NCBI RefSeq assembly: GCF_026016465.1
Contig: NZ_CP100390.1
Coordinates: forward strand, 124,001 to 188,000
Origin: Alkalimarinus alittae
GTDB taxonomy: Bacteria > Pseudomonadota > Gammaproteobacteria > Pseudomonadales > Oleiphilaceae
Direction: 5' to 3'
DNA: 64,000 bases
In this document: positions 1 through 64,000 of the stretch, piece by piece
Numbering within the stretch: position 1 is the first letter of the stretch
Layout: each line of letters opens with the position of its first letter
Made by a program: the position numbers and the translations under genes
The notes under the pieces: generated by a model
What the model was told of the DNA's origin: nothing
The model's database searches: none
Seen by the model: only the letters and a program-made list of their open reading frames with translations

Positions 1-1
1 G

Positions 2-598
2 ATTAATATCTTATCCGCCGCTCGCATGTGCTTGTTTGGAGCACGAGATGTCTGGTTTGTGGTGGCATTGCCCGTGTACTTTGAGGTGGTATTGGGGTGG
101 TCCCATACTCAAGTAGGCGTGTTTATGGCGGTGTGGATTATGGGGTATGGTTTTGTGCAGGGTATCGCGCCGAAGATTACAGGCCTTAAACACGGGAACA
201 TTCCTGATGGACGCACGGCGTTTTTATGGGTGTTACCCTTAATGCTGATTCCGCTATTGATTGCTGCGCCATTAACCGCAGATGAGCTGTTCGGTGAACT
301 CATTAATTATGAATGGTTAGTGGTCGGGGGGTTGTTATTGTTTGGCGTGTTGTTCGCGATTAACTCATCCGTGCACTCTTTTTTGATTCTAGATTACGCC
401 AAAGAAGAGGGTGTCTCGCTGGATGTAGGGTTCTACTATATGGCGAACGCGATGGGACGTTTGTTGGGAACCATTTTGTCAGGGGCGGTGTATCAACTGG
501 CAGGGTTGGAAGCCTGCTTGCTAGTATCGGGCTTGTTCTTATTGGTGACAGCGGTTATTTCAGTGAAACTGCCAAGGTCATATTCAGGCCTAAGTTAA
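2..598 (+). CDS. arsJ: ArsJ-like organoarsenical MFS exporter, C-terminal part (5' cut by window edge)
   Basis: The reading frame is open from base 2, so the gene begins outside the window; the first ATG at 26 is internal. About 198 residues remain. They hold five to six hydrophobic segments and the stretch SAARMCLFGARDVWFVVALP, which I recognise as typical of ArsJ, the major facilitator that exports 1-arseno-3-phosphoglycerate made by a partner GAPDH. That partner would lie upstream, outside the window. The gene ends 14 bases before the stop of the convergent broken gene. Family placement is by recall of ArsJ sequence; another MFS family is possible but less likely. Confidence 0.75.
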   Translation: MNILSAARMCLFGARDVWFVVALPVYFEVVLGWSHTQVGVFMAVWIMGYGFVQGIAPKITGLKHGNIPDGRTAFLWVLPLMLIPLLIAAPLTADELFGELINYEWLVVGGLLLFGVLFAINSSVHSFLILDYAKEEGVSLDVGFYYMANAMGRLLGTILSGAVYQLAGLEACLLVSGLFLLVTAVISVKLPRSYSGLS

Positions 599-612
599 TC
601 TCAATCGCTATG

Positions 613-1668
613 TTAAAGCTGACACCTGAGCAAGCGGTCTTCAAACACTGATCCAATCAACAATAGATTGCCACTCACAGAACCTACGGTGGAGCCTGAA
701 ATATCTTCTCCTGCACTTAAATAGACCTCAGAAAACGTAGGCGGTGTTGCCTCAACGTTGATTTTTATAATTTGTGAGGGGGATGGGTGGGTGGCATCAC
801 TGGCGTGTGCTAGAAAGTCTAGTAGCCTTGGGTGGGCGCCTAGCCATAGGTGGCCTACCTCGTCCCATTCGAGATTATCTGCGCCGGTATCAACCAGAAT
901 TTATCCGCGTTTACTGAGTGACCCGTTGCTAGTATCTCGGTCAAAAATACTGATTTTTCGATTCATTATTTCAGCGACATACAGTGTTTTTAAATTGGGG
1001 CTGATGGCAATACCATTGCTGAATTGTAACCCTGTTACAACGATGTGCCCCTGCTTGCCGTCATAGTAGCTAACAGTCGATAGAGGTAAGCCGAGATAGT
1101 CTTCGAGTGGTTGCATCCAATGACCTGGAGGGTAGCCATGATCGTTGGTGGCGTAAAATTGAGTTGGGCTTATTGCGACGATATCGTTGGGTGACACCAG
1201 TTCAGGGTAAGTGATGGATTGACGATGTGTGAGTGTATCAACGTCATTGATATCAAATATCTCAATCTGTTGCTCACCATTGTTTCGATGGTTAATGACA
1301 AATAACACGTCTTCGTCTTTATCATTATGGTAAAGGTAGATGCCGTGTGGGTGAAAGTCTTTAGAGAAACTTGAGGTCAATAACAGGGGGCGCGCATCAG
1401 GCTTTGAGAGGTCTAACCCGTAAATACCGCCGCTAACTGGTTTGTTGGCCATAGTGGCTCTGCGATCATCGGCTGAGATATAAGCAAATTGATTGGCATG
1501 ATCAATGGTAATATCTTCTGCGCCGGTGACGCCTGTAACAGGCTTACATTGACCTGAAAAATGCGGTTCAATGGGGTAGAAAGGGCTGACACTCATATAG
1601 CCTCTATAAGCTAATATGCAGATGAGTGTAATAATACCGATGGATAATAATTTGAAAAAGTGAGGCAT
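613..1668 (-). pseudogene. SMP-30/paraoxonase-like beta-propeller protein, interrupted by an in-frame TAA
   Basis: A leftward frame starts at 1668 with a hydrophobic anchor (residues about 7-24) and runs 255 codons to a TAA at 903-901. The same frame then stays open for a further 95 codons to a TAA at 615-613. The second part (LVDTGADNLEWDEVGHLWLG and GDLWVG-like blade sequence) is the expected C-terminal blade of an SMP-30/arylesterase propeller, so the two parts belong to one protein of about 350 residues. The codon context KRG-stop-ILVDTG fits a CAA-to-TAA change from glutamine. Such proteins are periplasmic or membrane-anchored calcium-dependent lactonases or esterases. The product is probably inactive unless the stop is read through or is a sequencing error. 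Confidence 0.7.
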
Positions 1669-1702
1669 AAGATACCTTTATTATTGTTATAAGAGAGGCC
1701 AC

Positions 1703-2533
1703 TTATTCATTATAGGTGTTGCTCGTGACACTAGACCTTACTGAAAACCATAGGCTTTCTAGTACATTAGTCAACTTTATTGCGTTTGTCATACCTTGTT
1801 TGAGTGTCTTGTGTGATAGGTGTTGGAACGCAGGTAAAGCGCTAACCATGGCGATGGGGGCGCCCAGTTTAGCGTGCAAACAAGCAGCATCAAACCAAGG
1901 GTTGCCAAACCCCGCGTATTCCCAGTCCAGTACCGTGAGTTGCTTTTCATGGCCACAAATATTGCCGGGGTGAAGGTCGTGATGGGTTAAACACAAAGGG
2001 ACTTCGGGGAGCTCGCCAAACCTATTGATGAGTTCATCTAACAATAAGAGATAGCTTGTCTGGGCGGAATCAACAAGATCGTTGAGAAGGCGGCTTCGGT
2101 AGGCATTAAATAAGGCTGTATAGTCAAAACGGGCGGAATCAACAGGCGGTATTCGCTGCCATTGTGTAACGGACTCAATCAATAAGGGGGAAATTGCTTG
2201 GCACGCCGTTCGACTGATTGTTTCACCGTGATGTTGCATCACGCACCAGCCTTCTTGCCAATGATTTTTAATCACCTTGGGAGCCCAACGATAGCCTTGT
2301 ACTAGCGCTAATATTTGCGCCTCAGATTCCCGAGATACACCAAAGGCTAAATCTGCCGCTGCATTAATCCTTAATATGAGTTTTTCTTCCCCCCATTGAG
2401 CACTTAAAAGGCGATTGGTGGACCCTTTCGACGCAATGGCTCGCCAAGGCAAAGGCGTACCAAGAAATTGATTGACGGATTCAAACATAAGGCGGTCTGA
2501 TTCTGTGCTGTCTGATTTTGGGGAAGGGGTCAC
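1703..2533 (-). CDS. thiK: Thiamine kinase-like aminoglycoside/choline phosphotransferase-fold protein
   Basis: This 276-residue protein has the APH/choline-kinase fold. The catalytic loop HHDLHPGNI lies at about residues 185-193, and the Mg-binding segment LDWEYAGFGNPWFDAACL follows at about 203-220. E. coli ThiK is of similar length and phosphorylates thiamine to thiamine phosphate. The gene stands divergent from thiBPQ, which supports a thiamine role over choline kinase, but the fold alone cannot separate the two. The start is GTG at 2533 with GGAGG about ten bases upstream. The gene is not itself behind the TPP riboswitch, which faces the other way. Confidence 0.7.
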   Translation of the reverse strand: MTPSPKSDSTESDRLMFESVNQFLGTPLPWRAIASKGSTNRLLSAQWGEEKLILRINAAADLAFGVSRESEAQILALVQGYRWAPKVIKNHWQEGWCVMQHHGETISRTACQAISPLLIESVTQWQRIPPVDSARFDYTALFNAYRSRLLNDLVDSAQTSYLLLLDELINRFGELPEVPLCLTHHDLHPGNICGHEKQLTVLDWEYAGFGNPWFDAACLHAKLGAPIAMVSALPAFQHLSHKTLKQGMTNAIKLTNVLESLWFSVRSSVTSNTYNE

Positions 2534-2571
2534 CTTGATAGCTCCTCCAAGGGGAGTGTGTTAGAATTTTT

Positions 2572-2768
2572 GCATCTCTTATCGGGGTGCCTGAAAAGTA
2601 TAGTTAGTGTCCATCCATAAGTACCGTAAATGCACCTTCTTGTCATCCTCGCGAAGGCGGGAATGACAGACGTTACAGAATGGGCACAGGTTAGAGTCTA
2701 TCTTACAGGCTGAGAATTTACCCGTAGAACCTGATTCGGCTAATACCGGCGTAGGGAATGAGCGATGC
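2572..2768 (+). promoter_or_regulatory. TPP riboswitch (THI box) with a long insert in the P3 arm
   Basis: The core is clear: GGGGTGCC at 2584-2591, CTGAGA at 2710-2715, and the ACCTGAT...TACCGGCGTAGGGAA block at 2728-2758. The outer arms GCATC (2572) and GATGC (ending 2768) can form P1. GCCTG (2589-2593) pairs with CAGGC (2706-2710) as P3. Between them lie about 112 bases, against a handful in the compact E. coli thiM aptamer. It precedes thiB by 66 bases, so it should repress thiamine uptake when TPP is plentiful. A weak pairing of CGTTTT (about 2803) with GGAACG over the thiB ribosome site could be the switch; that part is inference. Confidence 0.93.
2604..2690 (+). repeat. Small inverted-repeat (MITE/REP-like) element inside the riboswitch P3 arm
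   Basis: The ends TTAGTGTCCATCCATAA (left) and the complement of TTACAGAATGGGCACA (right) are imperfect inverted repeats. The core holds a hairpin GTCATCCTCGCGAAGGCGGGAATGAC at 2642-2667. It shares GCACCTTCTTGTCA and the same terminal repeats with the element at 38842-38947, which lies in the opposite orientation. This marks a dispersed family with no coding capacity. Confidence 0.7.
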
Positions 2769-2834
2769 CAGCTTAAAATTTCTGCGCGTCTCTTGCTCTC
2801 CACGTTTTTCTTGATTGTTGTGTTTGAGGAACGT

Positions 2835-3812
2835 ATGAAAAAAATATTGTCTGTTACCGGCGCGCTTCTATTATCGGCCTCCTCATATGCAGCCGACCTC
2901 ACTATATATACCTATGACTCATTTGTATCAGAATGGGGCCCCGGGCCAAAGCTTGAAAAGGCATTTGAAGCGCAGTGCCAATGTGACATGGTGTTTATTG
3001 CGGTTGATGACGGCGTTAGTATTCTTAATCGTTTGCGCATCGAAAAAACCAAGACTAAAGCTGACGTTATTTTAGGTATTGATGATGCCTTAATTGAGGT
3101 GGCGCGTGGTGAAGAACTGGTTCAGCCGCATGGTGTAACGGTCACAGGATTAAAGCAAGAACTTAACTGGTCTGATGCTGATTTTATTCCGTTTGATTAC
3201 GGCTATTTTTCATTTATTTATGACAGCCAGAAAATCACGACACCGCCTACTTCACTAAAAGCATTGATTGAATCTGATGCTCCTGTTATTTACCAAGACC
3301 CCAGAACCAGTACGCCAGGACAGGGGTTAATGTTATGGGTTAAACGTGTGTACGGTGATCAGTCAGATACTGCTTGGGAGCAACTTGCAAAGCATACAGT
3401 TACCGTTACTAAAGGCTGGTGGGAAGCTTATAGTATGTTTTTGAAAGGCGATGCTGATTACGTTTTGAGCTATAACACTTCACCGGCCTATCATGTGGTG
3501 ACAGAAAATAAGACACAATACAAAGCCGCTGAGTTTTCTGAAGGCCATGTAGCACAAATAGAAGTGGCGGCGATCACTCAAGCATCAAAAAATACACCTC
3601 TTGCTAAGGCGTTTTTAACATTTCTTATTTCACCAGAGGCACAGACGATTATTGCGACTAATAATTGGATGTTACCCGTCGTCGATGGCCTCACATTACC
3701 CGCGGTATTCGCCGAACTGATCACGCCTAAACGGATTGGTTTTACACCTAAAGAAGTAGCCGAACAGCGACAGTTTTGGGTTAGAGAATGGCGTAGTGCT
3801 GCCACTCGATAA
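2835..3812 (+). CDS. thiB: Thiamine ABC transporter, periplasmic binding protein
   Basis: ThiB delivers thiamine, TMP and TPP to the ThiPQ permease in the periplasm. The product is 325 residues with a signal peptide (residues 1-19, ending SSYAA) and an iron/thiamine-type binding-protein fold. It begins LTIYTYDSFVSEWGPGPKL, a ThiB hallmark. The start at 2835 is chosen over the upstream in-frame ATG at 2793 because GAGGA lies just before it and the signal peptide then begins at the normal place. It is the first gene of thiBPQ, 66 bases below the TPP riboswitch. Confidence 0.93.
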   Translation: MKKILSVTGALLLSASSYAADLTIYTYDSFVSEWGPGPKLEKAFEAQCQCDMVFIAVDDGVSILNRLRIEKTKTKADVILGIDDALIEVARGEELVQPHGVTVTGLKQELNWSDADFIPFDYGYFSFIYDSQKITTPPTSLKALIESDAPVIYQDPRTSTPGQGLMLWVKRVYGDQSDTAWEQLAKHTVTVTKGWWEAYSMFLKGDADYVLSYNTSPAYHVVTENKTQYKAAEFSEGHVAQIEVAAITQASKNTPLAKAFLTFLISPEAQTIIATNNWMLPVVDGLTLPAVFAELITPKRIGFTPKEVAEQRQFWVREWRSAATR

Positions 3813-3871
3813 GGCTTTGTAATGATATTAGTACTCAAACTTAATGTTCGAGCAGACCGGCTTCAGAGCCC

Positions 3872-5431
3872 ATGAAAGTAGCCGGATGGGTCAGTTTCTT
3901 TCTGACGACTCTTATCACTGTGCTCGCCTTTCAGGGGTTGATTGGCTTTAGTGACTATGGCGCTGACTGGGCGCTGTTAACTGATAGCTACTTTCACAGC
4001 ATACTGATCTTTTCACTCAAGCAGGCGTTATTAAGTGCACTATTGTCTGTTGTATTGGCATGGCCGATTGCTCGAGCGCTGTATTATCTTCCTAATTTGC
4101 CCGCCCACCGTGTTTTTTTAGCGTTTTGTTTGCTTTGTTTTGTGATGCCTACACTGGTGTTGATTACAGGGTTGGTTTCATTGCTTGGCCGGTCGGGAGT
4201 GGTTTCACCTTGGCTGGTCACTATCCTAGGAGACTGGAATCTTTATGGACTTAATGGCATTTTACTCGCGCATATTTACCTCAATATGCCTTTTGCGGTT
4301 AGGGTGTTTTACCAACAGTTTAAAAATATTCCAGATAGTAGCTGGACGCTTTCGATGCAGCTTAAATTGAGCCGCTGGCAACGCTTGCGAATTATTGAAT
4401 GGCGGAGTTTACGAGGCTCAGCGCTGGTTATGTTTGGCTTTATTTTTGTGCTGTGCTTTAACAGTTTTGCCATTGTGCTAGCGCTAGGTGGAGGGCCAAA
4501 GTCGACGACTCTTGAAGTGGCGATTTACCAAGCATTAAAATATGACTTTAATATCGCTGAGGCCCTAATGCTGGCTTGGGTTCAGTTATTGATAGCGGGA
4601 GGTCTATTTTTAATGGTCTCGCGCTTTGGTAACAGTCATTGGTTGTCGGTTGACACTGCACGAGAAGATTGGCGACCGATACCCACTGGCTGGCGATCAT
4701 GGTTGATGAAAGGTAGTTATTACCTCGTTTGGCTCGCTCTCTTATTACCGGTGTTAGCGCTATTTGCTGGTGTGACCCAAGGAGATTTATTGCGCATTGA
4801 CTGGGGGGCATTCATCAAACCCACGCTAATCACACTGGGGTTGGGGATACTCTCTGCTTCTTTAGGTATGGGGTTAGCTTATGCGATGTTAACCCCTATT
4901 CGACAGTTGAGTGTATCGGCACAACCGCGTAAGCGAGTGTTGCTCGAATGGTTGGCCACTCATGCACTGGTTGCTCCCGCAATGGTGATTTCAGTCGGTT
5001 TGTTTATATTCTTATTGCCGATTATTGATATCGACCGATGGGGGATCGTGTTTGTGGCGATTTTAAATACCGCATTGGTTGTGCCGTTCGCGATACAAAA
5101 ACTCAAGCCAAGGCTTTATCAATTTGATGATCAATACGATGCGCTGACCCGATCATTGAAGCTTAAAGGTTTGCAGCGTTGGGCAATAGAGTGGCCGTTT
5201 ATTCGTTCGGTATTTTTGTCGACCTATGCACTAGTTCTGGTGCTTTCGATGGGCGATGTCGCAATATTTTCTATTTTTGGTACGAGTGATTGGACCACGC
5301 TACCTTGGCTTATTTATGGTTATGCGGGTACCTACCGTATTGCAGAAGCCAGTATTGCATCGATCGTATTGTTAGTGCTGTGTGTGTTTATCTTGTGGTT
5401 ATTTGAAAAGGTGCAGTCTCGTCATGCTTAA
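3872..5431 (+). CDS. thiP: Thiamine ABC transporter, permease
   Basis: ThiP is the membrane channel of the thiamine importer. This 519-residue protein has about twelve transmembrane segments in two tandem binding-protein-dependent permease modules. The EAA-type loop of the first module lies near IIEWRSLRGSALVMFGFIF (about residues 170-188), and a second copy near IEWPFIRSVFLSTYALVLVL (about 434-453). It follows thiB by 59 bases and overlaps thiQ by 8 bases, so the three genes are co-transcribed and share TPP control. Confidence 0.92.
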   Translation: MKVAGWVSFFLTTLITVLAFQGLIGFSDYGADWALLTDSYFHSILIFSLKQALLSALLSVVLAWPIARALYYLPNLPAHRVFLAFCLLCFVMPTLVLITGLVSLLGRSGVVSPWLVTILGDWNLYGLNGILLAHIYLNMPFAVRVFYQQFKNIPDSSWTLSMQLKLSRWQRLRIIEWRSLRGSALVMFGFIFVLCFNSFAIVLALGGGPKSTTLEVAIYQALKYDFNIAEALMLAWVQLLIAGGLFLMVSRFGNSHWLSVDTAREDWRPIPTGWRSWLMKGSYYLVWLALLLPVLALFAGVTQGDLLRIDWGAFIKPTLITLGLGILSASLGMGLAYAMLTPIRQLSVSAQPRKRVLLEWLATHALVAPAMVISVGLFIFLLPIIDIDRWGIVFVAILNTALVVPFAIQKLKPRLYQFDDQYDALTRSLKLKGLQRWAIEWPFIRSVFLSTYALVLVLSMGDVAIFSIFGTSDWTTLPWLIYGYAGTYRIAEASIASIVLLVLCVFILWLFEKVQSRHA

Positions 5432-6029
5432 TATAAACGGCTTAAAAATAGCCCGAGAAGATAAAATCTTGGCGTATGATCTGCAGTTAGCTGAAGGCAA
5501 AATACTCGCGATTCAGGGGGTAAGTGGTGTCGGTAAGTCGACATTACTAAGCGCAATTGCAGGTTTTGTAGAGCTGTTGGCTGGCACTATAAACTGGCGC
5601 GGGGAGACATTAAACGCGCTGTCAGTGGAAGAGCGCCCCGTTAGTTATTTGTTTCAAGACCACAATTTATTTGAGCACCTATCGGTAATGGAAAACCTAT
5701 CGTTAGGCTTTTCTGGTGGCGCACCTAAAGATGACTTGATTGAAGCGGCGAGAGAATTAAAGGTATTAGATCAGCTGGCAAAACGACCGGGAGAGCTTTC
5801 GGGAGGGCAGCGGCAACGTATTGCGTTAATACGCACGCTATTGCGGTTACAGCCATTAGTGCTATTGGATGAACCCTTTGCAGAGCTTGACCCTAAAACG
5901 AGGCATTTGACTGTTAATTGGGTTAAAAAGACGGCTAGTGCGAAAGGTAAAACGATATTAATGGTAACGCATCAGGCAGAAGATGCAGAGCAGTTAGCCG
6001 ATGAGTGCTTGGTATTGGGGGGGATATAA
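5424..6029 (+). CDS. thiQ: Thiamine ABC transporter, ATPase
   Basis: ThiQ powers thiamine import. From the ATG at 5424 the protein has 201 residues, slightly short as is usual for ThiQ. Walker A is GVSGVGKSTL (about residues 32-41), the signature is LSGGQRQRIAL (about 124-134), and Walker B is LVLLDEPF. This start overlaps the end of thiP by 8 bases and gives the standard N-terminus MLNINGLKIARED; the longer frame from 5382 lies wholly inside thiP coding sequence. It is the last gene of the operon. Confidence 0.92.
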   Translation: MLNINGLKIAREDKILAYDLQLAEGKILAIQGVSGVGKSTLLSAIAGFVELLAGTINWRGETLNALSVEERPVSYLFQDHNLFEHLSVMENLSLGFSGGAPKDDLIEAARELKVLDQLAKRPGELSGGQRQRIALIRTLLRLQPLVLLDEPFAELDPKTRHLTVNWVKKTASAKGKTILMVTHQAEDAEQLADECLVLGGI

Positions 6030-6061
6030 CATACTGCAGTATATTGGTTGCGTTCTAAAAT

Positions 6062-6128
6062 GTAGGCCGGGTTAAAGCCCGACGCGGTGGTGCCTATCTG
6101 CGTTATTCGGCTCGCGATTTAACCCGCC
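6062..6128. repeat. REP-like palindromic element after thiQ
   Basis: GTAGGCCGGGTTAAAGCCCG opens the element, and TTTAACCCGCC at its far end can pair with the GGCCGGGTTAAA at the start. The left half also folds on itself (CGGGTTaaaGCCCG). The GTAGGCCGGG...CCCGACGC layout resembles enterobacterial REP units. It sits between the convergent thiQ and nhaD stops, a usual REP position. Confidence 0.45.
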
Positions 6129-6152
6129 AAGAAAAATATTCAAACAATAAAA

Positions 6153-6178
6153 AAGGGAGCATATATCATGCTCCCTAT
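6153..6178 (-). terminator. Rho-independent terminator of the leftward nhaD gene
   Basis: GGGAGCAT-atatc-ATGCTCCC is a perfect 8-bp stem at 6155-6170 and beyond. On the minus strand it is followed by a run of six T, so it ends transcripts coming from nhaD at 6203-7582. Confidence 0.8.
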
Positions 6179-6202
6179 CAAAACACTGATTAATCGGAAC
6201 TA

Positions 6203-7582
6203 TTAAACCCCATTAATTAAATAGTGAGTATAGATACTACCGGCATAACCTAAGCCGATGGCCCAACTCCATTTCATATGGCTGAAGAAGGTGTACATAC
6301 CTTGTGATTGCCCCATCAGAGCAACACCTGCAGCAGATCCCACAGACAGTAAACTACCACCGACACCCGCTGTCATGGTCACTAGTAACCACTGGTAGCT
6401 GTCCATATCAGGCGACATTGACAATATAGCAAACATGACCGGAATGTTATCGACTACGGCAGATAGTAAACCTGCAACGATGTTGGCATTAGTAGGGCCC
6501 CAACCTTCGTACATGAAGTGTGAAACATAGCCTAAATAGCCAATAGTACCCAAGCCACCCACACAGAAAATAACACCAAAGAAGAATAGTAAGGTATCCC
6601 ACTCGGCGCGGGCTACTTTGGTGAAAATATTGAATTCAACGGTTTGTTCTAGAGATCTTCTTTCGGTAATTTTGATGTAATAAGAGAAGAAGAACAAATA
6701 TGAAAGCCCCATCATCATGCCTAAAAAGGGCGGTAAGTGTAGTACTTGCTCAAAGCTGACGGCAGTAATGATGGTACACATAAACAATATACAGATTGGA
6801 ATGCCGCCTCGCTTGATCGATACATCTTCGCTACCTGGAGGGGGGGTCTCGTTAGGTACAGCAAAGTTCATAATGACAGCAGGGATCAAAAAGTTAACCA
6901 ATGATGGGAAGAATAATACAAAAAAGCCAAAGAAGTCGATATGGCCTGACTGCCATACCATTAATGTGGTGATATCACCAAACGGGCTAAATGCACCACC
7001 CGCATTTGCGGCCACCACAATATTCACAAAGGCAACCGCAACAAATTTCGGTTTATCTGCGCCTACTGCAAGGACCACAGCGCCCATTAGTAGCGCGGTG
7101 GTGAGGTTGTCGGCAATAGGGGAGATAAAGAACGCAAGAAATCCAGTAATCCAAAATAACTGACGATAGCTAAAGCCCTTACGCACTAACCAAGAGCGTA
7201 ATGCTTCAAAAATGTTTCGTTCAGTCATGGCATTTACATAGATCATTGCGGTGAGCAAAAATAGCAATAAGGCAGCATATTCTAATAGGTTGTGGTTAAT
7301 AGCCCCTTCTATTAGAGCTTTACCACCTTCAACTTCTTTGGCGAGAAGGCCTACGATAATCCAGATTAACCCTGCGGCTAACATAACGGGCTTGGACTTT
7401 CGCAGGTGAATAAATTCTTCGGCAATAACTAAACCGTAGGCAATTATAAATATTACCAGTGCGGCAATACCTAAGCCGGTGGCCATCATATCTAAGCTAG
7501 CACCACCAGAAGAAGATCCAGATGCGGCTGCAGGGAGTGTTGTTGCAAAAAATAGCAACAGAGTGTGCAGGAAGGTTTTCAA
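6203..7582 (-). CDS. nhaD: NhaD-type Na+/H+ antiporter, copy 1
   Basis: NhaD exports Na+ or Li+ in exchange for H+ across the inner membrane and is common in marine and halophilic bacteria. The product is 459 residues with a cleavable-looking N-terminal segment and about twelve further membrane segments. The family sequences FISPIADNLTTALLMGAV (about 152-169) and GGAFSPFGDITTLMVWQSG (about 195-213) carry the conserved Asp and Asn residues. The start is TTG at 7582, with GAGGA six bases upstream and no nearer ATG. A close paralogue lies divergent at 8490. The two differ mainly at the N-terminus and in a charged loop near residue 250. Confidence 0.93.
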   Translation of the reverse strand: MKTFLHTLLLFFATTLPAAASGSSSGGASLDMMATGLGIAALVIFIIAYGLVIAEEFIHLRKSKPVMLAAGLIWIIVGLLAKEVEGGKALIEGAINHNLLEYAALLLFLLTAMIYVNAMTERNIFEALRSWLVRKGFSYRQLFWITGFLAFFISPIADNLTTALLMGAVVLAVGADKPKFVAVAFVNIVVAANAGGAFSPFGDITTLMVWQSGHIDFFGFFVLFFPSLVNFLIPAVIMNFAVPNETPPPGSEDVSIKRGGIPICILFMCTIITAVSFEQVLHLPPFLGMMMGLSYLFFFSYYIKITERRSLEQTVEFNIFTKVARAEWDTLLFFFGVIFCVGGLGTIGYLGYVSHFMYEGWGPTNANIVAGLLSAVVDNIPVMFAILSMSPDMDSYQWLLVTMTAGVGGSLLSVGSAAGVALMGQSQGMYTFFSHMKWSWAIGLGYAGSIYTHYLINGV

Positions 7583-7934
7583 GTTTCGTCCTCATTTTTA
7601 AGCTAAAAATCGTGTTTGAAACGTTTAGGGATTAGCCTTGAGTCGATCAAGCCCAGCCTCAAAATACGTAAATATGTGTATTTTGATCATTTCTCGTCAT
7701 TTGTAATTGATATTGACCAAGTTAAACGGCATTTTTATTAAAAAGTGTCATTAATCATATAGACCGTTAGGTGTTAGACAGCAAGGTAACTCAAGTTAAC
7801 GGCCGTCAATTTCGGGCGCGCTATTTTATACTTTTTTGGATATGCCTGCTTTGAATTTTTCAAACATTATTCTTCACTGCCGCTAAAGTGAGGTGACCCT
7901 AAGTATTTTATTTTGCGTAAAGGGGCATGAAACC
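7583..7934. other. Intergenic region between nhaD copy 1 and the small gene
   Basis: This AT-rich stretch must hold the promoter of the leftward nhaD. It contains the inverted repeat described separately. I see no RNA gene in it and no credible reading frame. Confidence 0.5.
7659..7686. promoter_or_regulatory. Inverted repeat upstream of nhaD copy 1, possible operator
   Basis: TCAAAATAC-gtaaatatgt-GTATTTTGA has perfect 9-bp arms with a 10-base spacer. It lies about 75 bases before the nhaD start, where a dimeric regulator could bind. No U-tract follows on either strand, so a terminator is unlikely. The regulator is unknown. Confidence 0.4.
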
Positions 7935-8312
7935 ATGAAAAATGAGTGGTTTTTTAGCCATTGCATTTGCAGCCTATTAAGAGTATTTTTGCACGATTAT
8001 TGGCACACTGAAGCTTCCGTTATGCGTCCAACCCAAATATTGTTACTCATTTTAGTGACGCTTTTGTTTGCGGGCTCTGCTACATCTTTGTCTTTTGATG
8101 CGCCGACTTACCTAGAGGTCAGCTGCCATAATGTCGATGCACTTGATGGTCATGATGATGAAAATGACACCCATGCAGCTGTCAATTCTTATGATTATAT
8201 CAATGGATCCCAGAACGAACGCTTAATCGGCAAGTCTTTTGCCAGTCCAGCTCAGTGGAAAAGAACACGTGTTACGCTCTCGCCACTGACCCCTCAAGCG
8301 CCTCCTGCATAA
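7935..8312 (+). CDS. Small hypothetical protein between the nhaD genes
   Basis: I do not recognise this protein. From ATG 7935 it has 125 residues; AAAGGGG lies about ten bases upstream, which favours this start over ATG 8022. From 8022 it would be 96 residues beginning with a clear signal-peptide-like segment, MRPTQILLLILVTLLFAGSA. The rest is acidic and histidine-rich (HNVDALDGHDDENDTH) and then proline-rich. The hydrophobic segment suggests a membrane-anchored or exported product. Its place between two Na+/H+ antiporters hints at a related role, but nothing in the sequence proves it. Confidence 0.45.
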   Translation: MKNEWFFSHCICSLLRVFLHDYWHTEASVMRPTQILLLILVTLLFAGSATSLSFDAPTYLEVSCHNVDALDGHDDENDTHAAVNSYDYINGSQNERLIGKSFASPAQWKRTRVTLSPLTPQAPPA

Positions 8313-8489
8313 TCTCTAAAAATTAAACAAATGGTCTGATGACAGCGACTTATTAAGTACGGCTGATGAATCGACCGTAATTTTTATGAAATTTTAAATA
8401 GTACTTATAGGTTTCATTAGTACCTAAGGGTTAAACAGTGACGATAAGTTCTCAATAGAACCTATTGCGCTGAAATATGAGGACGAACC

Positions 8490-9860
8490 TTGAAAAATAT
8501 ATTAACGAGTTTGTTGTTATCGCTAGTAGTGATTCTACCCGCCGAAGCATCTGAAGGCGTAATGGGACATTTGGATATGACGACGGCTTCTCTAGGCATT
8601 GTGGCCCTAATTATATTTGTATTAGCGTATGGACTAGTGATTGCTGAAGAGTTTATCCACTTACGAAAATCCAAACCGGTCATTTTGGCTGCTTCGATCA
8701 TCTGGATATTAGTGGCTTTACTTGCTAGAGGGAGTGAACACGGTAAAGAGTTAGTAGAAGTGGCCATTAATCACAACCTATTAGAATATGCCGCGTTGTT
8801 GCTGTTCTTACTCACTGCGATGGTTTACGTCAACGCCATGACCGAACGAAATGTATTTGAAGCATTACGTTCTTGGCTGGTGCGTAAGGGCTTTAGCTAT
8901 CGCCAATTATTCTGGATAACCGGCTTTCTTGCGTTTTTTATCTCCCCTATTGCCGATAACCTCACCACCGCGCTACTAATGGGCGCTGTGGTCCTTGCAG
9001 TAGGCGCAGATAAACCGAAATTTGTTGCGTTATCATTCATTAATATTGTGGTGGCGGCAAATGCGGGTGGTGCGTTTAGCCCATTTGGTGATATCACTAC
9101 GCTGATGGTGTGGCAATCTGGGCATGTCGATTTCTTTGGTTTTTTTGGTTTATTCATTCCCGCTGTAGTCAATTTTTTGGTGCCCGCTATTATTATGAAT
9201 TTTGCAGTGCCGAACGAAACGCCGACTGCAGCAGAAGAAAGCGTAGCGCTTAAAAAAGGTGCTTTGGTCATTTGTTTGTTGTTTCTTTGTACCATCATGA
9301 CCGCCGTTAGCTTTGAACAAGTGCTACACTTACCACCCTTTTTAGGCATGATGATGGGGTTGTCTTACCTATTCTTCTTCTCTTATTACCTCAAAATTAC
9401 GTTACACCGAGCGAGCGATACGGTCTCTGAGTTTAATATCTTCACTAAAGTAGCGCGTGCCGAGTGGGATACGTTACTGTTCTTCTTCGGTGTTATTTTC
9501 TGTGTCGGTGGTTTGGGCACTATTGGTTATCTTGCTTATGTTTCTCACTTTTTATATGAGGGGCTCGGTGCAACCAATGCCAATATTATTGCAGGTTTGC
9601 TTTCAGCGGTGGTCGATAATATTCCAGTCATGTTCGCGATTTTGACCATGAACCCTGAAATGGATACCTACCAATGGCTATTAGTGACGATGACTGCGGG
9701 CGTGGGCGGTAGCTTGCTTTCTGTAGGTTCTGCAGCCGGTGTCGCGTTGATGGGGCAGTCGAGAGGCATGTACACCTTCTTTAGCCATATGAAATGGAGT
9801 TGGGCGATAGCACTTGGCTACGCCGCCAGTATTTATGCACATTACCTTATTAATGGTTAG
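8490..9860 (+). CDS. nhaD: NhaD-type Na+/H+ antiporter, copy 2
   Basis: This 456-residue paralogue of the gene at 6203-7582 has the same order of membrane segments and the same family motifs: SPIADNLTTALLMG, GGAFSPFGDITTLMVWQSG, and a near-identical C-terminus ending in YTFFSHMKWSWAI. It also starts with TTG, behind ATGAGGACGAACC, almost the same leader as copy 1 (ATGAGGACGAAAC), so the duplication included the ribosome site. The stop codon lies in the loop of a perfect palindrome. Two copies suggest separate regulation or ion preference (Na+ versus Li+). Confidence 0.93.
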   Translation: MKNILTSLLLSLVVILPAEASEGVMGHLDMTTASLGIVALIIFVLAYGLVIAEEFIHLRKSKPVILAASIIWILVALLARGSEHGKELVEVAINHNLLEYAALLLFLLTAMVYVNAMTERNVFEALRSWLVRKGFSYRQLFWITGFLAFFISPIADNLTTALLMGAVVLAVGADKPKFVALSFINIVVAANAGGAFSPFGDITTLMVWQSGHVDFFGFFGLFIPAVVNFLVPAIIMNFAVPNETPTAAEESVALKKGALVICLLFLCTIMTAVSFEQVLHLPPFLGMMMGLSYLFFFSYYLKITLHRASDTVSEFNIFTKVARAEWDTLLFFFGVIFCVGGLGTIGYLAYVSHFLYEGLGATNANIIAGLLSAVVDNIPVMFAILTMNPEMDTYQWLLVTMTAGVGGSLLSVGSAAGVALMGQSRGMYTFFSHMKWSWAIALGYAASIYAHYLING

Positions 9861-9876
9861 CCATTAATAAGGTAAT
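9841..9876 (+). terminator. Perfect 16-bp palindrome across the nhaD stop codon
   Basis: ATTACCTTATTAATGG and its exact complement flank a 4-base loop TTAG that contains the stop codon. The arms are AT-rich and no long T-run follows at once, so it may act as an mRNA 3' stabiliser as much as a terminator. Confidence 0.5.
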
Positions 9877-9955
9877 GCATGATTTTTGGACGGCACCTTA
9901 CAGAATAATAACTATAAAATAGCTCCCTTCGGGCTAACATTGTCAGCAAGATTAT

Positions 9956-9978
9956 GGCGCAGAAAATGCGCCTTTTTT
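9956..9978 (+). terminator. Rho-independent terminator after nhaD copy 2
   Basis: GGCGCA-gaaaa-TGCGCC followed by six T is a compact intrinsic terminator. It lies 95 bases after the nhaD stop and before the convergent gene ending at 10006. Confidence 0.8.
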
Positions 9979-10005
9979 GATGGCCATGTTTATTTGGCAG
10001 AGTAC

Positions 10006-10788
10006 CTAAGAAAACCGGGTAAGCCTAGATATAAAGGGCTCTACCGGAAATTCAAATATTGCTTCCATCGCACTGGCTTTTGCTTTTAGTGCCTTTTTAT
10101 CAAGATCGTAGTTTTCAGTGCAAGCATATAAAATGATGTTTCCTGTAGGGAGTGTAGACACATATACCGTTTTAAAACTCTCTAATATGGTTTGCAAAAA
10201 TGTATGCGCGACACCCTCTGCTGCTGCAAGGTTACAGACAAGCCAGCCATTATGACTAAGTACGCGATGACATTGTTTTACAAAGAGTTTTGATGCTTGC
10301 CTTATATCCATACCTGAAGAAAGGTATGTATCACTCAATATAAGTTGAGTACTGCCCGTGGCTTTTTGGTTTAAGTAGTCATATGCATCTTGCTGAATGA
10401 CTTCAAGGCGATTTTCTTGTGGTAGGAAAAAGTACTTTGTAGCAACGTCAATGACCGCCGATCGTAGTTCAACGACCTTAAGCTCTAAATCAGGGATGGT
10501 GTGAAGCAAGCTGTGAACGAGTGCGCCGCCACCTAAGCCTAGCATGGTGGCTTTTTTCGGGTGGCTGAACAGCAACACTGTGATCATTGCTTGAGTATAT
10601 TGATGCAGTAGAATGTGAGGGCGACTTTTGGATATGCAGCTCTGCTCATAAATCGAACCGAATGTTAATACCCGCTTGTCTTTTCGATCAAATACGAAAA
10701 TTTCCCCAAAGTCATCTTCTGTTTTGAAGGTGTTTCGGCCATAACGTATGTGGTGAGTTATATCTTTTATTTTGATAAATGGCTGCAT
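10006..10788 (-). CDS. Spermidine synthase-like methyltransferase-fold protein
   Basis: The product has 260 residues with the spermidine-synthase/Rossmann layout: a beta-rich N-terminus, the nucleotide-binding turn MLGLGGGALVHSLLH (about 97-111), an acidic strand end VVELRSAVIDVA (about 120-131), and QQDAYDYL (about 146-153). Spermidine synthases transfer aminopropyl from decarboxylated AdoMet, but the canonical active-site motif GGGDGG is replaced here by GLGGGAL. It may therefore be one of the many SpeE-fold proteins of unknown substrate. It is followed after 35 bases by nothing else on its strand and preceded by a small unknown gene. Confidence 0.7.
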   Translation of the reverse strand: MQPFIKIKDITHHIRYGRNTFKTEDDFGEIFVFDRKDKRVLTFGSIYEQSCISKSRPHILLHQYTQAMITVLLFSHPKKATMLGLGGGALVHSLLHTIPDLELKVVELRSAVIDVATKYFFLPQENRLEVIQQDAYDYLNQKATGSTQLILSDTYLSSGMDIRQASKLFVKQCHRVLSHNGWLVCNLAAAEGVAHTFLQTILESFKTVYVSTLPTGNIILYACTENYDLDKKALKAKASAMEAIFEFPVEPFISRLTRFS

Positions 10789-10823
10789 CTTCTATGACTC
10801 ATGTAACGGAAAAACTACAAAGG

Positions 10824-11054
10824 CTAAAAAAATAGCTTTGCTCGTCTATAACCGATGTGTTGAAGTGCTTTTACGGCATCGTCGATGCTTTTAAAGCTTT
10901 GAATTTCATCGTTATCGGTGACTAGAAAATGACTTTTTCCATCGCGTTCTTTCATTAATAAAACCCAATCGCCTTTTTTGGCTGAGTTAGGCACAATATC
11001 TGCTGCGACTAATATAGACTCGTTATTACTCTTTTTGGCTTCTTCTAATCTCAT
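10824..11054 (-). CDS. Small hypothetical protein
   Basis: I do not recognise this 76-residue soluble protein. It is basic, has no signal peptide, and contains the stretch KKGDWVLLMKERDGKSHFLV, which looks like a small beta barrel or SH3-like sheet, then a short helix. It lies 35 bases upstream of the SpeE-like gene on the same strand, so the two may be co-transcribed. The ATG at 11054 is preceded by GAGT but no strong ribosome site. Confidence 0.5.
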   Translation of the reverse strand: MRLEEAKKSNNESILVAADIVPNSAKKGDWVLLMKERDGKSHFLVTDNDEIQSFKSIDDAVKALQHIGYRRAKLFF

Positions 11055-11612
11055 TCAAGACTCTTTAATACGAAATAATTTACGGTAGAACAATACTTAA
11101 TGGAGGGCGAGAAAGGTGTGCTCTCTTTAACGCAAACATTGCTTTAGCGCACTGCCTGATGACATTTATAAATGCCAAGTGTTAGGTTGAGACGACGTCT
11201 AAAAGATACTTAACTCAGTTGTATTCTATGTTTACGGCATATTATGTCAATGATACTCCGTAACAAATACCCATAAAATGTATTTAAAGGTTCATATGTT
11301 GGGTGCTGCTTTACGGGTAATGCGTCAACGTTGAGAACGTGAGGGCATAAAAAAACCCGGCAATTTGCCGGGTTAAGAAGGGTAGAAAATGAAAGGTTCT
11401 GAGAGACAGGGCCTGAAGTCTGTCTCTTGAAATTCAATACTGATAGATTAGTGGTATTGGTCTTAGAAGTCTGTTGGTGTTTTATGTGTTAATGTAAAGA
11501 AATACTACGGTAAGGCGATTTCTCGTGACAGATAAGCTTTAGAGCTGATGAAGTCGTCGGTATCGCATAGTAGAATGCAGAACTTAATGAATAAAGAAAT
11601 GGTGTTAAGGCG
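11055..11612. other. Intergenic region with a candidate sRNA
   Basis: I find no credible protein gene in this 558-base stretch. The right part holds two hairpins and a leftward U-tract, listed separately as a candidate RNA. The left part (11055-11345) must contain the promoter of the small gene at 10824-11054, and I see nothing else in it. Confidence 0.5.
11347..11440 (-). ncRNA. Candidate small RNA ending in an orphan leftward terminator
   Basis: Read leftward, a stem AGAGACAG/CTGTCTCT with a 10-base loop (11402-11427) is followed by about 27 unpaired pyrimidine-rich bases. Then comes the GC-rich stem AACCCGGC/GCCGGGTT (11354-11374) and seven T. No protein gene on this strand lies just upstream, so the terminator needs another transcript. 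Hairpin, single-stranded stretch and terminator is the usual plan of an Hfq-type sRNA. The 5' end is a guess. Confidence 0.4.
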
Positions 11613-12305
11613 ATGGAGCCAGTTGATTTACAAGCGTTGCATGTGCAGCAAGAGCCTAATGTAGAAAGCATCGCCGCTTGGGCAACCTCTATGTTTGTGG
11701 TTGAGCTTCCTGAGCATGAGGTACTAAAAGAGGACTTGTTAGCGCATGCCTATCAAGTACGAGCGTCTGCTGACTGCGCAATCGCAAGCCAAGTGGCGGT
11801 GAGTGCCAAGAACAACCTATTTGAAAGTCGACTTAATTTTCTTGAATCTGATGCGCAAGGCGTGAGTGAGCTAAGGTCAATTCTGGAAGAGCTCGTATCG
11901 GCTGTGGCCGAGCAAGTTAACAGCGGCTGTTTAGAAGAAGGGCAGGGGCTTGATGCGACTATAGTGGAGTCTTGGTGCCATATTACCGAAAACGGTGGTT
12001 ATCATGACGCCCATTCTCACCCCAACTGCTCATGGTGTGGTATTTACTATCTCGATGCAGGTGATTGTGAGCTTAATAGCCGCAGTGGGGTGAACCGTTT
12101 TTATGATCCTCGTAACTGCGCTAATCAATACCATGATGCCGGTACACAATATCTTGATGCCACAGGCGTGTGGGACTTTGTGCCAAAGAGTGGCCAGGTC
12201 GTGGTGTTTCCTTCTTATTTAACGCATTCGGCATTGCCCTATTTTGGTGAAAAAGACCGGGTCGTGATTGCATTTAATTGTCGAGTTAGTCAGTCAAAAC
12301 GTTAA
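11613..12305 (+). CDS. Putative 2OG-Fe(II) oxygenase (TIGR02466-like)
   Basis: This 230-residue protein has the C-terminal double-stranded beta-helix typical of 2-oxoglutarate/Fe(II) oxygenases of the TIGR02466 type. Likely metal ligands are in NGGYHDAHSHPNCSWCGIYY (about residues 127-146) and in the block VVFPSYLTHSALPYF (about 197-211). A conserved arginine follows in DRVVIAFN, where 2-oxoglutarate would bind. Substrates of this family are mostly unknown. The ATG at 11613 has TTAAGG five bases upstream. It appears to be transcribed alone. Confidence 0.7.
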   Translation: MEPVDLQALHVQQEPNVESIAAWATSMFVVELPEHEVLKEDLLAHAYQVRASADCAIASQVAVSAKNNLFESRLNFLESDAQGVSELRSILEELVSAVAEQVNSGCLEEGQGLDATIVESWCHITENGGYHDAHSHPNCSWCGIYYLDAGDCELNSRSGVNRFYDPRNCANQYHDAGTQYLDATGVWDFVPKSGQVVVFPSYLTHSALPYFGEKDRVVIAFNCRVSQSKR

Positions 12306-12613
12306 TTTAAACGGCAGAAAAATTAACGTAACTTCTCACGGTTCACCTCTTTTTAGGTGGATAAAAGGCGTAAATAATGAGAACTCGTATATAAATTAAT
12401 CAATTTATGCGTTAAATGTGTGTTTTTAATACGGATAGTAGTGTTTTTTTTAGATTGACACTCTATACTTCAGGTGAATATAACTATAACAACAAGCTAT
12501 TAAGCTAGTAGTACATATGAAGAAAGCCGTCATATGAATTAATAGTCGATATTAAACTAGCAGCACCAAGGTCTAAATGAATTAGATTGCACTACTCAAA
12601 AGGGATATGAGTT
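12306..12613. other. Intergenic region upstream of the small helical protein
   Basis: This AT-rich stretch contains a short hairpin CACCTctttttAGGTG near 12345-12361, in the right place for the end of the oxygenase transcript. It also contains a strong sigma-70-like promoter, listed separately. I see no further gene. Confidence 0.5.
12455..12484 (+). promoter_or_regulatory. Sigma-70-like promoter of the small gene at 12614
   Basis: TTGACA (12455-12460) and TATAAC (12479-12484) are separated by 18 bases. Transcription would start near 12491, giving a 5' leader of about 120 bases before the ATG at 12614. Confidence 0.6.
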
Positions 12614-12832
12614 ATGGATATTACGCCGAATATGCACCAATTTGATTCTTATCGGAATCATGTCAAAACTCGCTTGGTCAATGAAGTGGTTGAGCTTCAG
12701 CACCGAGTTAATCAACTTCAACATTCCCCCAGTCAAAATAGAGAAGTTATTATTTCTGTTTATCAAAAATTGATCGATCAGAAACAGCATTTTATGCGTG
12801 ATTGGGAAATGGCTGATCGGGCAGTACGTTAG
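12614..12832 (+). CDS. Small helical hypothetical protein
   Basis: This 72-residue protein is almost wholly helical by eye (VNEVVELQHRVNQLQH, then LIDQKQHFMRDWEMADRA) with heptad-like spacing, so it may form a short coiled coil. It is cytosolic, having no signal or membrane segment. A good promoter upstream and a strong terminator just after it make a single-gene unit. AAGGG lies ten bases before the ATG. I do not recognise the family. The region could alternatively act as an sRNA. Confidence 0.5.
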   Translation: MDITPNMHQFDSYRNHVKTRLVNEVVELQHRVNQLQHSPSQNREVIISVYQKLIDQKQHFMRDWEMADRAVR

Positions 12833-12856
12833 TCGCTCGATTCAAGTAAGTGATCT

Positions 12857-12897
12857 AACCCTGCCGGACTTATAGTTGCACATCCGGCAGGGTTTTT
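12857..12897 (+). terminator. Rho-independent terminator
   Basis: AACCCTGCCGGA and TCCGGCAGGGTT form a 12-bp stem followed by five T. It ends the small gene at 12614-12832. On the other strand no T-run follows, so it is only a weak end for the chemoreceptor gene. Confidence 0.88.
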
Positions 12898-12906
12898 GTA
12901 AATGAC

Positions 12907-14526
12907 CTATAACTTAAACTGATTAGTAGAGTCTTTCAGTGAGTCCGATGCGCCTAGCAGTTGATGGGCTAATACCGCTAGCTCACCGAATGAGACTTCC
13001 GTAGATTCTACTGAATCAACCATCGCTGTAATGATGTCACTCACGCTCGCCACTACCATGGTCTGTTCTTCGGTCGCCGCGGCAATCGTCATGTTCATAC
13101 CATTAACTTGCTCTACTTGGTTCTTTATCTGCTGTAGATAGTCACCTGTTTCGACTGCACACTTTTCACTCATTTCAGACTGCCCTTTAGCAGACTGCAT
13201 AGCGCTAACGGTAGAGGCTGCAGCATCTTCTAGGCGGTTAAGTACGTTCCGTATCTCGGTGGTGGCGTCACCACTTTTTGATGCTAAAGCGCGTACTTCG
13301 TCTGCGACTACTGCGAACCCTCGGCCTTGTTCACCGGCTCGAGCGGCTTCAATGGCGGCATTTAAAGCCAGTAGGTTAGTTTGTTCCGCGATGCTGGAGA
13401 TAACATCCAAAATATTGGCTACGTTCTCAGTATCTTTAGCCAGTCTTTCAACGAGTTCTGCGGCATTAATAATTTGCGAATTTAGATCTTTAGAGTTAGA
13501 AATAGTGGTGGTGACAATCTCTAAACCTTTATTGGTTCTTTCTTCTGTATCTTGCATCGCCACACTGGCTGCTGAGGCAGAGGTGCTGATTTCAGCAATA
13601 GACTGTGTAATTTCATCCATTGCATCTTTGGCTTCACGTGCCTTAATGCCTAGTTGGTCCGTCACGCCTCTCACTAACTGAGTGTTAGAGTCGAGGTCGT
13701 TGGCAGTTTCAACCAGCGGATTAGAAACATTCATAATGTTTTGAACAATCCGGCTTAGCTTGTCCATGAAATTATTGAAATTGGAGGCTGTTGAACCGAG
13801 TTCATCGCTACCATTCACAGGAATGCGCTGACTTAATTCACCTTCGCCTTCAGCGAGCTCTTTTAACGAGCTGCTTAACTGGTTAGCGGTGCTACTGATG
13901 GCTGAGGCAATATAGGTAATGAACAGGGCTAAGACTACAAAGAATATGGCGCTGATAGCGCTACTGCTATACAGCGCGTCTTCACCACTGGCGACAGCTT
14001 TGCCAATGGTAACTTTAAATTCATCGTTAATAATCTTTTGGTAATTGGTCAGCGCTTTATTAGTGGTTTCAAATAGCGCTGCTTTAGCTTTTATCTGGCC
14101 CTGTAATACTGAAAAGTCAGCTTCGTCACTCAGCATTGATTCAACTAAAGGGACCGCAATTGCTTGATACTTTTTAACATTGCTATCGATATTCTCTAAC
14201 TCTGCCAAGCGCTCAGTGTCGAGTTGTTTTAACTGCTCGAGGTTCTCAGTCAATTGTACAATGCTTTCAATGCCCTGAAGTTTAAGATCATCTTCAGAGA
14301 AGCTAACGGCTTGAGTCAGTAGCTCATCAGCACGTTTTAATAATGTATCGTTAACCGTGGCTAAACGAACTGAGTCATATATTTTCTGTTCAAGCTTCAC
14401 CAAGTGTTCTTGGGTTGAAAGTAATGAATTGACGCCAATGGTGGTGTTGATGCCCAGAGCTACAACATAAACAACCAGAATTAGCATAATCTTGTAAAAG
14501 ATTTTTAGGTTTTTGAACCAGCTCAT
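12907..14526 (-). CDS. Methyl-accepting chemotaxis protein
   Basis: This is a 539-residue transmembrane chemoreceptor. One membrane segment is at residues about 10-30, a periplasmic helical domain of about 150 residues follows, a second membrane segment is at about 190-212, and then a HAMP domain and the cytoplasmic signalling domain. The hairpin tip [20 protein letters not shown], followed by [15 protein letters not shown], is the conserved CheA/CheW contact site. The periplasmic domain looks like a four-helix bundle; its ligand is unknown. It lies divergent from a porin and a phosphate-binding-like gene, which may hint at the ligand. Confidence 0.93.
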
Positions 14527-14701
14527 GTGGAATCCTGAAATTATAAAGATGACATTATTATAGAGGTTTAATAAAAATGTAGCTGATATCTGACTGTGCG
14601 TCCAATATCTGCTTGAAATTCACTTGTTTTTTCAATTGACAAAAACGGGTTTCGGTACTTTGCTTATAAGTCGACAGAGTCTACCAGTCAGGAGTATATA
14701 A

Positions 14702-15853
14702 ATGTCAATTAAAAACCGAATGATGCAGGGTGCAGCGCTTGTTGGCGCAACCCTCGCATTACCCGCCTTAGCCTATGATGTCGAACAGATTTCGATTAAT
14801 GGTTTTGGTTCAGTCATTGCAGCACAAACGTTAGATAGTGATGAAACACTGTACGGAAACGATAATGATTTATCGTTTGAAAATGAGTCCAGATTTGCGT
14901 TGCAGGTAGCCGCACCTATTGGAGAGAAATTCTCTGCCACCGCTCAGATTATGGCGCGAGGTTCAGATGAATTTTCACCTGAGTTTGAATGGGCCTATAT
15001 AAGTTATCAGGCGACCGACAACTTTATGGTGATGGCTGGTCGGCAACGTTTTAGCCTTTATAAATACTCGGATTATGTTGATGTGGGTTATGCCTATCAT
15101 TGGGTACGTCCACCCCAAGGCGTTTACTCTATACCCTTTAACTCAGGTAATGGTCTAGGCTTTTTATATAATACTGCGTTAGGTGATGTTGATTTTAACT
15201 TTACTTATAAGTTTGTTGGTGAAGAAATTTCGGATTACGTCCCTTCGGGTACCGATGAGGAGCCGGCAAATTTTAAGACCACTATGAGTCACTTGTTTAA
15301 TTTTGACTTTACTTGGAGTGACCTGAACTTTGGTATGAATTATGGGTTGGTTCCAGAGCTTAGTTATGAAGCATCGAGGCTTGAGCCGTTAAAAACTGTT
15401 TTGCCGGCTTCATACTTGTCTGAGATTTTGGTAGAAGATGAGACCATGAACTTCTTTGGTGCTTATATTGGGTATGATCCTGGCGATTGGTTTGTACTAG
15501 CTGAATATACTTATGGTAAGTTTGATGACCCGAATGCACTGGCTGATCAAAAGTCGTTTTATGTTTCTGGGGGTGTCCGAATTAACCAGCTCACTATACA
15601 TGGTACTTATGGGTTAGATGACAACGAGCCTAGTTCTGATGTCTACAAAAAAATATCTAACCCCATGCTGAGTGGGCTGGTAAAAGCAGCTGTCTCTGCA
15701 CAAGAAGAAGATAGTGAAACTTATTCGCTAGGTGTTAGGTGGGATGTAGATTCAGGTGTAGCACTAAAAGCCGATTACACCACGTATAGCGACGATCTAG
15801 ATAAAACTGCAGATGCGGATCTAATTTCTGCTGGCATAGACTTTGTATTTTAA
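14702..15853 (+). CDS. Outer-membrane porin-like beta-barrel protein
   Basis: This 383-residue protein has a signal peptide ending ALPALAYD (about residue 22), then alternating beta strands with many aromatic girdle residues. It ends ISAGIDFVF, with the terminal phenylalanine that the BAM machinery recognises. Length and layout fit a 16-strand general or substrate-specific porin. It stands 11 bases before a phosphate-binding-like gene, so the pair is probably one transcript, perhaps for uptake of an anion. AGGAG lies just upstream of the ATG. Confidence 0.8.
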   Translation: MSIKNRMMQGAALVGATLALPALAYDVEQISINGFGSVIAAQTLDSDETLYGNDNDLSFENESRFALQVAAPIGEKFSATAQIMARGSDEFSPEFEWAYISYQATDNFMVMAGRQRFSLYKYSDYVDVGYAYHWVRPPQGVYSIPFNSGNGLGFLYNTALGDVDFNFTYKFVGEEISDYVPSGTDEEPANFKTTMSHLFNFDFTWSDLNFGMNYGLVPELSYEASRLEPLKTVLPASYLSEILVEDETMNFFGAYIGYDPGDWFVLAEYTYGKFDDPNALADQKSFYVSGGVRINQLTIHGTYGLDDNEPSSDVYKKISNPMLSGLVKAAVSAQEEDSETYSLGVRWDVDSGVALKADYTTYSDDLDKTADADLISAGIDFVF

Positions 15854-15864
15854 GGAGGATGAAC

Positions 15865-16290
15865 ATGAATACTCGTATGTTTAAGTTAATTGTTGCTGTT
15901 CTGTTTTCCTCTTTTTTTGTGGCACAAAGCTGGGCTGAAGTTGCGGTTATCGTTCACCCATCTGTAGCTGATACAGCTTCTGAAAAAGATATAAGCAGAA
16001 TCTTTTTAGGAAAGTCAAAAAGCTTACCGGGCGGACAAAAAGTGACTCCCGTGACCTTGCCAGAAGGCAATGCTGCACGAGATGAGTTTAATGATAAGGT
16101 GTTAGGTAAATCAGACAGCCAACTCAAGTCTTACTGGTCAAAATTAGTGTTTACCGGAAAAGGCCAGCCACCTAGCGAGCTAGCAAGTGATGCTGATGTT
16201 GTTGCTGCAGTAGCGGCAGATCCAGGTAGCATTGGATATGTTAGTAGCGCCAGTGTTACCGATGGCGTTAAGGTGTTAGCAACGTTCTAA
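15865..16290 (+). CDS. Half-size phosphate ABC transporter-like substrate-binding protein
   Basis: This small periplasmic protein has a signal peptide (residues 1-24, ending AQSWA) and one PstS-like lobe: VIVHPSVADTASEKDISRIF at the start, then a helix, ending in GSIGYVSSASVTDGVKVL. Full PstS is about 320 residues with two lobes; this is 141, so it lacks half the usual fold. Such single-lobe members are annotated as phosphate ABC transporter substrate-binding proteins, but no permease or ATPase lies nearby. The ATG at 15865 is preferred because AAGGAGG sits seven bases upstream and the ATG at 15859 touches it. A terminator follows. Confidence 0.8.
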   Translation: MNTRMFKLIVAVLFSSFFVAQSWAEVAVIVHPSVADTASEKDISRIFLGKSKSLPGGQKVTPVTLPEGNAARDEFNDKVLGKSDSQLKSYWSKLVFTGKGQPPSELASDADVVAAVAADPGSIGYVSSASVTDGVKVLATF

Positions 16291-16308
16291 TGATCTAACT
16301 TAGCCTTT

Positions 16309-16346
16309 ACACAGCCCAATAACAAGATGTTGTTATTGGGCTGTGT
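16309..16346 (+). terminator. Strong hairpin terminator between convergent operons
   Basis: ACACAGCCCAATAACA and its exact complement form a 16-bp stem with a 6-base loop, followed by a T-rich tract (ctctattttt). It ends the porin/binding-protein transcript. The Mrp operon ends just beyond, at 16363, and may use the same stem. Confidence 0.75.
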
Positions 16347-16362
16347 AAATCTCTATTTTTGT

Positions 16363-16719
16363 TTATGGCGCCATCCTCTCCCGCGCTTTTTTTGCAAGCT
16401 CTTTATCTGACGTTCTGTCAACGATATCTAATTTGTGATGCATGGCTGTTTTGGCCAACATGTGAGCCGTAACAGGGGCTGTAATCAATAAAAATAGCGT
16501 AATAAGCAGTTCATGAAGGCTCAGATAACCGCCTCGAAAAGATACCAATACGACAGACGCAATCAACAGGCAGCTCATGCCAAGCGTTGTCGCTTTTGTA
16601 GGGGCGTGAAGACGGGTATAAAAGTCAGGTAGTTTGGCTAACCCAAGTGAGCCAATAAAGACAAATACGGCACCGGTCACAAGAAATACTGATACGATTA
16701 ACTCAATCCAAAATTCCAT
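16363..16719 (-). CDS. mrpG: Mrp-type Na+/H+ antiporter subunit G
   Basis: MrpG is a small subunit of the multi-protein cation/proton antiporter of the inner membrane. The product is 118 residues with three membrane helices and the family core GSLGLAKLPDFYTRLHAPTK (about 24-43). It is the last gene of the leftward mrpACDEFG operon, 44 bases after mrpF. Confidence 0.93.
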   Translation of the reverse strand: MEFWIELIVSVFLVTGAVFVFIGSLGLAKLPDFYTRLHAPTKATTLGMSCLLIASVVLVSFRGGYLSLHELLITLFLLITAPVTAHMLAKTAMHHKLDIVDRTSDKELAKKARERMAP

Positions 16720-16763
16720 TCTAGTATCCTAATACGCTTCTTAGTGGGGCTTCTTACGGCTGA

Positions 16764-17033
16764 TTATTCAATAAGGTCGCCGCGTAAAATATATTTACAC
16801 ATGGCTGCCGTACTCACAAACCCTAGCATGGCAATCAAGAGTGCCGCCTCAAAATAAAGGGTTGTGGCTGAAAAAATACCAAACAAGATAATCAATGCAA
16901 TGCTGTTAATGTACATGGTATCGAGGGCCAAAATACGGTCAGGCCTACTGGGGCCTTTGAACAAGCGCCACAAGTTGAGAATGAGCGATAAACAAACCAA
17001 CGTGGTAGCAATCGTTGCTGCGATGCTTAGCAT
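16764..17033 (-). CDS. mrpF: Mrp-type Na+/H+ antiporter subunit F
   Basis: This 89-residue subunit has three membrane helices and the MrpF hallmark GPSRPDRILALDTMYINS (about 27-44), with the conserved aspartate pair. Its start overlaps the end of mrpE by 7 bases, so translation is probably coupled. Confidence 0.93.
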   Translation of the reverse strand: MLSIAATIATTLVCLSLILNLWRLFKGPSRPDRILALDTMYINSIALIILFGIFSATTLYFEAALLIAMLGFVSTAAMCKYILRGDLIE

Positions 17034-17530
17034 TCGAAAATCTCCATAAGAGGCTTCTCATAGCGTTGTTTAATGAGTGCGATAAGTGCTTCTTTATCGG
17101 TTAGGTGTAATACGTGCACATAAAGCCATTGCTTATCTTCAGATACTTCGGCGCTGACAGTTCCTGGGGTTAAAGAAACGGTGCTGGCAAGAATGGTAAT
17201 GGGGAACTCGTGTCGAATATCTAAAGGAACAGCGATAAAAGCGGGTGCCAGCTTCTTTGAAGGCCCAAGTACCAGTAAGGCGACTTCGAAGTTAGCGACA
17301 ATAATATCCCAGACGACCATTAACGCGTACCGGGTGGTGAGTAAAGGCTTGCGAAAGCTCGGTTGAGGGGTTTGCAAGCCTGAGGTCAGTAGTGGAATAG
17401 TAATGGCTAAAAAAGCGGCTAGCACTAAGTGGCCAGGTGCCAACGTATTGTTAAGCAATAGCCAGATAATAAATAGCAAAATGGAGTGGGCCGGCATGGG
17501 AAATAAACGAAAACGAGGTTGAGCTTTCAT
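17027..17530 (-). CDS. mrpE: Mrp-type Na+/H+ antiporter subunit E
   Basis: MrpE has 167 residues with two N-terminal membrane hairpins and a cytoplasmic C-terminal domain. The family sequence ILASTVSLTPGTVSAEVSED lies at about 112-131. It touches mrpD (shared base 17530) and overlaps mrpF. The subunit is needed for full antiport in this class of complex. Confidence 0.92.
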   Translation of the reverse strand: MKAQPRFRLFPMPAHSILLFIIWLLLNNTLAPGHLVLAAFLAITIPLLTSGLQTPQPSFRKPLLTTRYALMVVWDIIVANFEVALLVLGPSKKLAPAFIAVPLDIRHEFPITILASTVSLTPGTVSAEVSEDKQWLYVHVLHLTDKEALIALIKQRYEKPLMEIFEC

Positions 17531-19038
17531 TATTCTGACCCTCCTGGAATTAATGCATCAACTGACTGAGTGGTGTCGTGTAGCTGTGTTGCTGCCATAT
17601 TAGTATAATCTGTTACTGGTCCGCCAAATATAACCAACAATGGTGATGCCGATAGCAGTAGCACTATAGCAATGACCCTTAGAGGGGCAATGGGGATATC
17701 AATATTACTGTCTTCGGTATATCGCCAGAAGATAGTCGTGCCAGCACGAGAGATTGCTATCAAGGATGCGAGGCCTGCCAGTAAAACAATAGGCCAAACC
17801 CAAGCTATTTCATCTAGCCCCTGAGCAGATTGTAAAATTAGCACTTTACCCACAAAGCCTGATAATGGTGGCATTCCTACCACTATTAATGCGGCAATGA
17901 AAAATGCAATACCAATGATTTTTCCTCGTTTCATTTTTCGCGCAATAACATAGCGATCTTCTGCTTTTCCTCGTTGCTTACTGACAAGATCAGCAAGCAG
18001 AAACAGTGCGCCTGTAACAAGCGTGGTATGTATCATGTAATAAAGTGCAGCTGAAGTCGCTGATTCGCGGTGCATGGCAATGGCCACTAATAGCGTGCCT
18101 ACCGAGACAATCACCAAATTGGCAACGGTTAATCGCAAACTCGGGCTGGCTAAAACGCCAATGGCACCAATTACTAACGTTAACAGCGCTAACGGCCATA
18201 ACCATGGCACTGCTATACTGGCAAGCGCACCAGCATCTTCGCCGAAAATAACGGTATGTACCCGTAAAATGCTATAAATACCGACTTTTGTCATAATTGC
18301 GAATAGTGCAGCCACGGGAGCGCTAGCCGCGGCGTAAGTGCGGGGAAGCCAAAAATGTAACGGCAACATTGCTGCTTTTAGCCCAAAGACAACCAACAAT
18401 AATAAACCACCCGCTTTTACGAGGGCTTGTCCAGGCTCGTCCAATAACCGTACTTTCACGGCCATATCTGCAATATTTAGCGAACCGATGGTGCCGTATA
18501 AAATACCGAGTGCAAATAAGAAGATACTCGAACCAACGAGGTTTAAAATGACATAATGAACGTTGGCTTTGGTTTTCTGCTTACCGCCCCCGTGTATGAG
18601 CAGTGCATAGGAGGCAATGAGTAGCACTTCAAAGAAAACGAATAGGTTAAATATATCCCCTGTTAAAAATGCGCCATTCACACCCATTACCAGAAACATA
18701 AACAGCGGATGAAAATACATGCCGTCGTTATCATCGCCCGCACAAGCATAAAGTAATGCACCTAAACTCAGTACTGATGTTAGTAATACCATCATAGTAG
18801 AGAGTCTGTCAGCGACTAGTACGATGCCAAAGGGCGGTTGCCAGCCACCTAGAACGTACATTTGTGTTCCTTGTTGGTGGCTAGTCAGTAATAGCAGAGC
18901 GGATGCGATGACAAGTCCAATCATCACCGAAACCGAGAAAAAACGGTGGCGGTTGATTGAGTTGCCTATCGGCGGAAGTAACATTAATACTCCCGCGAGC
19001 ATCGGTATTAATATGGGAAGAATAGGTAAATGCTGCAT
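17530..19038 (-). CDS. mrpD: Mrp-type Na+/H+ antiporter subunit D
   Basis: MrpD is a homologue of the complex I proton-channel subunits NuoL/M/N. This 502-residue protein has about fourteen membrane helices. The conserved glutamate is in NLFVFFEVLLIASYALL (about 128-144) and a key lysine in the region around LPLHFWLPRTYAAASAPVAA (about 225-244). It joins mrpC and mrpE end to end, sharing a single base with each. Confidence 0.94.
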   Translation of the reverse strand: MQHLPILPILIPMLAGVLMLLPPIGNSINRHRFFSVSVMIGLVIASALLLLTSHQQGTQMYVLGGWQPPFGIVLVADRLSTMMVLLTSVLSLGALLYACAGDDNDGMYFHPLFMFLVMGVNGAFLTGDIFNLFVFFEVLLIASYALLIHGGGKQKTKANVHYVILNLVGSSIFLFALGILYGTIGSLNIADMAVKVRLLDEPGQALVKAGGLLLLVVFGLKAAMLPLHFWLPRTYAAASAPVAALFAIMTKVGIYSILRVHTVIFGEDAGALASIAVPWLWPLALLTLVIGAIGVLASPSLRLTVANLVIVSVGTLLVAIAMHRESATSAALYYMIHTTLVTGALFLLADLVSKQRGKAEDRYVIARKMKRGKIIGIAFFIAALIVVGMPPLSGFVGKVLILQSAQGLDEIAWVWPIVLLAGLASLIAISRAGTTIFWRYTEDSNIDIPIAPLRVIAIVLLLSASPLLVIFGGPVTDYTNMAATQLHDTTQSVDALIPGGSE

Positions 19039-19403
19039 TAGCTATTCCTCCGGTATGACCCAGTCGCCCGAGGAGGGGGAGGAGGAACCGTACCGTCAAC
19101 ATGGTCATTGCCCTGATCTGCACGAGAACGCATGGCTAAAATTACTACAAAAGCAGTCATGGCAAAGCCGATTACAATCGCCGTTAGCACCAGCGCTTGA
19201 GGTAGTGGATCGCTGTAAACGGTTGATTGTCCGAGTACTGCGGCGCCATCGAGAGTGAGGCGACCACTGGCGAAAAGAAACAAGTTAACGGCATAAGACA
19301 GTAGGGTTAGACCCATAACAACCGTGAATGTTCGTCCCCTTAATACTAGAAAAAATCCGCACGTAGTTAATGCACCGACACAGAAAGCGTAAACAGCCTC
19401 CAT
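19038..19403 (-). CDS. mrpC: Mrp-type Na+/H+ antiporter subunit C
   Basis: MrpC resembles complex I NuoK. This protein has 121 residues and three membrane helices, with the core LSYAVNLFLFASGRL (about 35-49) and DPLPQALVLTAIVIGFAMTA (about 66-85), both typical of the family. The tail is proline- and arginine-rich (PPPPPRATGSYRRN). It shares one base with mrpA and one with mrpD. Confidence 0.93.
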   Translation of the reverse strand: MEAVYAFCVGALTTCGFFLVLRGRTFTVVMGLTLLSYAVNLFLFASGRLTLDGAAVLGQSTVYSDPLPQALVLTAIVIGFAMTAFVVILAMRSRADQGNDHVDGTVPPPPPRATGSYRRNS

Positions 19404-22201
19404 TAATCGTTCTCCTTTGTTTCATCAAAGCGTTCGCTGGTCGATAACTTGCCCAGGTTGGCGAGTATCAGCATTACGGCGCCGACGACAGTAAAGTAAA
19501 CGCCTAAGTCGAATACCATTGCACTAGCGAGTTCGAATTCGCCAATCCAGGGTAAATGGAAGTGGTCAAACCATGTACTGAGGAATGGCTTATCAAAGAG
19601 CCAACTTCCTAGCCCTGTTGATGTTGCCATCAAGATACCGCCTGCAATCATCCACTGATAATTAGTGGTAATTCGAGGCTTTATCCACTTAACACCGTGG
19701 GCAATATATTGCTGAATAATGGCTACAGAGGTAATAAGACCGGCTATAAAACCACCGCCAGGTACGTTGTGCCCGCGTAAGAATATATAAACCGAAACCA
19801 GTAGCGCTAAAGGTAAAAGGCTTTGAGAGACCATCTCAAGCATCATAGGGTGCGGATCATTACTCCAAGTGCGACCTTTGTCATCGCTAATGGGAATATA
19901 TATACGCATTTTGGCGATGAGTTTAAAAATACCTAATGCCGCGATGCCTAATACGGTGATTTCTCCGAGCGTATCGAACCCTCTGAAATCAACCAAAATA
20001 ACGTTAACGACATTGGTGCCCCCGCCGCCTGTTTTACTATTGGCAATAAAGAAGTCTGAAATACTGTCTAGGGGGGTTGTCAGCATGGCATAGCAAATAG
20101 TGCCTATCACACAGCCCAAAAGCCCTGAAACCAATAAGTCGCGACTGAGGCGGCTTGGGCTTGATTCTTTTAAGGTATTTTGCGGTAAAAAGTATAGTGC
20201 CAATAGCAATAGAATAACGGTGACTATCTCGACCGAAAGTTGCGTTAACGCAAGATCAGGTGCTGAGAACCGAGCAAACACGAGCGATACGATTAACCCT
20301 ACAACAGATAGAAATATAAGCGCAAGAAAACGCTTTCGATGCCATATTACCGTCGCTATGGCACTCAAAATCATCAGTAGCGCACCTGTGAGCGTCATAC
20401 CGTCGACAGGTAGTTGTGGGCGCGAGCCTGAATTTTGGGTCAAGTCGAGTAGTGGTAGTGCACCCATCACTAGTGTGAATAATAGTAAAAACGAGATATA
20501 TCGCTGTAGTGAACCATTTTCTAGGGTTGTGGTAATGCGCTGCGTGGCTTTCACGATAGATTGAATAACGCCTTCAAAGATGTGCTTGGCATCTGGTTCA
20601 TCGAAGTGTGATTGAAATTGAAAAAGGTGACGGCGGTTATAGTAAATCGTTGCACCACCGACCATTGCTAGAAGACTCATAAACAGTGGAACATTAAACC
20701 CATGCCAGATTGCCAAGTTATGGATAGGTACGCCATGAGTCAGTACTGAAAAAGATGCCACGCTTAGTAAATCACCCACTACGTAGGCAGGGAAGATCCC
20801 CACGAGTAAACAAAGTGCGACCAATATCTCGACCGGAACCTTCATATATCGAGGCGGTTCTTTAGGTGTTTTGGGTAGATCTATCGGCTCTCCGTTAAAG
20901 AACACGTCATGAATGAAGCGCAAGGAGTAGGCCACCGAAAATGCAGCGCCGACCGTTGCTAGTAATGGCACGATCCAAGACAGGGAGCCTAAGATACTTT
21001 GGTTAAGTGTTTCGGCAAAAAACATCTCTTTCGACAAAAAGCCATTCAATAATGGCACACCCGCCATCGATAGCGCGGCTACGATCGCCAGCGTTGCGGT
21101 GTAGGGCATATATTTCCACAGACCATTGAGTTTACGCATATCTCGTGAGCCTGATTCATGGTCAATAATACCCGCAGCCATAAAGAGTGACGCTTTAAAT
21201 GTCGCATGGTTAATAATATGGAATATGGCAGCCACTGCACCAAGGTCAGAGTTTAGGCCTAATAGCAGGGTAATTAACCCTAGGTGACTAATGGTTGAGT
21301 ACGCTAAAAGGCCTTTAAGATCGTGCTTAAAGAGGGCGATATAGGCCCCCAATAGTAACGTGGTAAGCCCCGTGAGACTCACAATCATAAACCACAGATC
21401 GGTACCGGCTAATACGGGGTAAAAGCGAGCCATTAAGAAAATGCCTGCCTTTACCATTGTGGCGGAGTGTAAGTAAGCACTTACTGGTGTTGGTGCCGCC
21501 ATGGCGTGTGGCAACCAGAAGTGAAATGGGAATTGTGCAGATTTTGTAAAGGCGCCTAATAGCACCAGTATTAATGCGACGGGATAGATGGCGTGTGAAC
21601 GAATCAGGTCGCCATTGGCTAATACTGTATCAAGGTCATAACTATCGACTATGTTGCCGATTAATAACAGGCCTGCGAGCAGGGCAAGGCCGCCTGCGCC
21701 GGTGACGGTAAGCGCCATTCTCGCGCCTTTTCGCGCTTCTGATTTATGAGACCAGAAACTAATGAGCAAAAACGAACTTATGCTGGTTAGCTCCCAGAAC
21801 ATCCACAACTGAATCAAGTTATTCGATATGACAATACCGACCATCGAGGTCATGAATAAAATTAGATAGGCATAGAACCGCCCCATCGAATCATTTGAAG
21901 AAAGGTAGTAACGAGCATATAAAATCACTAATAGCCCGATGCCAAGAATCAATAGCAAGAAAAGCAGCGATAGCCCATCTAACCGGAAAGAAAGGTCCAA
22001 CCCCATTGAGGGAATCCATTCAATGGACTGACGAAGATCTTGACCATCAAATATGTCTCCTGCGTACATTAATACCAGAGCAAGGGACCAAGCAGGTAAT
22101 ATTGCAACGGATAAAGCACAGAAACTGCGGCCGAAACGCTCTGTTAACAGGGGGACTAATGTGCCAATAAGCGGTAATAGTACGACCCATAGCAGGTTCA
22201 T
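19403..22201 (-). CDS. mrpA: Mrp-type Na+/H+ antiporter subunit A with fused B domain
   Basis: This is the large first subunit, 932 residues. The N-terminal part (to about 500) is NuoL-like: ELTSISSFLLISFW (about 134-147), HFWLPHAMAAPTPVSAYLHS (about 227-246), then a helix-rich region. The C-terminal part (about 780-930) is the MrpB domain, with the hallmark GHNVPGGGFIAGLITS. In this group (called Pha or Mrp group 2) A and B are one chain, so the operon has six genes. It starts the leftward operon, divergent from the MBL-fold gene. The ATG at 22201 has no strong ribosome site. Confidence 0.94.
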   Translation of the reverse strand: MNLLWVVLLPLIGTLVPLLTERFGRSFCALSVAILPAWSLALVLMYAGDIFDGQDLRQSIEWIPSMGLDLSFRLDGLSLLFLLLILGIGLLVILYARYYLSSNDSMGRFYAYLILFMTSMVGIVISNNLIQLWMFWELTSISSFLLISFWSHKSEARKGARMALTVTGAGGLALLAGLLLIGNIVDSYDLDTVLANGDLIRSHAIYPVALILVLLGAFTKSAQFPFHFWLPHAMAAPTPVSAYLHSATMVKAGIFLMARFYPVLAGTDLWFMIVSLTGLTTLLLGAYIALFKHDLKGLLAYSTISHLGLITLLLGLNSDLGAVAAIFHIINHATFKASLFMAAGIIDHESGSRDMRKLNGLWKYMPYTATLAIVAALSMAGVPLLNGFLSKEMFFAETLNQSILGSLSWIVPLLATVGAAFSVAYSLRFIHDVFFNGEPIDLPKTPKEPPRYMKVPVEILVALCLLVGIFPAYVVGDLLSVASFSVLTHGVPIHNLAIWHGFNVPLFMSLLAMVGGATIYYNRRHLFQFQSHFDEPDAKHIFEGVIQSIVKATQRITTTLENGSLQRYISFLLLFTLVMGALPLLDLTQNSGSRPQLPVDGMTLTGALLMILSAIATVIWHRKRFLALIFLSVVGLIVSLVFARFSAPDLALTQLSVEIVTVILLLLALYFLPQNTLKESSPSRLSRDLLVSGLLGCVIGTICYAMLTTPLDSISDFFIANSKTGGGGTNVVNVILVDFRGFDTLGEITVLGIAALGIFKLIAKMRIYIPISDDKGRTWSNDPHPMMLEMVSQSLLPLALLVSVYIFLRGHNVPGGGFIAGLITSVAIIQQYIAHGVKWIKPRITTNYQWMIAGGILMATSTGLGSWLFDKPFLSTWFDHFHLPWIGEFELASAMVFDLGVYFTVVGAVMLILANLGKLSTSERFDETKEND

Positions 22202-22417
22202 AAGAGGGGATGACTCCGGGTTAAATGCGATTAAGACTAATAATAGACTGATTTATACTAATAAAAAGGAAAGGAGTAAAGAAAACAATACGGATACGAA
22301 CCGCATTATTAAAGCAATCGCAGGCCGGAAATCCCTTAATTAATATGCACTAATCGATCTTATGGGCGTAGTTTGTTATTCTCATTAAGGCCACTAAAAA
22401 CTCAAGGAAGTGAAAGG

Positions 22418-23353
22418 ATGATGAATAAATTATTTGCCCCCGTTGTTGCCGCAACCCTCTGCTTTTCTATCAACGTTAGCTATGCAGAAGAGCACCATTC
22501 AGATAAAAAGATATTTAGTGTTACAGATATCAAGTCGGGTTTTCATTTTCTGCAAGGGAAGGGCGGCAATATTTTGCTGTCTGAAGGTAAAGATGGCCTG
22601 TTGATTGTAGATAGTGATTACAGTGAAATGACACCTGCACTCGAAAAAACCTTGGCAAACTATGAGGGCGGTCTGAAGTATGTGCTCAATACGCATTGGC
22701 ACGGCGACCACACTCAAGGGAATCAAGTGTTGGGTCATCAGGCTGAAATTGTGGCACATGATAACGTCTATACCCGTCTAAACAGTCGTCAGGAAGTAAA
22801 ATTGTTTAACATGGTGTCTGAGCCATACGAGGCGCATGCACTGCCTAGTATCACCTTTGATCGCTCTCTAACACTGCGCTTTAATGACGACACCATAAAA
22901 GCACTGCATTTACCAAATGGCCACACCGATGGTGACAGCATCATCTTTTTTGAGAATGCGAATATCGTGCATATGGGCGATCATTATTTTAACGGCATGT
23001 TCCCCTTTGTGGATGTGGGCTCAAACGGCAGTGTACGTGGGGTTGCTAAGAATATCGAAGGGATGCTCAGCAAAATTGATGACAACACGATTGTCGTCCC
23101 TGGTCACGGTGCTATTTCAAATAAGAAAGAATTGATCGCATTTAAAGATATGTTAATCGGCACGACCAATGAAGTTGAAACGATGATGGAAAATTCAATG
23201 ACCGTGGAAGCGATTCAAAATAAAGGCCTGAGTGAGCAGTGGAAAGCATGGGGCAACGGCTTCTTGAACGAGAAAGTTTGGATTAGCATTGTGCATAGCA
23301 GTTTAACGCAAGATGCAAAACAAAAAGTGAAGCACTCATCTCATAAGCATTGA
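22418..23353 (+). CDS. MBL-fold metallo-hydrolase, exported
   Basis: This metallo-beta-lactamase-fold enzyme has a signal peptide (MMNKLFAPVVAATLCFSINV, cleaved near AYAEE) and the zinc motif THWHGDHTQGN at about residues 97-107. Further metal ligands are in LPNGHTDGDS and VVPGHGAIS. The substrate class is not clear from sequence; a beta-lactamase, lactonase or quinol-type hydrolase is possible. GAAAGG and an upstream AAGGAAG support the start at 22418 or 22421; the longer frame from 22373 would put sixteen residues before the signal peptide. It stands alone, divergent from mrpA. Confidence 0.85.
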   Translation: MMNKLFAPVVAATLCFSINVSYAEEHHSDKKIFSVTDIKSGFHFLQGKGGNILLSEGKDGLLIVDSDYSEMTPALEKTLANYEGGLKYVLNTHWHGDHTQGNQVLGHQAEIVAHDNVYTRLNSRQEVKLFNMVSEPYEAHALPSITFDRSLTLRFNDDTIKALHLPNGHTDGDSIIFFENANIVHMGDHYFNGMFPFVDVGSNGSVRGVAKNIEGMLSKIDDNTIVVPGHGAISNKKELIAFKDMLIGTTNEVETMMENSMTVEAIQNKGLSEQWKAWGNGFLNEKVWISIVHSSLTQDAKQKVKHSSHKH

Positions 23354-23695
23354 GTATGTTAATCAGCGTTGTTATGACAATTTGTACTTTAGATAATCTT
23401 GATTTTTAGGTGACTCTGACCCATATTTGAGATGTGACTCGGCTAATAAGGATCGCTCAGTATTGAGCTTGGAACGAAAGATTCCGTTAGCCTTAATGGC
23501 CGAGTCTTTATCTGTGTGGGATGATTGCTTAGTATGCATCTGACGTGTGTGTGACACCTTCTTATTGGAGTATCACGTAGAATACTTAGCCTCCTACACA
23601 ACCTACTTACGCCGCCCGCTCTTTTCACTCAACACGGTCTACTCCGCCAACAACGTTAAACGCCTTCTTGATGGATATGCCCTTTTACGGATGAT
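23354..23695. other. Intergenic region after the MBL-fold gene
   Basis: These 342 bases separate convergent genes. I see no clear terminator, RNA gene or credible reading frame. Short frames on the minus strand are unlike coding sequence. Confidence 0.5.
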
Positions 23696-25363
23696 CTACA
23701 TGTTTGGATAATTGGGGCCCCCGCTGCCTTCTGGTGTAACCCACTCAATATTTTGTGTTGGATCTTTAATGTCGCAGGTTTTGCAGTGTAGGCAGTTTTG
23801 CGCGTTGATTTGAAATAACGGCCCATCATCACCGTCTACTACTTCATATACACCTGCAGGGCAATATCGTTGTGCGGGCTCGTCGTAGAGAGGAAGGTTA
23901 TAAGTCATCGGCTTTTGTTGATCTTTAAGCACTAAGTGGCAGGGCTGATCTTCCTCGTGGTTAGTATTCGACAGGAACACCGAGCTGAGTTTATCGAAGC
24001 TAATGATACTATCGGGCTTTGGGTAGCGTATCGTCGAGCATTCTGACGCCTGCTTTAACGATTGATGGTCTTCTTGTGGGTCTTGTAGCGTGAAGGGTAG
24101 CGTGCCTTTAAACACCCCGTAATCAATAAACGAAAAAGCCGAGCCAAGTAGCATTCCAAATCGATGCATTGCGGGGGCAACATTGCGTGATTGATGTAAC
24201 TCGTCGTATACCCAGGCGTTTTTAATGGCGTGTTCGTAGTGGCTGAGGTCTTGTTGGCCTACGCTGTTTGTGTTCAGCGCTTCATAAATCGTTTCTGCCG
24301 CTACCATGCCGGTTTTCATGGCGGTATGAGACCCCTTAATCTTAGGGTAATTCATAAAGCCGGCTTCACAGCCCGACAATAAACCTCCTGGGAAACTAAG
24401 CTTCGGCAGTGCTTGAAGGCCGCCTTTATTAATGGCGCGAGCACCGTAGCTGATGCGCTTTGCGCCTTTTAGGTACTGAGCTATCTGAGGGTGGTGTTTC
24501 CAACGTTGTAATTCATCAAACGGGCTTAGGTGTGGGTTTGCATAGTTTAGGTCGGTAATGAGGCCAAGGCTAACTTGGTTATTATCCGCATGATAAAGAA
24601 ATGCACCGCCTGTCGCGCCATTCTCTGATAAAGGCCAACCAAAACTGTGAAGTGTTTTGCCTGGTTGATGAAGGTCGGGGTCTATTTGCCAAAGCTCTTT
24701 TATGCCTAACGCATAATGCTGCGTGCCTGAATCACGGTCTAAGTTATATTTAGAGATAAGTTGTTTGCCTAAACTGCCTCTGCAACCTTCGCAGAATAAC
24801 GTGTACTTGGCGCGAAGCTCAATACCGGGTTGAAAATGGGTTTTTTTGTTGCCTTGCTGATCGCGTCCCATGTCACCTGTAGCAATACCCATCACTCGGT
24901 TACTGTCATCATAGAGCACTTCGCTCGCTGAGAATCCGGGATAGATATCAACGCCAAGCTCTTCAGCTTGTTTAGCTAGCCAACGGCAAAAATTACCCAA
25001 ACTAATTACATAATTGCCTTCATTGTGAATAACGCGTTCGGCTAGAAGTGACGGAAAGCGAATCGCGCGGCTTGAGCTATTAAAATAATAGACCTCATCA
25101 CGCGTAACCGGTACCTCTAGTGGCGCACCGCGCGCTTTCCAGTCTGGGAAAAGTTCATCGAGTGCGGTAGGCTGCATTAAAGCACCAGACAGTATATGTG
25201 CGCCTACCTCAGACCCTTTCTCGACCACGCAAACGCTGAAGTCTTTATTGTGTTGCTGACTGAGTTGTTTGATCCGGCAAGCGGCAGAAAGCCCAGAGGG
25301 ACCGGCCCCGACGATAACAACATCGTACTCCATGTGTTCTCTAATCGTATGCTGCGTAGACAT
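23696..25363 (-). CDS. Electron transfer flavoprotein-ubiquinone oxidoreductase
   Basis: ETF-QO passes electrons from acyl-CoA and other dehydrogenases, through ETF, to ubiquinone at the inner membrane. The 555-residue protein starts with an FAD-binding GAGPSGL (about residues 17-23) and ends with a ferredoxin-like 4Fe-4S domain containing CPAGVYE and NCLHCKTCDIKDP. This is standard length and layout. GAGGAAA lies eight bases before the ATG. A LuxR-type regulator lies upstream on the same strand 123 bases away. Confidence 0.94.
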   Translation of the reverse strand: MSTQHTIREHMEYDVVIVGAGPSGLSAACRIKQLSQQHNKDFSVCVVEKGSEVGAHILSGALMQPTALDELFPDWKARGAPLEVPVTRDEVYYFNSSSRAIRFPSLLAERVIHNEGNYVISLGNFCRWLAKQAEELGVDIYPGFSASEVLYDDSNRVMGIATGDMGRDQQGNKKTHFQPGIELRAKYTLFCEGCRGSLGKQLISKYNLDRDSGTQHYALGIKELWQIDPDLHQPGKTLHSFGWPLSENGATGGAFLYHADNNQVSLGLITDLNYANPHLSPFDELQRWKHHPQIAQYLKGAKRISYGARAINKGGLQALPKLSFPGGLLSGCEAGFMNYPKIKGSHTAMKTGMVAAETIYEALNTNSVGQQDLSHYEHAIKNAWVYDELHQSRNVAPAMHRFGMLLGSAFSFIDYGVFKGTLPFTLQDPQEDHQSLKQASECSTIRYPKPDSIISFDKLSSVFLSNTNHEEDQPCHLVLKDQQKPMTYNLPLYDEPAQRYCPAGVYEVVDGDDGPLFQINAQNCLHCKTCDIKDPTQNIEWVTPEGSGGPNYPNM

Positions 25364-25486
25364 AATGTATTTCCTCAGTGGCTGATAATTGTTGTTATTA
25401 GCCGCTTAACCAAAGCGGTATAGCCAGTCTACGAGGTATAGGCAGAGGGAACATCACCCGTGGGGGTGAACTGAGGGGTGAAATTA

Positions 25487-27025
25487 CTATTCGCTGCTGT
25501 GCTGATTGATTTTAACGAGTGCCTGAGTACGGCTTTCAACACCTATTTTTCCGTACAAATTGCGAATATGGACTTTAAGTGTGTTGAGGGATATGTGGAG
25601 CTTTTCGGCAATGAGTTTATTGGATAGGCCCTGCGTCACCAGCGAAAGCACCTCGCTTTCTCGTTGAGTTAAGGGTGTTGCCCCCTGAATCAGTACTTCA
25701 TTCACTGGTGTACTGGCTTGGTGTTCTATTTCAATAGCTAGCTCTTGGCTAGCTGATTTTAGCCGTGCTGTAATGGGCGCTGATAGCGCACCAGGAAGAA
25801 GGCTCGTCCAGCGGGTTAGCTGGCTAGCGTCAGGTAAGCCTTCGATATTGGCCAACACCTCATTAATGAGGCACACCGACTTTTCCCAATTCTCATTGAT
25901 AATGTGCTGTTCTATCGCCTCTTCAATGTAGCCAAACTGTTCGAACCAGTCTCCTGCACTGCGGTGACAGTCAGCTTGTTTGGTTAAAGGGAGTTGTTTC
26001 AATCGTTGCAAAAGGAATTGCCTGAAAAGATCGTGATAGCGATACCAGGTGCGGTGATTATCGAGCGGCACCAAGAACAGATTAGCCTGTTCTAGTGTGA
26101 GTAATAGACTCTGGCTGTTGTGGTTTGAAGTGAGTGCGTTTGCGAGGCCTGCACAAAAACGGCTTGGAGCCGATGTCAGCATTAAAAACAACTGAACATT
26201 TTCAGCTTGTTGAGAGAACACCTCTTCGAATAAGTAGTCTTCTATATGACGGTCTAGACTAGAGTGCTTAATCAGTGCTTCAGCTCTGTTTTTGTCGAGA
26301 TCGCTGTGGCTGCCTTGAATAGATAACGCGGCTAATTGCAGCCCCGCAATCCAGCCTTCTGTGCCCTTATGTAAAGACGAGATAGTGTCGGGTGCAAGTT
26401 TGAGTGCCATTGAATGGGTAAAAAAGTCGCTGGATTCATCATAATTGAAGGCTAAATCTTTGATGTTGAATTCAACCAGTTGGTTATTGGCTCTACGTCT
26501 GGCAAGCGACAGTGATGGCTCTTCCCTAGAGGTAATGACTAGACGAATACCGGACGGAAGGTGGTCTAAAAACAGGGATATCAGGCTAATGAGTTGTTTG
26601 TTCTCAAGAAGATGGAAATCGTCGAGAACAAGTGATACTGCCTGTGTCGAGTCGCTATGACTGCTTAATTGGTCGAGATCATTAAGCAAAGAAATAACCA
26701 CATCAGATAAACTTTGGCTACGGTTGCTTTCAATCATAGCCTTAGCTTCTACGCCTACAGTAGGTTGAATACCTTGTAGAGCATTTAGAATATAACGCCA
26801 AAACTGTAAGGGAGAGTTATGGGTTTTATCGAGCGTAAGCCAGGCAAATGTGTGAGGCGTATGGTGCAGCCATTGGCTCACTAATGTCGACTTTCCGTAC
26901 CCTGCAGGCGCGGAGATTAGAACCAATTGTCCGCCGGTAGATTGGTTGAGCTTATCTATTAGGGTGTTACGGAGTACCGATTGCTCTCGCAATGGAGGTA
27001 AGTAAAAACGCGTTTTTAATAGCAT
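25487..27025 (-). CDS. MalT/AlkS-like LuxR-family ATPase regulator, short form without TPR domain
   Basis: This 512-residue transcription factor has an N-terminal STAND-type ATPase: Walker A APAGYGKSTL at 39-48 and Walker B SLVLDDFHLL near 133-142. The winged-helix part follows to about residue 380. A C-terminal LuxR HTH (LTQRESEVLSLVTQGLSNKL, about 440-459) closes it. MalT and AlkS are about 880-900 residues because a long TPR sensor lies between; here only about 60 residues remain there, in frame and without a break. So the usual ligand-sensing superhelix is absent. Target and inducer are unknown; it may control the ETF-QO gene downstream. Confidence 0.85.
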   Translation of the reverse strand: MLLKTRFYLPPLREQSVLRNTLIDKLNQSTGGQLVLISAPAGYGKSTLVSQWLHHTPHTFAWLTLDKTHNSPLQFWRYILNALQGIQPTVGVEAKAMIESNRSQSLSDVVISLLNDLDQLSSHSDSTQAVSLVLDDFHLLENKQLISLISLFLDHLPSGIRLVITSREEPSLSLARRRANNQLVEFNIKDLAFNYDESSDFFTHSMALKLAPDTISSLHKGTEGWIAGLQLAALSIQGSHSDLDKNRAEALIKHSSLDRHIEDYLFEEVFSQQAENVQLFLMLTSAPSRFCAGLANALTSNHNSQSLLLTLEQANLFLVPLDNHRTWYRYHDLFRQFLLQRLKQLPLTKQADCHRSAGDWFEQFGYIEEAIEQHIINENWEKSVCLINEVLANIEGLPDASQLTRWTSLLPGALSAPITARLKSASQELAIEIEHQASTPVNEVLIQGATPLTQRESEVLSLVTQGLSNKLIAEKLHISLNTLKVHIRNLYGKIGVESRTQALVKINQHSSE

Positions 27026-27442
27026 ATCGTTATCGGTGTTTGCTCTATCCTTGAGAGAACAACGCTACCTTAAACGGGCTGGAAGATAAAATGAAATTTT
27101 TATACCAGAAGAGAGATTGATTGTTTTCTTAAAGGATTATCCACTTGGAACAGCCAGATAAGCTGCAAGCGAAATAATAACATAAAGCAACGCAGCATTT
27201 TTTATGTTTCTCCAATTCAAACAGCGATATACTTTTACAATAATAATTTTTTATAACGCTCGCAATAGCGAACGTGGAAAGGCTGACCCCATTGCTGAGA
27301 GACGCGGTATTTGGGTCTTAATATATCGGCACTGTTACTTTGTAATCTTGCAGGTTCGGTTAAGCGTTATCTTGGCTGCTCGTTCGATCGCAGTTAGCCG
27401 CTCGGCCGCTGTATTGTTAAAAGGTAAAGTCGGGGGCAAAGA
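27026..27442. other. Intergenic region between two divergent regulator genes
   Basis: This 417-base stretch is AT-rich on the left and more GC-rich on the right. It must hold the promoters of both regulators. I see no RNA gene, terminator or strong repeat. Confidence 0.5.
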
Positions 27443-28507
27443 TTGAGTCATCGCAAATTAAACAGAAAAGCAGCCTGCTCTGCGACGGTTAATGCGCGTG
27501 GGGATGTACGAATCGGTGCGATTCAGGCTTTGCCTGATGTTCTAGCTGAACAGGGCTGCAATCCAGAGCAAGTATTTGCACAAGTCGGGTTGGATCTAAG
27601 TCTGTTCGATGATGCGGAAAACCGAGCCCAAATAGATGTGCTTGGACATTTGCTTGCCGAGTGTGTTGCGCAAACTGGCTGTGAGCATTTTGGCCTGTTG
27701 GTTGCTGGTCGCTTTGATCTGAGCGGGTTTGGTATGCTCGGTGACTTGTTGCGTAACGCGCCAACACTGGGGGGGGCAATGCGAAGCCTTGTGCAGTTCT
27801 TTCATTTAGAAGATCGGGCTGCAGCACCTCTATTGCTTACACCTTGGCCGGATGAGGTTTTACTCGGATACTCGATATTCAGCCATAGCACACCGGCGAC
27901 TGACCAGATTGAGGAGGTCTCCATCGCTATTGCTTACCGCATGCTCGCAGAGCTTTATGGCCCTGGATGCAAGGTATCGAAGGTGACCTTTTCGTGTCGA
28001 CGGCCACGTGATATTGCACCTTATCGCCGATTTTTTCAGTCAGGAGTAAGCTTCGATGCTGATGTTTGCGGCATCGTTTTTCCAGAGCATTGGCTCGAAA
28101 AAACGGTTCAAGGGGCCAATGCCACTCGTTACGAGAGCATAGTCCGAGCATTTCAGCGAGAAGCAAACTTAGCACCAATGACGCTTGCTGATAAGACGGA
28201 ATGCATTCTTCCTCAGTTGATTTTGAGCGGTAATGCATCGACTGCAGCGATCACTCAGCTCTTAGCAATCCAGGAGCGGACGCTGCGTCGAAAGCTGTCA
28301 AAGGAGGGAAAGAACCTACGACAACTCATCAATAACTCGCGGTCCGAGATCGCTAAGAAATTATTGCATAATACCGAGTTGTCGGTAACCGCTATTGCTC
28401 TGTCGTTGCACTACGACGATCCTAATGTCTTTTCACGGGCCTTCCATAATTGGGAGGGCATATGCCCGACAGAGTGGCGCGCACAACAGAGAAATCATGT
28501 GGACTAA
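27443..28507 (+). CDS. AraC-family regulator (arabinose-binding-like N-terminal domain), 1
   Basis: This 354-residue protein has the OruR/ArgR-like plan: an N-terminal ligand-binding domain of about 200 residues (PF12625 type) and a C-terminal AraC double HTH (TAAITQLLAIQERTLRRKLS, then the second helix pair ending in SRAFHNWEGICPTEWRAQQ). The start is TTG at 27443; an in-frame stop at 27425 leaves no earlier start and GGGGG is upstream. It lies 166 bases before a sulfatase gene on the same strand, which it may control. GC appears higher than in the flanking genes. Confidence 0.88.
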   Translation: MSHRKLNRKAACSATVNARGDVRIGAIQALPDVLAEQGCNPEQVFAQVGLDLSLFDDAENRAQIDVLGHLLAECVAQTGCEHFGLLVAGRFDLSGFGMLGDLLRNAPTLGGAMRSLVQFFHLEDRAAAPLLLTPWPDEVLLGYSIFSHSTPATDQIEEVSIAIAYRMLAELYGPGCKVSKVTFSCRRPRDIAPYRRFFQSGVSFDADVCGIVFPEHWLEKTVQGANATRYESIVRAFQREANLAPMTLADKTECILPQLILSGNASTAAITQLLAIQERTLRRKLSKEGKNLRQLINNSRSEIAKKLLHNTELSVTAIALSLHYDDPNVFSRAFHNWEGICPTEWRAQQRNHVD

Positions 28508-28673
28508 TCTACACCGAATATTTTTCTTAAACGAAAACCCTTGCATGAGAATATGACCGAATATGCAAGGCAGCAACGCGACTGCCTTTCTATAATAATA
28601 CCGGTTGGCATTTACGCTGGAGATTATGACGTGAACCGGCTGCCTCTAAAAATTCATTCGCAAAGGATAGTCC

Positions 28674-31118
28674 ATGAAAATATTTAGAAACAATAAACGA
28701 GGTGGCGGCTGTAATTTTCAACCATCTACTGCGTCGCTTTTCGTTAGTGCACCCGTCATGCTGGCGCTGTCACTAATGGTAGCAATTTCGCAGACGGCAT
28801 TTGCGCAGGAAGTTCTGCCCTTTGCACCTAAGAAGTCAGGTAGTACAGCTGGCCTCACAATGCAGGACTCGGTTTACAGCCCGCTTCCGGCTAAGAGCCA
28901 CCTGCCAGAGGATGCGCCCAATATCCTTATCATTCTTGTTGATGATGCAGGTCCAGGATTGCCGTCTACCTTCGGTGGAGAAGTTCACACGCCGACGCTA
29001 GACCAATTTGCGAATGAAGGCGTCACCTACAACCGCTTTCATACCACTGCTATGTGCTCGCCAACGCGCGCCGCACTGCTAACGGGGCGGAATCATCACC
29101 GCGTTGGTGCCGGACAGATCGCTGAACTGGCTAATGACTGGGATGGCTACTCCGGTATTCAGCCCAAGAGCAGTGCTATGATCGCTGAAGTGCTGAAGGA
29201 CTATGGCTATCACACCGGTGCGTGGGGCAAGTGGCACAATACGCCTGCTGATCAGACTACGGCCGCAGGCCCGTTTGACTACTGGCCTACTGGTTACGGC
29301 TTCGAATACTTTTATGGATTTCTTGCAGGAGAGGCATCGCAATACGAACCAAATCTCGTTCGCAACACCACGATAGTGCACCCCAATAAGCCTAAAGACG
29401 GAAAGCCTTACCACCTCAGTGAGGATCTCGCCGACGATGCTATTAAGTGGCTAAACGAGCATAGGGCCTTCTCTCCAGATAAACCATTCTTGATGTATTG
29501 GGCCTCTGGTGCTATTCACGGGCCGCAACAGGTCGCCAATGAGTGGGCTGACAAGTACAAAGGTAAGTTTGATAATGGTTGGGATAAGTATCGTGAGCGC
29601 ACGTTTGCTCGTGCCAAGAAAATGGGCTGGATTCCACAGAATGCACAACTTACACCACGTCCGGAGTCGCTGGCTTCTTGGGACAGCATTCCGGAGTCGG
29701 AAAAACCTTTCCAGCGACGATTGATGGAGGTAGCTGCAGGGTTTGCTGAGCATACTGATGCACAAATCGGTCGTTTGGTGGATGAAGTCGACCGACTTGG
29801 TTATGGTGATAACACCTTGATCGTTTACATATGGGGTGATAACGGTTCATCGGCTGAAGGCCAAAACGGTACTATCAGTGAATTGCTCGCACAGAACGGT
29901 ATTCCAAGTACTGTTGAACAACACATCAAGGCGCTAGACGAACTCGGCGGTCTTGAAGTACTTGGAACCGCTAAGACGGACAACCAGTATCATGCCGGTT
30001 GGGCTTGGGCGGGTAGTACGCCTTACCAGTCCACAAAACTCGTCGCCGCACACTTCGGCGGCACGCGAAACCCAATGGCAATCCGTTGGCCTGCGAAGAT
30101 CAAACACGACACCACCCCGCGTAAGCAGTTCTTGCATGTCGTCGATTTAGTCCCCACCATTTATGACCTTATAGACATATCATTACCGCAGGAAGTTAAC
30201 GGTATCCCGCAGGATCCTATGGATGGCGTCAGCTTTGCCAGCACGTTCAATGATGCCAAGGCCGAAGAAGTTCGACACACTCAGTATTTTGAAATTATGG
30301 GAAGCCGGGGAATTTATCACAACGGTTGGTTTGCTGGCGCATTTGGCCCACGTACACCTTGGACGCCAGGTCTGCCAAAGGGGTTCTTTGATGCGAAAGG
30401 AAATATTGCCTGGACACCCGATCAGGACAAGTGGGAACTCTACAATATCGATGAAGACTGGACACAGTCCAACGACCTCTCGGAAAAAATGCCCGAAAAG
30501 CTAGCGCAGATGAAACAGCTTTTCATCAAGGAGTTTGCCGAGAACAAGGGGTTCCCAGTAGGCGGAGGATTGCTTACTTTGGTGCGACCTGATCTTAAAG
30601 TCACCGCGCCTTATACGGAGTGGACTTTTGCCGGAAACATCACCCGCATGCCGGAGTTTACTGCGCCAGCATTGGGTAATACAGAAAACATCGTTACTAT
30701 CGACGCGGTTATTCCCGAAAATGCAAACGGTGTGCTCTATGCGCTTGGCTCGTTCGGCGGTGGTCTGTCCACCTATGTGCAGGACGGAGTGCTCAGCTAC
30801 GAGTACAACTTGTTTGAAATCGAACGTACACAGATCAAGGCGAAGGGAAAGCTGCCCACAGGCAAGGTGAAGATCGAAATTGTGACCAAATATGCCGAGA
30901 AGAAGCCAGCAGGACCGTTAGATATCGTAATGAAGGTGAATGGCAAGGAGGTTGCAAAGGGCCGAGTACCCACCAGCGCGCCGCTGCTCTTTACGGCTAA
31001 TGACTGTCTGGATATCGGCACTGACTTGGGCTCGCCCGTATCAATCGACTATTACGATCATGCTCCATTCAAGTTTAACGGTGATATCGCTGAGGTGCAT
31101 GTTAAGTACACGGAGTAA
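28674..31118 (+). CDS. Secreted type I sulfatase (arylsulfatase)
   Basis: Sulfatases hydrolyse sulfate esters using a formylglycine made from cysteine. This 814-residue enzyme has a signal peptide ending near residue 45 (TAFAQE), the metal-binding DD at 90-91, and the sulfatase motif CSPTRAALLTGRN at 128-140, whose Cys128 would become formylglycine. A second metal site is in IWGDNGS (about 388-394). The C-terminal 200 residues look like a separate beta-sandwich. AAGGA lies six bases before the ATG. It is a single gene after the AraC regulator; no formylglycine-generating enzyme is in the window. Confidence 0.92.
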   Translation: MKIFRNNKRGGGCNFQPSTASLFVSAPVMLALSLMVAISQTAFAQEVLPFAPKKSGSTAGLTMQDSVYSPLPAKSHLPEDAPNILIILVDDAGPGLPSTFGGEVHTPTLDQFANEGVTYNRFHTTAMCSPTRAALLTGRNHHRVGAGQIAELANDWDGYSGIQPKSSAMIAEVLKDYGYHTGAWGKWHNTPADQTTAAGPFDYWPTGYGFEYFYGFLAGEASQYEPNLVRNTTIVHPNKPKDGKPYHLSEDLADDAIKWLNEHRAFSPDKPFLMYWASGAIHGPQQVANEWADKYKGKFDNGWDKYRERTFARAKKMGWIPQNAQLTPRPESLASWDSIPESEKPFQRRLMEVAAGFAEHTDAQIGRLVDEVDRLGYGDNTLIVYIWGDNGSSAEGQNGTISELLAQNGIPSTVEQHIKALDELGGLEVLGTAKTDNQYHAGWAWAGSTPYQSTKLVAAHFGGTRNPMAIRWPAKIKHDTTPRKQFLHVVDLVPTIYDLIDISLPQEVNGIPQDPMDGVSFASTFNDAKAEEVRHTQYFEIMGSRGIYHNGWFAGAFGPRTPWTPGLPKGFFDAKGNIAWTPDQDKWELYNIDEDWTQSNDLSEKMPEKLAQMKQLFIKEFAENKGFPVGGGLLTLVRPDLKVTAPYTEWTFAGNITRMPEFTAPALGNTENIVTIDAVIPENANGVLYALGSFGGGLSTYVQDGVLSYEYNLFEIERTQIKAKGKLPTGKVKIEIVTKYAEKKPAGPLDIVMKVNGKEVAKGRVPTSAPLLFTANDCLDIGTDLGSPVSIDYYDHAPFKFNGDIAEVHVKYTE

Positions 31119-31140
31119 ATTCAGCAGAGATAGTTTTATC

Positions 31141-31169
31141 GACTTGCCTAGGTTCGCCCTAGGTAAGTC
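31141..31169 (+). terminator. Hairpin after the sulfatase gene
   Basis: GACTTgCCTAGG-ttcgc-CCTAGGtAAGTC forms a stem of 12 bp with one mismatch. No T-run follows, so it is an incomplete intrinsic terminator or an mRNA 3' end stabiliser. Confidence 0.5.
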
Positions 31170-31199
31170 AACGCTTGCTCTGTTCTTGAGTGAGCAAAG

Positions 31200-31451
31200 C
31201 TAGCCACTCGAAACAGCCAAATAAGCGACTAATGAAACAATAAAAATAAAACAGCCCACCACTAATAATCCGACAAAAATAAACATCCCGATATGGCCTT
31301 CTTCGAGGCTTGACTGGGCATTGTTTCGTCCTTGAACACCAATCAAAGCATATAAAACGCTAGAAAGGGTTTGCCAAAAGGTGAGCTTCGTCTTGGGTTG
31401 AGTGGTGTCTGACGTGTTTGGGGAGGGAGTGTTATCAGGATTATTCATCAT
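31200..31451 (-). CDS. DUF2970 small membrane protein
   Basis: This protein has about 83 residues. A polar proline/threonine-rich N-terminus leads to FWQTLSSVLYALIGVQGRNN (the DUF2970 hallmark) and one membrane helix near the end. Function is unknown. The start at 31451 is chosen because it gives the usual short hydrophilic leader; an in-frame ATG at 31478 lies inside a palindrome. Neighbours (hemerythrin and sulfatase) give no hint. Confidence 0.7.
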   Translation of the reverse strand: MMNNPDNTPSPNTSDTTQPKTKLTFWQTLSSVLYALIGVQGRNNAQSSLEEGHIGMFIFVGLLVVGCFIFIVSLVAYLAVSSG

Positions 31452-31465
31452 AAGGCCCCGGAGGC

Positions 31466-31505
31466 TATACTGTATCAAGTGATTAATGACTTGATACAGT
31501 ATAGA
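31466..31505. repeat. Perfect 16-bp palindrome between two leftward genes
   Basis: CTATACTGTATCAAGT and its exact complement flank the 8-base loop gattaatg. It lies between the hemerythrin stop (31524) and the DUF2970 start. No T-run follows, so it looks like a processing or stability hairpin, or a regulator site for the downstream gene. Confidence 0.6.
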
Positions 31506-31523
31506 CAGAGGCTTATGTTTTAA

Positions 31524-32090
31524 CTACTTAACGCCTTTCTCACGTAAAAATGAGCTGTATTTTTTGTCGGTACCATTAATGTGATTGATCAACCAGCTCT
31601 TGAGATACTCTAAAAGATCTTCGACTGTTTTTTCGCTATCGGCTTCATATTCTAGTACTTTTCTGACGACTGAATCTGTCATTTTTCGATGCTGTTGGCG
31701 GTGAGCTTCAAAGTCTGGGTAGCCATGCTCTTCCATCATTTTCTCTTCGCGGGCGAAGTGAAATTTGGTGTAATCGATAAGCTCACTTAACGCATCTTTA
31801 TCGAAGTTCTCGCCAGTATAATAAAGCGATGAAGTTTGTAGTTGGTTGATGAGCTTTAATAGGTTCTTATGGTCATTATCGATGGATTCAATACCTACGC
31901 TGTACTCATCTTTCCACGTAACAAACTGGCTATCCGTCGCTTTTTTGTTAAGGACAATAACGAGGGCTAATGCAACGATCAAAATCCAAGGAAGTGGGTG
32001 AGTAAGCCCTAAGGTAAAGCCTAGGAGAATACCGGTTACCAGTGTTAAAAGTAAAAATGCTAGTGCAAAAGCTTTGAGCTTTTTATTCAT
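31524..32090 (-). CDS. Membrane-anchored bacteriohemerythrin
   Basis: Hemerythrins bind O2 at a di-iron site. From ATG 32090 the protein has 188 residues with two hydrophobic segments (about 5-44) and then a hemerythrin domain with the iron ligands in NDHKNLLKLIN, FHFAREEKMMEEHGYPDFEAH and LKSWLINHINGTDKKY. The start is placed by GGAGA six bases upstream; the longer frame from 32129 lacks a site. It may deliver or sense oxygen at the membrane. Length fits the family's single-domain form plus anchor. Confidence 0.85.
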   Translation of the reverse strand: MNKKLKAFALAFLLLTLVTGILLGFTLGLTHPLPWILIVALALVIVLNKKATDSQFVTWKDEYSVGIESIDNDHKNLLKLINQLQTSSLYYTGENFDKDALSELIDYTKFHFAREEKMMEEHGYPDFEAHRQQHRKMTDSVVRKVLEYEADSEKTVEDLLEYLKSWLINHINGTDKKYSSFLREKGVK

Positions 32091-32228
32091 TGTTGTCTCC
32101 GTATAGAGCGAGCCGGGTGTTAGACGCAAAAGTAGATAATTACTATCTTAGTTCGAAATCTGATATTAGAATTGGTTTAGATCAATTTAACGGTCTTTAT
32201 TTGACCTGAATCTAGTAAGAGACACGAC

Positions 32229-32696
32229 ATGACGCCAGCAATCAACAGCGTAGAAAAAGCTAAACTACCTTTTAAAGTACACCAATATGAGCATGATTCA
32301 AATGCGGCATCGTATGGTGAGGAAGCGGCTCAAAAGCTTAATATATCGGCGTCTCAAGTGTTTAAGACATTGGTGGTGGCGTTAGATTCAGGTGTTTTGG
32401 CGGTATCTGTTATTCCTGTCTCGCATCAGTTAAACCTCAAAGCAATGGCCTCTGCGGTCAAAGCTAAAAAGGCTAAAATGGCCGAGCCTAAAGCGGTTGA
32501 ACGATCGTCTGGCTATGTATTGGGGGGGGTGAGCCCGCTGGGGCAAAAGAAGTTACTAAAGACGGTGATTGATCAACAGGCGCTGGATTTCGATACTATA
32601 TTTGTTAGTGCAGGGCGTAGAGGGCTTGAGATAGAGTTATCCCCTAATGATTTAGCGATGATGCTACAGGCTTCTTTTGCTTCACTGGCAAAATGA
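32229..32696 (+). CDS. ybaK: Cys-tRNA(Pro) deacylase, YbaK/EbsC family
   Basis: YbaK clears mischarged Cys-tRNA(Pro). This 155-residue protein is a complete YbaK domain: YEHDSNAASYGEEAAQKLNI near the start, KTLVVALDSGVLAVSVIPV (about 47-65) with the catalytic lysine, and GYVLGGVSPLGQKK (about 95-108). Cytoplasmic and normal in length. It is transcribed alone. Confidence 0.92.
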   Translation: MTPAINSVEKAKLPFKVHQYEHDSNAASYGEEAAQKLNISASQVFKTLVVALDSGVLAVSVIPVSHQLNLKAMASAVKAKKAKMAEPKAVERSSGYVLGGVSPLGQKKLLKTVIDQQALDFDTIFVSAGRRGLEIELSPNDLAMMLQASFASLAK

Positions 32697-32718
32697 TGCG
32701 TCATTAAATCGCAGGCAT

Positions 32719-32749
32719 AAAAAAGGCGACAGCTCTATGAGGCGTCGCC
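32719..32749 (-). terminator. Leftward rho-independent terminator, distal
   Basis: GGCGAC and GTCGCC form a stem with a 13-base loop. On the minus strand six T follow directly. It lies after another leftward terminator at 32805-32839. Confidence 0.6.
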
Positions 32750-32804
32750 AGAAAATAACAGAAAGGCATGAAACGTTAAAAAAGGGTTGGACTTGAATTC
32801 CCAG

Positions 32805-32839
32805 AAAAAAACAGCGGCGGTACAACTTAACCCGCCGCT
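32805..32839 (-). terminator. Leftward rho-independent terminator, proximal
   Basis: AGCGGCGG and CCGCCGCT form an 8-bp GC stem with an 11-base loop; on the minus strand seven T follow after two bases. It is the likely end of the fklB transcript, about 240 bases past its stop. Confidence 0.7.
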
Positions 32840-32994
32840 TATAAGGGGGATACTACTCAAATCCACAATTAAAGGATAAGAGAAGAACGGCGAATGTTCT
32901 ACGACAAAAGAGTAAGGGTGCGTGAGCAATTGAAAGGGAGTGTAACAGGGTGTATCGGGGAGATGGACGATTTAAAAACCGCGACTCTTTTTCG

Positions 32995-33062
32995 CGCCAA
33001 AGTGGTGCTCCTACATGAGCTCTCGTATGCTTTTGAGCATTTGTAGGTGCGCCACTTTGACG
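32995..33062. repeat. Long imperfect palindrome after fklB
   Basis: Arms of 21 bases (CGCCAAAGTGGTGCTCCTACA against CGTCAAAGTGGCGCACCTACA read from the other strand) differ at three positions. The 26-base centre has a further short stem. It resembles REP-type elements and sits just after the fklB stop. Confidence 0.6.
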
Positions 33063-33078
33063 TGAAGCGTGTTAGCTA

Positions 33079-33699
33079 TTAACCAACAATCGCTAATAAC
33101 TCAACATCAAAAATCAATGTAGAGTATGGCCCAATTGCGCCACCAGCACCTTGCTCGCCGTATGCCAAGTTATATGGCACGTATAAACGCCATTTTGAAC
33201 CCACACTCATCATTTGAAGTGCTTCAGTCCAACCTGCAATTACGCCGCCCACTGGGAATTCAGCAGGTTGACCGCGATCGTATGAACTATCAAATACTTC
33301 ACCGTTAATTAACGTACCGTGGTAATGAGTACGCACGGTTGATGCTTGGCTTGGCTTCTCGCCTTCAGCAGCAGTTAGCACTTCGTACTGTAAGCCAGAT
33401 TCAGTGACAGTTACTTCATCACGCTTAGCATTTTCAGCAAGGAATTTTTCACCTTCTGCTGATAGTGCTTTTGCTTGCTCAGCTTGTTGAGCTTGCATCT
33501 TAGCGCTGATTTCTTGGAAGGCTGCTTCCATTAGCTCTTGTGGAACAGGGCTCGCCTGACCATTTAACGCATCCGCAAGACCGTTTAGTACGGAATCGAT
33601 GTGTAAACCTTCAAATGGATTGCTAGCTAATTGATCGCCCATTTGACGGCCGATGCCGTAGCTTACGCGTTCTTCAACGGTAGTGTATTTATCAGACAT
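33079..33699 (-). CDS. fklB: FKBP-type peptidyl-prolyl cis-trans isomerase, FklB/Mip type
   Basis: This is a proline isomerase and chaperone with an N-terminal helical dimerisation part (about 1-95, with an alanine/glutamine-rich helix) and a C-terminal FKBP domain (about 95-206: VRTHYHGTLINGEVFDSSYD, then YNLAYGEQGAGGAIGP and FDVELL). It has no signal peptide, so it is cytoplasmic like FklB. The start at 33699 is the ATG giving MSDKYTT; a GTG three codons earlier is less likely. It is followed by a REP-like palindrome and a terminator. Confidence 0.92.
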   Translation of the reverse strand: MSDKYTTVEERVSYGIGRQMGDQLASNPFEGLHIDSVLNGLADALNGQASPVPQELMEAAFQEISAKMQAQQAEQAKALSAEGEKFLAENAKRDEVTVTESGLQYEVLTAAEGEKPSQASTVRTHYHGTLINGEVFDSSYDRGQPAEFPVGGVIAGWTEALQMMSVGSKWRLYVPYNLAYGEQGAGGAIGPYSTLIFDVELLAIVG

Positions 33700-33776
33700 A
33701 TTTCTCACTTAAAGTTTAAAATTAAAAATGCGAGGGCAGTTTATCATGTTACGTTGATGATTTGGAGTCAGCCCTT

Positions 33777-34670
33777 TTATATAGGGCTTAGCACTTTTGC
33801 AGCTTCGTCACGAAGTGAGTCTGTGAGTGTGCGGCTGAGTGTTGTTCGAAGGTTCCATATATGCCAATAGAGCGGTATATCCAACGTATTACCCTCGACT
33901 AATTCGATAACACGTTTCTCGTTTAAATGCTTTTGGCTTTGAACATCAGGCACCATTCCCCAGCCAAAGCCCCTGGTTATAAACTCCAGAAACGACTCTG
34001 TGGAGGGGACTCGATGTCTGATTTGAGGGTATCCTCCGCCAAAGTATTGGGTAAGGTATTGCCGTTGTAAGTCGTCGCTATGACTAAATTCAACACAAGG
34101 TGCCGCCAAAATTGACGCTTTATTAATGCCAGAAGGAAAGTAGCGTGCTTTATAATCAGGCGAAACCAGACAGCGATAGGTCATTATCCCCAAAGGAATA
34201 CAGTTGCACCCTTGTATCGGTGCCGAACTGGCACTAATACAGCCTACGACGGTGCCATCTCGCAATAAGTCATGGGTTCGGTCTTGGTCGTCTACATGTA
34301 TTTCAACAAAGGTCTTACCATTTTTTAAGAGGGGCGTTAACGCGTCCAGCAGCCAGGTGGCCAAGCTATCTGCATTTGAGCCTATCGCAATTGACGCTAT
34401 ACCGTCATCGCTGTTGCCCGCGAGATTACTCAGCAGGTCTTCTTGTAGGTGGCTGACTTGTCGGTAGTACTTCAGTATTTTAACGCCCGCACTGGTCAGT
34501 GTGGGAGGGCTTGAGCGGATGATGAGTCTTTGCCCTAGTTGTGTTTCTAACTGTCGCAGGCGTTGTGATATGGCTGACTGAGTAATGCAAAGGCGTTCTG
34601 CGGCCTTTTCAAAACTCTGGGCGTCGATGATCTGTGCGACCGCTTCTAATTGTGGGATCTCAATACTCAT
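33777..34670 (-). CDS. argP: LysR-type regulator ArgP/LysG
   Basis: ArgP senses lysine and arginine and activates argO. This 297-residue protein starts with a winged HTH (residues about 3-60, LCITQSAISQRLRQLETQLG) and has the LysR effector domain behind it. The start at 34670 is the ATG; a TTG two codons earlier is a less likely choice. The gene lies divergent from argO, the usual layout in gammaproteobacteria, with 106 bases between the two starts for the shared control region. Confidence 0.88.
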   Translation of the reverse strand: MSIEIPQLEAVAQIIDAQSFEKAAERLCITQSAISQRLRQLETQLGQRLIIRSSPPTLTSAGVKILKYYRQVSHLQEDLLSNLAGNSDDGIASIAIGSNADSLATWLLDALTPLLKNGKTFVEIHVDDQDRTHDLLRDGTVVGCISASSAPIQGCNCIPLGIMTYRCLVSPDYKARYFPSGINKASILAAPCVEFSHSDDLQRQYLTQYFGGGYPQIRHRVPSTESFLEFITRGFGWGMVPDVQSQKHLNEKRVIELVEGNTLDIPLYWHIWNLRTTLSRTLTDSLRDEAAKVLSPI

Positions 34671-34776
34671 TAGCAAAACTTATGTAGAAGTAGATTAATT
34701 AATTTAACTTATTATAGGGTGGGGGATAGACTTCAATTCATCAAGTAAAAACGTACTTTTTTAAAAGGCCATATTA

Positions 34777-35406
34777 ATGCAAGAACTCTTATTACCCTTG
34801 GTAAAAGGCTTTGTGACAAGCGGCAGCCTCATTATAGCTATCGGTGCGCAGAATGCGTTTGTGTTATCTCATGGGTTACGGCATCAGTATAATGGCTTGA
34901 TCGCCATCACCTGTGCCTCGCTGGATACGCTGCTTATTTTTGCCGGTATTGCCGGCATGGGCGCGTTGATAACGAATACGCCTAATCTAATGTTGGCTGC
35001 GGCGCTGTTTGGAGGAGTGTTTTTGACGGTGTATGGCTATAGGGCCCTGAAGTCGGCTATTTATCCAAAACCATTAAACGCTGAAGCGAGTTCTTTTAAC
35101 TCAAGATCGTCAGCTCTGTTGGCTACTGTAGCCATCTCTCTGCTTAACCCTCATGTTTATTTGGATACAGTCGTACTGATTGGCAGTATTGGAGGGCAGT
35201 ACCCGATACCTCAGCGTTGGTGGTTTGCAGGAGGCGCCGCCTTAGCCTCATTTGTATGGTTTTTCTCGCTAAGTTGGGGGGCAAAAAAACTAGCGCCATT
35301 GTTCAAAAAACCGATGACCTGGAGAGTGTTGGACAGTGTTATTTGCCTAATGATGTGGTCTATAGCGGTATCGCTATTTATGCTGGCGTATGAGTTTGTA
35401 GCCTGA
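34777..35406 (+). CDS. argO: LysE/ArgO-type basic amino-acid exporter
   Basis: ArgO exports arginine (and canavanine) from the cell. The protein has 209 residues and six membrane helices, with the LysE-family start GFVTSGSLIIAIGAQNAFVL (about 11-30) and the central ISLLNPHVYLDTVVLIGSIG (about 121-140), which holds the conserved NPxxYLDT. It is divergent from argP. Substrate is inferred from that pairing. Confidence 0.9.
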   Translation: MQELLLPLVKGFVTSGSLIIAIGAQNAFVLSHGLRHQYNGLIAITCASLDTLLIFAGIAGMGALITNTPNLMLAAALFGGVFLTVYGYRALKSAIYPKPLNAEASSFNSRSSALLATVAISLLNPHVYLDTVVLIGSIGGQYPIPQRWWFAGGAALASFVWFFSLSWGAKKLAPLFKKPMTWRVLDSVICLMMWSIAVSLFMLAYEFVA

Positions 35407-35470
35407 GGCTATGAATAAGGGGAGGTTGTGAGAGATAATGCGAATAATATTCCTAACCTGAGACCCCTTA

Positions 35471-36166
35471 ATGATAAATTTTGCCGGAGAAAACTGGGCT
35501 GCCCTTTTTATTGATAGCGCAAGCACCTTCGGCTTAGTGGTATTTGCCATTAGTGGCGCGCTGGCGGCAGGGCGCTATAAGATGGATCCTGTGGGGTTTG
35601 TGGTGTTGGGGGCGGTCACTGCCATTGGCGGTGGCACGATGCGTTCCCTGCTACTTGATGAGCCTGTCTCTTGGGTCGTTGACCCTAATCTGCTGCTTTT
35701 TGTGGTGCTTGTTTCGTTGCTTACCTACTTCTTTATTCCGGGACGAACGGCTCGATGGAAGGCGATGACATGGTTTGACGCATTAGGGCTAGCGGCTTTT
35801 TCGGTGACTGGCGCACAGGCAACGTTATCAGCGGGTGCTGGTTGGCAAATTGCCATCGCGATGGGTGTCGTGACGGCGACCGGCGGCGGTGTAATACGCG
35901 ACGTGCTCTGTAACCAGCAGCCGTTTGTGCTGCGCGGAGAGCTCTATGCATCAACCGCCTTAGCGGGGGCGGGAATATTTGTTAGTCTCGTGGCACTAGC
36001 GTTTACCACGCCTACCGCAATGATCTGCGGCTTTGTAACGACACTGGTTCTGCGTGGTTCGGCGATCATATACGGTATTGAGCTAGGGGAGCCCGGAGAG
36101 TGGTTTCATACGACAAAAAAACGAGCCGCTAAAACGGCATCAGCCAAAAACGACAATCAAACTTAA
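35471..36166 (+). CDS. TRIC-like cation channel / UPF0126 membrane protein
   Basis: This 231-residue protein carries two UPF0126 repeats, each of three membrane helices with the glycine-rich core: GAVTAIGGGTMRSLLLDE (about 48-65) and GVVTATGGGVIRDVLCNQQ (about 132-150). Prokaryotic TRIC members form trimeric cation channels; some relatives move glycine. It follows argO by 64 bases on the same strand. The C-terminus is lysine-rich and cytosolic. Confidence 0.87.
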   Translation: MINFAGENWAALFIDSASTFGLVVFAISGALAAGRYKMDPVGFVVLGAVTAIGGGTMRSLLLDEPVSWVVDPNLLLFVVLVSLLTYFFIPGRTARWKAMTWFDALGLAAFSVTGAQATLSAGAGWQIAIAMGVVTATGGGVIRDVLCNQQPFVLRGELYASTALAGAGIFVSLVALAFTTPTAMICGFVTTLVLRGSAIIYGIELGEPGEWFHTTKKRAAKTASAKNDNQT

Positions 36167-37126
36167 TTATGGCCTTAGCCCTTTTATCGCCAATCTAACC
36201 CATTGCCAGCGGTTGATCAGCAGTGCCGAAAATATCAGCCCGCAGCCAACCAATTGCATGAAACTCATGACTTCACCAAACCACCAACCTGCCAGTAGCG
36301 TTGTCCAAATAGGTTCGAGCGTTAAAATCACCGCTGCATGGCTAGCGGGTGCGAGCCCTTGGGCAAATGTTTGAAGATAAAAGCGAAGGCTAGTGGCGAT
36401 TACGGCACTGGCCAAAAACCACGCCCATATATTGAGAGATATCTGGTCTGGCCATGCCTCTATACTCGATGAAACACTGAGCGCTACAATACCTACCACC
36501 ATCAGTTGTATCGAGGTAAGCACCAATACTGGTACTTCAGCCACCATGCGGGTATTGAGGTTAAAGTGCAGTGCAAATATCGTAGCGGCCGCTAAAAAGT
36601 ATAACTGGCCGCTATCTAAGTGGAGTCCGTTATCGAGTGAGAGTAACGCAAGCCCTGCAATGGCCACTGGCAGCGAAAACCAGGTACTTTTGGGCGGTGA
36701 ATCACCAAACACCCAGCGTGCCATAATCGGCACCAGTACTACGCCCATACTGGTAATAAATGCGCCTTCTCCTACATGCTCAGCTTCAAATAGCCCCATA
36801 ACCCAGAAGACCATAGCGATTGAAAAAACAACGCCCGTCATTAGGGAACGCTTTAGTGCTTGTGCGGATAATTTTTTGAATTCGGGTAGGCCTAGTAGTC
36901 CTAATACAATCCCCGCTACTAAAAAACGAGACCCTATAAAAAGGATCGGCGGCATGCCTTGGAGTGTTTCTTTAGAAAATATCCAACCAGCAGCAGCCAG
37001 TAAGGTCACGATTATTAAGAGAACGTCTGCTTTTAAGTGTTGTTGATCTGGCAAGTGAATCGCTCGGCTTTGGAGGTGTTGGTGAAGTAGATATACGTTA
37101 TTGGTATGGTTGTTGGAGGATAACAA
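36167..37126 (-). CDS. EamA/DMT-family transporter
   Basis: This 319-residue inner-membrane protein has ten membrane helices in two EamA repeats. The second repeat carries the family sequence SHAAVILTLEPIWTTLLAGWW (about 265-285). DMT members export metabolites such as amino acids; the substrate cannot be read here. The 5' end is uncertain: the frame begins with TTG at 37126, no ribosome site is clear, and about 30 polar residues precede the first helix. A later start near residue 30 is possible. The end touches the TRIC-like gene (adjacent bases 36166/36167). Confidence 0.85.
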   Translation of the reverse strand: MLSSNNHTNNVYLLHQHLQSRAIHLPDQQHLKADVLLIIVTLLAAAGWIFSKETLQGMPPILFIGSRFLVAGIVLGLLGLPEFKKLSAQALKRSLMTGVVFSIAMVFWVMGLFEAEHVGEGAFITSMGVVLVPIMARWVFGDSPPKSTWFSLPVAIAGLALLSLDNGLHLDSGQLYFLAAATIFALHFNLNTRMVAEVPVLVLTSIQLMVVGIVALSVSSSIEAWPDQISLNIWAWFLASAVIATSLRFYLQTFAQGLAPASHAAVILTLEPIWTTLLAGWWFGEVMSFMQLVGCGLIFSALLINRWQWVRLAIKGLRP

Positions 37127-37319
37127 ATAAAGAGGATGCGTAGCGAATTTTGGCTTTAGGTTTTTTTAAGGTACATTAGCTGTATGAGTTAAGGATATTC
37201 CATTTGTTAACGTAGATGGGGACTTTAACGCGTGGGCTCTTACTGCAAGATTCTGTTACTCTAGTATCAAGTAGTACAACGCTTAATTTTATGTTTAATC
37301 AACTAAATGATGCAAATAC

Positions 37320-37643
37320 GTGAATAAACGGCCAACTAAAGCAGACATCAGAAATGAACTCGAATCTCAGGTGCAAGATTTCTTAGACCAAGGTGGAAAT
37401 CTTGAGCAGGTTGAGAGAGGTGTGAGCGGCCGGTTTGATCAAAATGGCCCGATTAAATCCAATGCGATTGTATTTGATGAGCCTAAAGAAGGTCGAACGT
37501 TGCTTAATGAAGTCGTTGCAACGATTGAAGCGCGCAAACATCCAGAACCGGTTAAAAAGCCAGTTCGTCGATCAGCACCTAAAAAGAAACTGATCTATGA
37601 CGATTTTGGTGAACCACTTCGTTGGGAGTGGGTAGAAGAGTAG
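37320..37643 (+). CDS. Small basic protein with a SutA-like segment
   Basis: This 107-residue soluble protein starts with GTG. The segment LESQVQDFLDQGGNLEQVER (about 14-33) resembles the central part of SutA, the small RNA-polymerase-binding factor of Pseudomonas. A basic linker (VKKPVRRSAPKKKL) and the conserved-looking end YDDFGEPLRWEWVEE follow. I do not claim SutA function: the acidic N-terminus of SutA is absent. It lies convergent with the next gene and is probably transcribed alone. Confidence 0.6.
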   Translation: MNKRPTKADIRNELESQVQDFLDQGGNLEQVERGVSGRFDQNGPIKSNAIVFDEPKEGRTLLNEVVATIEARKHPEPVKKPVRRSAPKKKLIYDDFGEPLRWEWVEE

Positions 37644-37655
37644 GTTTAGTTAATG

Positions 37656-38180
37656 TTATAACGGGCCATCTGTAACCGGTGGAGTGGCGTTGCCTCCTGG
37701 GGAGATAACTTGGCTTACCGCGATATTAGATCTAACCGGCGAGAGCTTTAAGAATACGCCCAATGCAGCCAATAAAAATGCAGCACTAAAAATAATAGCA
37801 ACAGGGTAATATAGGTTGCCCGCCAAATCTAACTGGCTGTATTTGATCACCATAATCAAACCTTCTAGTGCCAGAGCGACACAGACGGTGCCAATAAAAC
37901 GAGGTAGCGTTCTTCTTAGCATCACTACCACATCATGCTCTTCTTTGTCTCCGCCATATTCTTTATTAATAACCATCGCAAGCTCAAATACCGCTAATGA
38001 AATCACGCCTGTGTTGATGGCTTTTAGGCAAAGTTGCATCAGTTCTTGGCCTTCCATAATGCCTTTTGCCATCATCGCGAAAACAGACAGCACCATGACC
38101 AACGACAGCCCAAAGAAAATAATAGAAAACAGGCTGGCAAATACTGAACGGATTGAAATACTTTGTGGCAATAAACTCAT
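37656..38180 (-). CDS. Four-helix membrane protein of unknown function
   Basis: I do not recognise this 174-residue protein. It has four membrane segments (about 15-40, 50-68, 90-110 and 123-145), with a charged loop NKEYGGDKEEHDVVVML between the second and third. The C-terminus is polar and glycine/proline-rich. It follows the DUF2947 gene by 38 bases on the same strand, so the two may be co-transcribed. TGTCC precedes the ATG; no strong ribosome site. Confidence 0.65.
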   Translation of the reverse strand: MSLLPQSISIRSVFASLFSIIFFGLSLVMVLSVFAMMAKGIMEGQELMQLCLKAINTGVISLAVFELAMVINKEYGGDKEEHDVVVMLRRTLPRFIGTVCVALALEGLIMVIKYSQLDLAGNLYYPVAIIFSAAFLLAALGVFLKLSPVRSNIAVSQVISPGGNATPPVTDGPL

Positions 38181-38218
38181 TACTGTCCTTTTATAAATAT
38201 TGTCTGTCTAAATTTGGC

Positions 38219-38692
38219 TTAGGGCATCTCGCCAACTGCGAAGGCGCCATTCTGGAAGAACTGAACGGCTTGTTTTTTCTTCCGAGCGATTAATATCGGG
38301 CCATCATCAAAAAACAGAAAGTTTTTCCAGTTCCGTTTAAATACCGCCCATGATGTTTCAATAATTTTACTACTTTCGTAACAGAAAAAGACGGTGACAT
38401 TGTCAGCCCAATCTATATGCTCTGTTATCAGCTCAGGTAAATCGGGAGACGAGGAGTCCCAAGCTTTTTGCCAAATCTCTTTGTGTTGCCAAGCGTTTTC
38501 ATTCGCAGCCCAGTCACCACTCTCCCACTCAGTCGGGAGGTCAGCCTCTTTACTAATACGCTGACGCCAGAGCTGATAAGCACTGGACTCAGACAAGGGC
38601 TTAATTTGGGCTAAATCTTCGGCGCTAACAGGCATATCTTGGTGACGGAAAACCCAAGCATTGCGATATTCAGAAAGGTCGATGTAGTTCAT
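38219..38692 (-). CDS. DUF2947 protein
   Basis: This 157-residue cytoplasmic protein matches my recollection of the DUF2947 family of gammaproteobacteria. The starting sequence MNYIDLSEYRNAWVFRHQDM and the block KNFLFFDDGPILIARKKKQ near the end are the parts I recognise. No enzymatic motif is visible and the role is unknown. Confidence 0.75.
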   Translation of the reverse strand: MNYIDLSEYRNAWVFRHQDMPVSAEDLAQIKPLSESSAYQLWRQRISKEADLPTEWESGDWAANENAWQHKEIWQKAWDSSSPDLPELITEHIDWADNVTVFFCYESSKIIETSWAVFKRNWKNFLFFDDGPILIARKKKQAVQFFQNGAFAVGEMP

Positions 38693-38757
38693 CCAGATAC
38701 CTGATAGTGGTTAAATAGAGCGCTGTATAGTTACTTGCGATAGATTTTAACAGGAGC

Positions 38758-38799
38758 AGGTATTAATAAGAATAGGTATTAATAAGATAGGTATTAACA
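38758..38799. repeat. Short tandem repeat, AGGTATTAATAAGA unit
   Basis: Two and a half copies of a 15-16-base unit: AGGTATTAATAAGAAT, AGGTATTAATAAGAT, AGGTATTAA. It lies in the gap between DUF2947 and the end of the alginate operon. Confidence 0.7.
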
Positions 38800-38841
38800 A
38801 CGAGCTATTTACCCCGCATTAGCTAGGGTTCAATTTTGATC

Positions 38842-38947
38842 TAGTTAGAGTCCATTCAGAGTACACTGGATCCCCGCCTTCACGGGGATGACAATGCGGG
38901 GGTGACAAGAAGGTGCAATTTCGGTGTCTCAGGATGGGCTCTAATTA
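38842..38947 (-). repeat. Small inverted-repeat (MITE/REP-like) element, copy 2
   Basis: The terminal repeats CTAGTTAGAGTCCATTCAGAG and, from the other strand, CTAATTAGAGCCCATCCTGAG match at most positions. The core holds GATCCCCGCCTTCACGGGGAT and, on the minus strand, GCACCTTCTTGTCA as in the copy at 2604-2690. It follows the last gene of the alginate operon by a few bases and could end or protect that transcript. Confidence 0.75.
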
Positions 38948-38959
38948 GCGGGAGTTTTT

Positions 38960-40327
38960 CTAATCAGTTGAGTTATCAAGCGCCGAAATAGCGCTTAGTA
39001 GCTCATCTGTCCGGGTTTTCATTAACGCCGGATTGCCCCGAGACTCTACATTTAGCCGCGCTAAAGGCTCGGTATTAGAAAGCCTTAAGTTAAAGCGCCA
39101 ATCGGCGAACTCCATGCTTAAACCATCAATAAAAGAGACGACATCGGCTTGTTCAGTGTACTGTTGCTCAATACCTTCGAGTACTTTTTGTGGCTGAGTG
39201 AGCGTTCGGTTTATTTCACCACTGGCAGGGAATGCAGACATGCGCTCTTTTAATAGCGATGAAAAAGCGGCGTCGGTTCTGCCAAGTAATTCGGCAATCA
39301 ATAGCCACGGAATCATCCCACTATCGCAGTAGGCAAATGAGCGGAAGTAATGATGCGCGCTCATTTCACCGCCATAGATAGCATCGGTTTCACGCATCAC
39401 TTGCTTGATAAATGCGTGGCCTGTTTTGCTTTCTATCGGGGTGCCACCAAATTCTGTTACCACCGCTTGGGTGTTCCAAGTCAGCCGTGGGTCATGAATT
39501 ATTTTCTCACCAGGGTGATGGCTTAAAAATTGTTGAGCCAGTAAGCCTACAATGTAATAACCCTCAATAAAATCACCGTTTTCATCGAACATGAAGCAAC
39601 GATCAAAATCACCGTCCCAAGCGATCCCAAAATCTGCGCCGTGTTCAATCACTGCTTGTTGAGTCGATGTTCTGTTTTCAACCAGTAGCGGATTGGGTAC
39701 TCCTGCAGGGAATGAGCCGTCTGGATCGTGGTGAATTTTTATAAACTCAAAGGGTAGGTGGCGCTCAATTTCGTCAATCACTATGCCAGCGCCGCCATTG
39801 CCTGCATTGACGACAATCTTTAACGGCTTAAGGTCTTTAAGGTTGATATAACCCAGTAGGTGCTGGATATAGCTATCCATAGCGTCTAATCGGTATTCTG
39901 CTCCCGACATTTCAGGCATGGCGTCACAGCCGCCGGAGGCAATCATTTCTTTGATGGCATTGAGGCCGGTATCACCGTTGACGGGACGAGAGTCTTTCAT
40001 CACCATTTTTAGGCCGTTATAGTCCTTTGGGTTATGGCTAGCCGTCACCATGATGCCGCCGTCCATTTGGTAATGAAAGGTAGAAAAATAGACTTGCTCA
40101 GTACCGCCCATCCCGATGTTATAGACATCTGCCCCCGCGCTACGCAGCCCTTTGCACAAGGCTTCAACTAATTCTGGGCTAGATTCACGAATATCATACC
40201 CCACAACTACTTTTTCTGTGCCCAGAATAGTCGCATAGGCAAACCCTATTTTTTCAGCCAAATCAGGGTTAAGCTGATCAGGAATTCTGCCGCGAATATC
40301 GTAAGCCTTAAAGCAGCTTAAATCCAT
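38960..40327 (-). CDS. manB: Phosphomannomutase (ManB/CpsG type)
   Basis: ManB converts mannose-6-phosphate to mannose-1-phosphate, the step before GDP-mannose. The 455-residue protein has the phosphoserine loop TASHNPKDYNG (95-105, Ser97), the metal-binding DGDFDR, the sugar-binding GEMSAHHYF, and the phosphate-binding SNTEPLARLNVE near the end. It is closer to CpsG than to AlgC by these stretches. It is the last gene of the alginate operon, one base after algA, whereas AlgC is encoded elsewhere in Pseudomonas. Confidence 0.92.
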   Translation of the reverse strand: MDLSCFKAYDIRGRIPDQLNPDLAEKIGFAYATILGTEKVVVGYDIRESSPELVEALCKGLRSAGADVYNIGMGGTEQVYFSTFHYQMDGGIMVTASHNPKDYNGLKMVMKDSRPVNGDTGLNAIKEMIASGGCDAMPEMSGAEYRLDAMDSYIQHLLGYINLKDLKPLKIVVNAGNGGAGIVIDEIERHLPFEFIKIHHDPDGSFPAGVPNPLLVENRTSTQQAVIEHGADFGIAWDGDFDRCFMFDENGDFIEGYYIVGLLAQQFLSHHPGEKIIHDPRLTWNTQAVVTEFGGTPIESKTGHAFIKQVMRETDAIYGGEMSAHHYFRSFAYCDSGMIPWLLIAELLGRTDAAFSSLLKERMSAFPASGEINRTLTQPQKVLEGIEQQYTEQADVVSFIDGLSMEFADWRFNLRLSNTEPLARLNVESRGNPALMKTRTDELLSAISALDNSTD

Positions 40328-40328
40328 G

Positions 40329-41783
40329 CTATACCTCTTCTACATTAATTTTGGTGGGCGCTGAAATGTTGGAATCAACACGGCCATATATATCTTCAAA
40401 GCGAACGATATCATCTTCGCCTAAATAACTGCCTGATTGAACTTCAATAATCTCCAATGGGATTTTACCCGGGTTGGCAAGTCTGTGTAATTCGCCTATT
40501 GGAATATACGTCGATTGATTTTCAGACATTAAAAACGTGCGTTCACCGCAAGTAACTTCTGCTGTGCCGCTTACAACGATCCAGTGTTCTGCTCGGTGGT
40601 GGTGCTTTTGTAGTGATAGACGAGCACCGGGTTTTACAGTGATACGTTTAACCTGGTGTCTACTGCCATTATCGACAGAGTCATAACACCCCCAAGGGCG
40701 ATAAACCTCACGGTGAGCATTGGCTTCAGGTCGCTGCTTTTTCTCGATAGCTTGCACTAATTTTTTAACATCTTGTACTTTATCTTTTGACGCAACCATC
40801 AACGCATCTTTGGTATCGACCACGACGACATTATCGAGACCCAGCAGTGCAACCATGCGATCTTCACCATGGACATAGCAGTTACTCGTTTGCTCAAGTA
40901 ACACATCGCCTTTTGCCACATTACCGTTTTCATCTTTGGCGTGCACATCCCATAATGCAGACCAAGAGCCCACATCATTCCAGTTTGCTTGTAGCGGAAC
41001 GACGCAGGCTTTGGTGGTTTTTTCCATTACCGCGTAATCGATTGAGTCATCTGGGCAATGAGCAAAAATATCTGAGTCTATGTGCAGTACTTTGTCTTCT
41101 TTACGGCTACGTTGAAAAGTAGAGAGTACCTTTTCATAGATCGAAGGCTCATGCTGTTTTAGCTCTTCAAGATAACAGCTGGCTTGGAACATGAACATAC
41201 CGCTATTCCAAAAGTAGTCACCAGATGCTAAATAGGCTTGCGCCTTCTCTGCGTTTGGTTTTTCTACAAAGGCTTCTACACGCAGAGTGCCATTTTCGGT
41301 TGTGGCAGAGGGGGTGGTTTGAATATAGCCAAACCCTGTTTCAGGTTTATCAGGGGTGATCCCAAACAGTACCATTTCACCTGATTGAGCCGCTGCAGAC
41401 GCTATTTTAAGGGCGTGATGAAAGGGCTCGATGTTTTCGATAACGTGATCTGCGGGTAGTACAAGCATGACATCATCTTGACCATTTTCAAGAATACTAA
41501 ATGCCGCGAGAGCCACTGCTGGTGCTGTATTGCGACCAAAAGGCTCTAATAGAATGCTATGAGGTGCGCAGTTTATGGCCTCGAGTTGCTCTTCGACAAG
41601 AAAGCGGTGAGCGTCGTTGCAAACCACTACCGGTGCGGAGACCTCTTCAAGAGAAAGACGCTGTATGGTTTGTTGAAATAATGTCTGTTGTCCCACTAAT
41701 GGCAAAAACTGTTTAGGGTTTTGTTTACGAGATATAGGCCATAGGCGTGAGCCGTTACCGCCTGAAAGAATTACTGGGATCAT
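40329..41783 (-). CDS. algA: Mannose-1-phosphate guanylyltransferase / mannose-6-phosphate isomerase
   Basis: AlgA is bifunctional: it isomerises fructose-6-phosphate to mannose-6-phosphate and later makes GDP-mannose. The 484-residue protein has the pyrophosphorylase start GGNGSRLWPISRKQNPKQFL (8-27) and the C-terminal cupin isomerase with the metal-binding KHHHRAEHWIVVSG. AAGGAG lies upstream of the ATG. It follows algL after 132 bases that contain a hairpin, so its level may be set apart from the upstream genes. Normal length. Confidence 0.94.
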   Translation of the reverse strand: MIPVILSGGNGSRLWPISRKQNPKQFLPLVGQQTLFQQTIQRLSLEEVSAPVVVCNDAHRFLVEEQLEAINCAPHSILLEPFGRNTAPAVALAAFSILENGQDDVMLVLPADHVIENIEPFHHALKIASAAAQSGEMVLFGITPDKPETGFGYIQTTPSATTENGTLRVEAFVEKPNAEKAQAYLASGDYFWNSGMFMFQASCYLEELKQHEPSIYEKVLSTFQRSRKEDKVLHIDSDIFAHCPDDSIDYAVMEKTTKACVVPLQANWNDVGSWSALWDVHAKDENGNVAKGDVLLEQTSNCYVHGEDRMVALLGLDNVVVVDTKDALMVASKDKVQDVKKLVQAIEKKQRPEANAHREVYRPWGCYDSVDNGSRHQVKRITVKPGARLSLQKHHHRAEHWIVVSGTAEVTCGERTFLMSENQSTYIPIGELHRLANPGKIPLEIIEVQSGSYLGEDDIVRFEDIYGRVDSNISAPTKINVEEV

Positions 41784-41842
41784 AATGACGCTCCTTGTTT
41801 TAAATTGATTTCCTGGTAATGCCGAAATATCTGACGGGGCAT

Positions 41843-41879
41843 TTCTAATCGGCTATTTATATTGGGTAGCCGATTAGAA
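41843..41879 (-). other. Intercistronic hairpin between algL and algA
   Basis: TTCTAATCGGCTA and its exact complement form a 13-bp stem with an 11-base loop. No T-run follows, so it is more likely an mRNA processing or stability element than a terminator. Confidence 0.5.
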
Positions 41880-41915
41880 TATAGACGTTGGATATGACGG
41901 TATAAATACGCTTAA

Positions 41916-43070
41916 TTACTTTACTTCGGTATATGCGGGAGGTGCCGCTAATGCAGATACGCTGGTGTTGAATATTCGAGTTAAGTTACCACCCAATCGT
42001 GTTGTTTTCATTGGACGTAAGGCCTCAAAGTAGGGTGAAAAAAGTTCACTTTCGGGGAAGTATTTCACATAAGGTTCCATCCAAGAGAGTGCATAGCTTG
42101 TTAGCAAGCCGTCTGTAACTTGTGCTTCCCCTGTCTTTTGTTCAAAAGGTGCTGGGTTAGCGAGGCTCTTAACGGTAAGGGTCACAAGCTTGATCAGCGC
42201 TAAACGCTCAGAGGTCTTGAGTTCGTTGTGGTTGGCTTCTGAAAAGGCAGAAAGCATAACCAAAGGCTGAATAGCGTAGTTGTGATAACTTAATGCTCGA
42301 GTGCTCCTTTTTAGCTCATTGGGTAAAAAACCTTCTGAATCTACTTGCGCTAAGCCTTCACTTAACCCATTGTTTGCCCAATCAAATAGGTCCTGACGGT
42401 TAAGTACAACACTCGTTATCATGACAGACCAAGCGGCCCAGTAATCGTGGTTGTTGCGTTTGCTCTCTGGACGGTTACTCCAGTCAATAACAACTTTTTG
42501 AGCAACTTGAGCGAGCCAATCTTCTATGGTCTTGCGTTTTTTAGCTTCAATTTCTGGCGCATTTTCAGGCGCTTTAACTAGAAAGTATGATGACGCAACC
42601 GTGCCTAGCGCCCATTTACGCACGGACTTGCCAGTGTGGTTATGGTCGTCAGATAAAAGTGCACCTGCTTGGGCCCAAGTTTCTAGCCAGCTAATTAGAC
42701 AGTGACGACTGGCAATTCCGGGTTTTCCTTGCAGGTAGTCTTCTGCCAACTGAACGCTGCTTTTTTCTAGGTGAGTAATGTCAGATGTGGCTTCTTGATA
42801 GCGGCTTTCGGCGTCGGCGCTCAATTCATCTCTTGATGAATCACTGCCTTCGTATTTACTCGTAAACTGTAATGGTCCGGTGTAAGGCGTTGGCGGCATT
42901 TCGCAGGTATAGCGACTGTTTTCGTCTTTACCTTTGCCCTCTGTTACAGGCAGATAGTAGCCGTTAGGTGCTTTAAGCATTGTATCGGTATCTAGCTTCG
43001 TAGCTGCATAGCTGCCTAAGGTCAATGCCATCATTGCTGTGGATATCCATAGTAAACGTTTAGTTTTCAT
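41916..43070 (-). CDS. algL: Periplasmic alginate lyase
   Basis: AlgL cleaves misdirected alginate in the periplasm by beta-elimination. This 384-residue protein has a signal peptide (1-22, SYAAT) and the family active-site pairs NNHDYWAAWS (206-215, with Asn207 and His208) and STRALSYHNYA (256-266, Arg258 and Tyr262). AGGAGG lies upstream of the ATG. In Pseudomonas algL sits between algX and algI; here it comes after algX, near the end of the operon. Confidence 0.93.
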   Translation of the reverse strand: MKTKRLLWISTAMMALTLGSYAATKLDTDTMLKAPNGYYLPVTEGKGKDENSRYTCEMPPTPYTGPLQFTSKYEGSDSSRDELSADAESRYQEATSDITHLEKSSVQLAEDYLQGKPGIASRHCLISWLETWAQAGALLSDDHNHTGKSVRKWALGTVASSYFLVKAPENAPEIEAKKRKTIEDWLAQVAQKVVIDWSNRPESKRNNHDYWAAWSVMITSVVLNRQDLFDWANNGLSEGLAQVDSEGFLPNELKRSTRALSYHNYAIQPLVMLSAFSEANHNELKTSERLALIKLVTLTVKSLANPAPFEQKTGEAQVTDGLLTSYALSWMEPYVKYFPESELFSPYFEALRPMKTTRLGGNLTRIFNTSVSALAAPPAYTEVK

Positions 43071-43139
43071 GGTGTTTCCTCCTTACGTTGTCGCAGTACG
43101 GTTTTTTTGTGATTGCTTGGATGCGTTATTGAGCATTTA

Positions 43140-44546
43140 TTAGCGTAGCTCACTATCGCTTCTCTGACACAAGCTAGCCGTTACTTTTAAATCCTGAGGG
43201 TAACTGTCATCGACCTTTATATCGAATGATGTGAAAATAAAGTCTTTCCACTCATCTTCAGAACGTAACTCGAATACAAAACGACCATTACTATTCACTC
43301 GATCACGGTGCTTTAATGTGATGTTTTCTTTACGACTGTTGTGGTACCAGACTTTTGCCTGTAAGCGCTTTATGTCGGGGTTATTGAATTGAATATCTAA
43401 TAAGTAATCACCGCTTAATAGGTTCTTAACCTGACCTCCCCCATTAAATAGCACTTCGTTGTTGCCTGTTTTTAGGCTGATGGTGCTAGATAATACTTTG
43501 GGCTTTGCGGCGCATCCATTGTCGACTAAAGGGATGAGCTGACGGTAATTAAAACTATTCGATAACGAGGTGTATGAAGGCACTTCCCAGATTAGTAATT
43601 TAGGCGGGGCTTCTTGGTAATCTTCGGTTGGAAGGTACTGTAAGAGTGAGCCTATAACGCCACCTCCTGCTTGACCTATATTCAAAACGTCTCTGGATAA
43701 AAATTCTTTTAGGTAACCCACAAAATTATAATTGGTTTGCGCTTTCGTAAAACTAGTACCAGCGGCAACGATCTCGGGCAAACTAGCATCGCTAAATAGG
43801 TCTGATTCACCTTCTTCAATGGTAGAGGCTTCAAATTCATTTACATACTGTTCTGGGAATTGCGTGCCACAGATTAGATAAGCCGCTTTTTGATGAGATC
43901 CGCTAACGTTTAGCAAGCCTACTCGATTATTTTTATATTTCGTTTCTGTAATAGATGAGTAAACACTAAGCTTTGTGATGGTATCAGCAACCAACTGAGC
44001 CGTTAGTTTTGCTCCATAGGGTGTCCAATGGGCATCTCTACGAAAATAAAAATCTGGTGTGCTGCCATCATTAATCAGTGTTTCTAAGTTAGGTACGATA
44101 ATGCCCGTGTCTCTAATTTGTTGTAGTGCTTGGTTGTAACTGTTTGATGCCGCGATAAAATCATACTGAGCATCGACTACTCCGTCTGGATTTATCAAGC
44201 CTCGAGTGGGTTGATATACCATGACTAGCTCAGTCCCCTTCGCAGCCAAAGCAGCACGAAACCGATTCATTTCATTCAAGGTGCGTTGGTTAATTTCAAA
44301 GCTTTCGTCGAGGTCCAGTTTTGTTCGATATAACCAGCCATCAGTCCCTGCCACTAAATGCTGGCTGACTTTCAGAAACTCTGTGTTGTATGACGCAGGG
44401 TCATTGACCTCTGGGCACAAGGAGCAACAGGCTTCTAGTGCATAATGAGGCTCCGCAGCTGAATAGGGCGCATAAAGAGCCATTAGTGCCGAGACCGTCA
44501 GTGCTTTTTTAACAGCAGAAGGACGAAAAATAGACATTGTTTTCAT
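43140..44546 (-). CDS. algX: Alginate O-acetyltransferase AlgX
   Basis: AlgX binds alginate and adds acetyl groups in the periplasm. The 468-residue protein has a signal peptide ending near residue 31 and the SGNH-like catalytic residues Asp171 and His173 in FRRDAHWTPYG and Ser265 in AAGTSFTKAQ; P. aeruginosa AlgX uses Asp174, His176 and Ser269. The C-terminal part is a carbohydrate-binding module (about 340-465). The cysteine-rich start ALEACCSLCPE is typical. It follows algF by 15 bases. Confidence 0.94.
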   Translation of the reverse strand: MKTMSIFRPSAVKKALTVSALMALYAPYSAAEPHYALEACCSLCPEVNDPASYNTEFLKVSQHLVAGTDGWLYRTKLDLDESFEINQRTLNEMNRFRAALAAKGTELVMVYQPTRGLINPDGVVDAQYDFIAASNSYNQALQQIRDTGIIVPNLETLINDGSTPDFYFRRDAHWTPYGAKLTAQLVADTITKLSVYSSITETKYKNNRVGLLNVSGSHQKAAYLICGTQFPEQYVNEFEASTIEEGESDLFSDASLPEIVAAGTSFTKAQTNYNFVGYLKEFLSRDVLNIGQAGGGVIGSLLQYLPTEDYQEAPPKLLIWEVPSYTSLSNSFNYRQLIPLVDNGCAAKPKVLSSTISLKTGNNEVLFNGGGQVKNLLSGDYLLDIQFNNPDIKRLQAKVWYHNSRKENITLKHRDRVNSNGRFVFELRSEDEWKDFIFTSFDIKVDDSYPQDLKVTASLCQRSDSELR

Positions 44547-44561
44547 GGTTATACTTCTCGT

Positions 44562-45245
44562 TTATTCTTGAACCCAAACTAATGACGGATGCGCATTGGG
44601 TTGACTGATGGCAAATAAGTTGAATATTTCACCGCGTTTAAGGGCTATAGGGCTGGCGGAAGCAATTTTCTTTTGCTCGTTAAAGACCGCTAGCGAAATT
44701 TTAACCGCATTGACTTCTCTAAAGCCGCTATTATTGGAGTCAACGCCTTTAATAACGGTACCCTTACCGTTGTCTGTTTTAAGGGTGAGAGGCGCATCTG
44801 TCAGGTTGTAGAATGCGATAAGCGCTTTCTTTCTCTGGCTAAATGCTTGGCCTTCGATGGTGGAAATTGCGCCTGATTTATTAAGGTACGCAGTGTAATA
44901 GTGACCTGCTTCTAACACTAAAGGTTGCTGTGATTGTTTAAGGTTGAGCGTGTATTCACCAGCAGGTAAAAACTGATACTCGCTAGCGCTATATACGCCT
45001 TCTGCCGTTAGTGTTTTAGAACCAATACTGGCTGTGAGCATAGCGGCTTGGCTGCTATTAAAGATGCGAATAAACGCAGAGCCTGGAGGCGCTTTGGGGC
45101 CATATAATGCTTCATCATCGGCATTAACATTTAACGTTGTAAGTAGCAGTGCAGCCATTGTAGAGAGCGACAAAAGTAAAAAGCGTGTGGTGCTACCTTT
45201 GTGGTTGCGACCTGTGCGAGATAAGTAAAGACTCAATCTGTTCAT
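44562..45245 (-). CDS. algF: Alginate O-acetylation protein AlgF
   Basis: AlgF is a periplasmic helper that passes acetyl groups between AlgJ and AlgX. The 227-residue protein has an N-terminal signal anchor (about 22-43) and a beta-sandwich domain beginning ALYGPKAPPGSAFIRIFNSS, the AlgF hallmark. Its ATG overlaps the stop of algJ (TAATG), so translation is coupled. Confidence 0.92.
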   Translation of the reverse strand: MNRLSLYLSRTGRNHKGSTTRFLLLSLSTMAALLLTTLNVNADDEALYGPKAPPGSAFIRIFNSSQAAMLTASIGSKTLTAEGVYSASEYQFLPAGEYTLNLKQSQQPLVLEAGHYYTAYLNKSGAISTIEGQAFSQRKKALIAFYNLTDAPLTLKTDNGKGTVIKGVDSNNSGFREVNAVKISLAVFNEQKKIASASPIALKRGEIFNLFAISQPNAHPSLVWVQE

Positions 45246-46390
45246 TATGCAGATGGCTCCTGGTTTGTGGTTGGTTTTTTGTCGTCGATGGCTTTGGTTA
45301 ATGCCATTTCGGTATGAGTTTTGTATTTAATCGGCAAGAAACGTTCAGGAAATTCCCAAATTAAAATACGAGGAGGTGCGTTGGCGAAGTCCTCCGATGA
45401 TAGATACGTTATCATCGGCTCAATGGGGCCTTTTCCTTCTTCTGCATAATTGAGAATTTCTTGGCCAAGCTGTTGCTCGAGAGCCCCTGGGAAGTTCCAT
45501 AACTTATTCGCGCTATAGCTCGTGCCGACTAAGGTAATATCAAAGCTTGGTTCATCAGCAAACAATAGTGCGTCAGCATCGTCTAGGCTTGTAGCACTGT
45601 TAATTTGGGTGACTTGTGGCTCAATCGTTTCGGGTTGCGGTCCCATCCAGCTAAAGTAATCTCGGAAGGGAATAAAGCTCATTAAATCCCCTTCGTGCTG
45701 TTGGCTTGTTAATACCGAGGTTGAAAATTGAGTACTATCACCCAGGATTTCTGCATCAAGTGATGCGATCGTCTCTTTTAGTTGAGTGGCGGCTATTTTT
45801 GCACCGGCGGGTGTCCAGTGGGTATCGGTTCTTAAATACATTTGCTGCGCATCTTTGGTTTGCAGCATGGGCTCTTTAAAGCCTGTCCAATGAATGCCTT
45901 CGGCTTGAAGCCATTGCGTGAAAGAAAGGTAGCGTTGTGAAGCACTGTTACTCGGCCGATGGTCACCTAAATATTCTGGATAGATACTTGCTTTAGCAGG
46001 TACCACCGCGACGACTAGCTGTATATTTTGCTGCTTGAGCTGCGTAGCAATAGCTTTGATCGTGTCGAGGTTCTGAGCGGTATGGTTTTGGTCTGCTGAA
46101 TAGGCTTTAAATTCTTCCGAACTGAAAAGCCAACCCTCTTTGCCTATTTCAACGCCGCTACGGCCTTCGTTAAAGAGTGCATACTCAATAGCGGCCCATA
46201 CATTAACGCCGATGTTTTTGATCGGGAGTTGGTCGTCATAATGGTCTTCAAAAGCGGCGGCTTGATCACCGGTAATCCAGCTTTTATCTTGTATTGTATA
46301 ATTGGCATAACCCCCAATAGAGAGCCCCCCGATCAAGATTAAACTTGCGCCAAAGGCCAAACCAGGGAAATTATAAGATATCTTTTTCAT
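45245..46390 (-). CDS. algJ: Alginate O-acetylation protein AlgJ
   Basis: AlgJ is an SGNH-type acetylesterase/transferase anchored in the periplasm. The 381-residue protein has an N-terminal anchor (about 10-28) and the catalytic Asp189 and His191 in LRTDTHWTPAG and Ser291 in LVGTSYSANK, in the same order as Asp190, His192 and Ser288 of P. aeruginosa AlgJ. AAGGAG lies ahead of the ATG. It is 17 bases after algI. Confidence 0.94.
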   Translation of the reverse strand: MKKISYNFPGLAFGASLILIGGLSIGGYANYTIQDKSWITGDQAAAFEDHYDDQLPIKNIGVNVWAAIEYALFNEGRSGVEIGKEGWLFSSEEFKAYSADQNHTAQNLDTIKAIATQLKQQNIQLVVAVVPAKASIYPEYLGDHRPSNSASQRYLSFTQWLQAEGIHWTGFKEPMLQTKDAQQMYLRTDTHWTPAGAKIAATQLKETIASLDAEILGDSTQFSTSVLTSQQHEGDLMSFIPFRDYFSWMGPQPETIEPQVTQINSATSLDDADALLFADEPSFDITLVGTSYSANKLWNFPGALEQQLGQEILNYAEEGKGPIEPMITYLSSEDFANAPPRILIWEFPERFLPIKYKTHTEMALTKAIDDKKPTTNQEPSA

Positions 46391-46407
46391 TATGCGTCTC
46401 CTTGAGC

Positions 46408-47820
46408 CTAAAACTGAAAATACAAAAAGGGTGAAAAGCTTTGGGCAGACAGTTTGAGTAAGCTCAGTGCGAATAACGGTATCACCGCAATTTGGCTTGC
46501 TTTATAAATGGTTTGTCCGCCTTGGGCTAGCCAGCGCATAATGGGTTCTTTAAACCCAGTAATAAATACCACGAGATAAGACAGCACCAATATAAACAGC
46601 TGTAGCTTAGTGATGCCGTCCATGAGTGGCTCACTTAACGAGAGTGACGTGAAGCTAAACATAGCCTTATAAAAGTAAATAGCGGTGGTAACGTCTGGGG
46701 CTCTGAACATCACCCAGCCAATGACCACCAGTAAAAAAGTGAGCCCCCAAGCGAAGATATTAAAATGCTGTTTTGAGACGGTGACGCCGAGTGCACGTTC
46801 TATTGAGAGAATCACGCCATGCCATGCGCCCCATAGTGCGAATGTCCAGTTGGCTCCATGCCAAAGGCCACCCAAAAACATGGTTAAAAACAAGTTACGG
46901 TAGGTCTTGAAGGTGCCGTGGCGGTTTCCGCCTAGTGAAATGTAGAGGTAGTCTCTTAACCAAGAAGACAAACTGATGTGCCAGCGTCTCCAGAACTCTG
47001 TAATGCTTTGGCTAATATAAGGGTGGTTGAAGTTCTCCATAAACCGAAACCCCATCATTAACCCTAAGCCGATAGCCATGGCGCTGTAACCCGCAAAGTC
47101 AAAAAATAACTGAGAGGTATAGGCTAAAGCCCCGAGCCATGCGTCGGCTGTCGTTGGGTTCGCCGTTGAGTAACAGGCATCAACAATAGGTGCGATTGAA
47201 TCAGCTATAAAGACTTTACTGATAAACCCCTGCATAAAGCGGGTCGCGCCTTCTGAAAACAAGGCCATGCTGTGTTTACGTTCAATAAATTGATCGGCTA
47301 AATCTTTATAACGCAAAACAGGACCCGCAATAAGTTGTGGAAATAGCGCTATAAAGGCCGCAAAGTCGATAATATGCTTTGTAGGTGGCGTATCTTTACG
47401 ATAGACGTCGATAATGTAACTAATAGCCTGAAAGGTATAAAAAGAAATACCGATTGGCAGAATAACCTGAGTAAGAACAAAGGGTTCGAACCCTAGGTTG
47501 CTAAATATGGCATTAAAGCTATCGACACCAAAGTTGGCATACTTGAAATACCCTAGCGTGCTGAGATTACCGATAACGCCGAGCGTCAACCAGCGCTTGG
47601 CTGATGGCGTATCAAGTGTTTTTGAGATCATGAGTCCGATCAGGTAATTCCAGAGTGTCACCGCGACAAATAACAGTAAGAAATCAACTCTCCACCACGC
47701 ATAAAATGCATAGCTACCTAATAGTATTATTAAGTTCTTACCCCTTGCTGGGGTTAAGTAATAAACCCCGAGAAACAGCGGTAAAAACAAAAATAAAAAT
47801 ACATTTGATGAAAAAACCAT
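46408..47820 (-). CDS. algI: Membrane-bound O-acyltransferase AlgI
   Basis: AlgI moves acetyl groups across the inner membrane to AlgJ. The 470-residue MBOAT protein has about eleven membrane helices and the catalytic histidine His321 in FLGGLWHGANW, against His322 in P. aeruginosa. HPYISQSITEFWRRWHISLS (266-285) is the second family block. AAGGAAG precedes the ATG. It follows algG by 24 bases. Confidence 0.95.
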   Translation of the reverse strand: MVFSSNVFLFLFLPLFLGVYYLTPARGKNLIILLGSYAFYAWWRVDFLLLFVAVTLWNYLIGLMISKTLDTPSAKRWLTLGVIGNLSTLGYFKYANFGVDSFNAIFSNLGFEPFVLTQVILPIGISFYTFQAISYIIDVYRKDTPPTKHIIDFAAFIALFPQLIAGPVLRYKDLADQFIERKHSMALFSEGATRFMQGFISKVFIADSIAPIVDACYSTANPTTADAWLGALAYTSQLFFDFAGYSAMAIGLGLMMGFRFMENFNHPYISQSITEFWRRWHISLSSWLRDYLYISLGGNRHGTFKTYRNLFLTMFLGGLWHGANWTFALWGAWHGVILSIERALGVTVSKQHFNIFAWGLTFLLVVIGWVMFRAPDVTTAIYFYKAMFSFTSLSLSEPLMDGITKLQLFILVLSYLVVFITGFKEPIMRWLAQGGQTIYKASQIAVIPLFALSLLKLSAQSFSPFLYFQF

Positions 47821-47844
47821 CTCTATTCTTCCTTGAGGTGATAG

Positions 47845-49509
47845 TTAGCTGCCAGAATGATTGACGTGTGGATACTCAATGGGCTCAATAATGACGGCAG
47901 ATTTTTTGCGGTAAATAATGTCGAGTATTTTGTGTTGGTAAGCCGCGAGAGTCCCTTTAAGTGACAGGTTTTTAGATGCACTACTGCTGATAAAACTGGG
48001 ATTGTAGAGTCGAGCGATAACCTTAGGCCCTATAAAAATAGGGCCACTATGGTTCTCAGAAAGACTATCCTGAGTGACCCAGATAGTGGTTGCTGTTTGG
48101 TAGGCATCCATCGACATATCCCTGTCTGTAGCTGAGAGATCTTGTACCTCAGCGAAAATTCCGTAACCACCACTTTTTACAATGGCATTGTGGCTAATGC
48201 GGGTATTATTGCTGTTTCTGACACGAATACCTTGCCGGGTATTGTCGGCGATAACGTTGTTGATAATATGGTTATTGTCGCTTTCATAAAGCGTAATGCC
48301 GTCGCCGCCATTGCTGTAAACGGTGTTGTTAGCGACAACATTTCGCTGGCTGTCTCTGTCTAATACGATACCTGACAGGTGATTGTCATGGGTCCGGTTG
48401 TTAACAATCCAGCTATCATTGACCTCTCGTGAGATGATGATGCCGTGCTTTTCTCGGGTGCCATATACATGATTATTAGCAATCAATAATCGAGATGATC
48501 TGTCGTGAGGGTCAATCCCGTATAGAATATTGTCTCGATAGGTATTGCCGACTAATGCGACATCTTCTGCTTCATAGCAATAAAACCCATAGTAAGTATC
48601 ATAAAACTCCGAGTCGATGATCCAACCTTTTGGTGCCGCTCGGTGCATGTTGTCGTGTTCTTTATATTGGGTAAATGTGATGCCGTAAGACTTACTTTGG
48701 AAGTAACCAAAACTTTCTATAGCTGAGTCTGCGATGTAGGTTTCGCTGCCACCCCATGAAACAAAAAAGGGTCGAAATTCCGTGTCTTCTTTATAGTAAG
48801 CATTAGTATTATTTTTCTCGTTCCATCCGACTATTCGGCTGTTAATGGCGAAGAATAGGCCGTCATTAACTAAAAAAGCGCCTCGATCTTGTGACAGTAA
48901 AAGTGTTACTTGGGGCTTTTGAGATTCACTGTTCTGGCTATCGGTATTCGAATCACTTCCATCTATTAATAATGTGGCGTTATTACCGACTAAAATAGGT
49001 AATCGCGCTATATAAGCTCCGTTCGGAAGCTTTTCGAAATACTGGCTATCTACCGCGTTAGCAATGTCTTCAAGCGTCGCTAAGCCACTTTCAACTTCTA
49101 TAATTTTAGGTGATGACAATTGTCGCTTTGCCCATTCGAGTAAGCGCTTACCCCGAACAAAATCTTTAAGTGGCCCGCTTCGTACTAATCTTTGAATGGT
49201 TATCACCGGTTTTTTGTTAGCGGGTATTTTCGCCTTAATCGCCTCTAGGTTATAGGCTGAACTATCTGGAATACTGGGTGAGTCCCATTGAAATTGGGAC
49301 ACGGGTATTTCGTTGACGGCATGGGTGGCCGTTGGTTGTTTGCTCAATGCCAAGGCGTCTGCATGCGCTGCAGACGAAAACCCTAATACGTGATAAAAAA
49401 GAATGAGCATTATCCAAGGGTATCCCTTTTTAAGGGGGCTTCGTCGTTGTTTTACTGCATTATCTATTAGGTTATCCACCCGTAATCTCCGTTCAATCCT
49501 TGCCATCAT
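47845..49509 (-). CDS. algG: Mannuronan C5-epimerase AlgG
   Basis: AlgG turns D-mannuronate into L-guluronate within the polymer in the periplasm. The 554-residue protein has an anchor or signal near residues 33-50 (ending AAHADA) and a right-handed beta-helix domain. The catalytic motif DPHD is at 333-336. Repeated IVNNRTHDNH- and VVANNTVYSN-type coils at about 355-440 are the helix turns. The first thirty residues are basic and could be trimmed by a later start. It lies 41 bases after the algKE gene. Confidence 0.95.
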   Translation of the reverse strand: MMARIERRLRVDNLIDNAVKQRRSPLKKGYPWIMLILFYHVLGFSSAAHADALALSKQPTATHAVNEIPVSQFQWDSPSIPDSSAYNLEAIKAKIPANKKPVITIQRLVRSGPLKDFVRGKRLLEWAKRQLSSPKIIEVESGLATLEDIANAVDSQYFEKLPNGAYIARLPILVGNNATLLIDGSDSNTDSQNSESQKPQVTLLLSQDRGAFLVNDGLFFAINSRIVGWNEKNNTNAYYKEDTEFRPFFVSWGGSETYIADSAIESFGYFQSKSYGITFTQYKEHDNMHRAAPKGWIIDSEFYDTYYGFYCYEAEDVALVGNTYRDNILYGIDPHDRSSRLLIANNHVYGTREKHGIIISREVNDSWIVNNRTHDNHLSGIVLDRDSQRNVVANNTVYSNGGDGITLYESDNNHIINNVIADNTRQGIRVRNSNNTRISHNAIVKSGGYGIFAEVQDLSATDRDMSMDAYQTATTIWVTQDSLSENHSGPIFIGPKVIARLYNPSFISSSASKNLSLKGTLAAYQHKILDIIYRKKSAVIIEPIEYPHVNHSGS

Positions 49510-49550
49510 GAATGCTCAATTGGGGGCCACCTCATAGGCGACCCTCTTTA

Positions 49551-52334
49551 CTAAAACTGAAATGATACATCCATCGTAATACGGTATTTTAAGCTGTCAG
49601 CGTCATTGCCATAGGCGTCACCGGGCTTAAAAGTCGACGCACGCAGGCGCGCATAAGCGTCGCGCTCAAACCGCCAATTTACTAGTGGTAGAATTTGGCG
49701 AAAGTAATAAGAGGTGACGATGTCTACACCATGCCCTAGGTCTTTACTGCCATTAACGAGGGGTGCACTTACACCACTCGCAACAACACCTTGATCGGCG
49801 TTGTCTCGCTGAAAGTACTGGTAGACAACGCTTAAATCGAATTGGCTCGGATCAGCTAGCGTGCCGTATAGCGTTGCTACTTGCAGGTTAGTCAGCTCAG
49901 CACGGTAGGCTTCGTTAAAGCGGTGAAAGCTCGCTCGAGTACCGGTAAATCGAGAGCGGTTGCTTTGTAGACCTGTCTGAACAAAGCTATTGGGCTTATC
50001 GCTTCCATTCCCGCCAGAGCCCATCGCCATGGCTGCACCTAGGTGAACACGAGGGGCTACCGGTAACTTCCATCTAAGGCCTAGGTCAATCGCAACGTTA
50101 TCGGCGGTTTCGGACTGATAACCTGCAATGGTTGATGGTTGGCTGCCAGGTGATAGTGTTGCATTATCACCATCAAAATGTAGCCAGGTTAATTCAGCGT
50201 AGTAATGTATGTTCTCTTCGCTACGATAGTTGAAGTAGTCACTTTTTGTGTTTAAGCCGAACCAGTAAAAGTCGCCCCTTGCTAGATTATTTAAATCATC
50301 TTGCGAGGCTGTTTGACCTACTGCTTCAGGGTCAGCGTCTACGTTCTTATAAAGCACTCGCGAGCCGATATGGTGACCCGGTTGCCACTGCCACGACAGG
50401 GTTGTGAACAGGTTAAGCTGATCTTTATCGCTATCGCTCAGTTCATTCTCATCGGTTCGATATTGATAAAACTGTTGAGCAACGCCTGCAAAAGCAAAAA
50501 AGGTTGTGGTATCAAATATCCAGCGGATAGATTCAATATTTTTATCCCACCAGATACCGTCATCTTCTCGTATTCTTTGTAAACCTAGTCTTAAGGTTTC
50601 ACCTGGGTAAGAGGTAATACCTTTATAATCAAACCAGAACTCTCTGGCACCCAAGAACCCGTCTGAGCTTCCTCCGCCTTGGTCTGAATCAATCTCAGTG
50701 ACGTCTGTGGCAGCAAATGCCTGTAATTCAGTAAAGAAACGCCAGTCTTCATTGAGCTCGGCTTTAATCCAAGGCTTTAGGTTGATTTGAAATTCGTTAG
50801 TATCTCCGTTCGGCTTTAGGCCTAAATAACGGTCATCATCCCAACGGTATGAGAACTGAGTGCTTACGCCCCATTCATAAGATGGGTAGTCGATAGGCGA
50901 GGCCTCAAAGTCGGTTGTAGCGACTGAAGACACCGTAGGCGTAGAAAGCGCTATTGCGTCTTGGTGATCGCCTGCTCGGAACTGTTTTTCTTGCGCTAAT
51001 AAGCCTTCAGCTTCTGATTGTTGCTTGAGGCTTAGAGTCTGCTTGATATTTTCATGCAGCAACGAGGCTTTAGTTGAACCTGCTTCGGCAGCAAGTCCTG
51101 AAAAAAGGTAGCTATAAGTAGGGTTAGGCGCTACGCCTGCACCACCGTTATACATCTCTGCCAAAGCATAATCAGCGCTTTTTGAGCCTGCTCGCGCGGC
51201 TAATAGAAGGTGGCGTTGCCCTTTTTGGATATCACTTTTGCCTAGATAGCCTCTTAGGTATATTTGGCCGAGCCAATAATCGGCTGCTGCGAACTGTCCA
51301 CTCGCTTTTAGTAGATTTTTCTCGGCTAGCACTGGGTCTAGTGGTACAAGTTTACCGTCATAGTAGAGCTTCCCCGTTAGCATGTTTGCTTCAGGCAAAT
51401 GCAATTGTTTTGCTTGTGCTAAAAGGTGAAGGACTTCTTCTGAATTGCTGAAGTAGGGGTTGTCCAGTCGTAAGCGAATTCGGGCAAGGAGTGCTCTTGG
51501 GTATTCGTCTTGTACGAGTTGGTAGGTGTCGTCTGCTAGTGTAGGTCTAATCTCTGACTGCTTAGTTTTAACGAGCACATTTGCCATACGATAAAGAATC
51601 GAGGGCTCTAAAAGCTTCAGCTGATATTGCTGTTTAGCTTTATTGAAAAGAATGCTGATTGATTCACTATCATTGGATACTTGATATATTTCAGCTAATT
51701 CAGGATAACAGCCGACTACTTGACTGAGTACCTCTTCACAAAGCAAGGCCATTTCAGATAAATTCGCCTGTTCATAGCCTTGCCGCTTATACAGTAGTAA
51801 TAATGCTAGGTTAGCGTCAGGCAAACCTCTCAGTTTAGCTTCGTTAATAATTCCTAAAGTATCTTCATCTGGCCACAGTTGTGGATGCGCCATATGCAGC
51901 TTAACCATTAGAGGGAGTACTTCATCATTGCCCTGCTGGTATAGCTTACGGAATATTTCGTCAGACTCTTTGAGCTCTGCAACCGTGGCGTTCTGCTTTC
52001 TTGCTAGCAGTTTTGCGAGCCGGACTTCTGCATACCCTCTGGTCTTAGCATTAGTGCCATCTACTGCCGTTTTTCGATAGCTCGCTTCTGCTAAACGCTC
52101 AGCGTTTGCGTGATCTTGTTGCAGGTAGGTATCACCCAGATAAATAGCTGCATCAAAATAGCCGCTATCCGCTAGTGCTTTGTAGTTCTCGATGGCTAGC
52201 GCATAATCGCCGTTTATCTTTGATTGTTTGGCTAAGCGCATGTCGGGTAACGTGCTGCAACCTTCCATTGTCAGTACGCCTGCTAAGGCTAACGAAAGAG
52301 CCTTAACAGGAGACGCATTCATCCGTTGATTCAA
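49551..52334 (-). CDS. algK-algE: AlgK-AlgE fusion: TPR lipoprotein joined to the alginate outer-membrane porin
   Basis: This 927-residue protein combines two separate Pseudomonas proteins. Residues 1-460 are AlgK-like: a lipoprotein-type signal with Cys26 in LTMEGCSTLP (the -3 to -1 residues MEG are not a classic lipobox), RLAKQSKINGDYALAIENYK, and Sel1/TPR repeats ending in AEMYNGGAG. Residues about 460-485 are a low-complexity linker. From about 486 (YEWGVSTQFSYRWDDDRYLG) the sequence is AlgE, an 18-strand-type barrel with terminal phenylalanine. The frame is unbroken. It starts two bases after alg44, at TTG 52334 or ATG 52322. PgaA and BcsC show the same TPR-plus-barrel plan. Confidence 0.93.
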   Translation of the reverse strand: MNQRMNASPVKALSLALAGVLTMEGCSTLPDMRLAKQSKINGDYALAIENYKALADSGYFDAAIYLGDTYLQQDHANAERLAEASYRKTAVDGTNAKTRGYAEVRLAKLLARKQNATVAELKESDEIFRKLYQQGNDEVLPLMVKLHMAHPQLWPDEDTLGIINEAKLRGLPDANLALLLLYKRQGYEQANLSEMALLCEEVLSQVVGCYPELAEIYQVSNDSESISILFNKAKQQYQLKLLEPSILYRMANVLVKTKQSEIRPTLADDTYQLVQDEYPRALLARIRLRLDNPYFSNSEEVLHLLAQAKQLHLPEANMLTGKLYYDGKLVPLDPVLAEKNLLKASGQFAAADYWLGQIYLRGYLGKSDIQKGQRHLLLAARAGSKSADYALAEMYNGGAGVAPNPTYSYLFSGLAAEAGSTKASLLHENIKQTLSLKQQSEAEGLLAQEKQFRAGDHQDAIALSTPTVSSVATTDFEASPIDYPSYEWGVSTQFSYRWDDDRYLGLKPNGDTNEFQINLKPWIKAELNEDWRFFTELQAFAATDVTEIDSDQGGGSSDGFLGAREFWFDYKGITSYPGETLRLGLQRIREDDGIWWDKNIESIRWIFDTTTFFAFAGVAQQFYQYRTDENELSDSDKDQLNLFTTLSWQWQPGHHIGSRVLYKNVDADPEAVGQTASQDDLNNLARGDFYWFGLNTKSDYFNYRSEENIHYYAELTWLHFDGDNATLSPGSQPSTIAGYQSETADNVAIDLGLRWKLPVAPRVHLGAAMAMGSGGNGSDKPNSFVQTGLQSNRSRFTGTRASFHRFNEAYRAELTNLQVATLYGTLADPSQFDLSVVYQYFQRDNADQGVVASGVSAPLVNGSKDLGHGVDIVTSYYFRQILPLVNWRFERDAYARLRASTFKPGDAYGNDADSLKYRITMDVSFQF

Positions 52335-52336
52335 GA

Positions 52337-53503
52337 CTAAAGCTCCGTTGCTGAGTGTGCAGCAGTTGCTGTAGAGATCGTGTTACTGGTGATCATGTCG
52401 TTGATGGTTACCGCAACAGGTCGGCCGTTAAGTCCTGCGGGTATGTTATCTTCAAGCTTGATGGTCGCGATTAGGCTTTGACCAACTTCAGCCATTGCAA
52501 CGTCTTGTATTGTGCCTTTTGCGGTACCTGTAGAGCCTGGTATTTCGACATCTACCACTCTACCAGGTATTACATATTGACTATCTTTTAGATTAAATCG
52601 GGCTTCTACAAATGGCTCAGCGTCTACAGGTACCAACTGGAACGCTGTTTTTCCTTTGGCTAAAAACTGACCATCGACAATAAACTGCTTTTGCAGAACA
52701 CAGTCGCATGGGCTTGATATAGTCCCGGTCAGTGATTGATTAAATAGTGCTCCAATTTTTTCAGCCGATAAATTATCTTCGTTTAAATGTCCTTTTAACG
52801 CATCCAGCATGGCGGTTTCGTAACTGGCAATAGGGACCCCAAACTTAACTTGGCCATCGTCTGGAATTAAGCTATGCAGCTTTCCGTCTCGTGGCATTTC
52901 GACATTAAAAGACTCTATTTGAATAACGGCTGCTTCTGCATGGGTTAAGAAGTAATTGCTATAGAGTTTGTTTGCGATGAAACCAAGAGCACCGAGCCCC
53001 ACTAGGAAAACCAACAGGCTCATTGAAAGTGCTTTAGCGCGGGCAAAGCCACTCATGGCAGGTAGCGCAGCTTTATTATTACGATCTTTAGTAAAGTTTT
53101 GACGAGCGAGGGTATTAATAACATCTCCTGCGGTGACCAGTTCGCCACTAAGGAAGGATGTGATCATCAGGCGAAGTGCGGATACTTCTTGTTGGCCCAT
53201 GCCTTGAAACTCACAACCCAAACGGCCTTGTTCATCGCTAGCCTTTACTAAGAAGGATATCTTTATTTGAAATTCAATAGCATTGATGCTGAACTTGAGG
53301 CTTCCTTTGTGAAGACTGCCTAAAGAGAAGGTCGGCTCAGACGTTTCTAAGCTGAAGCCGCCCGCGGAAATATCCTGCACAGCTAATCGAATGATCTTTC
53401 CATTATCCAATTTGACGGCTAACTTGGCTGGCAGCTTTATTCGAGCATGCTGGCGTTGTGCCTCGGCTTCATGAACAAGGTTAGTGTTGGCTGCTATACC
53501 CAT
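52337..53503 (-). CDS. alg44: Alginate polymerase regulator Alg44 (PilZ, c-di-GMP-binding)
   Basis: Alg44 binds c-di-GMP and switches on the Alg8 polymerase. The 388-residue protein has an N-terminal PilZ domain whose c-di-GMP ligands fall exactly at the Pseudomonas positions: Arg17 and Arg21 in QRQHARIKLP and Asp44 and Ser46 in QDISAGGF. A membrane helix follows at about 158-180, then a periplasmic HlyD-like part with a lipoyl-type hairpin. AGGGA lies upstream of the ATG. It follows alg8 by 62 bases. Confidence 0.95.
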   Translation of the reverse strand: MGIAANTNLVHEAEAQRQHARIKLPAKLAVKLDNGKIIRLAVQDISAGGFSLETSEPTFSLGSLHKGSLKFSINAIEFQIKISFLVKASDEQGRLGCEFQGMGQQEVSALRLMITSFLSGELVTAGDVINTLARQNFTKDRNNKAALPAMSGFARAKALSMSLLVFLVGLGALGFIANKLYSNYFLTHAEAAVIQIESFNVEMPRDGKLHSLIPDDGQVKFGVPIASYETAMLDALKGHLNEDNLSAEKIGALFNQSLTGTISSPCDCVLQKQFIVDGQFLAKGKTAFQLVPVDAEPFVEARFNLKDSQYVIPGRVVDVEIPGSTGTAKGTIQDVAMAEVGQSLIATIKLEDNIPAGLNGRPVAVTINDMITSNTISTATAAHSATEL

Positions 53504-53565
53504 GGTAAATCCCTATAATGATAATTAGTGTTGTCTTTTTTTGAGAGCCTCAAACCGAGATTCCC

Positions 53566-55050
53566 TTAAATAACTGCCAGCATGATTGCGCAAAACAAGC
53601 TTGCTGCTGAAAATGTCATGGCTCTAGATGACCAGCGGTTAAACCATTGCTGGAATGATGCTAGATCCCTTGTTAGCTTGGTCGGTTGGCGAGTCCATGA
53701 CTGCCGATCTAAGCGAAAATATACGTAGATTTTGACTAATGAACCGAATAGCTGGTTGTAATACAGTATGATTGGATAGGCCGGCCCCACCTGGTGGCCC
53801 GAGGCCAATAGCATTACGGTCATGATGAGCCGCGTAATACCAATCCAAAGAATGTATGCCAACAGAAATACAATCGAGTATTTGATACTGGCGATAACGG
53901 CACTGACGGGGGCTAATAAGCTACTCCACATCGAAATACGCTGATCAAACAGCACGTAATAGGTAAACCACCCTAAGCGCTTAGGCCCAAGCAGTTTGGT
54001 TGCTCGGCTGTTTTGACGTAATGAGTTACCATACCAGCGAAACATCAACTGACGGCTTGCACGGACGAATTTTGGATCAGGCGGATGCTCAACAGTATTA
54101 ATGGCTGCGTCAGGCACGTAAAATGTGTCGTAGCCGAGACGCATGAGACTGAACCAACTCGATTTATCATCACCGGTTAAAAACTTGAACTGGCCCAAAC
54201 GCCAATGGTTAAGTGAGTCATTTTCTACATCGGCGATAAAAACAGGGTCCGTTACCACTTGGGCGCGGAATACTGACATTCTTCCCGTTAGGGTTAAAAC
54301 GCGCTTTGATAGCGCCATTGAACTCATATTGATGTGGCGCTGTGCAAAGCGTAGCTTATGCCATTCGCTCATTAAGTAGCTGCCACGGACTTCACAGAAT
54401 TCGTTGGTGGTTAGCCCCCCAAGGTTGGGAAACAAATGGAAATAGGGGACGGTTTTTCTAACAACGCCTGGCTCAAGAACCGTATCGCCATCGATGACGG
54501 CAACAACCGCGTGCTTGTCGGGCATGTCGCGTGAAATAGCGCGAAACCCTTGCGCGAGACCATCTCGTTTACCGGTACCCGGTATCCTGACAAAGTTCAT
54601 ACGAACTCGCTCAGGTGGGCTCATATCTTGCCAAAGCGCTTTAAAGATCAGCTCATCTGACTTTTCTACAATAGACGCGACAATCGTTGTCGGCAGTTCG
54701 CACTCAATCGCTTCTCTTATAATTGACTGATAAACCATCGCTGTGGTTTTTGCATCAATACGGAAGCTTGTGACCATGAGATAAACGTGTGACGGGTTTG
54801 CTGCCTCCCCCATCTTTCGTACCTTACGGCGATAGTGCGGAAATACGATATGTAGAAATATCATTCCTCTGATAAAGTGAATAACGCCCATTGAATAACG
54901 CCATATACCTATGGCACCAATCACAAATAAAAATTCTTTGGAACTGGGTATGAACGTTTCTTCTGGCAGTAACAGAGCGATACCTGATAGCACTACCAAA
55001 TAAAATATCCAGCCGGATGCATTGTCCAGTAGATGTTTAAAAGTACTCAT
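53566..55050 (-). CDS. alg8: Mannuronan synthase Alg8
   Basis: Alg8 is the GT2 polymerase that links GDP-mannuronate units. The 494-residue protein has membrane helices at the N-terminus (about 12-62) and at the C-terminus (about 375 onward), and a cytoplasmic catalytic core with Asp187 and Asp189 in [11 protein letters not shown], the acceptor motif LTGDDKSSW (about 265-273) and the terminal [15 protein letters not shown]. It follows algD after 173 bases that include a hairpin. No strong ribosome site is visible at the ATG 55050. Confidence 0.94.
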
Positions 55051-55067
55051 AATAGATTACTAGCTGA

Positions 55068-55118
55068 TTAAGTTTTGCCGACTACAAAATAACGTTATTA
55101 GTCATCGGCAAAACCTTA
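55068..55118 (-). other. Intercistronic hairpin between algD and alg8
   Basis: GTTTTGCCGA (55072-55081) and TCGGCAAAAC (55105-55114) form a 10-bp stem, extended by TTAA/TTAA outside. It stands just before alg8 and has no T-run, so it may uncouple alg8 expression from algD by processing or stability. Confidence 0.5.
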
Positions 55119-55223
55119 ATTAATACACAGGTGTTGAGTGTGCATCCAAGCCTATTTTTTAACAGGCCTCGATAGCGTTAGGCTAAAGGGAATAAAACTC
55201 AACGATTTAGTCGGTATGCTGGA

Positions 55224-56534
55224 CTACCAGCATATGCCTTCTAATTCTCCATTGGAGGCGTGCTCCATGAAACCCACTAGATCTATCACTTTCTTGCCTT
55301 GTGGCAGGTTGGTGAGAATAGTTTCAAATAACTCATCTTTGTTACCAAGAATGATAACGTCAGCAGAGTCAATTACATCATGCAAGTCTGCTTTAAGTAA
55401 TGACGAAACATGAGGGATTTTGGCATTGATGTAGTCGGCATTAGCGCCGTGAACCCGTGCATATTCTACGTTTCGGTCATAAATGCTAAGATCAAAACCT
55501 TTACCGATTAACTGCTCCGCTAGTTCAACTAGCGGGCTTTCTCGCAGGTCATCTGTACCCGCTTTAAAGCTAAGACCTAGCATAGCGATTTTACGACCGC
55601 CTGATGCTGTGACCATTCTGACCGCATTTTGAACTTGGCTGGCGTTGCTGTTCATGATTGAGCTAAGTAGCGGATGAGCCACATCAAGCTGTGATGCTCT
55701 ATAGGTTAACGCGCGAACATCCTTAGGTAAGCAAGATCCACCAAAGGCAAATCCTGGCTTCATGTAGTATTTAGAGATGTTGAGTTCTTTATCTTGGCAC
55801 ACGACATCCATGACATCACGACCATCAACACCGACAGCTTTAGCGATGTTACCTATTTCGTTGGCAAAGCTGACTTTAGCCGCGTGCCAAACATTACAGG
55901 TATATTTAATCATTTCTGCTAGTTCAATGGTTCTACGGATAATCGGCGCATCAAGTTCTTTGTAAAGTTCTTCAAGCATATCACCTGACTGCTTATCAAA
56001 CTCACCAATTACGGTCATTGGAGGGAAGTCATAGTCTTGGATGGCGGTACTTTCACGAAGAAATTCAGGGTTCATGGCTAAACCAAAATCTTTACCTGCT
56101 TTCTTGCCAGAATACTCTTCAAGTATAGGCTGAATAACGTTTTTAACGGTGCCCGGTAAAACGGTACTTCTGACGACAACCAAGTGGTATTCGTCTTTAT
56201 CTTTGATGGCACGCCCTAAATCACGGCATACGGCCTCGATATAGTCTAAGTCTAGGTCTCCATTGCGCTTGCTAGGAGTGCCCACGCAAATCATAGACAT
56301 TTCAGTGTTAGATACGGCTTGGTAGAAGTCTGTGGTGCCGCGAATTAACCCTTTAGTAAGGCCTGTGCTTATGAGTTCCTCTAAGCCTGGCTCTACGATA
56401 GGGGACTTTCCCTGATTGATTAAATCAATTTTAACTTGAGCAATATCGACACCCAGAACAGAGTGTCCTCGAGCGGCTAAACAAGCTGTACAAACCGCAC
56501 CTACATATCCTAGACCTAATACACTAACACGCAT
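55224..56534 (-). CDS. algD: GDP-mannose 6-dehydrogenase
   Basis: AlgD makes GDP-mannuronate from GDP-mannose with two NAD+. The 436-residue protein has the NAD-binding start GLGYVGAVCTACLAARGHSV (7-26), the catalytic Cys268 in GFAFGGSCLPKDVRALTYRA (261-280), identical in number to P. aeruginosa AlgD, and the UDP/GDP-binding C-terminal domain. AAAGGAGAT lies eight bases before the ATG. It is the first gene of the operon and the committed step, so the region above it should hold the main control. Confidence 0.96.
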   Translation of the reverse strand: MRVSVLGLGYVGAVCTACLAARGHSVLGVDIAQVKIDLINQGKSPIVEPGLEELISTGLTKGLIRGTTDFYQAVSNTEMSMICVGTPSKRNGDLDLDYIEAVCRDLGRAIKDKDEYHLVVVRSTVLPGTVKNVIQPILEEYSGKKAGKDFGLAMNPEFLRESTAIQDYDFPPMTVIGEFDKQSGDMLEELYKELDAPIIRRTIELAEMIKYTCNVWHAAKVSFANEIGNIAKAVGVDGRDVMDVVCQDKELNISKYYMKPGFAFGGSCLPKDVRALTYRASQLDVAHPLLSSIMNSNASQVQNAVRMVTASGGRKIAMLGLSFKAGTDDLRESPLVELAEQLIGKGFDLSIYDRNVEYARVHGANADYINAKIPHVSSLLKADLHDVIDSADVIILGNKDELFETILTNLPQGKKVIDLVGFMEHASNGELEGICW

Positions 56535-57329
56535 TTTTATCTCCTTTAATACGCTATTACCATCATTGTTATGCTAGTTAGGCAAAAGACTATTTGGAGT
56601 CATCTGTCCTAACGCATGGAACGCCAAGCAGAAATAATCTTTCTGTCTGGTTAATCCAAATCCTTTTTTCAATGCGGGTTTTATTTTTATTGGATCGCTA
56701 TATAGGCAATTTGATTGAACGAATTGCTTTAATTCTTTTGATTGTCTAATTCTGAGCATCGTGGAGGCGAAATAAATGACAGCTACACTCCATGTGCATC
56801 TTAAACCCTTCGAAAGCTGTCGCTTTTCGAATGAGTTAAATCCTTTAATGATATTATTTTTATTAGTTGACTAAATACGCTTTTAGCAGAGGCAAACTAT
56901 ATGCATCTTTTTTGAATTCTCGAACATGTAATTAATAATACCGTTTACATCACATATTGTTTTGAATGTCAGCATCCTGCCTTTTAATGACTACAGTTTA
57001 ATGACAGGTGACACCATAGGTCAAAATATTTTTAATATTAATTTTGTTTGCCTTATAGTTTGATCGTTATATGGATTTAAAACGGTTAATGGAGATAGGT
57101 AAATATGATTCTGACGCCAGAGTAACTTCCTGGCATTCACTCTACGTAAGGCTTGAACTATCATTTTTGTGAAAACACTTTATTTAACGTGGGCTTATAA
57201 TGTACCTATCATTACTAATTGATTGAATTATCTATATTAATTATGTAATCATTGTCGCGCTTTCAATCTGCTGGAGTGTTGATTGACTGTTATTTTTTAC
57301 GTTAATTCTATTTTGCCATGGAGGCTTCA
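56535..57329. promoter_or_regulatory. Long divergent control region of algD and the PD40/FN3 gene
   Basis: About 795 AT-rich bases lie between the algD start and the divergent gene. I searched for the Pseudomonas AlgU-type promoter (GAACTT...TCtgA) and the AlgR site CCGTTCGTC on both strands and saw neither as a good match. Long leaders above algD are also usual in Pseudomonas. A possible 32-residue frame lies at 56776 (listed). Other short frames look like chance. Confidence 0.5.
56776..56874 (+). CDS. Possible small peptide gene in the algD control region
   Basis: ATG at 56776 follows GGAGG by about eight bases and the frame runs 32 codons. The peptide is MTATLHVHLKPFESCRFSNE and then a hydrophobic end with LMILFLLVD. 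It is short and has no known match in my memory, so chance is likely, but the ribosome site is good. It would need a separate promoter. Confidence 0.18.
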   Translation: MTATLHVHLKPFESCRFSNELNPLMILFLLVD

Positions 57330-59789
57330 TTGAGAATTCTGTTTTTAATATTTCTTGGTGCCACGTTATTCTGCTCAATTTTCTCAGTGCAAGCGGCAAA
57401 AGTTTTCATAGATAATGTTGCGGGGGATGCAAGTCAGGAGCACCGAGTTCCCGCTAGTATTTCGGCTGACGGCCAATATATCGTCTATGCGTCAAACTCG
57501 GCTAATTCAATCGATGCCGGCACGCAAAAGGTATCAGATGTTTTTTTAAAGAATATCCGCAGTGGAAATGTAACGTTACTTTCATCTGGCCTTGCGGGTG
57601 CTAAAAGTAATGGAGCAAGCGTTAATCCCGCTATTTCAGCTGACGGCCATTATGTTGCTTTTGCTTCAGTTGCGGGTAATTTGGTATTAGGCGATCAGAA
57701 TAACGCTGTTGATATTTTCCTGTATCAGAGAGCCTCAGGTGAACTCGAAAGATTAGTAGAATTTGCTGATTTCGCTAAAGCCAATTTTGATCATAAACTG
57801 CAGTGGCCAGGTAACATTGATCTTTCGGGAGATGGGCGAATTGTTGTTTTTGATACTGCCCAAGGTCAAAGTGCAGACCTTGGGCTAGGCTCGAACTCAG
57901 ATATGCGGTCACAAATTTTTATCATTGATAGAGATCGCCAGCATATTGAGGTCTTACATATAGAGGGGCATTCTCAAAGCGATTTTAGGCACCCTGCAAT
58001 CTCTGAAGATGGCCGGTACGTGGCATTTGAATTAACGGCGTTCAACAGTGGGATAGGTGAAAGTAGTACACTGACTCGCGTGCTTTTATTTGACCGAGAG
58101 CTAAATAAAGCTATACCGGTAAGCCTTAATACAAAAGGAATTGAAGGTAATGGATCATCGTTTCGACCTAAGATTTCAAAAGCGGGTCGTTATGTATCGT
58201 TCTATTCTGATTCAAGTAATTTAGCGGCATCAGATATGTTAAACCCCAGTAACCCTGATGTTGTAAAGGGTATTTATATACGAGATCTAACGTCAGCTAC
58301 AACCCAGCTGTTGACCTCTGCAAATCGAGATTGGCCTAATGCCGAGGTTAGTCCAGTGTTTGATATGAGCCCCGATGGGCGTTTTATTGCGTTTTCATCA
58401 AAGGCCAGTAATTTAACTGATGATGGCCAACTAATGTGTGAAAAAAGAGGGCTGAGTAGCGGTTGTTTTTGGCAAGGGACCAGTCAAATTTTTCGTTATG
58501 ATCGATTGCTTGATCATATGCAGCTGATATCAACCGATGAGGCGGGATTTCCTCTTGATAAAAGCTCCATAGCCCCATCAATTTCCGCGGATGGGCGTCG
58601 TTTAACATTTACCTCTGTTTTTGAGCCTAATAGTATTTCGAGGCGCCTTTATCTGGCGGAACCGACTTATTTATCAGCTTTAACGTTGCTTTCACCTAGC
58701 TATAATGTATTTGAACCATACCCTACTTATTCGTGGGATGCGTCATCTAGTGCAGTTGCCTACCGAGTGTTAAGTGATGATGGCGCTATCACCCGCTGGC
58801 TTTCAGCTGAAGATTTAGGCTGCGCTACAAGCAGTCGATGTGCTGTTACACCACTAACGGAACTAGATTATGGACTAACCCCCCTTTATGTTCAGGCTGT
58901 GACTGCTCGAGGAGAGTTATCGCCATTAGCTGCCCCTCTATATGTTTATAGACGGCCTGAAACCCCAGTAGCTCAGGCGTTGAGTATTCCTGAAGGGAGT
59001 TTAGCGACCTTAAAGTGGAATAAGGTAGCAGATGCGGTTAGCTATCGCATACTGGTGCTCGATAAGATGACCAGAGAGGTGATTGTTAATGAAGTGGTGG
59101 GCGATGTGGCGGCTCACACGTTACCGTTTAAACTCGCCTCTAGTACGGAGTATTCCTATGCCGTTAGGGTGCAATCGCCAACGGGGGTGTACAGTGATTG
59201 GGCGAGCATTAGCTATCGCCCCGAAGTAGGTATTCCTATGCCGTCTTTACCGTTAGGTAGCACTGATAAGCTGACCCCTACATTTACCTGGAGCCAAGTT
59301 GACACGGCAGCTCAGTACAGGATTATTATTCAGGACATAGATACAGGTGAGATGACTAACAACGTGTTAGGCGGGGAGAGTCGTTATCGACATAACGCTT
59401 TATTTGAGCTCGGTCATCGTTATCGCTGGAAGGTTAGGGCTCAAATGCCTGAAGGGGGTTACAGTCAATGGCAGTATTTTGAAGTAGGTGATAACACAAT
59501 ATTTAGGGGGGAGCACAACGTTACTTTAAGGTGGGCGGCACCCGATAAAAGGCTAGATGGTTCAGCGTTGAATGACTTTGAAATTAGTCACTATGTTATC
59601 GAGTATCAGCGAGGGCAAACAGGAGAAGGGCATCGTATTGAGGTTGGCCCTCAGCGACGGGCGCTAGCTTTAAATAGTCTTACTGAGGGCTATTATCAGT
59701 TTGTCATTAAAGCAGTAGATCAGCAGGGATTGGCTAGCGATTCTTCAAATAGGGTTTCTGTTAATGTCCCCCTGAGCGCTGGCCAATAG
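57330..59789 (+). CDS. Secreted protein with PD40/TolB-like propeller and fibronectin-type domains
   Basis: This protein of about 819 residues starts best at TTG 57330: GGAGG lies five bases ahead of it, while the ATG at 57318 has no site and itself overlaps GGAGG. A signal peptide (to about residue 22, SVQAA) leads to six or more PD40 blades of the type PAISADGHYVAFAS up to about 450. From about 480 come three fibronectin-like beta-sandwich domains with YRVLSDDG, YRILVLDK and YRIIIQDI strands, ending in an FN3 domain (YVIEYQRG). Function unknown. It is divergent from algD, and could act on or hold the matrix; that is inference. Confidence 0.8.
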   Translation: MRILFLIFLGATLFCSIFSVQAAKVFIDNVAGDASQEHRVPASISADGQYIVYASNSANSIDAGTQKVSDVFLKNIRSGNVTLLSSGLAGAKSNGASVNPAISADGHYVAFASVAGNLVLGDQNNAVDIFLYQRASGELERLVEFADFAKANFDHKLQWPGNIDLSGDGRIVVFDTAQGQSADLGLGSNSDMRSQIFIIDRDRQHIEVLHIEGHSQSDFRHPAISEDGRYVAFELTAFNSGIGESSTLTRVLLFDRELNKAIPVSLNTKGIEGNGSSFRPKISKAGRYVSFYSDSSNLAASDMLNPSNPDVVKGIYIRDLTSATTQLLTSANRDWPNAEVSPVFDMSPDGRFIAFSSKASNLTDDGQLMCEKRGLSSGCFWQGTSQIFRYDRLLDHMQLISTDEAGFPLDKSSIAPSISADGRRLTFTSVFEPNSISRRLYLAEPTYLSALTLLSPSYNVFEPYPTYSWDASSSAVAYRVLSDDGAITRWLSAEDLGCATSSRCAVTPLTELDYGLTPLYVQAVTARGELSPLAAPLYVYRRPETPVAQALSIPEGSLATLKWNKVADAVSYRILVLDKMTREVIVNEVVGDVAAHTLPFKLASSTEYSYAVRVQSPTGVYSDWASISYRPEVGIPMPSLPLGSTDKLTPTFTWSQVDTAAQYRIIIQDIDTGEMTNNVLGGESRYRHNALFELGHRYRWKVRAQMPEGGYSQWQYFEVGDNTIFRGEHNVTLRWAAPDKRLDGSALNDFEISHYVIEYQRGQTGEGHRIEVGPQRRALALNSLTEGYYQFVIKAVDQQGLASDSSNRVSVNVPLSAGQ

Positions 59790-59805
59790 CGAATATATCT
59801 TAATG

Positions 59806-60750
59806 TTAAGCCGGGTTATTCACAAAATCCGCTAACATCTCTGCTGATTCTTTAGGTACTTCCATCATAGGCACGTGGCCAATGCCTTGCATGATAATTT
59901 TTGTAGACCCTTTGATGAGTTGTTCAAACGCATCGGCATTTTTAACATTGATAACGCGGTCTTCAGTACCCCAAATAATCAATGTCGGCGTGTTGATTTT
60001 GGCAATTTCTGTTTTGAATAATGCTCTGTCACCACTGCTGATGTCGGTGAAAATTTTGGCGTTTATTTTCTGTTTCTGACTTGCTTTTGCAGCTGCGGCT
60101 TCGGTGATTGGCCAAGGGATGAAAGGTGGTTTTTCCATCGCAAATTTGAGTAAGCGTTCAAAGCTTTCGGTGTCTGACACGATGAGTGGGTTTACGCCTT
60201 CTCTCAAGTGTTTTTCAAGATCACTCTCTACATCATGGATTCCTGCAGGGTCGTACAATGCAACGGTTCTGATCTCGTTGGGGTAGTTTGCGGCATAGAG
60301 TGCTGCGATCGCCCCGCCCATAGAGTTACCTGCAATATTAAATTGGCCAAGGCCGAGTGTCTGAACTATTTGATGAACGAACTCAACTTGATGTTCTAAA
60401 CCATAGTTGAATGTTAGGTCTTGGCTGCTTTCGCCATGGCCAGGAAGATCAATAATCACTACATGGAAGCGGTCGGTGAGCTGAGCAGAAAAGCGTATCC
60501 AGTTTTCTTTTGCCGCGCCAAAGCCATGAATCAGTAACAACGTTTGGTCACCCACACGGCGAGGCCCTTCAAGGTAGGCAATATCGAGACTGTCTACTTG
60601 AATGTGCTTGGCGGTCAGCTGAGCTTGCTTGCGTTCAAACGATATAGCAGCGTCATAAATGTCATACTTATAATGTGAGCCTGCCCAGTACAATGAGCTG
60701 CATAACACCGCAATTAGCAGGATAGCAAAGAGTAGTTTTGACTTGAGCAT
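59806..60750 (-). CDS. Alpha/beta hydrolase, membrane-anchored
   Basis: This 314-residue enzyme has an N-terminal anchor (about 6-22) and an alpha/beta hydrolase fold: oxyanion HGFGA (75-79), nucleophile elbow GNSMGG (Ser143), acid in WGTEDRVI, and histidine in GIGHVPMMEVP. It is likely an esterase or lactone hydrolase, or a monoacylglycerol lipase-like protein. It follows the monooxygenase gene by 40 bases, so the pair is probably one transcript: the monooxygenase would make an ester or lactone and this enzyme would open it. Confidence 0.85.
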   Translation of the reverse strand: MLKSKLLFAILLIAVLCSSLYWAGSHYKYDIYDAAISFERKQAQLTAKHIQVDSLDIAYLEGPRRVGDQTLLLIHGFGAAKENWIRFSAQLTDRFHVVIIDLPGHGESSQDLTFNYGLEHQVEFVHQIVQTLGLGQFNIAGNSMGGAIAALYAANYPNEIRTVALYDPAGIHDVESDLEKHLREGVNPLIVSDTESFERLLKFAMEKPPFIPWPITEAAAAKASQKQKINAKIFTDISSGDRALFKTEIAKINTPTLIIWGTEDRVINVKNADAFEQLIKGSTKIIMQGIGHVPMMEVPKESAEMLADFVNNPA

Positions 60751-60790
60751 AAAATTGAAAGTCCTTTGTTCATGTTAGGTTGTAAATTAG

Positions 60791-62338
60791 TTATGGCACC
60801 TGCGTGGCGATATCGGTGTTAGAAACGTTATTGCCGCTATCAGCGCCTTCCCAGTGATAGTGTTCGGTGATTACACGCCGGGTACGTGCACGGTACTTGA
60901 TGGTCGTGCCGGGCCAGAGTGTAAAATTCTTACCGTCATCTTGGGTGTACCAGCTACTGCAGCCCGAAGACCAAACGGTATCGTTTAATCCGGCTGCTAT
61001 TTCTTGGTTGAACGACTCTAATGCATCTTGATGAAGATTCATATAGCGCGCATTTTTCTTCTTAAGTAGCGTTAAGCTTTCAATAATATAATGCACTTGG
61101 CACTCGATCATAAAAATAACCGAATTATGGCCTAGCGCGGTGTTAGGGCCGACCAACTGAAAGAGGTTTGGAAACCCTGACACGTTGATGCCAAGGTAAG
61201 ACTCCGCGCCTTTTTCCCACTGCTGTAACAGTGTTCGGCCATTAAGGCCGGTGATGGTGAAGTCTTTCATATAGATACGAGGGTCTGTGATAAAACCTGT
61301 GCCTAGGATGATCGCATCAATGGGCCTCTCTTTGCCATCTTGAGTGACGATGCTGTTTTCTTTTACTTCTTTAACGGCATCGGTCACCAGCTCAACGTTG
61401 TCTCGATTAAAGGCAGGGTAGTATTTGTTCGATATCAGCACTCGCTTACAGCCAATGGTGTAATCAGGCGTCATTTTCTCAACCAAGCTGCTGTCGTTTA
61501 AGCTGCTTTTAATGTGCCACTTGGCAAAGTTAGACAAAAATTTTGCAAAGGTCGGGTTATAAATAGGCAGTACTCGTATCTCATTACTGAAATAGAGACG
61601 AGCGCGATGTAGTTTGCGGAAAAGAGGAATGCGCCTAAATAGTTTTTTTCGGAAATTAGAATAGCGACTCTCAAATCGCGGTAATATCCAAGCAGGCGTC
61701 CGCTGAAACACATAAAGCTGCTTAACGTCCGGCGCGATCTCAGGCACATACTGAATGGCACTACCGCCCGTACCGATAGATACCACATTTTTACCTTTAA
61801 GGTCGTAGCTATGATCCCACTGGGCGGAGTGAAAAACCTTGCCTTTGAAGGTGTCTAACCCTCTAATCGACGGAATAGAGGGCACATGAAGAGGCCCCGA
61901 CCCCATGATAAAAGACTTTGCTTTGTAGAGCGTTCCATTGCTGGTGCGAATACTCCACCTTGCGTTAGTCTCATCAAATGTGGCGTCTTTGACTTCACTA
62001 TTAAAGCGGATAGAGGGGCGTAGATTGTATTTTTCGGTGCAGCGAAGAATGTATTCTTGTATTTCTTTCCCTCCGGGATAAGACTTAGTCCAGTCAGGAT
62101 TTGGTTCAAACGAGTAAGAGTAAAGGTGCGATTGCACATCGCAGGCGCAACCGGGGTAGGTATTTTCGCGCCAGGTTCCCCCTACATCGTTAGATTTCTC
62201 TAGCATAATGAAGGAGCTGATACCGGCTTCTTTGAGCTTAATAGCCATACATAGACCCGAAAACCCCGACCCTAGAATGACGATATCGTATTCTTCGCCT
62301 TGAACGTCTAAGGCTTGGTTATGAGCGCCTTCGGCCAT
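60791..62338 (-). CDS. Flavin-containing monooxygenase, Baeyer-Villiger type
   Basis: This 515-residue flavoenzyme has two Rossmann sites, GSGFSG at 23-28 for FAD and GTGGSA at 189-194 for NADPH. Between them lies the Baeyer-Villiger fingerprint F164-x-G166-x3-H170-x3-W174 in FKGKVFHSAQWDH. It would insert oxygen next to a ketone to give an ester or lactone. AAGGAG lies eight bases before the ATG. It is the first gene of a pair with the hydrolase, and divergent from an AraC regulator. Substrate unknown. Confidence 0.9.
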   Translation of the reverse strand: MAEGAHNQALDVQGEEYDIVILGSGFSGLCMAIKLKEAGISSFIMLEKSNDVGGTWRENTYPGCACDVQSHLYSYSFEPNPDWTKSYPGGKEIQEYILRCTEKYNLRPSIRFNSEVKDATFDETNARWSIRTSNGTLYKAKSFIMGSGPLHVPSIPSIRGLDTFKGKVFHSAQWDHSYDLKGKNVVSIGTGGSAIQYVPEIAPDVKQLYVFQRTPAWILPRFESRYSNFRKKLFRRIPLFRKLHRARLYFSNEIRVLPIYNPTFAKFLSNFAKWHIKSSLNDSSLVEKMTPDYTIGCKRVLISNKYYPAFNRDNVELVTDAVKEVKENSIVTQDGKERPIDAIILGTGFITDPRIYMKDFTITGLNGRTLLQQWEKGAESYLGINVSGFPNLFQLVGPNTALGHNSVIFMIECQVHYIIESLTLLKKKNARYMNLHQDALESFNQEIAAGLNDTVWSSGCSSWYTQDDGKNFTLWPGTTIKYRARTRRVITEHYHWEGADSGNNVSNTDIATQVP

Positions 62339-62453
62339 TGTGAATTCTCCTTTTTTATTTTGCGGTTAGATGTCACATTTTAAGCAGTATAGTCGCCTTG
62401 TTACGTTGAAAGATATGCTAAGGTTGAAGCCTAACTTGATAATTTCGGCCATT

Positions 62454-63470
62454 ATGAAAAATAACATGACGACACGCTCAATACTGGGGCTGGCATATAC
62501 GGTCAATAGCCTGAAGTCTCTTGGCTATTTGCCTCAGCCGGTACTTGAACGCCACGGCATAAAGCTCGAAACACTGGACCCTTTTGCTGAAATCGAGCGT
62601 TCGCTAGAGTTACAAATACTCAGTGAGTTATTTGCGCCGGTGGCGTCGCCTCATATTGGTCTCGAAATGGGCATCCGCATTGGCTTAGCGGGCTATGGCC
62701 CTTTCACCATGCTGCTTATGTCGTGCCAAAATGCTTATGAGGCCTGTAGAGCTGGCGTCCGATACCAGAGTGTTGGTTATTCCTACGGTGAAATTCGATT
62801 AGACACCGGTACCGAAGTCACCGCACTGTGTTTACAGCCTGCGGCACTTCCTAACGCCCTTAATCGTATTATTATTGATCGAGATGTATCAGGTACTTAC
62901 CGTTTAATTAAAGATATATTATTGAACATTGAGCAGGAGGTCAGCCTAGCCGAAGTCTGGTTTTCTTACCCCAAACCTGATGACGTAAACCCTTATGAAG
63001 CGATGTTTCAATGTGAGGTTAAGTTCGATCAACCCTACTGTCGTATAGCGATTAAAAATACCGAATTGAGTACGCCATTTCCTAATGCAAACCAGACGGC
63101 GTATGACTATTACCGTGCTCAATGTGATCAGGTGATTGCTAAACGAACAGAATCCATCGAGCATCTTTCTGGCAAAGTCCGAAAGCATCTTGAATTATTT
63201 GCCTATGAACTACCGTCAATCGTCGACGTGGCAGAAGCCTTTGGACTGGCAGAGCGGACTCTAAGACGGCAGTTAAAAAATGAAGAAACGTCTTACCAGA
63301 AAATATTAGACTCTGTACGATTTGATAAAGCCAAACAGTTATTGCAGACGACGAACCTGCCGATTGATGAAGTGGCCAGCCGCCTAGGGTATCAAGAAGC
63401 GGCCAGTTTTAATCATGCCTTTCAGCGTTGGTCAGGAACGACCCCTTCAAAATTCAGAAAGAATACTTGA
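62454..63470 (+). CDS. AraC-family regulator (arabinose-binding-like N-terminal domain), 2
   Basis: This regulator has about 338 residues from ATG 62454: an N-terminal ligand-binding domain of the PF12625 type and a C-terminal AraC HTH pair (AEAFGLAERTLRRQLK, then EVASRLGYQEAASFNHAFQRW). The frame is open from 62370, which would add 28 residues without a good ribosome site and would leave only 31 bases for the divergent promoter. Starts at 62454 or 62466 are preferred. It is divergent from the monooxygenase/hydrolase pair, which it probably controls, and lies upstream of a sulfatase gene. Confidence 0.85.
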   Translation: MKNNMTTRSILGLAYTVNSLKSLGYLPQPVLERHGIKLETLDPFAEIERSLELQILSELFAPVASPHIGLEMGIRIGLAGYGPFTMLLMSCQNAYEACRAGVRYQSVGYSYGEIRLDTGTEVTALCLQPAALPNALNRIIIDRDVSGTYRLIKDILLNIEQEVSLAEVWFSYPKPDDVNPYEAMFQCEVKFDQPYCRIAIKNTELSTPFPNANQTAYDYYRAQCDQVIAKRTESIEHLSGKVRKHLELFAYELPSIVDVAEAFGLAERTLRRQLKNEETSYQKILDSVRFDKAKQLLQTTNLPIDEVASRLGYQEAASFNHAFQRWSGTTPSKFRKNT

Positions 63471-63780
63471 GCCGACGTTGATCTTTTTAGTGCAGAATTA
63501 ATTAAAATGTTAAAGCGATAGTCCCACGTTAAAATGGAATTACCAAATAGTGGTTATTAATTGTTTTGAAAAGATTTTTTTACTAGTTTTAGCTTGAAAA
63601 TTGAACAATGTCGAACTATTCTAATTTGCTTGGAAAGTATAAATACGGGATGTGGTTACCGTAGCGTTGTTGCTTTTCACTCTCTCCCATTCAAGCGAAG
63701 GCAAGGTAATTTAATCGTTAGTGTTTAACTACTTAAGTCAGACTTCGATGGATATGTTGATAACCCTAGGAGGGGTGTAC
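63471..63780. other. Intergenic region before the second sulfatase
   Basis: These 310 AT-rich bases must hold the sulfatase promoter; TTGAAC near 63603 with TAATTT about seventeen bases on is a possible sigma-70 pair. I see no terminator for the AraC gene and no RNA gene. Confidence 0.4.
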
Positions 63781-64000
63781 ATGAAAACGATAACAAAGCT
63801 AATCAGTGTGGTAATTTTTACCCTTGTGGCGTGGCAGGCGCAAGCGGCCGATAAAACCAATATATTATTTATTGTTTCTGATGATACCGGCTACGGTGAT
63901 CTTGGCCCTTATGGTGGTGGCGAAGGGCGCGGTATGCCAACACCGAGTATTGATCAGTTAGCCAATGAAGGCATGACGTTTTTCTCGTTCTATGCTCAAC
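63781..64000 (+). CDS. Sulfatase, N-terminal part (cut by window edge)
   Basis: The frame starts at ATG 63781, with AGGAGG upstream, and is open to the window end. It gives a signal peptide ending near residue 22 (WQAQAAD) and the type I sulfatase start TNILFIVSDDTGYGDLGPYG, with the metal-binding DD pair, then MPTPSIDQLANEGMTFFSFY. The formylglycine motif would lie just past the edge. It belongs to the arylsulfatase family but is not a close copy of the sulfatase at 28674-31118. Confidence 0.9.
   Translation, partial: MKTITKLISVVIFTLVAWQAQAADKTNILFIVSDDTGYGDLGPYGGGEGRGMPTPSIDQLANEGMTFFSFYAQ

Follow-up and report, generated by a model that had tools for sequence, protein, structure and literature searches.

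The stretch of Alkalimarinus alittae DNA analyzed here, 64,000 nt in length (the window), carries a real, selected, and rare fusion of the alginate genes algK and algE, designated algKE. The products of these two genes are outer-membrane proteins that serve the export of alginate and are usually separate chains. The gene occupies positions 49551 to 52334, as originally predicted, on the minus strand, which had not been specified, and consists of 927 codons beginning with a TTG at 52334, within 943 codons from stop to stop. By eye, a GGAG lies 8 nt upstream of this TTG, and an ATG four codons further on has no visible GGAG-like site. The 927-aa product comprises a signal peptide and lipobox ending in Met-Glu-Gly-Cys26, with Glu at position -2 (52257 to 52334), an AlgK-like Sel1/TPR half (approximately residues 26 to 463; 50946 to 52259), a linker of about 25 residues defined as the stretch between the two homologies (approximately residues 464 to 487; 50874 to 50945), and an AlgE-like beta-barrel half (approximately residues 488 to 927; 49554 to 50873), all on the minus strand. 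The AlgK model NF038194 matched residues 14 to 463 (E 7.6e-98, model positions 4 to 447/448), and Pfam Alginate_exp (PF13372) matched residues 489 to 919 with 168.1 bits, above its cut-off of 25.2. Among solved structures, the best relative of residues 26 to 460 by PDB sequence search was AlgK of the AlgK-AlgX complex (7ula_B, E 2e-65), and that of residues 477 to 927 was AlgE (E 3.3e-98). The single open frame claimed across 50860 to 50960 was recovered, with the linker inside it and no stop there or in the second genome described below; the prediction of a natural AlgK-AlgE fusion is upheld by the domain matches to both halves, the second genome, and the survey of relatives.

The fused gene lies within a 12-gene alginate cluster (38960 to 56534) on one strand, in the order algD-8-44-KE-G-I-J-F-X-L-A-C, which agrees with the complete operon originally proposed; context contributed to the naming of algD, alg8, algI, and algC. 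All on the minus strand, these are an algD-like nucleotide sugar dehydrogenase (55224 to 56534), an alg8-like family 2 glycosyltransferase (53566 to 55050), alg44 with PilZ and HlyD_3 domains (52337 to 53503), algG, a mannuronan epimerase matching at 548 bits against a model cut-off of 700 (47845 to 49509), the MBOAT acyltransferase algI (46408 to 47820), algJ with an ALGX/SGNH domain only (45245 to 46390), algF by domain match (44562 to 45245), algX with an ALGX domain and a C-terminal carbohydrate-binding module (43140 to 44546), the alginate lyase algL by domain and family match (41916 to 43070), algA with nucleotidyltransferase and mannose-6-phosphate isomerase domains (40329 to 41783), and a gene that we take from its context to be an algC-like phosphomannomutase (38960 to 40327). 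The TTG of algKE sits 2 nt past the end of alg44, and algKE ends 41 nt ahead of algG. The order D-8-44-K-E-G-I-J-F-X-L was kept in nine of ten other regions compared (that of the second genome aside, and with genes lacking a match unlisted); in locus L166 the sole algG match was weak and positioned after algL. Because algK and algE are adjacent in relatives, the fusion joins two neighboring genes. No match to an AlgU-type promoter consensus was found in the window, and a sigma-70 scan upstream of algD returned eight sites against 4.8 expected, at most weakly above chance. Elsewhere in the window, and judged by eye, an 823-aa protein whose N-terminus resembles a signal peptide is encoded divergently from the alginate operon (57318 to 59789, plus strand), and a large sulfatase-like protein is encoded at 28674 to 31118, also on the plus strand. 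Among the relatives, one genome (G154, locus L165) had two consecutive algL-like matches after algX, and a genome of the family (G025) had two alginate clusters with algK and algE split in both (L161, C3:311167-313992, and L162, C3:2279356-2282125), the first of which had a weak algL match and no algA match in the stretch taken.

A second copy of the fusion was found in an uncultured Oleiphilaceae MAG of the same genus (G004), with a frame of equal length (927 residues), 91% identity, and no stop. The source genome, a single contig of 4.25 Mb, has one algKE copy, and across the five genomes of the genus (G000 to G004) algKE was present in two, with no match in the other three; the alginate export gene is thus patchy within the genus, occurring in two of five species. 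Between the two species, dS was 0.356, dN 0.043, and dN/dS 0.121, with values of 0.133 for the AlgK part and 0.099 for the AlgE part, indicating purifying selection in both halves; the linker (0.24) and the signal peptide (0.30, the highest of the regions measured) were each estimated on few sites. That a sequencing or assembly error had fused two genes found no supporting point and is a negligible prospect, since frame, length, and absence of a stop are repeated in a separately assembled genome at this synonymous distance. An equal-length open frame at 91% identity makes a base-calling error very unlikely, and together with the dN/dS of 0.12 it means that neither sequencing error nor decay accounts for algKE. 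As far as sequence can settle the matter, the stop and start in the linker that would have restored two genes are ruled out.

Of 163 genomes of the family searched, 37 gave a match at E 0.001, in several cases weak and incomplete. Both halves were matched strongly (1e-44 or better) in 27 genomes, with split genes in 25 and the fused gene in two. Wider samples gave matches in 19 of 390 genomes in the order sample at 1e-20 (the source genome and three family members included), two of 369 in the class sample (source included), and 10 of 299 in the phylum sample at 1e-15 (source included), as well as 1 of 22, 1 of 37, and 1 of 2 at 1e-15 in the families of G469, G169, and G210. A sample of family f20, inferred to be Pseudomonadaceae because it includes named Pseudomonas records, gave matches in 224 of 398 genomes; no fused gene appeared among the matches listed for these 224, in which a fusion entered as two separate matches could be overlooked, and the 15 Pseudomonadaceae loci with frames of at least 786 aa that were taken for closer inspection were all split. 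A scan of named genomes covered the best 80 of 430 relatives. Among the matches listed, none outside the genus crossed both halves without a stop, and five crossed them with one stop (G169, G210, G981, G1002, and G1042). When 157 loci were classified by their frames, 155 had both domains, one had K only, and one had E only. The algK and algE domains were split in 152 of these 155 (135 distinct pairs) and fused in three, namely the window and the MAG twice (L002 and L078, the latter from the named-genome scan, with the identical frame and the same record). The fusion is therefore unusual for alginate, as had been supposed before any survey of split and fused operons.

Several candidates for further fusions, with frames of approximately 900 to 1,000 aa (G025, G026, G030, G169, G210, G522, G981, G1002, G1042, and others), proved to be separate genes, in which either a stop codon separates K from E in one frame or the barrel frame is open past algK in another. 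A 966-aa frame in G1513 was also rejected, as it contained a Pfam Alginate_exp barrel only, without AlgK, and its upstream part resembled, by eye, an open frame in G+C-rich DNA. K and E share a frame in 14 of the 152 split loci (11 distinct), and in 13 of these 14 no further frame break follows the algK stop before the frame of algE is reached, with an AlgE signal peptide evident by eye after the stop; in these loci (L011, L017, L018, L044, L045, L059 to L061, L069, and L079 to L082) the algK stop is the sole break between K and E. In quick trees of 45 hand-chosen loci from the 155, the two fused sequences formed a lineage of their own with a long stem (1.06 changes per column in AlgE and 1.18 in AlgK) that belonged neither to the Pseudomonas clade nor to the main clade formed by the rest of the family, a placement that is unsure given the long branches.

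The linker bears on how the barrel would leave the cytoplasm. AlgE carries a signal peptide of its own in the split operons inspected, and a scan of codons and hydrophobicity over residues 441 to 505 of algKE found no start-plus-signal peptide for the AlgE half: GTG468 is the only in-frame ATG, GTG, TTG, or CTG codon in this range, and the most hydrophobic 10-mer of the linker averages 1.15, compared with 1.54 to 2.81 for the signal regions of 88 split AlgEs (a set limited to barrel matches of 1e-40 or better, with each distinct head taken once). The barrel must consequently leave behind the signal peptide of AlgK, and the lack of a separate signal peptide on the AlgE half is consistent with fusion. 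That single GTG is also what favors the additional production of AlgE alone from an internal start, which is highly improbable, as no ribosome-binding site was evident by eye in the 20 nt before it and the product would have no signal peptide. Cleavage of the linker after export, which would yield separate AlgK and AlgE again, is suggested by a small-x-Ala motif that ends at residue 472 in both species, which puts it 31 residues ahead of the conserved L504 column and within the range of 19 to 33 residues seen for AxA-type sites in 81 of the 88 split AlgEs. That distance is nevertheless near the edge of the range (median 23; a second site rule gave 23 to 44), and the stretch before the motif is less hydrophobic than every one of the 88 split signal regions, too weakly so for signal peptidase I to be expected to recognize the linker; we consider such cleavage unlikely. 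The linker is possibly a relic of an AlgE signal peptide. Only 5 of 300 shuffles scored as well as the linker against redundant split AlgE heads, and 181 of 300 did so against AlgK tails; against 31 non-redundant AlgE heads, 70 of 1,000 shuffles and 29 of 803 other algKE 24-mers scored as well, so these comparisons are suggestive only.

The lipobox at Cys26 had been described as weak, and the comparison with other AlgKs bears this out. From 135 distinct AlgK frames (those worse than 1e-30 left out), 129 could be scored and six could not; position -2 was Ala in 108, Ser in 10, Thr in six, Glu in two, and Gln, Val, and Gly in one each, and both sequences with Glu were the fused forms. A PROSITE-type lipobox pattern fitted 124 of the 129; the exceptions were both fused forms, L007, and two frames clipped at the edge of the retrieved stretch. 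Loss of lipidation, with the barrel having taken over anchoring and the lipobox decaying as in BcsC, PgaA, and PelB, which are not known to be lipoproteins, is favored by the confinement of Glu at -2 to the fused forms and by dN/dS being highest in the signal peptide. Glu was also absent from this position in the seven other lipoprotein-like N-termini found in the window and in 400 kb of genome sequence, which are weak controls because only six and eight such N-termini (algKE included) were counted. However, the lipobox is least strict at position -2, both fused species retain Cys26, Gly at -1, and Met at -3, a good signal peptidase I site was not seen nearby by eye, and two related sequences amount to one event, so that we regard lost lipidation as the less probable outcome, if a serious one, and Cys26 as probably still lipidated. 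Lipoprotein autotransporters such as NalP and SphB1 would provide a precedent for lipid at the N-terminus of a protein whose C-terminal part is an outer-membrane barrel, although their barrel and function are unlike those of algKE. The Glu at -2 would fit a lipid anchor that is less needed when the chain also carries a barrel, again as a single evolutionary event. A tentative and rather doubtful extension is that the lineage lies between two designs, namely a lipid-anchored AlgK with a free AlgE, as usual for alginate, and a single chain anchored by its barrel, as in BcsC, PgaA, and PelB. In this view the barrel anchors the protein, the lipobox is decaying, the linker is the relic of the AlgE signal peptide, and both Lol and BAM routes may be needed; the position of the putative relic near the edge of the split-AlgE range lowered our estimate of its likelihood.

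The single frame shared by two species, the purifying selection acting on each half, the operon slot, and the absence of a separate AlgE signal peptide together make it very likely that algKE is a working single-chain alginate exporter. Several observations were counted against this reading, including the presence of algKE in only two species and the NF038194 score of the AlgK half, 328 bits, under the curated 700-bit cut-off. Of the ten published selectivity-ring positions of AlgE (PMC4118822), seven are identical to P. aeruginosa PA7 and Arg74 is replaced by Lys, which was counted in favor of the reading; the changes of Lys47 to Gln and Arg362 to Ser were counted against it. The Arg485 printed in that paper corresponds to Asp in PA7. 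Eight AlgX-contact residues are given for P. putida AlgK in PMC9734138, among them the salt-bridge Arg404; four are identical in algKE (Gly365, Gln370, Arg381, and Gly400), a count in favor, and four differ, including Arg404, which is Ala402 in algKE, also a count against the exporter reading. By eye, P-x-Y-x-L-E-x-C in the AlgX encoded by this operon stands in place of P30-x-F32-x-A34-E35-x-C37 in P. putida AlgX. Loss of the P-gate loop T8 through fusion was considered and rejected, as the loop is three residues shorter than in PA7, yet approximately eight shorter in some split relatives; this loop (approximately residues 878 to 892 of the fusion) is full in PA7 and about eight residues shorter in L004, L017, and L043. 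As a single-chain exporter, algKE would be made uncut, exported entirely behind the signal peptide of AlgK, and folded with AlgK docked end-on under AlgE; the AlgK half would dock AlgX and funnel alginate, and the chain would continue through the linker into the AlgE barrel for export. A short deletion where algK meets algE in the usual operon is the probable origin of the fusion.

By sequence, algKE most likely belongs with the AlgK and AlgE of Pseudomonas (PDB 3e4b and 7ula; 3rbh and 4xnk), sharing near full-length homology, the same operon slot, and the same partner genes, and by analogy it would work like BcsC, PgaA, and PelB. The Pseudomonas proteins differ in being encoded by two genes with two signal peptides and an ordinary lipobox, whereas algKE is a single gene with a single signal peptide and with Glu at -2. 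BcsC, PgaA, and PelB likewise join a helical-repeat domain to an export barrel in one chain, but serve other polymers and, as noted, are not known to be lipoproteins. The originally noted BcsC/PgaA plan of repeat domain and barrel in one chain therefore holds by domain matches as an analogy and not as sequence kinship, and the 20 PDB sequences that matched at E of 1 or below included no BcsC, PgaA, or PelB entry. According to PMC9734138, AlgK co-elutes with AlgE, an AlphaFold AlgEK model resembles BcsC, and the AlgE-AlgK complex had no experimental structure at that time; in the simulations reported in PMC4118822, AlgK-AlgE adopted end-on poses in two of five runs and side-on poses in three. 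A survey of 64 alginate operons included a category for locus fusions, and the available portion of it names no AlgK-AlgE fusion (PMC7112194); none was named in the titles and abstract openings of the literature searched either, where an earlier mention elsewhere is possible.

algKE would be a new form of alginate exporter. As a naturally tethered pair, in which the C-terminus of AlgK is joined to the N-terminus of the barrel, it could help to show how the two parts fit together, and the tethered 1:1 complex may lend itself better to purification and imaging. Whether the barrel makes the lipid anchor of AlgK dispensable can also be tested with it.
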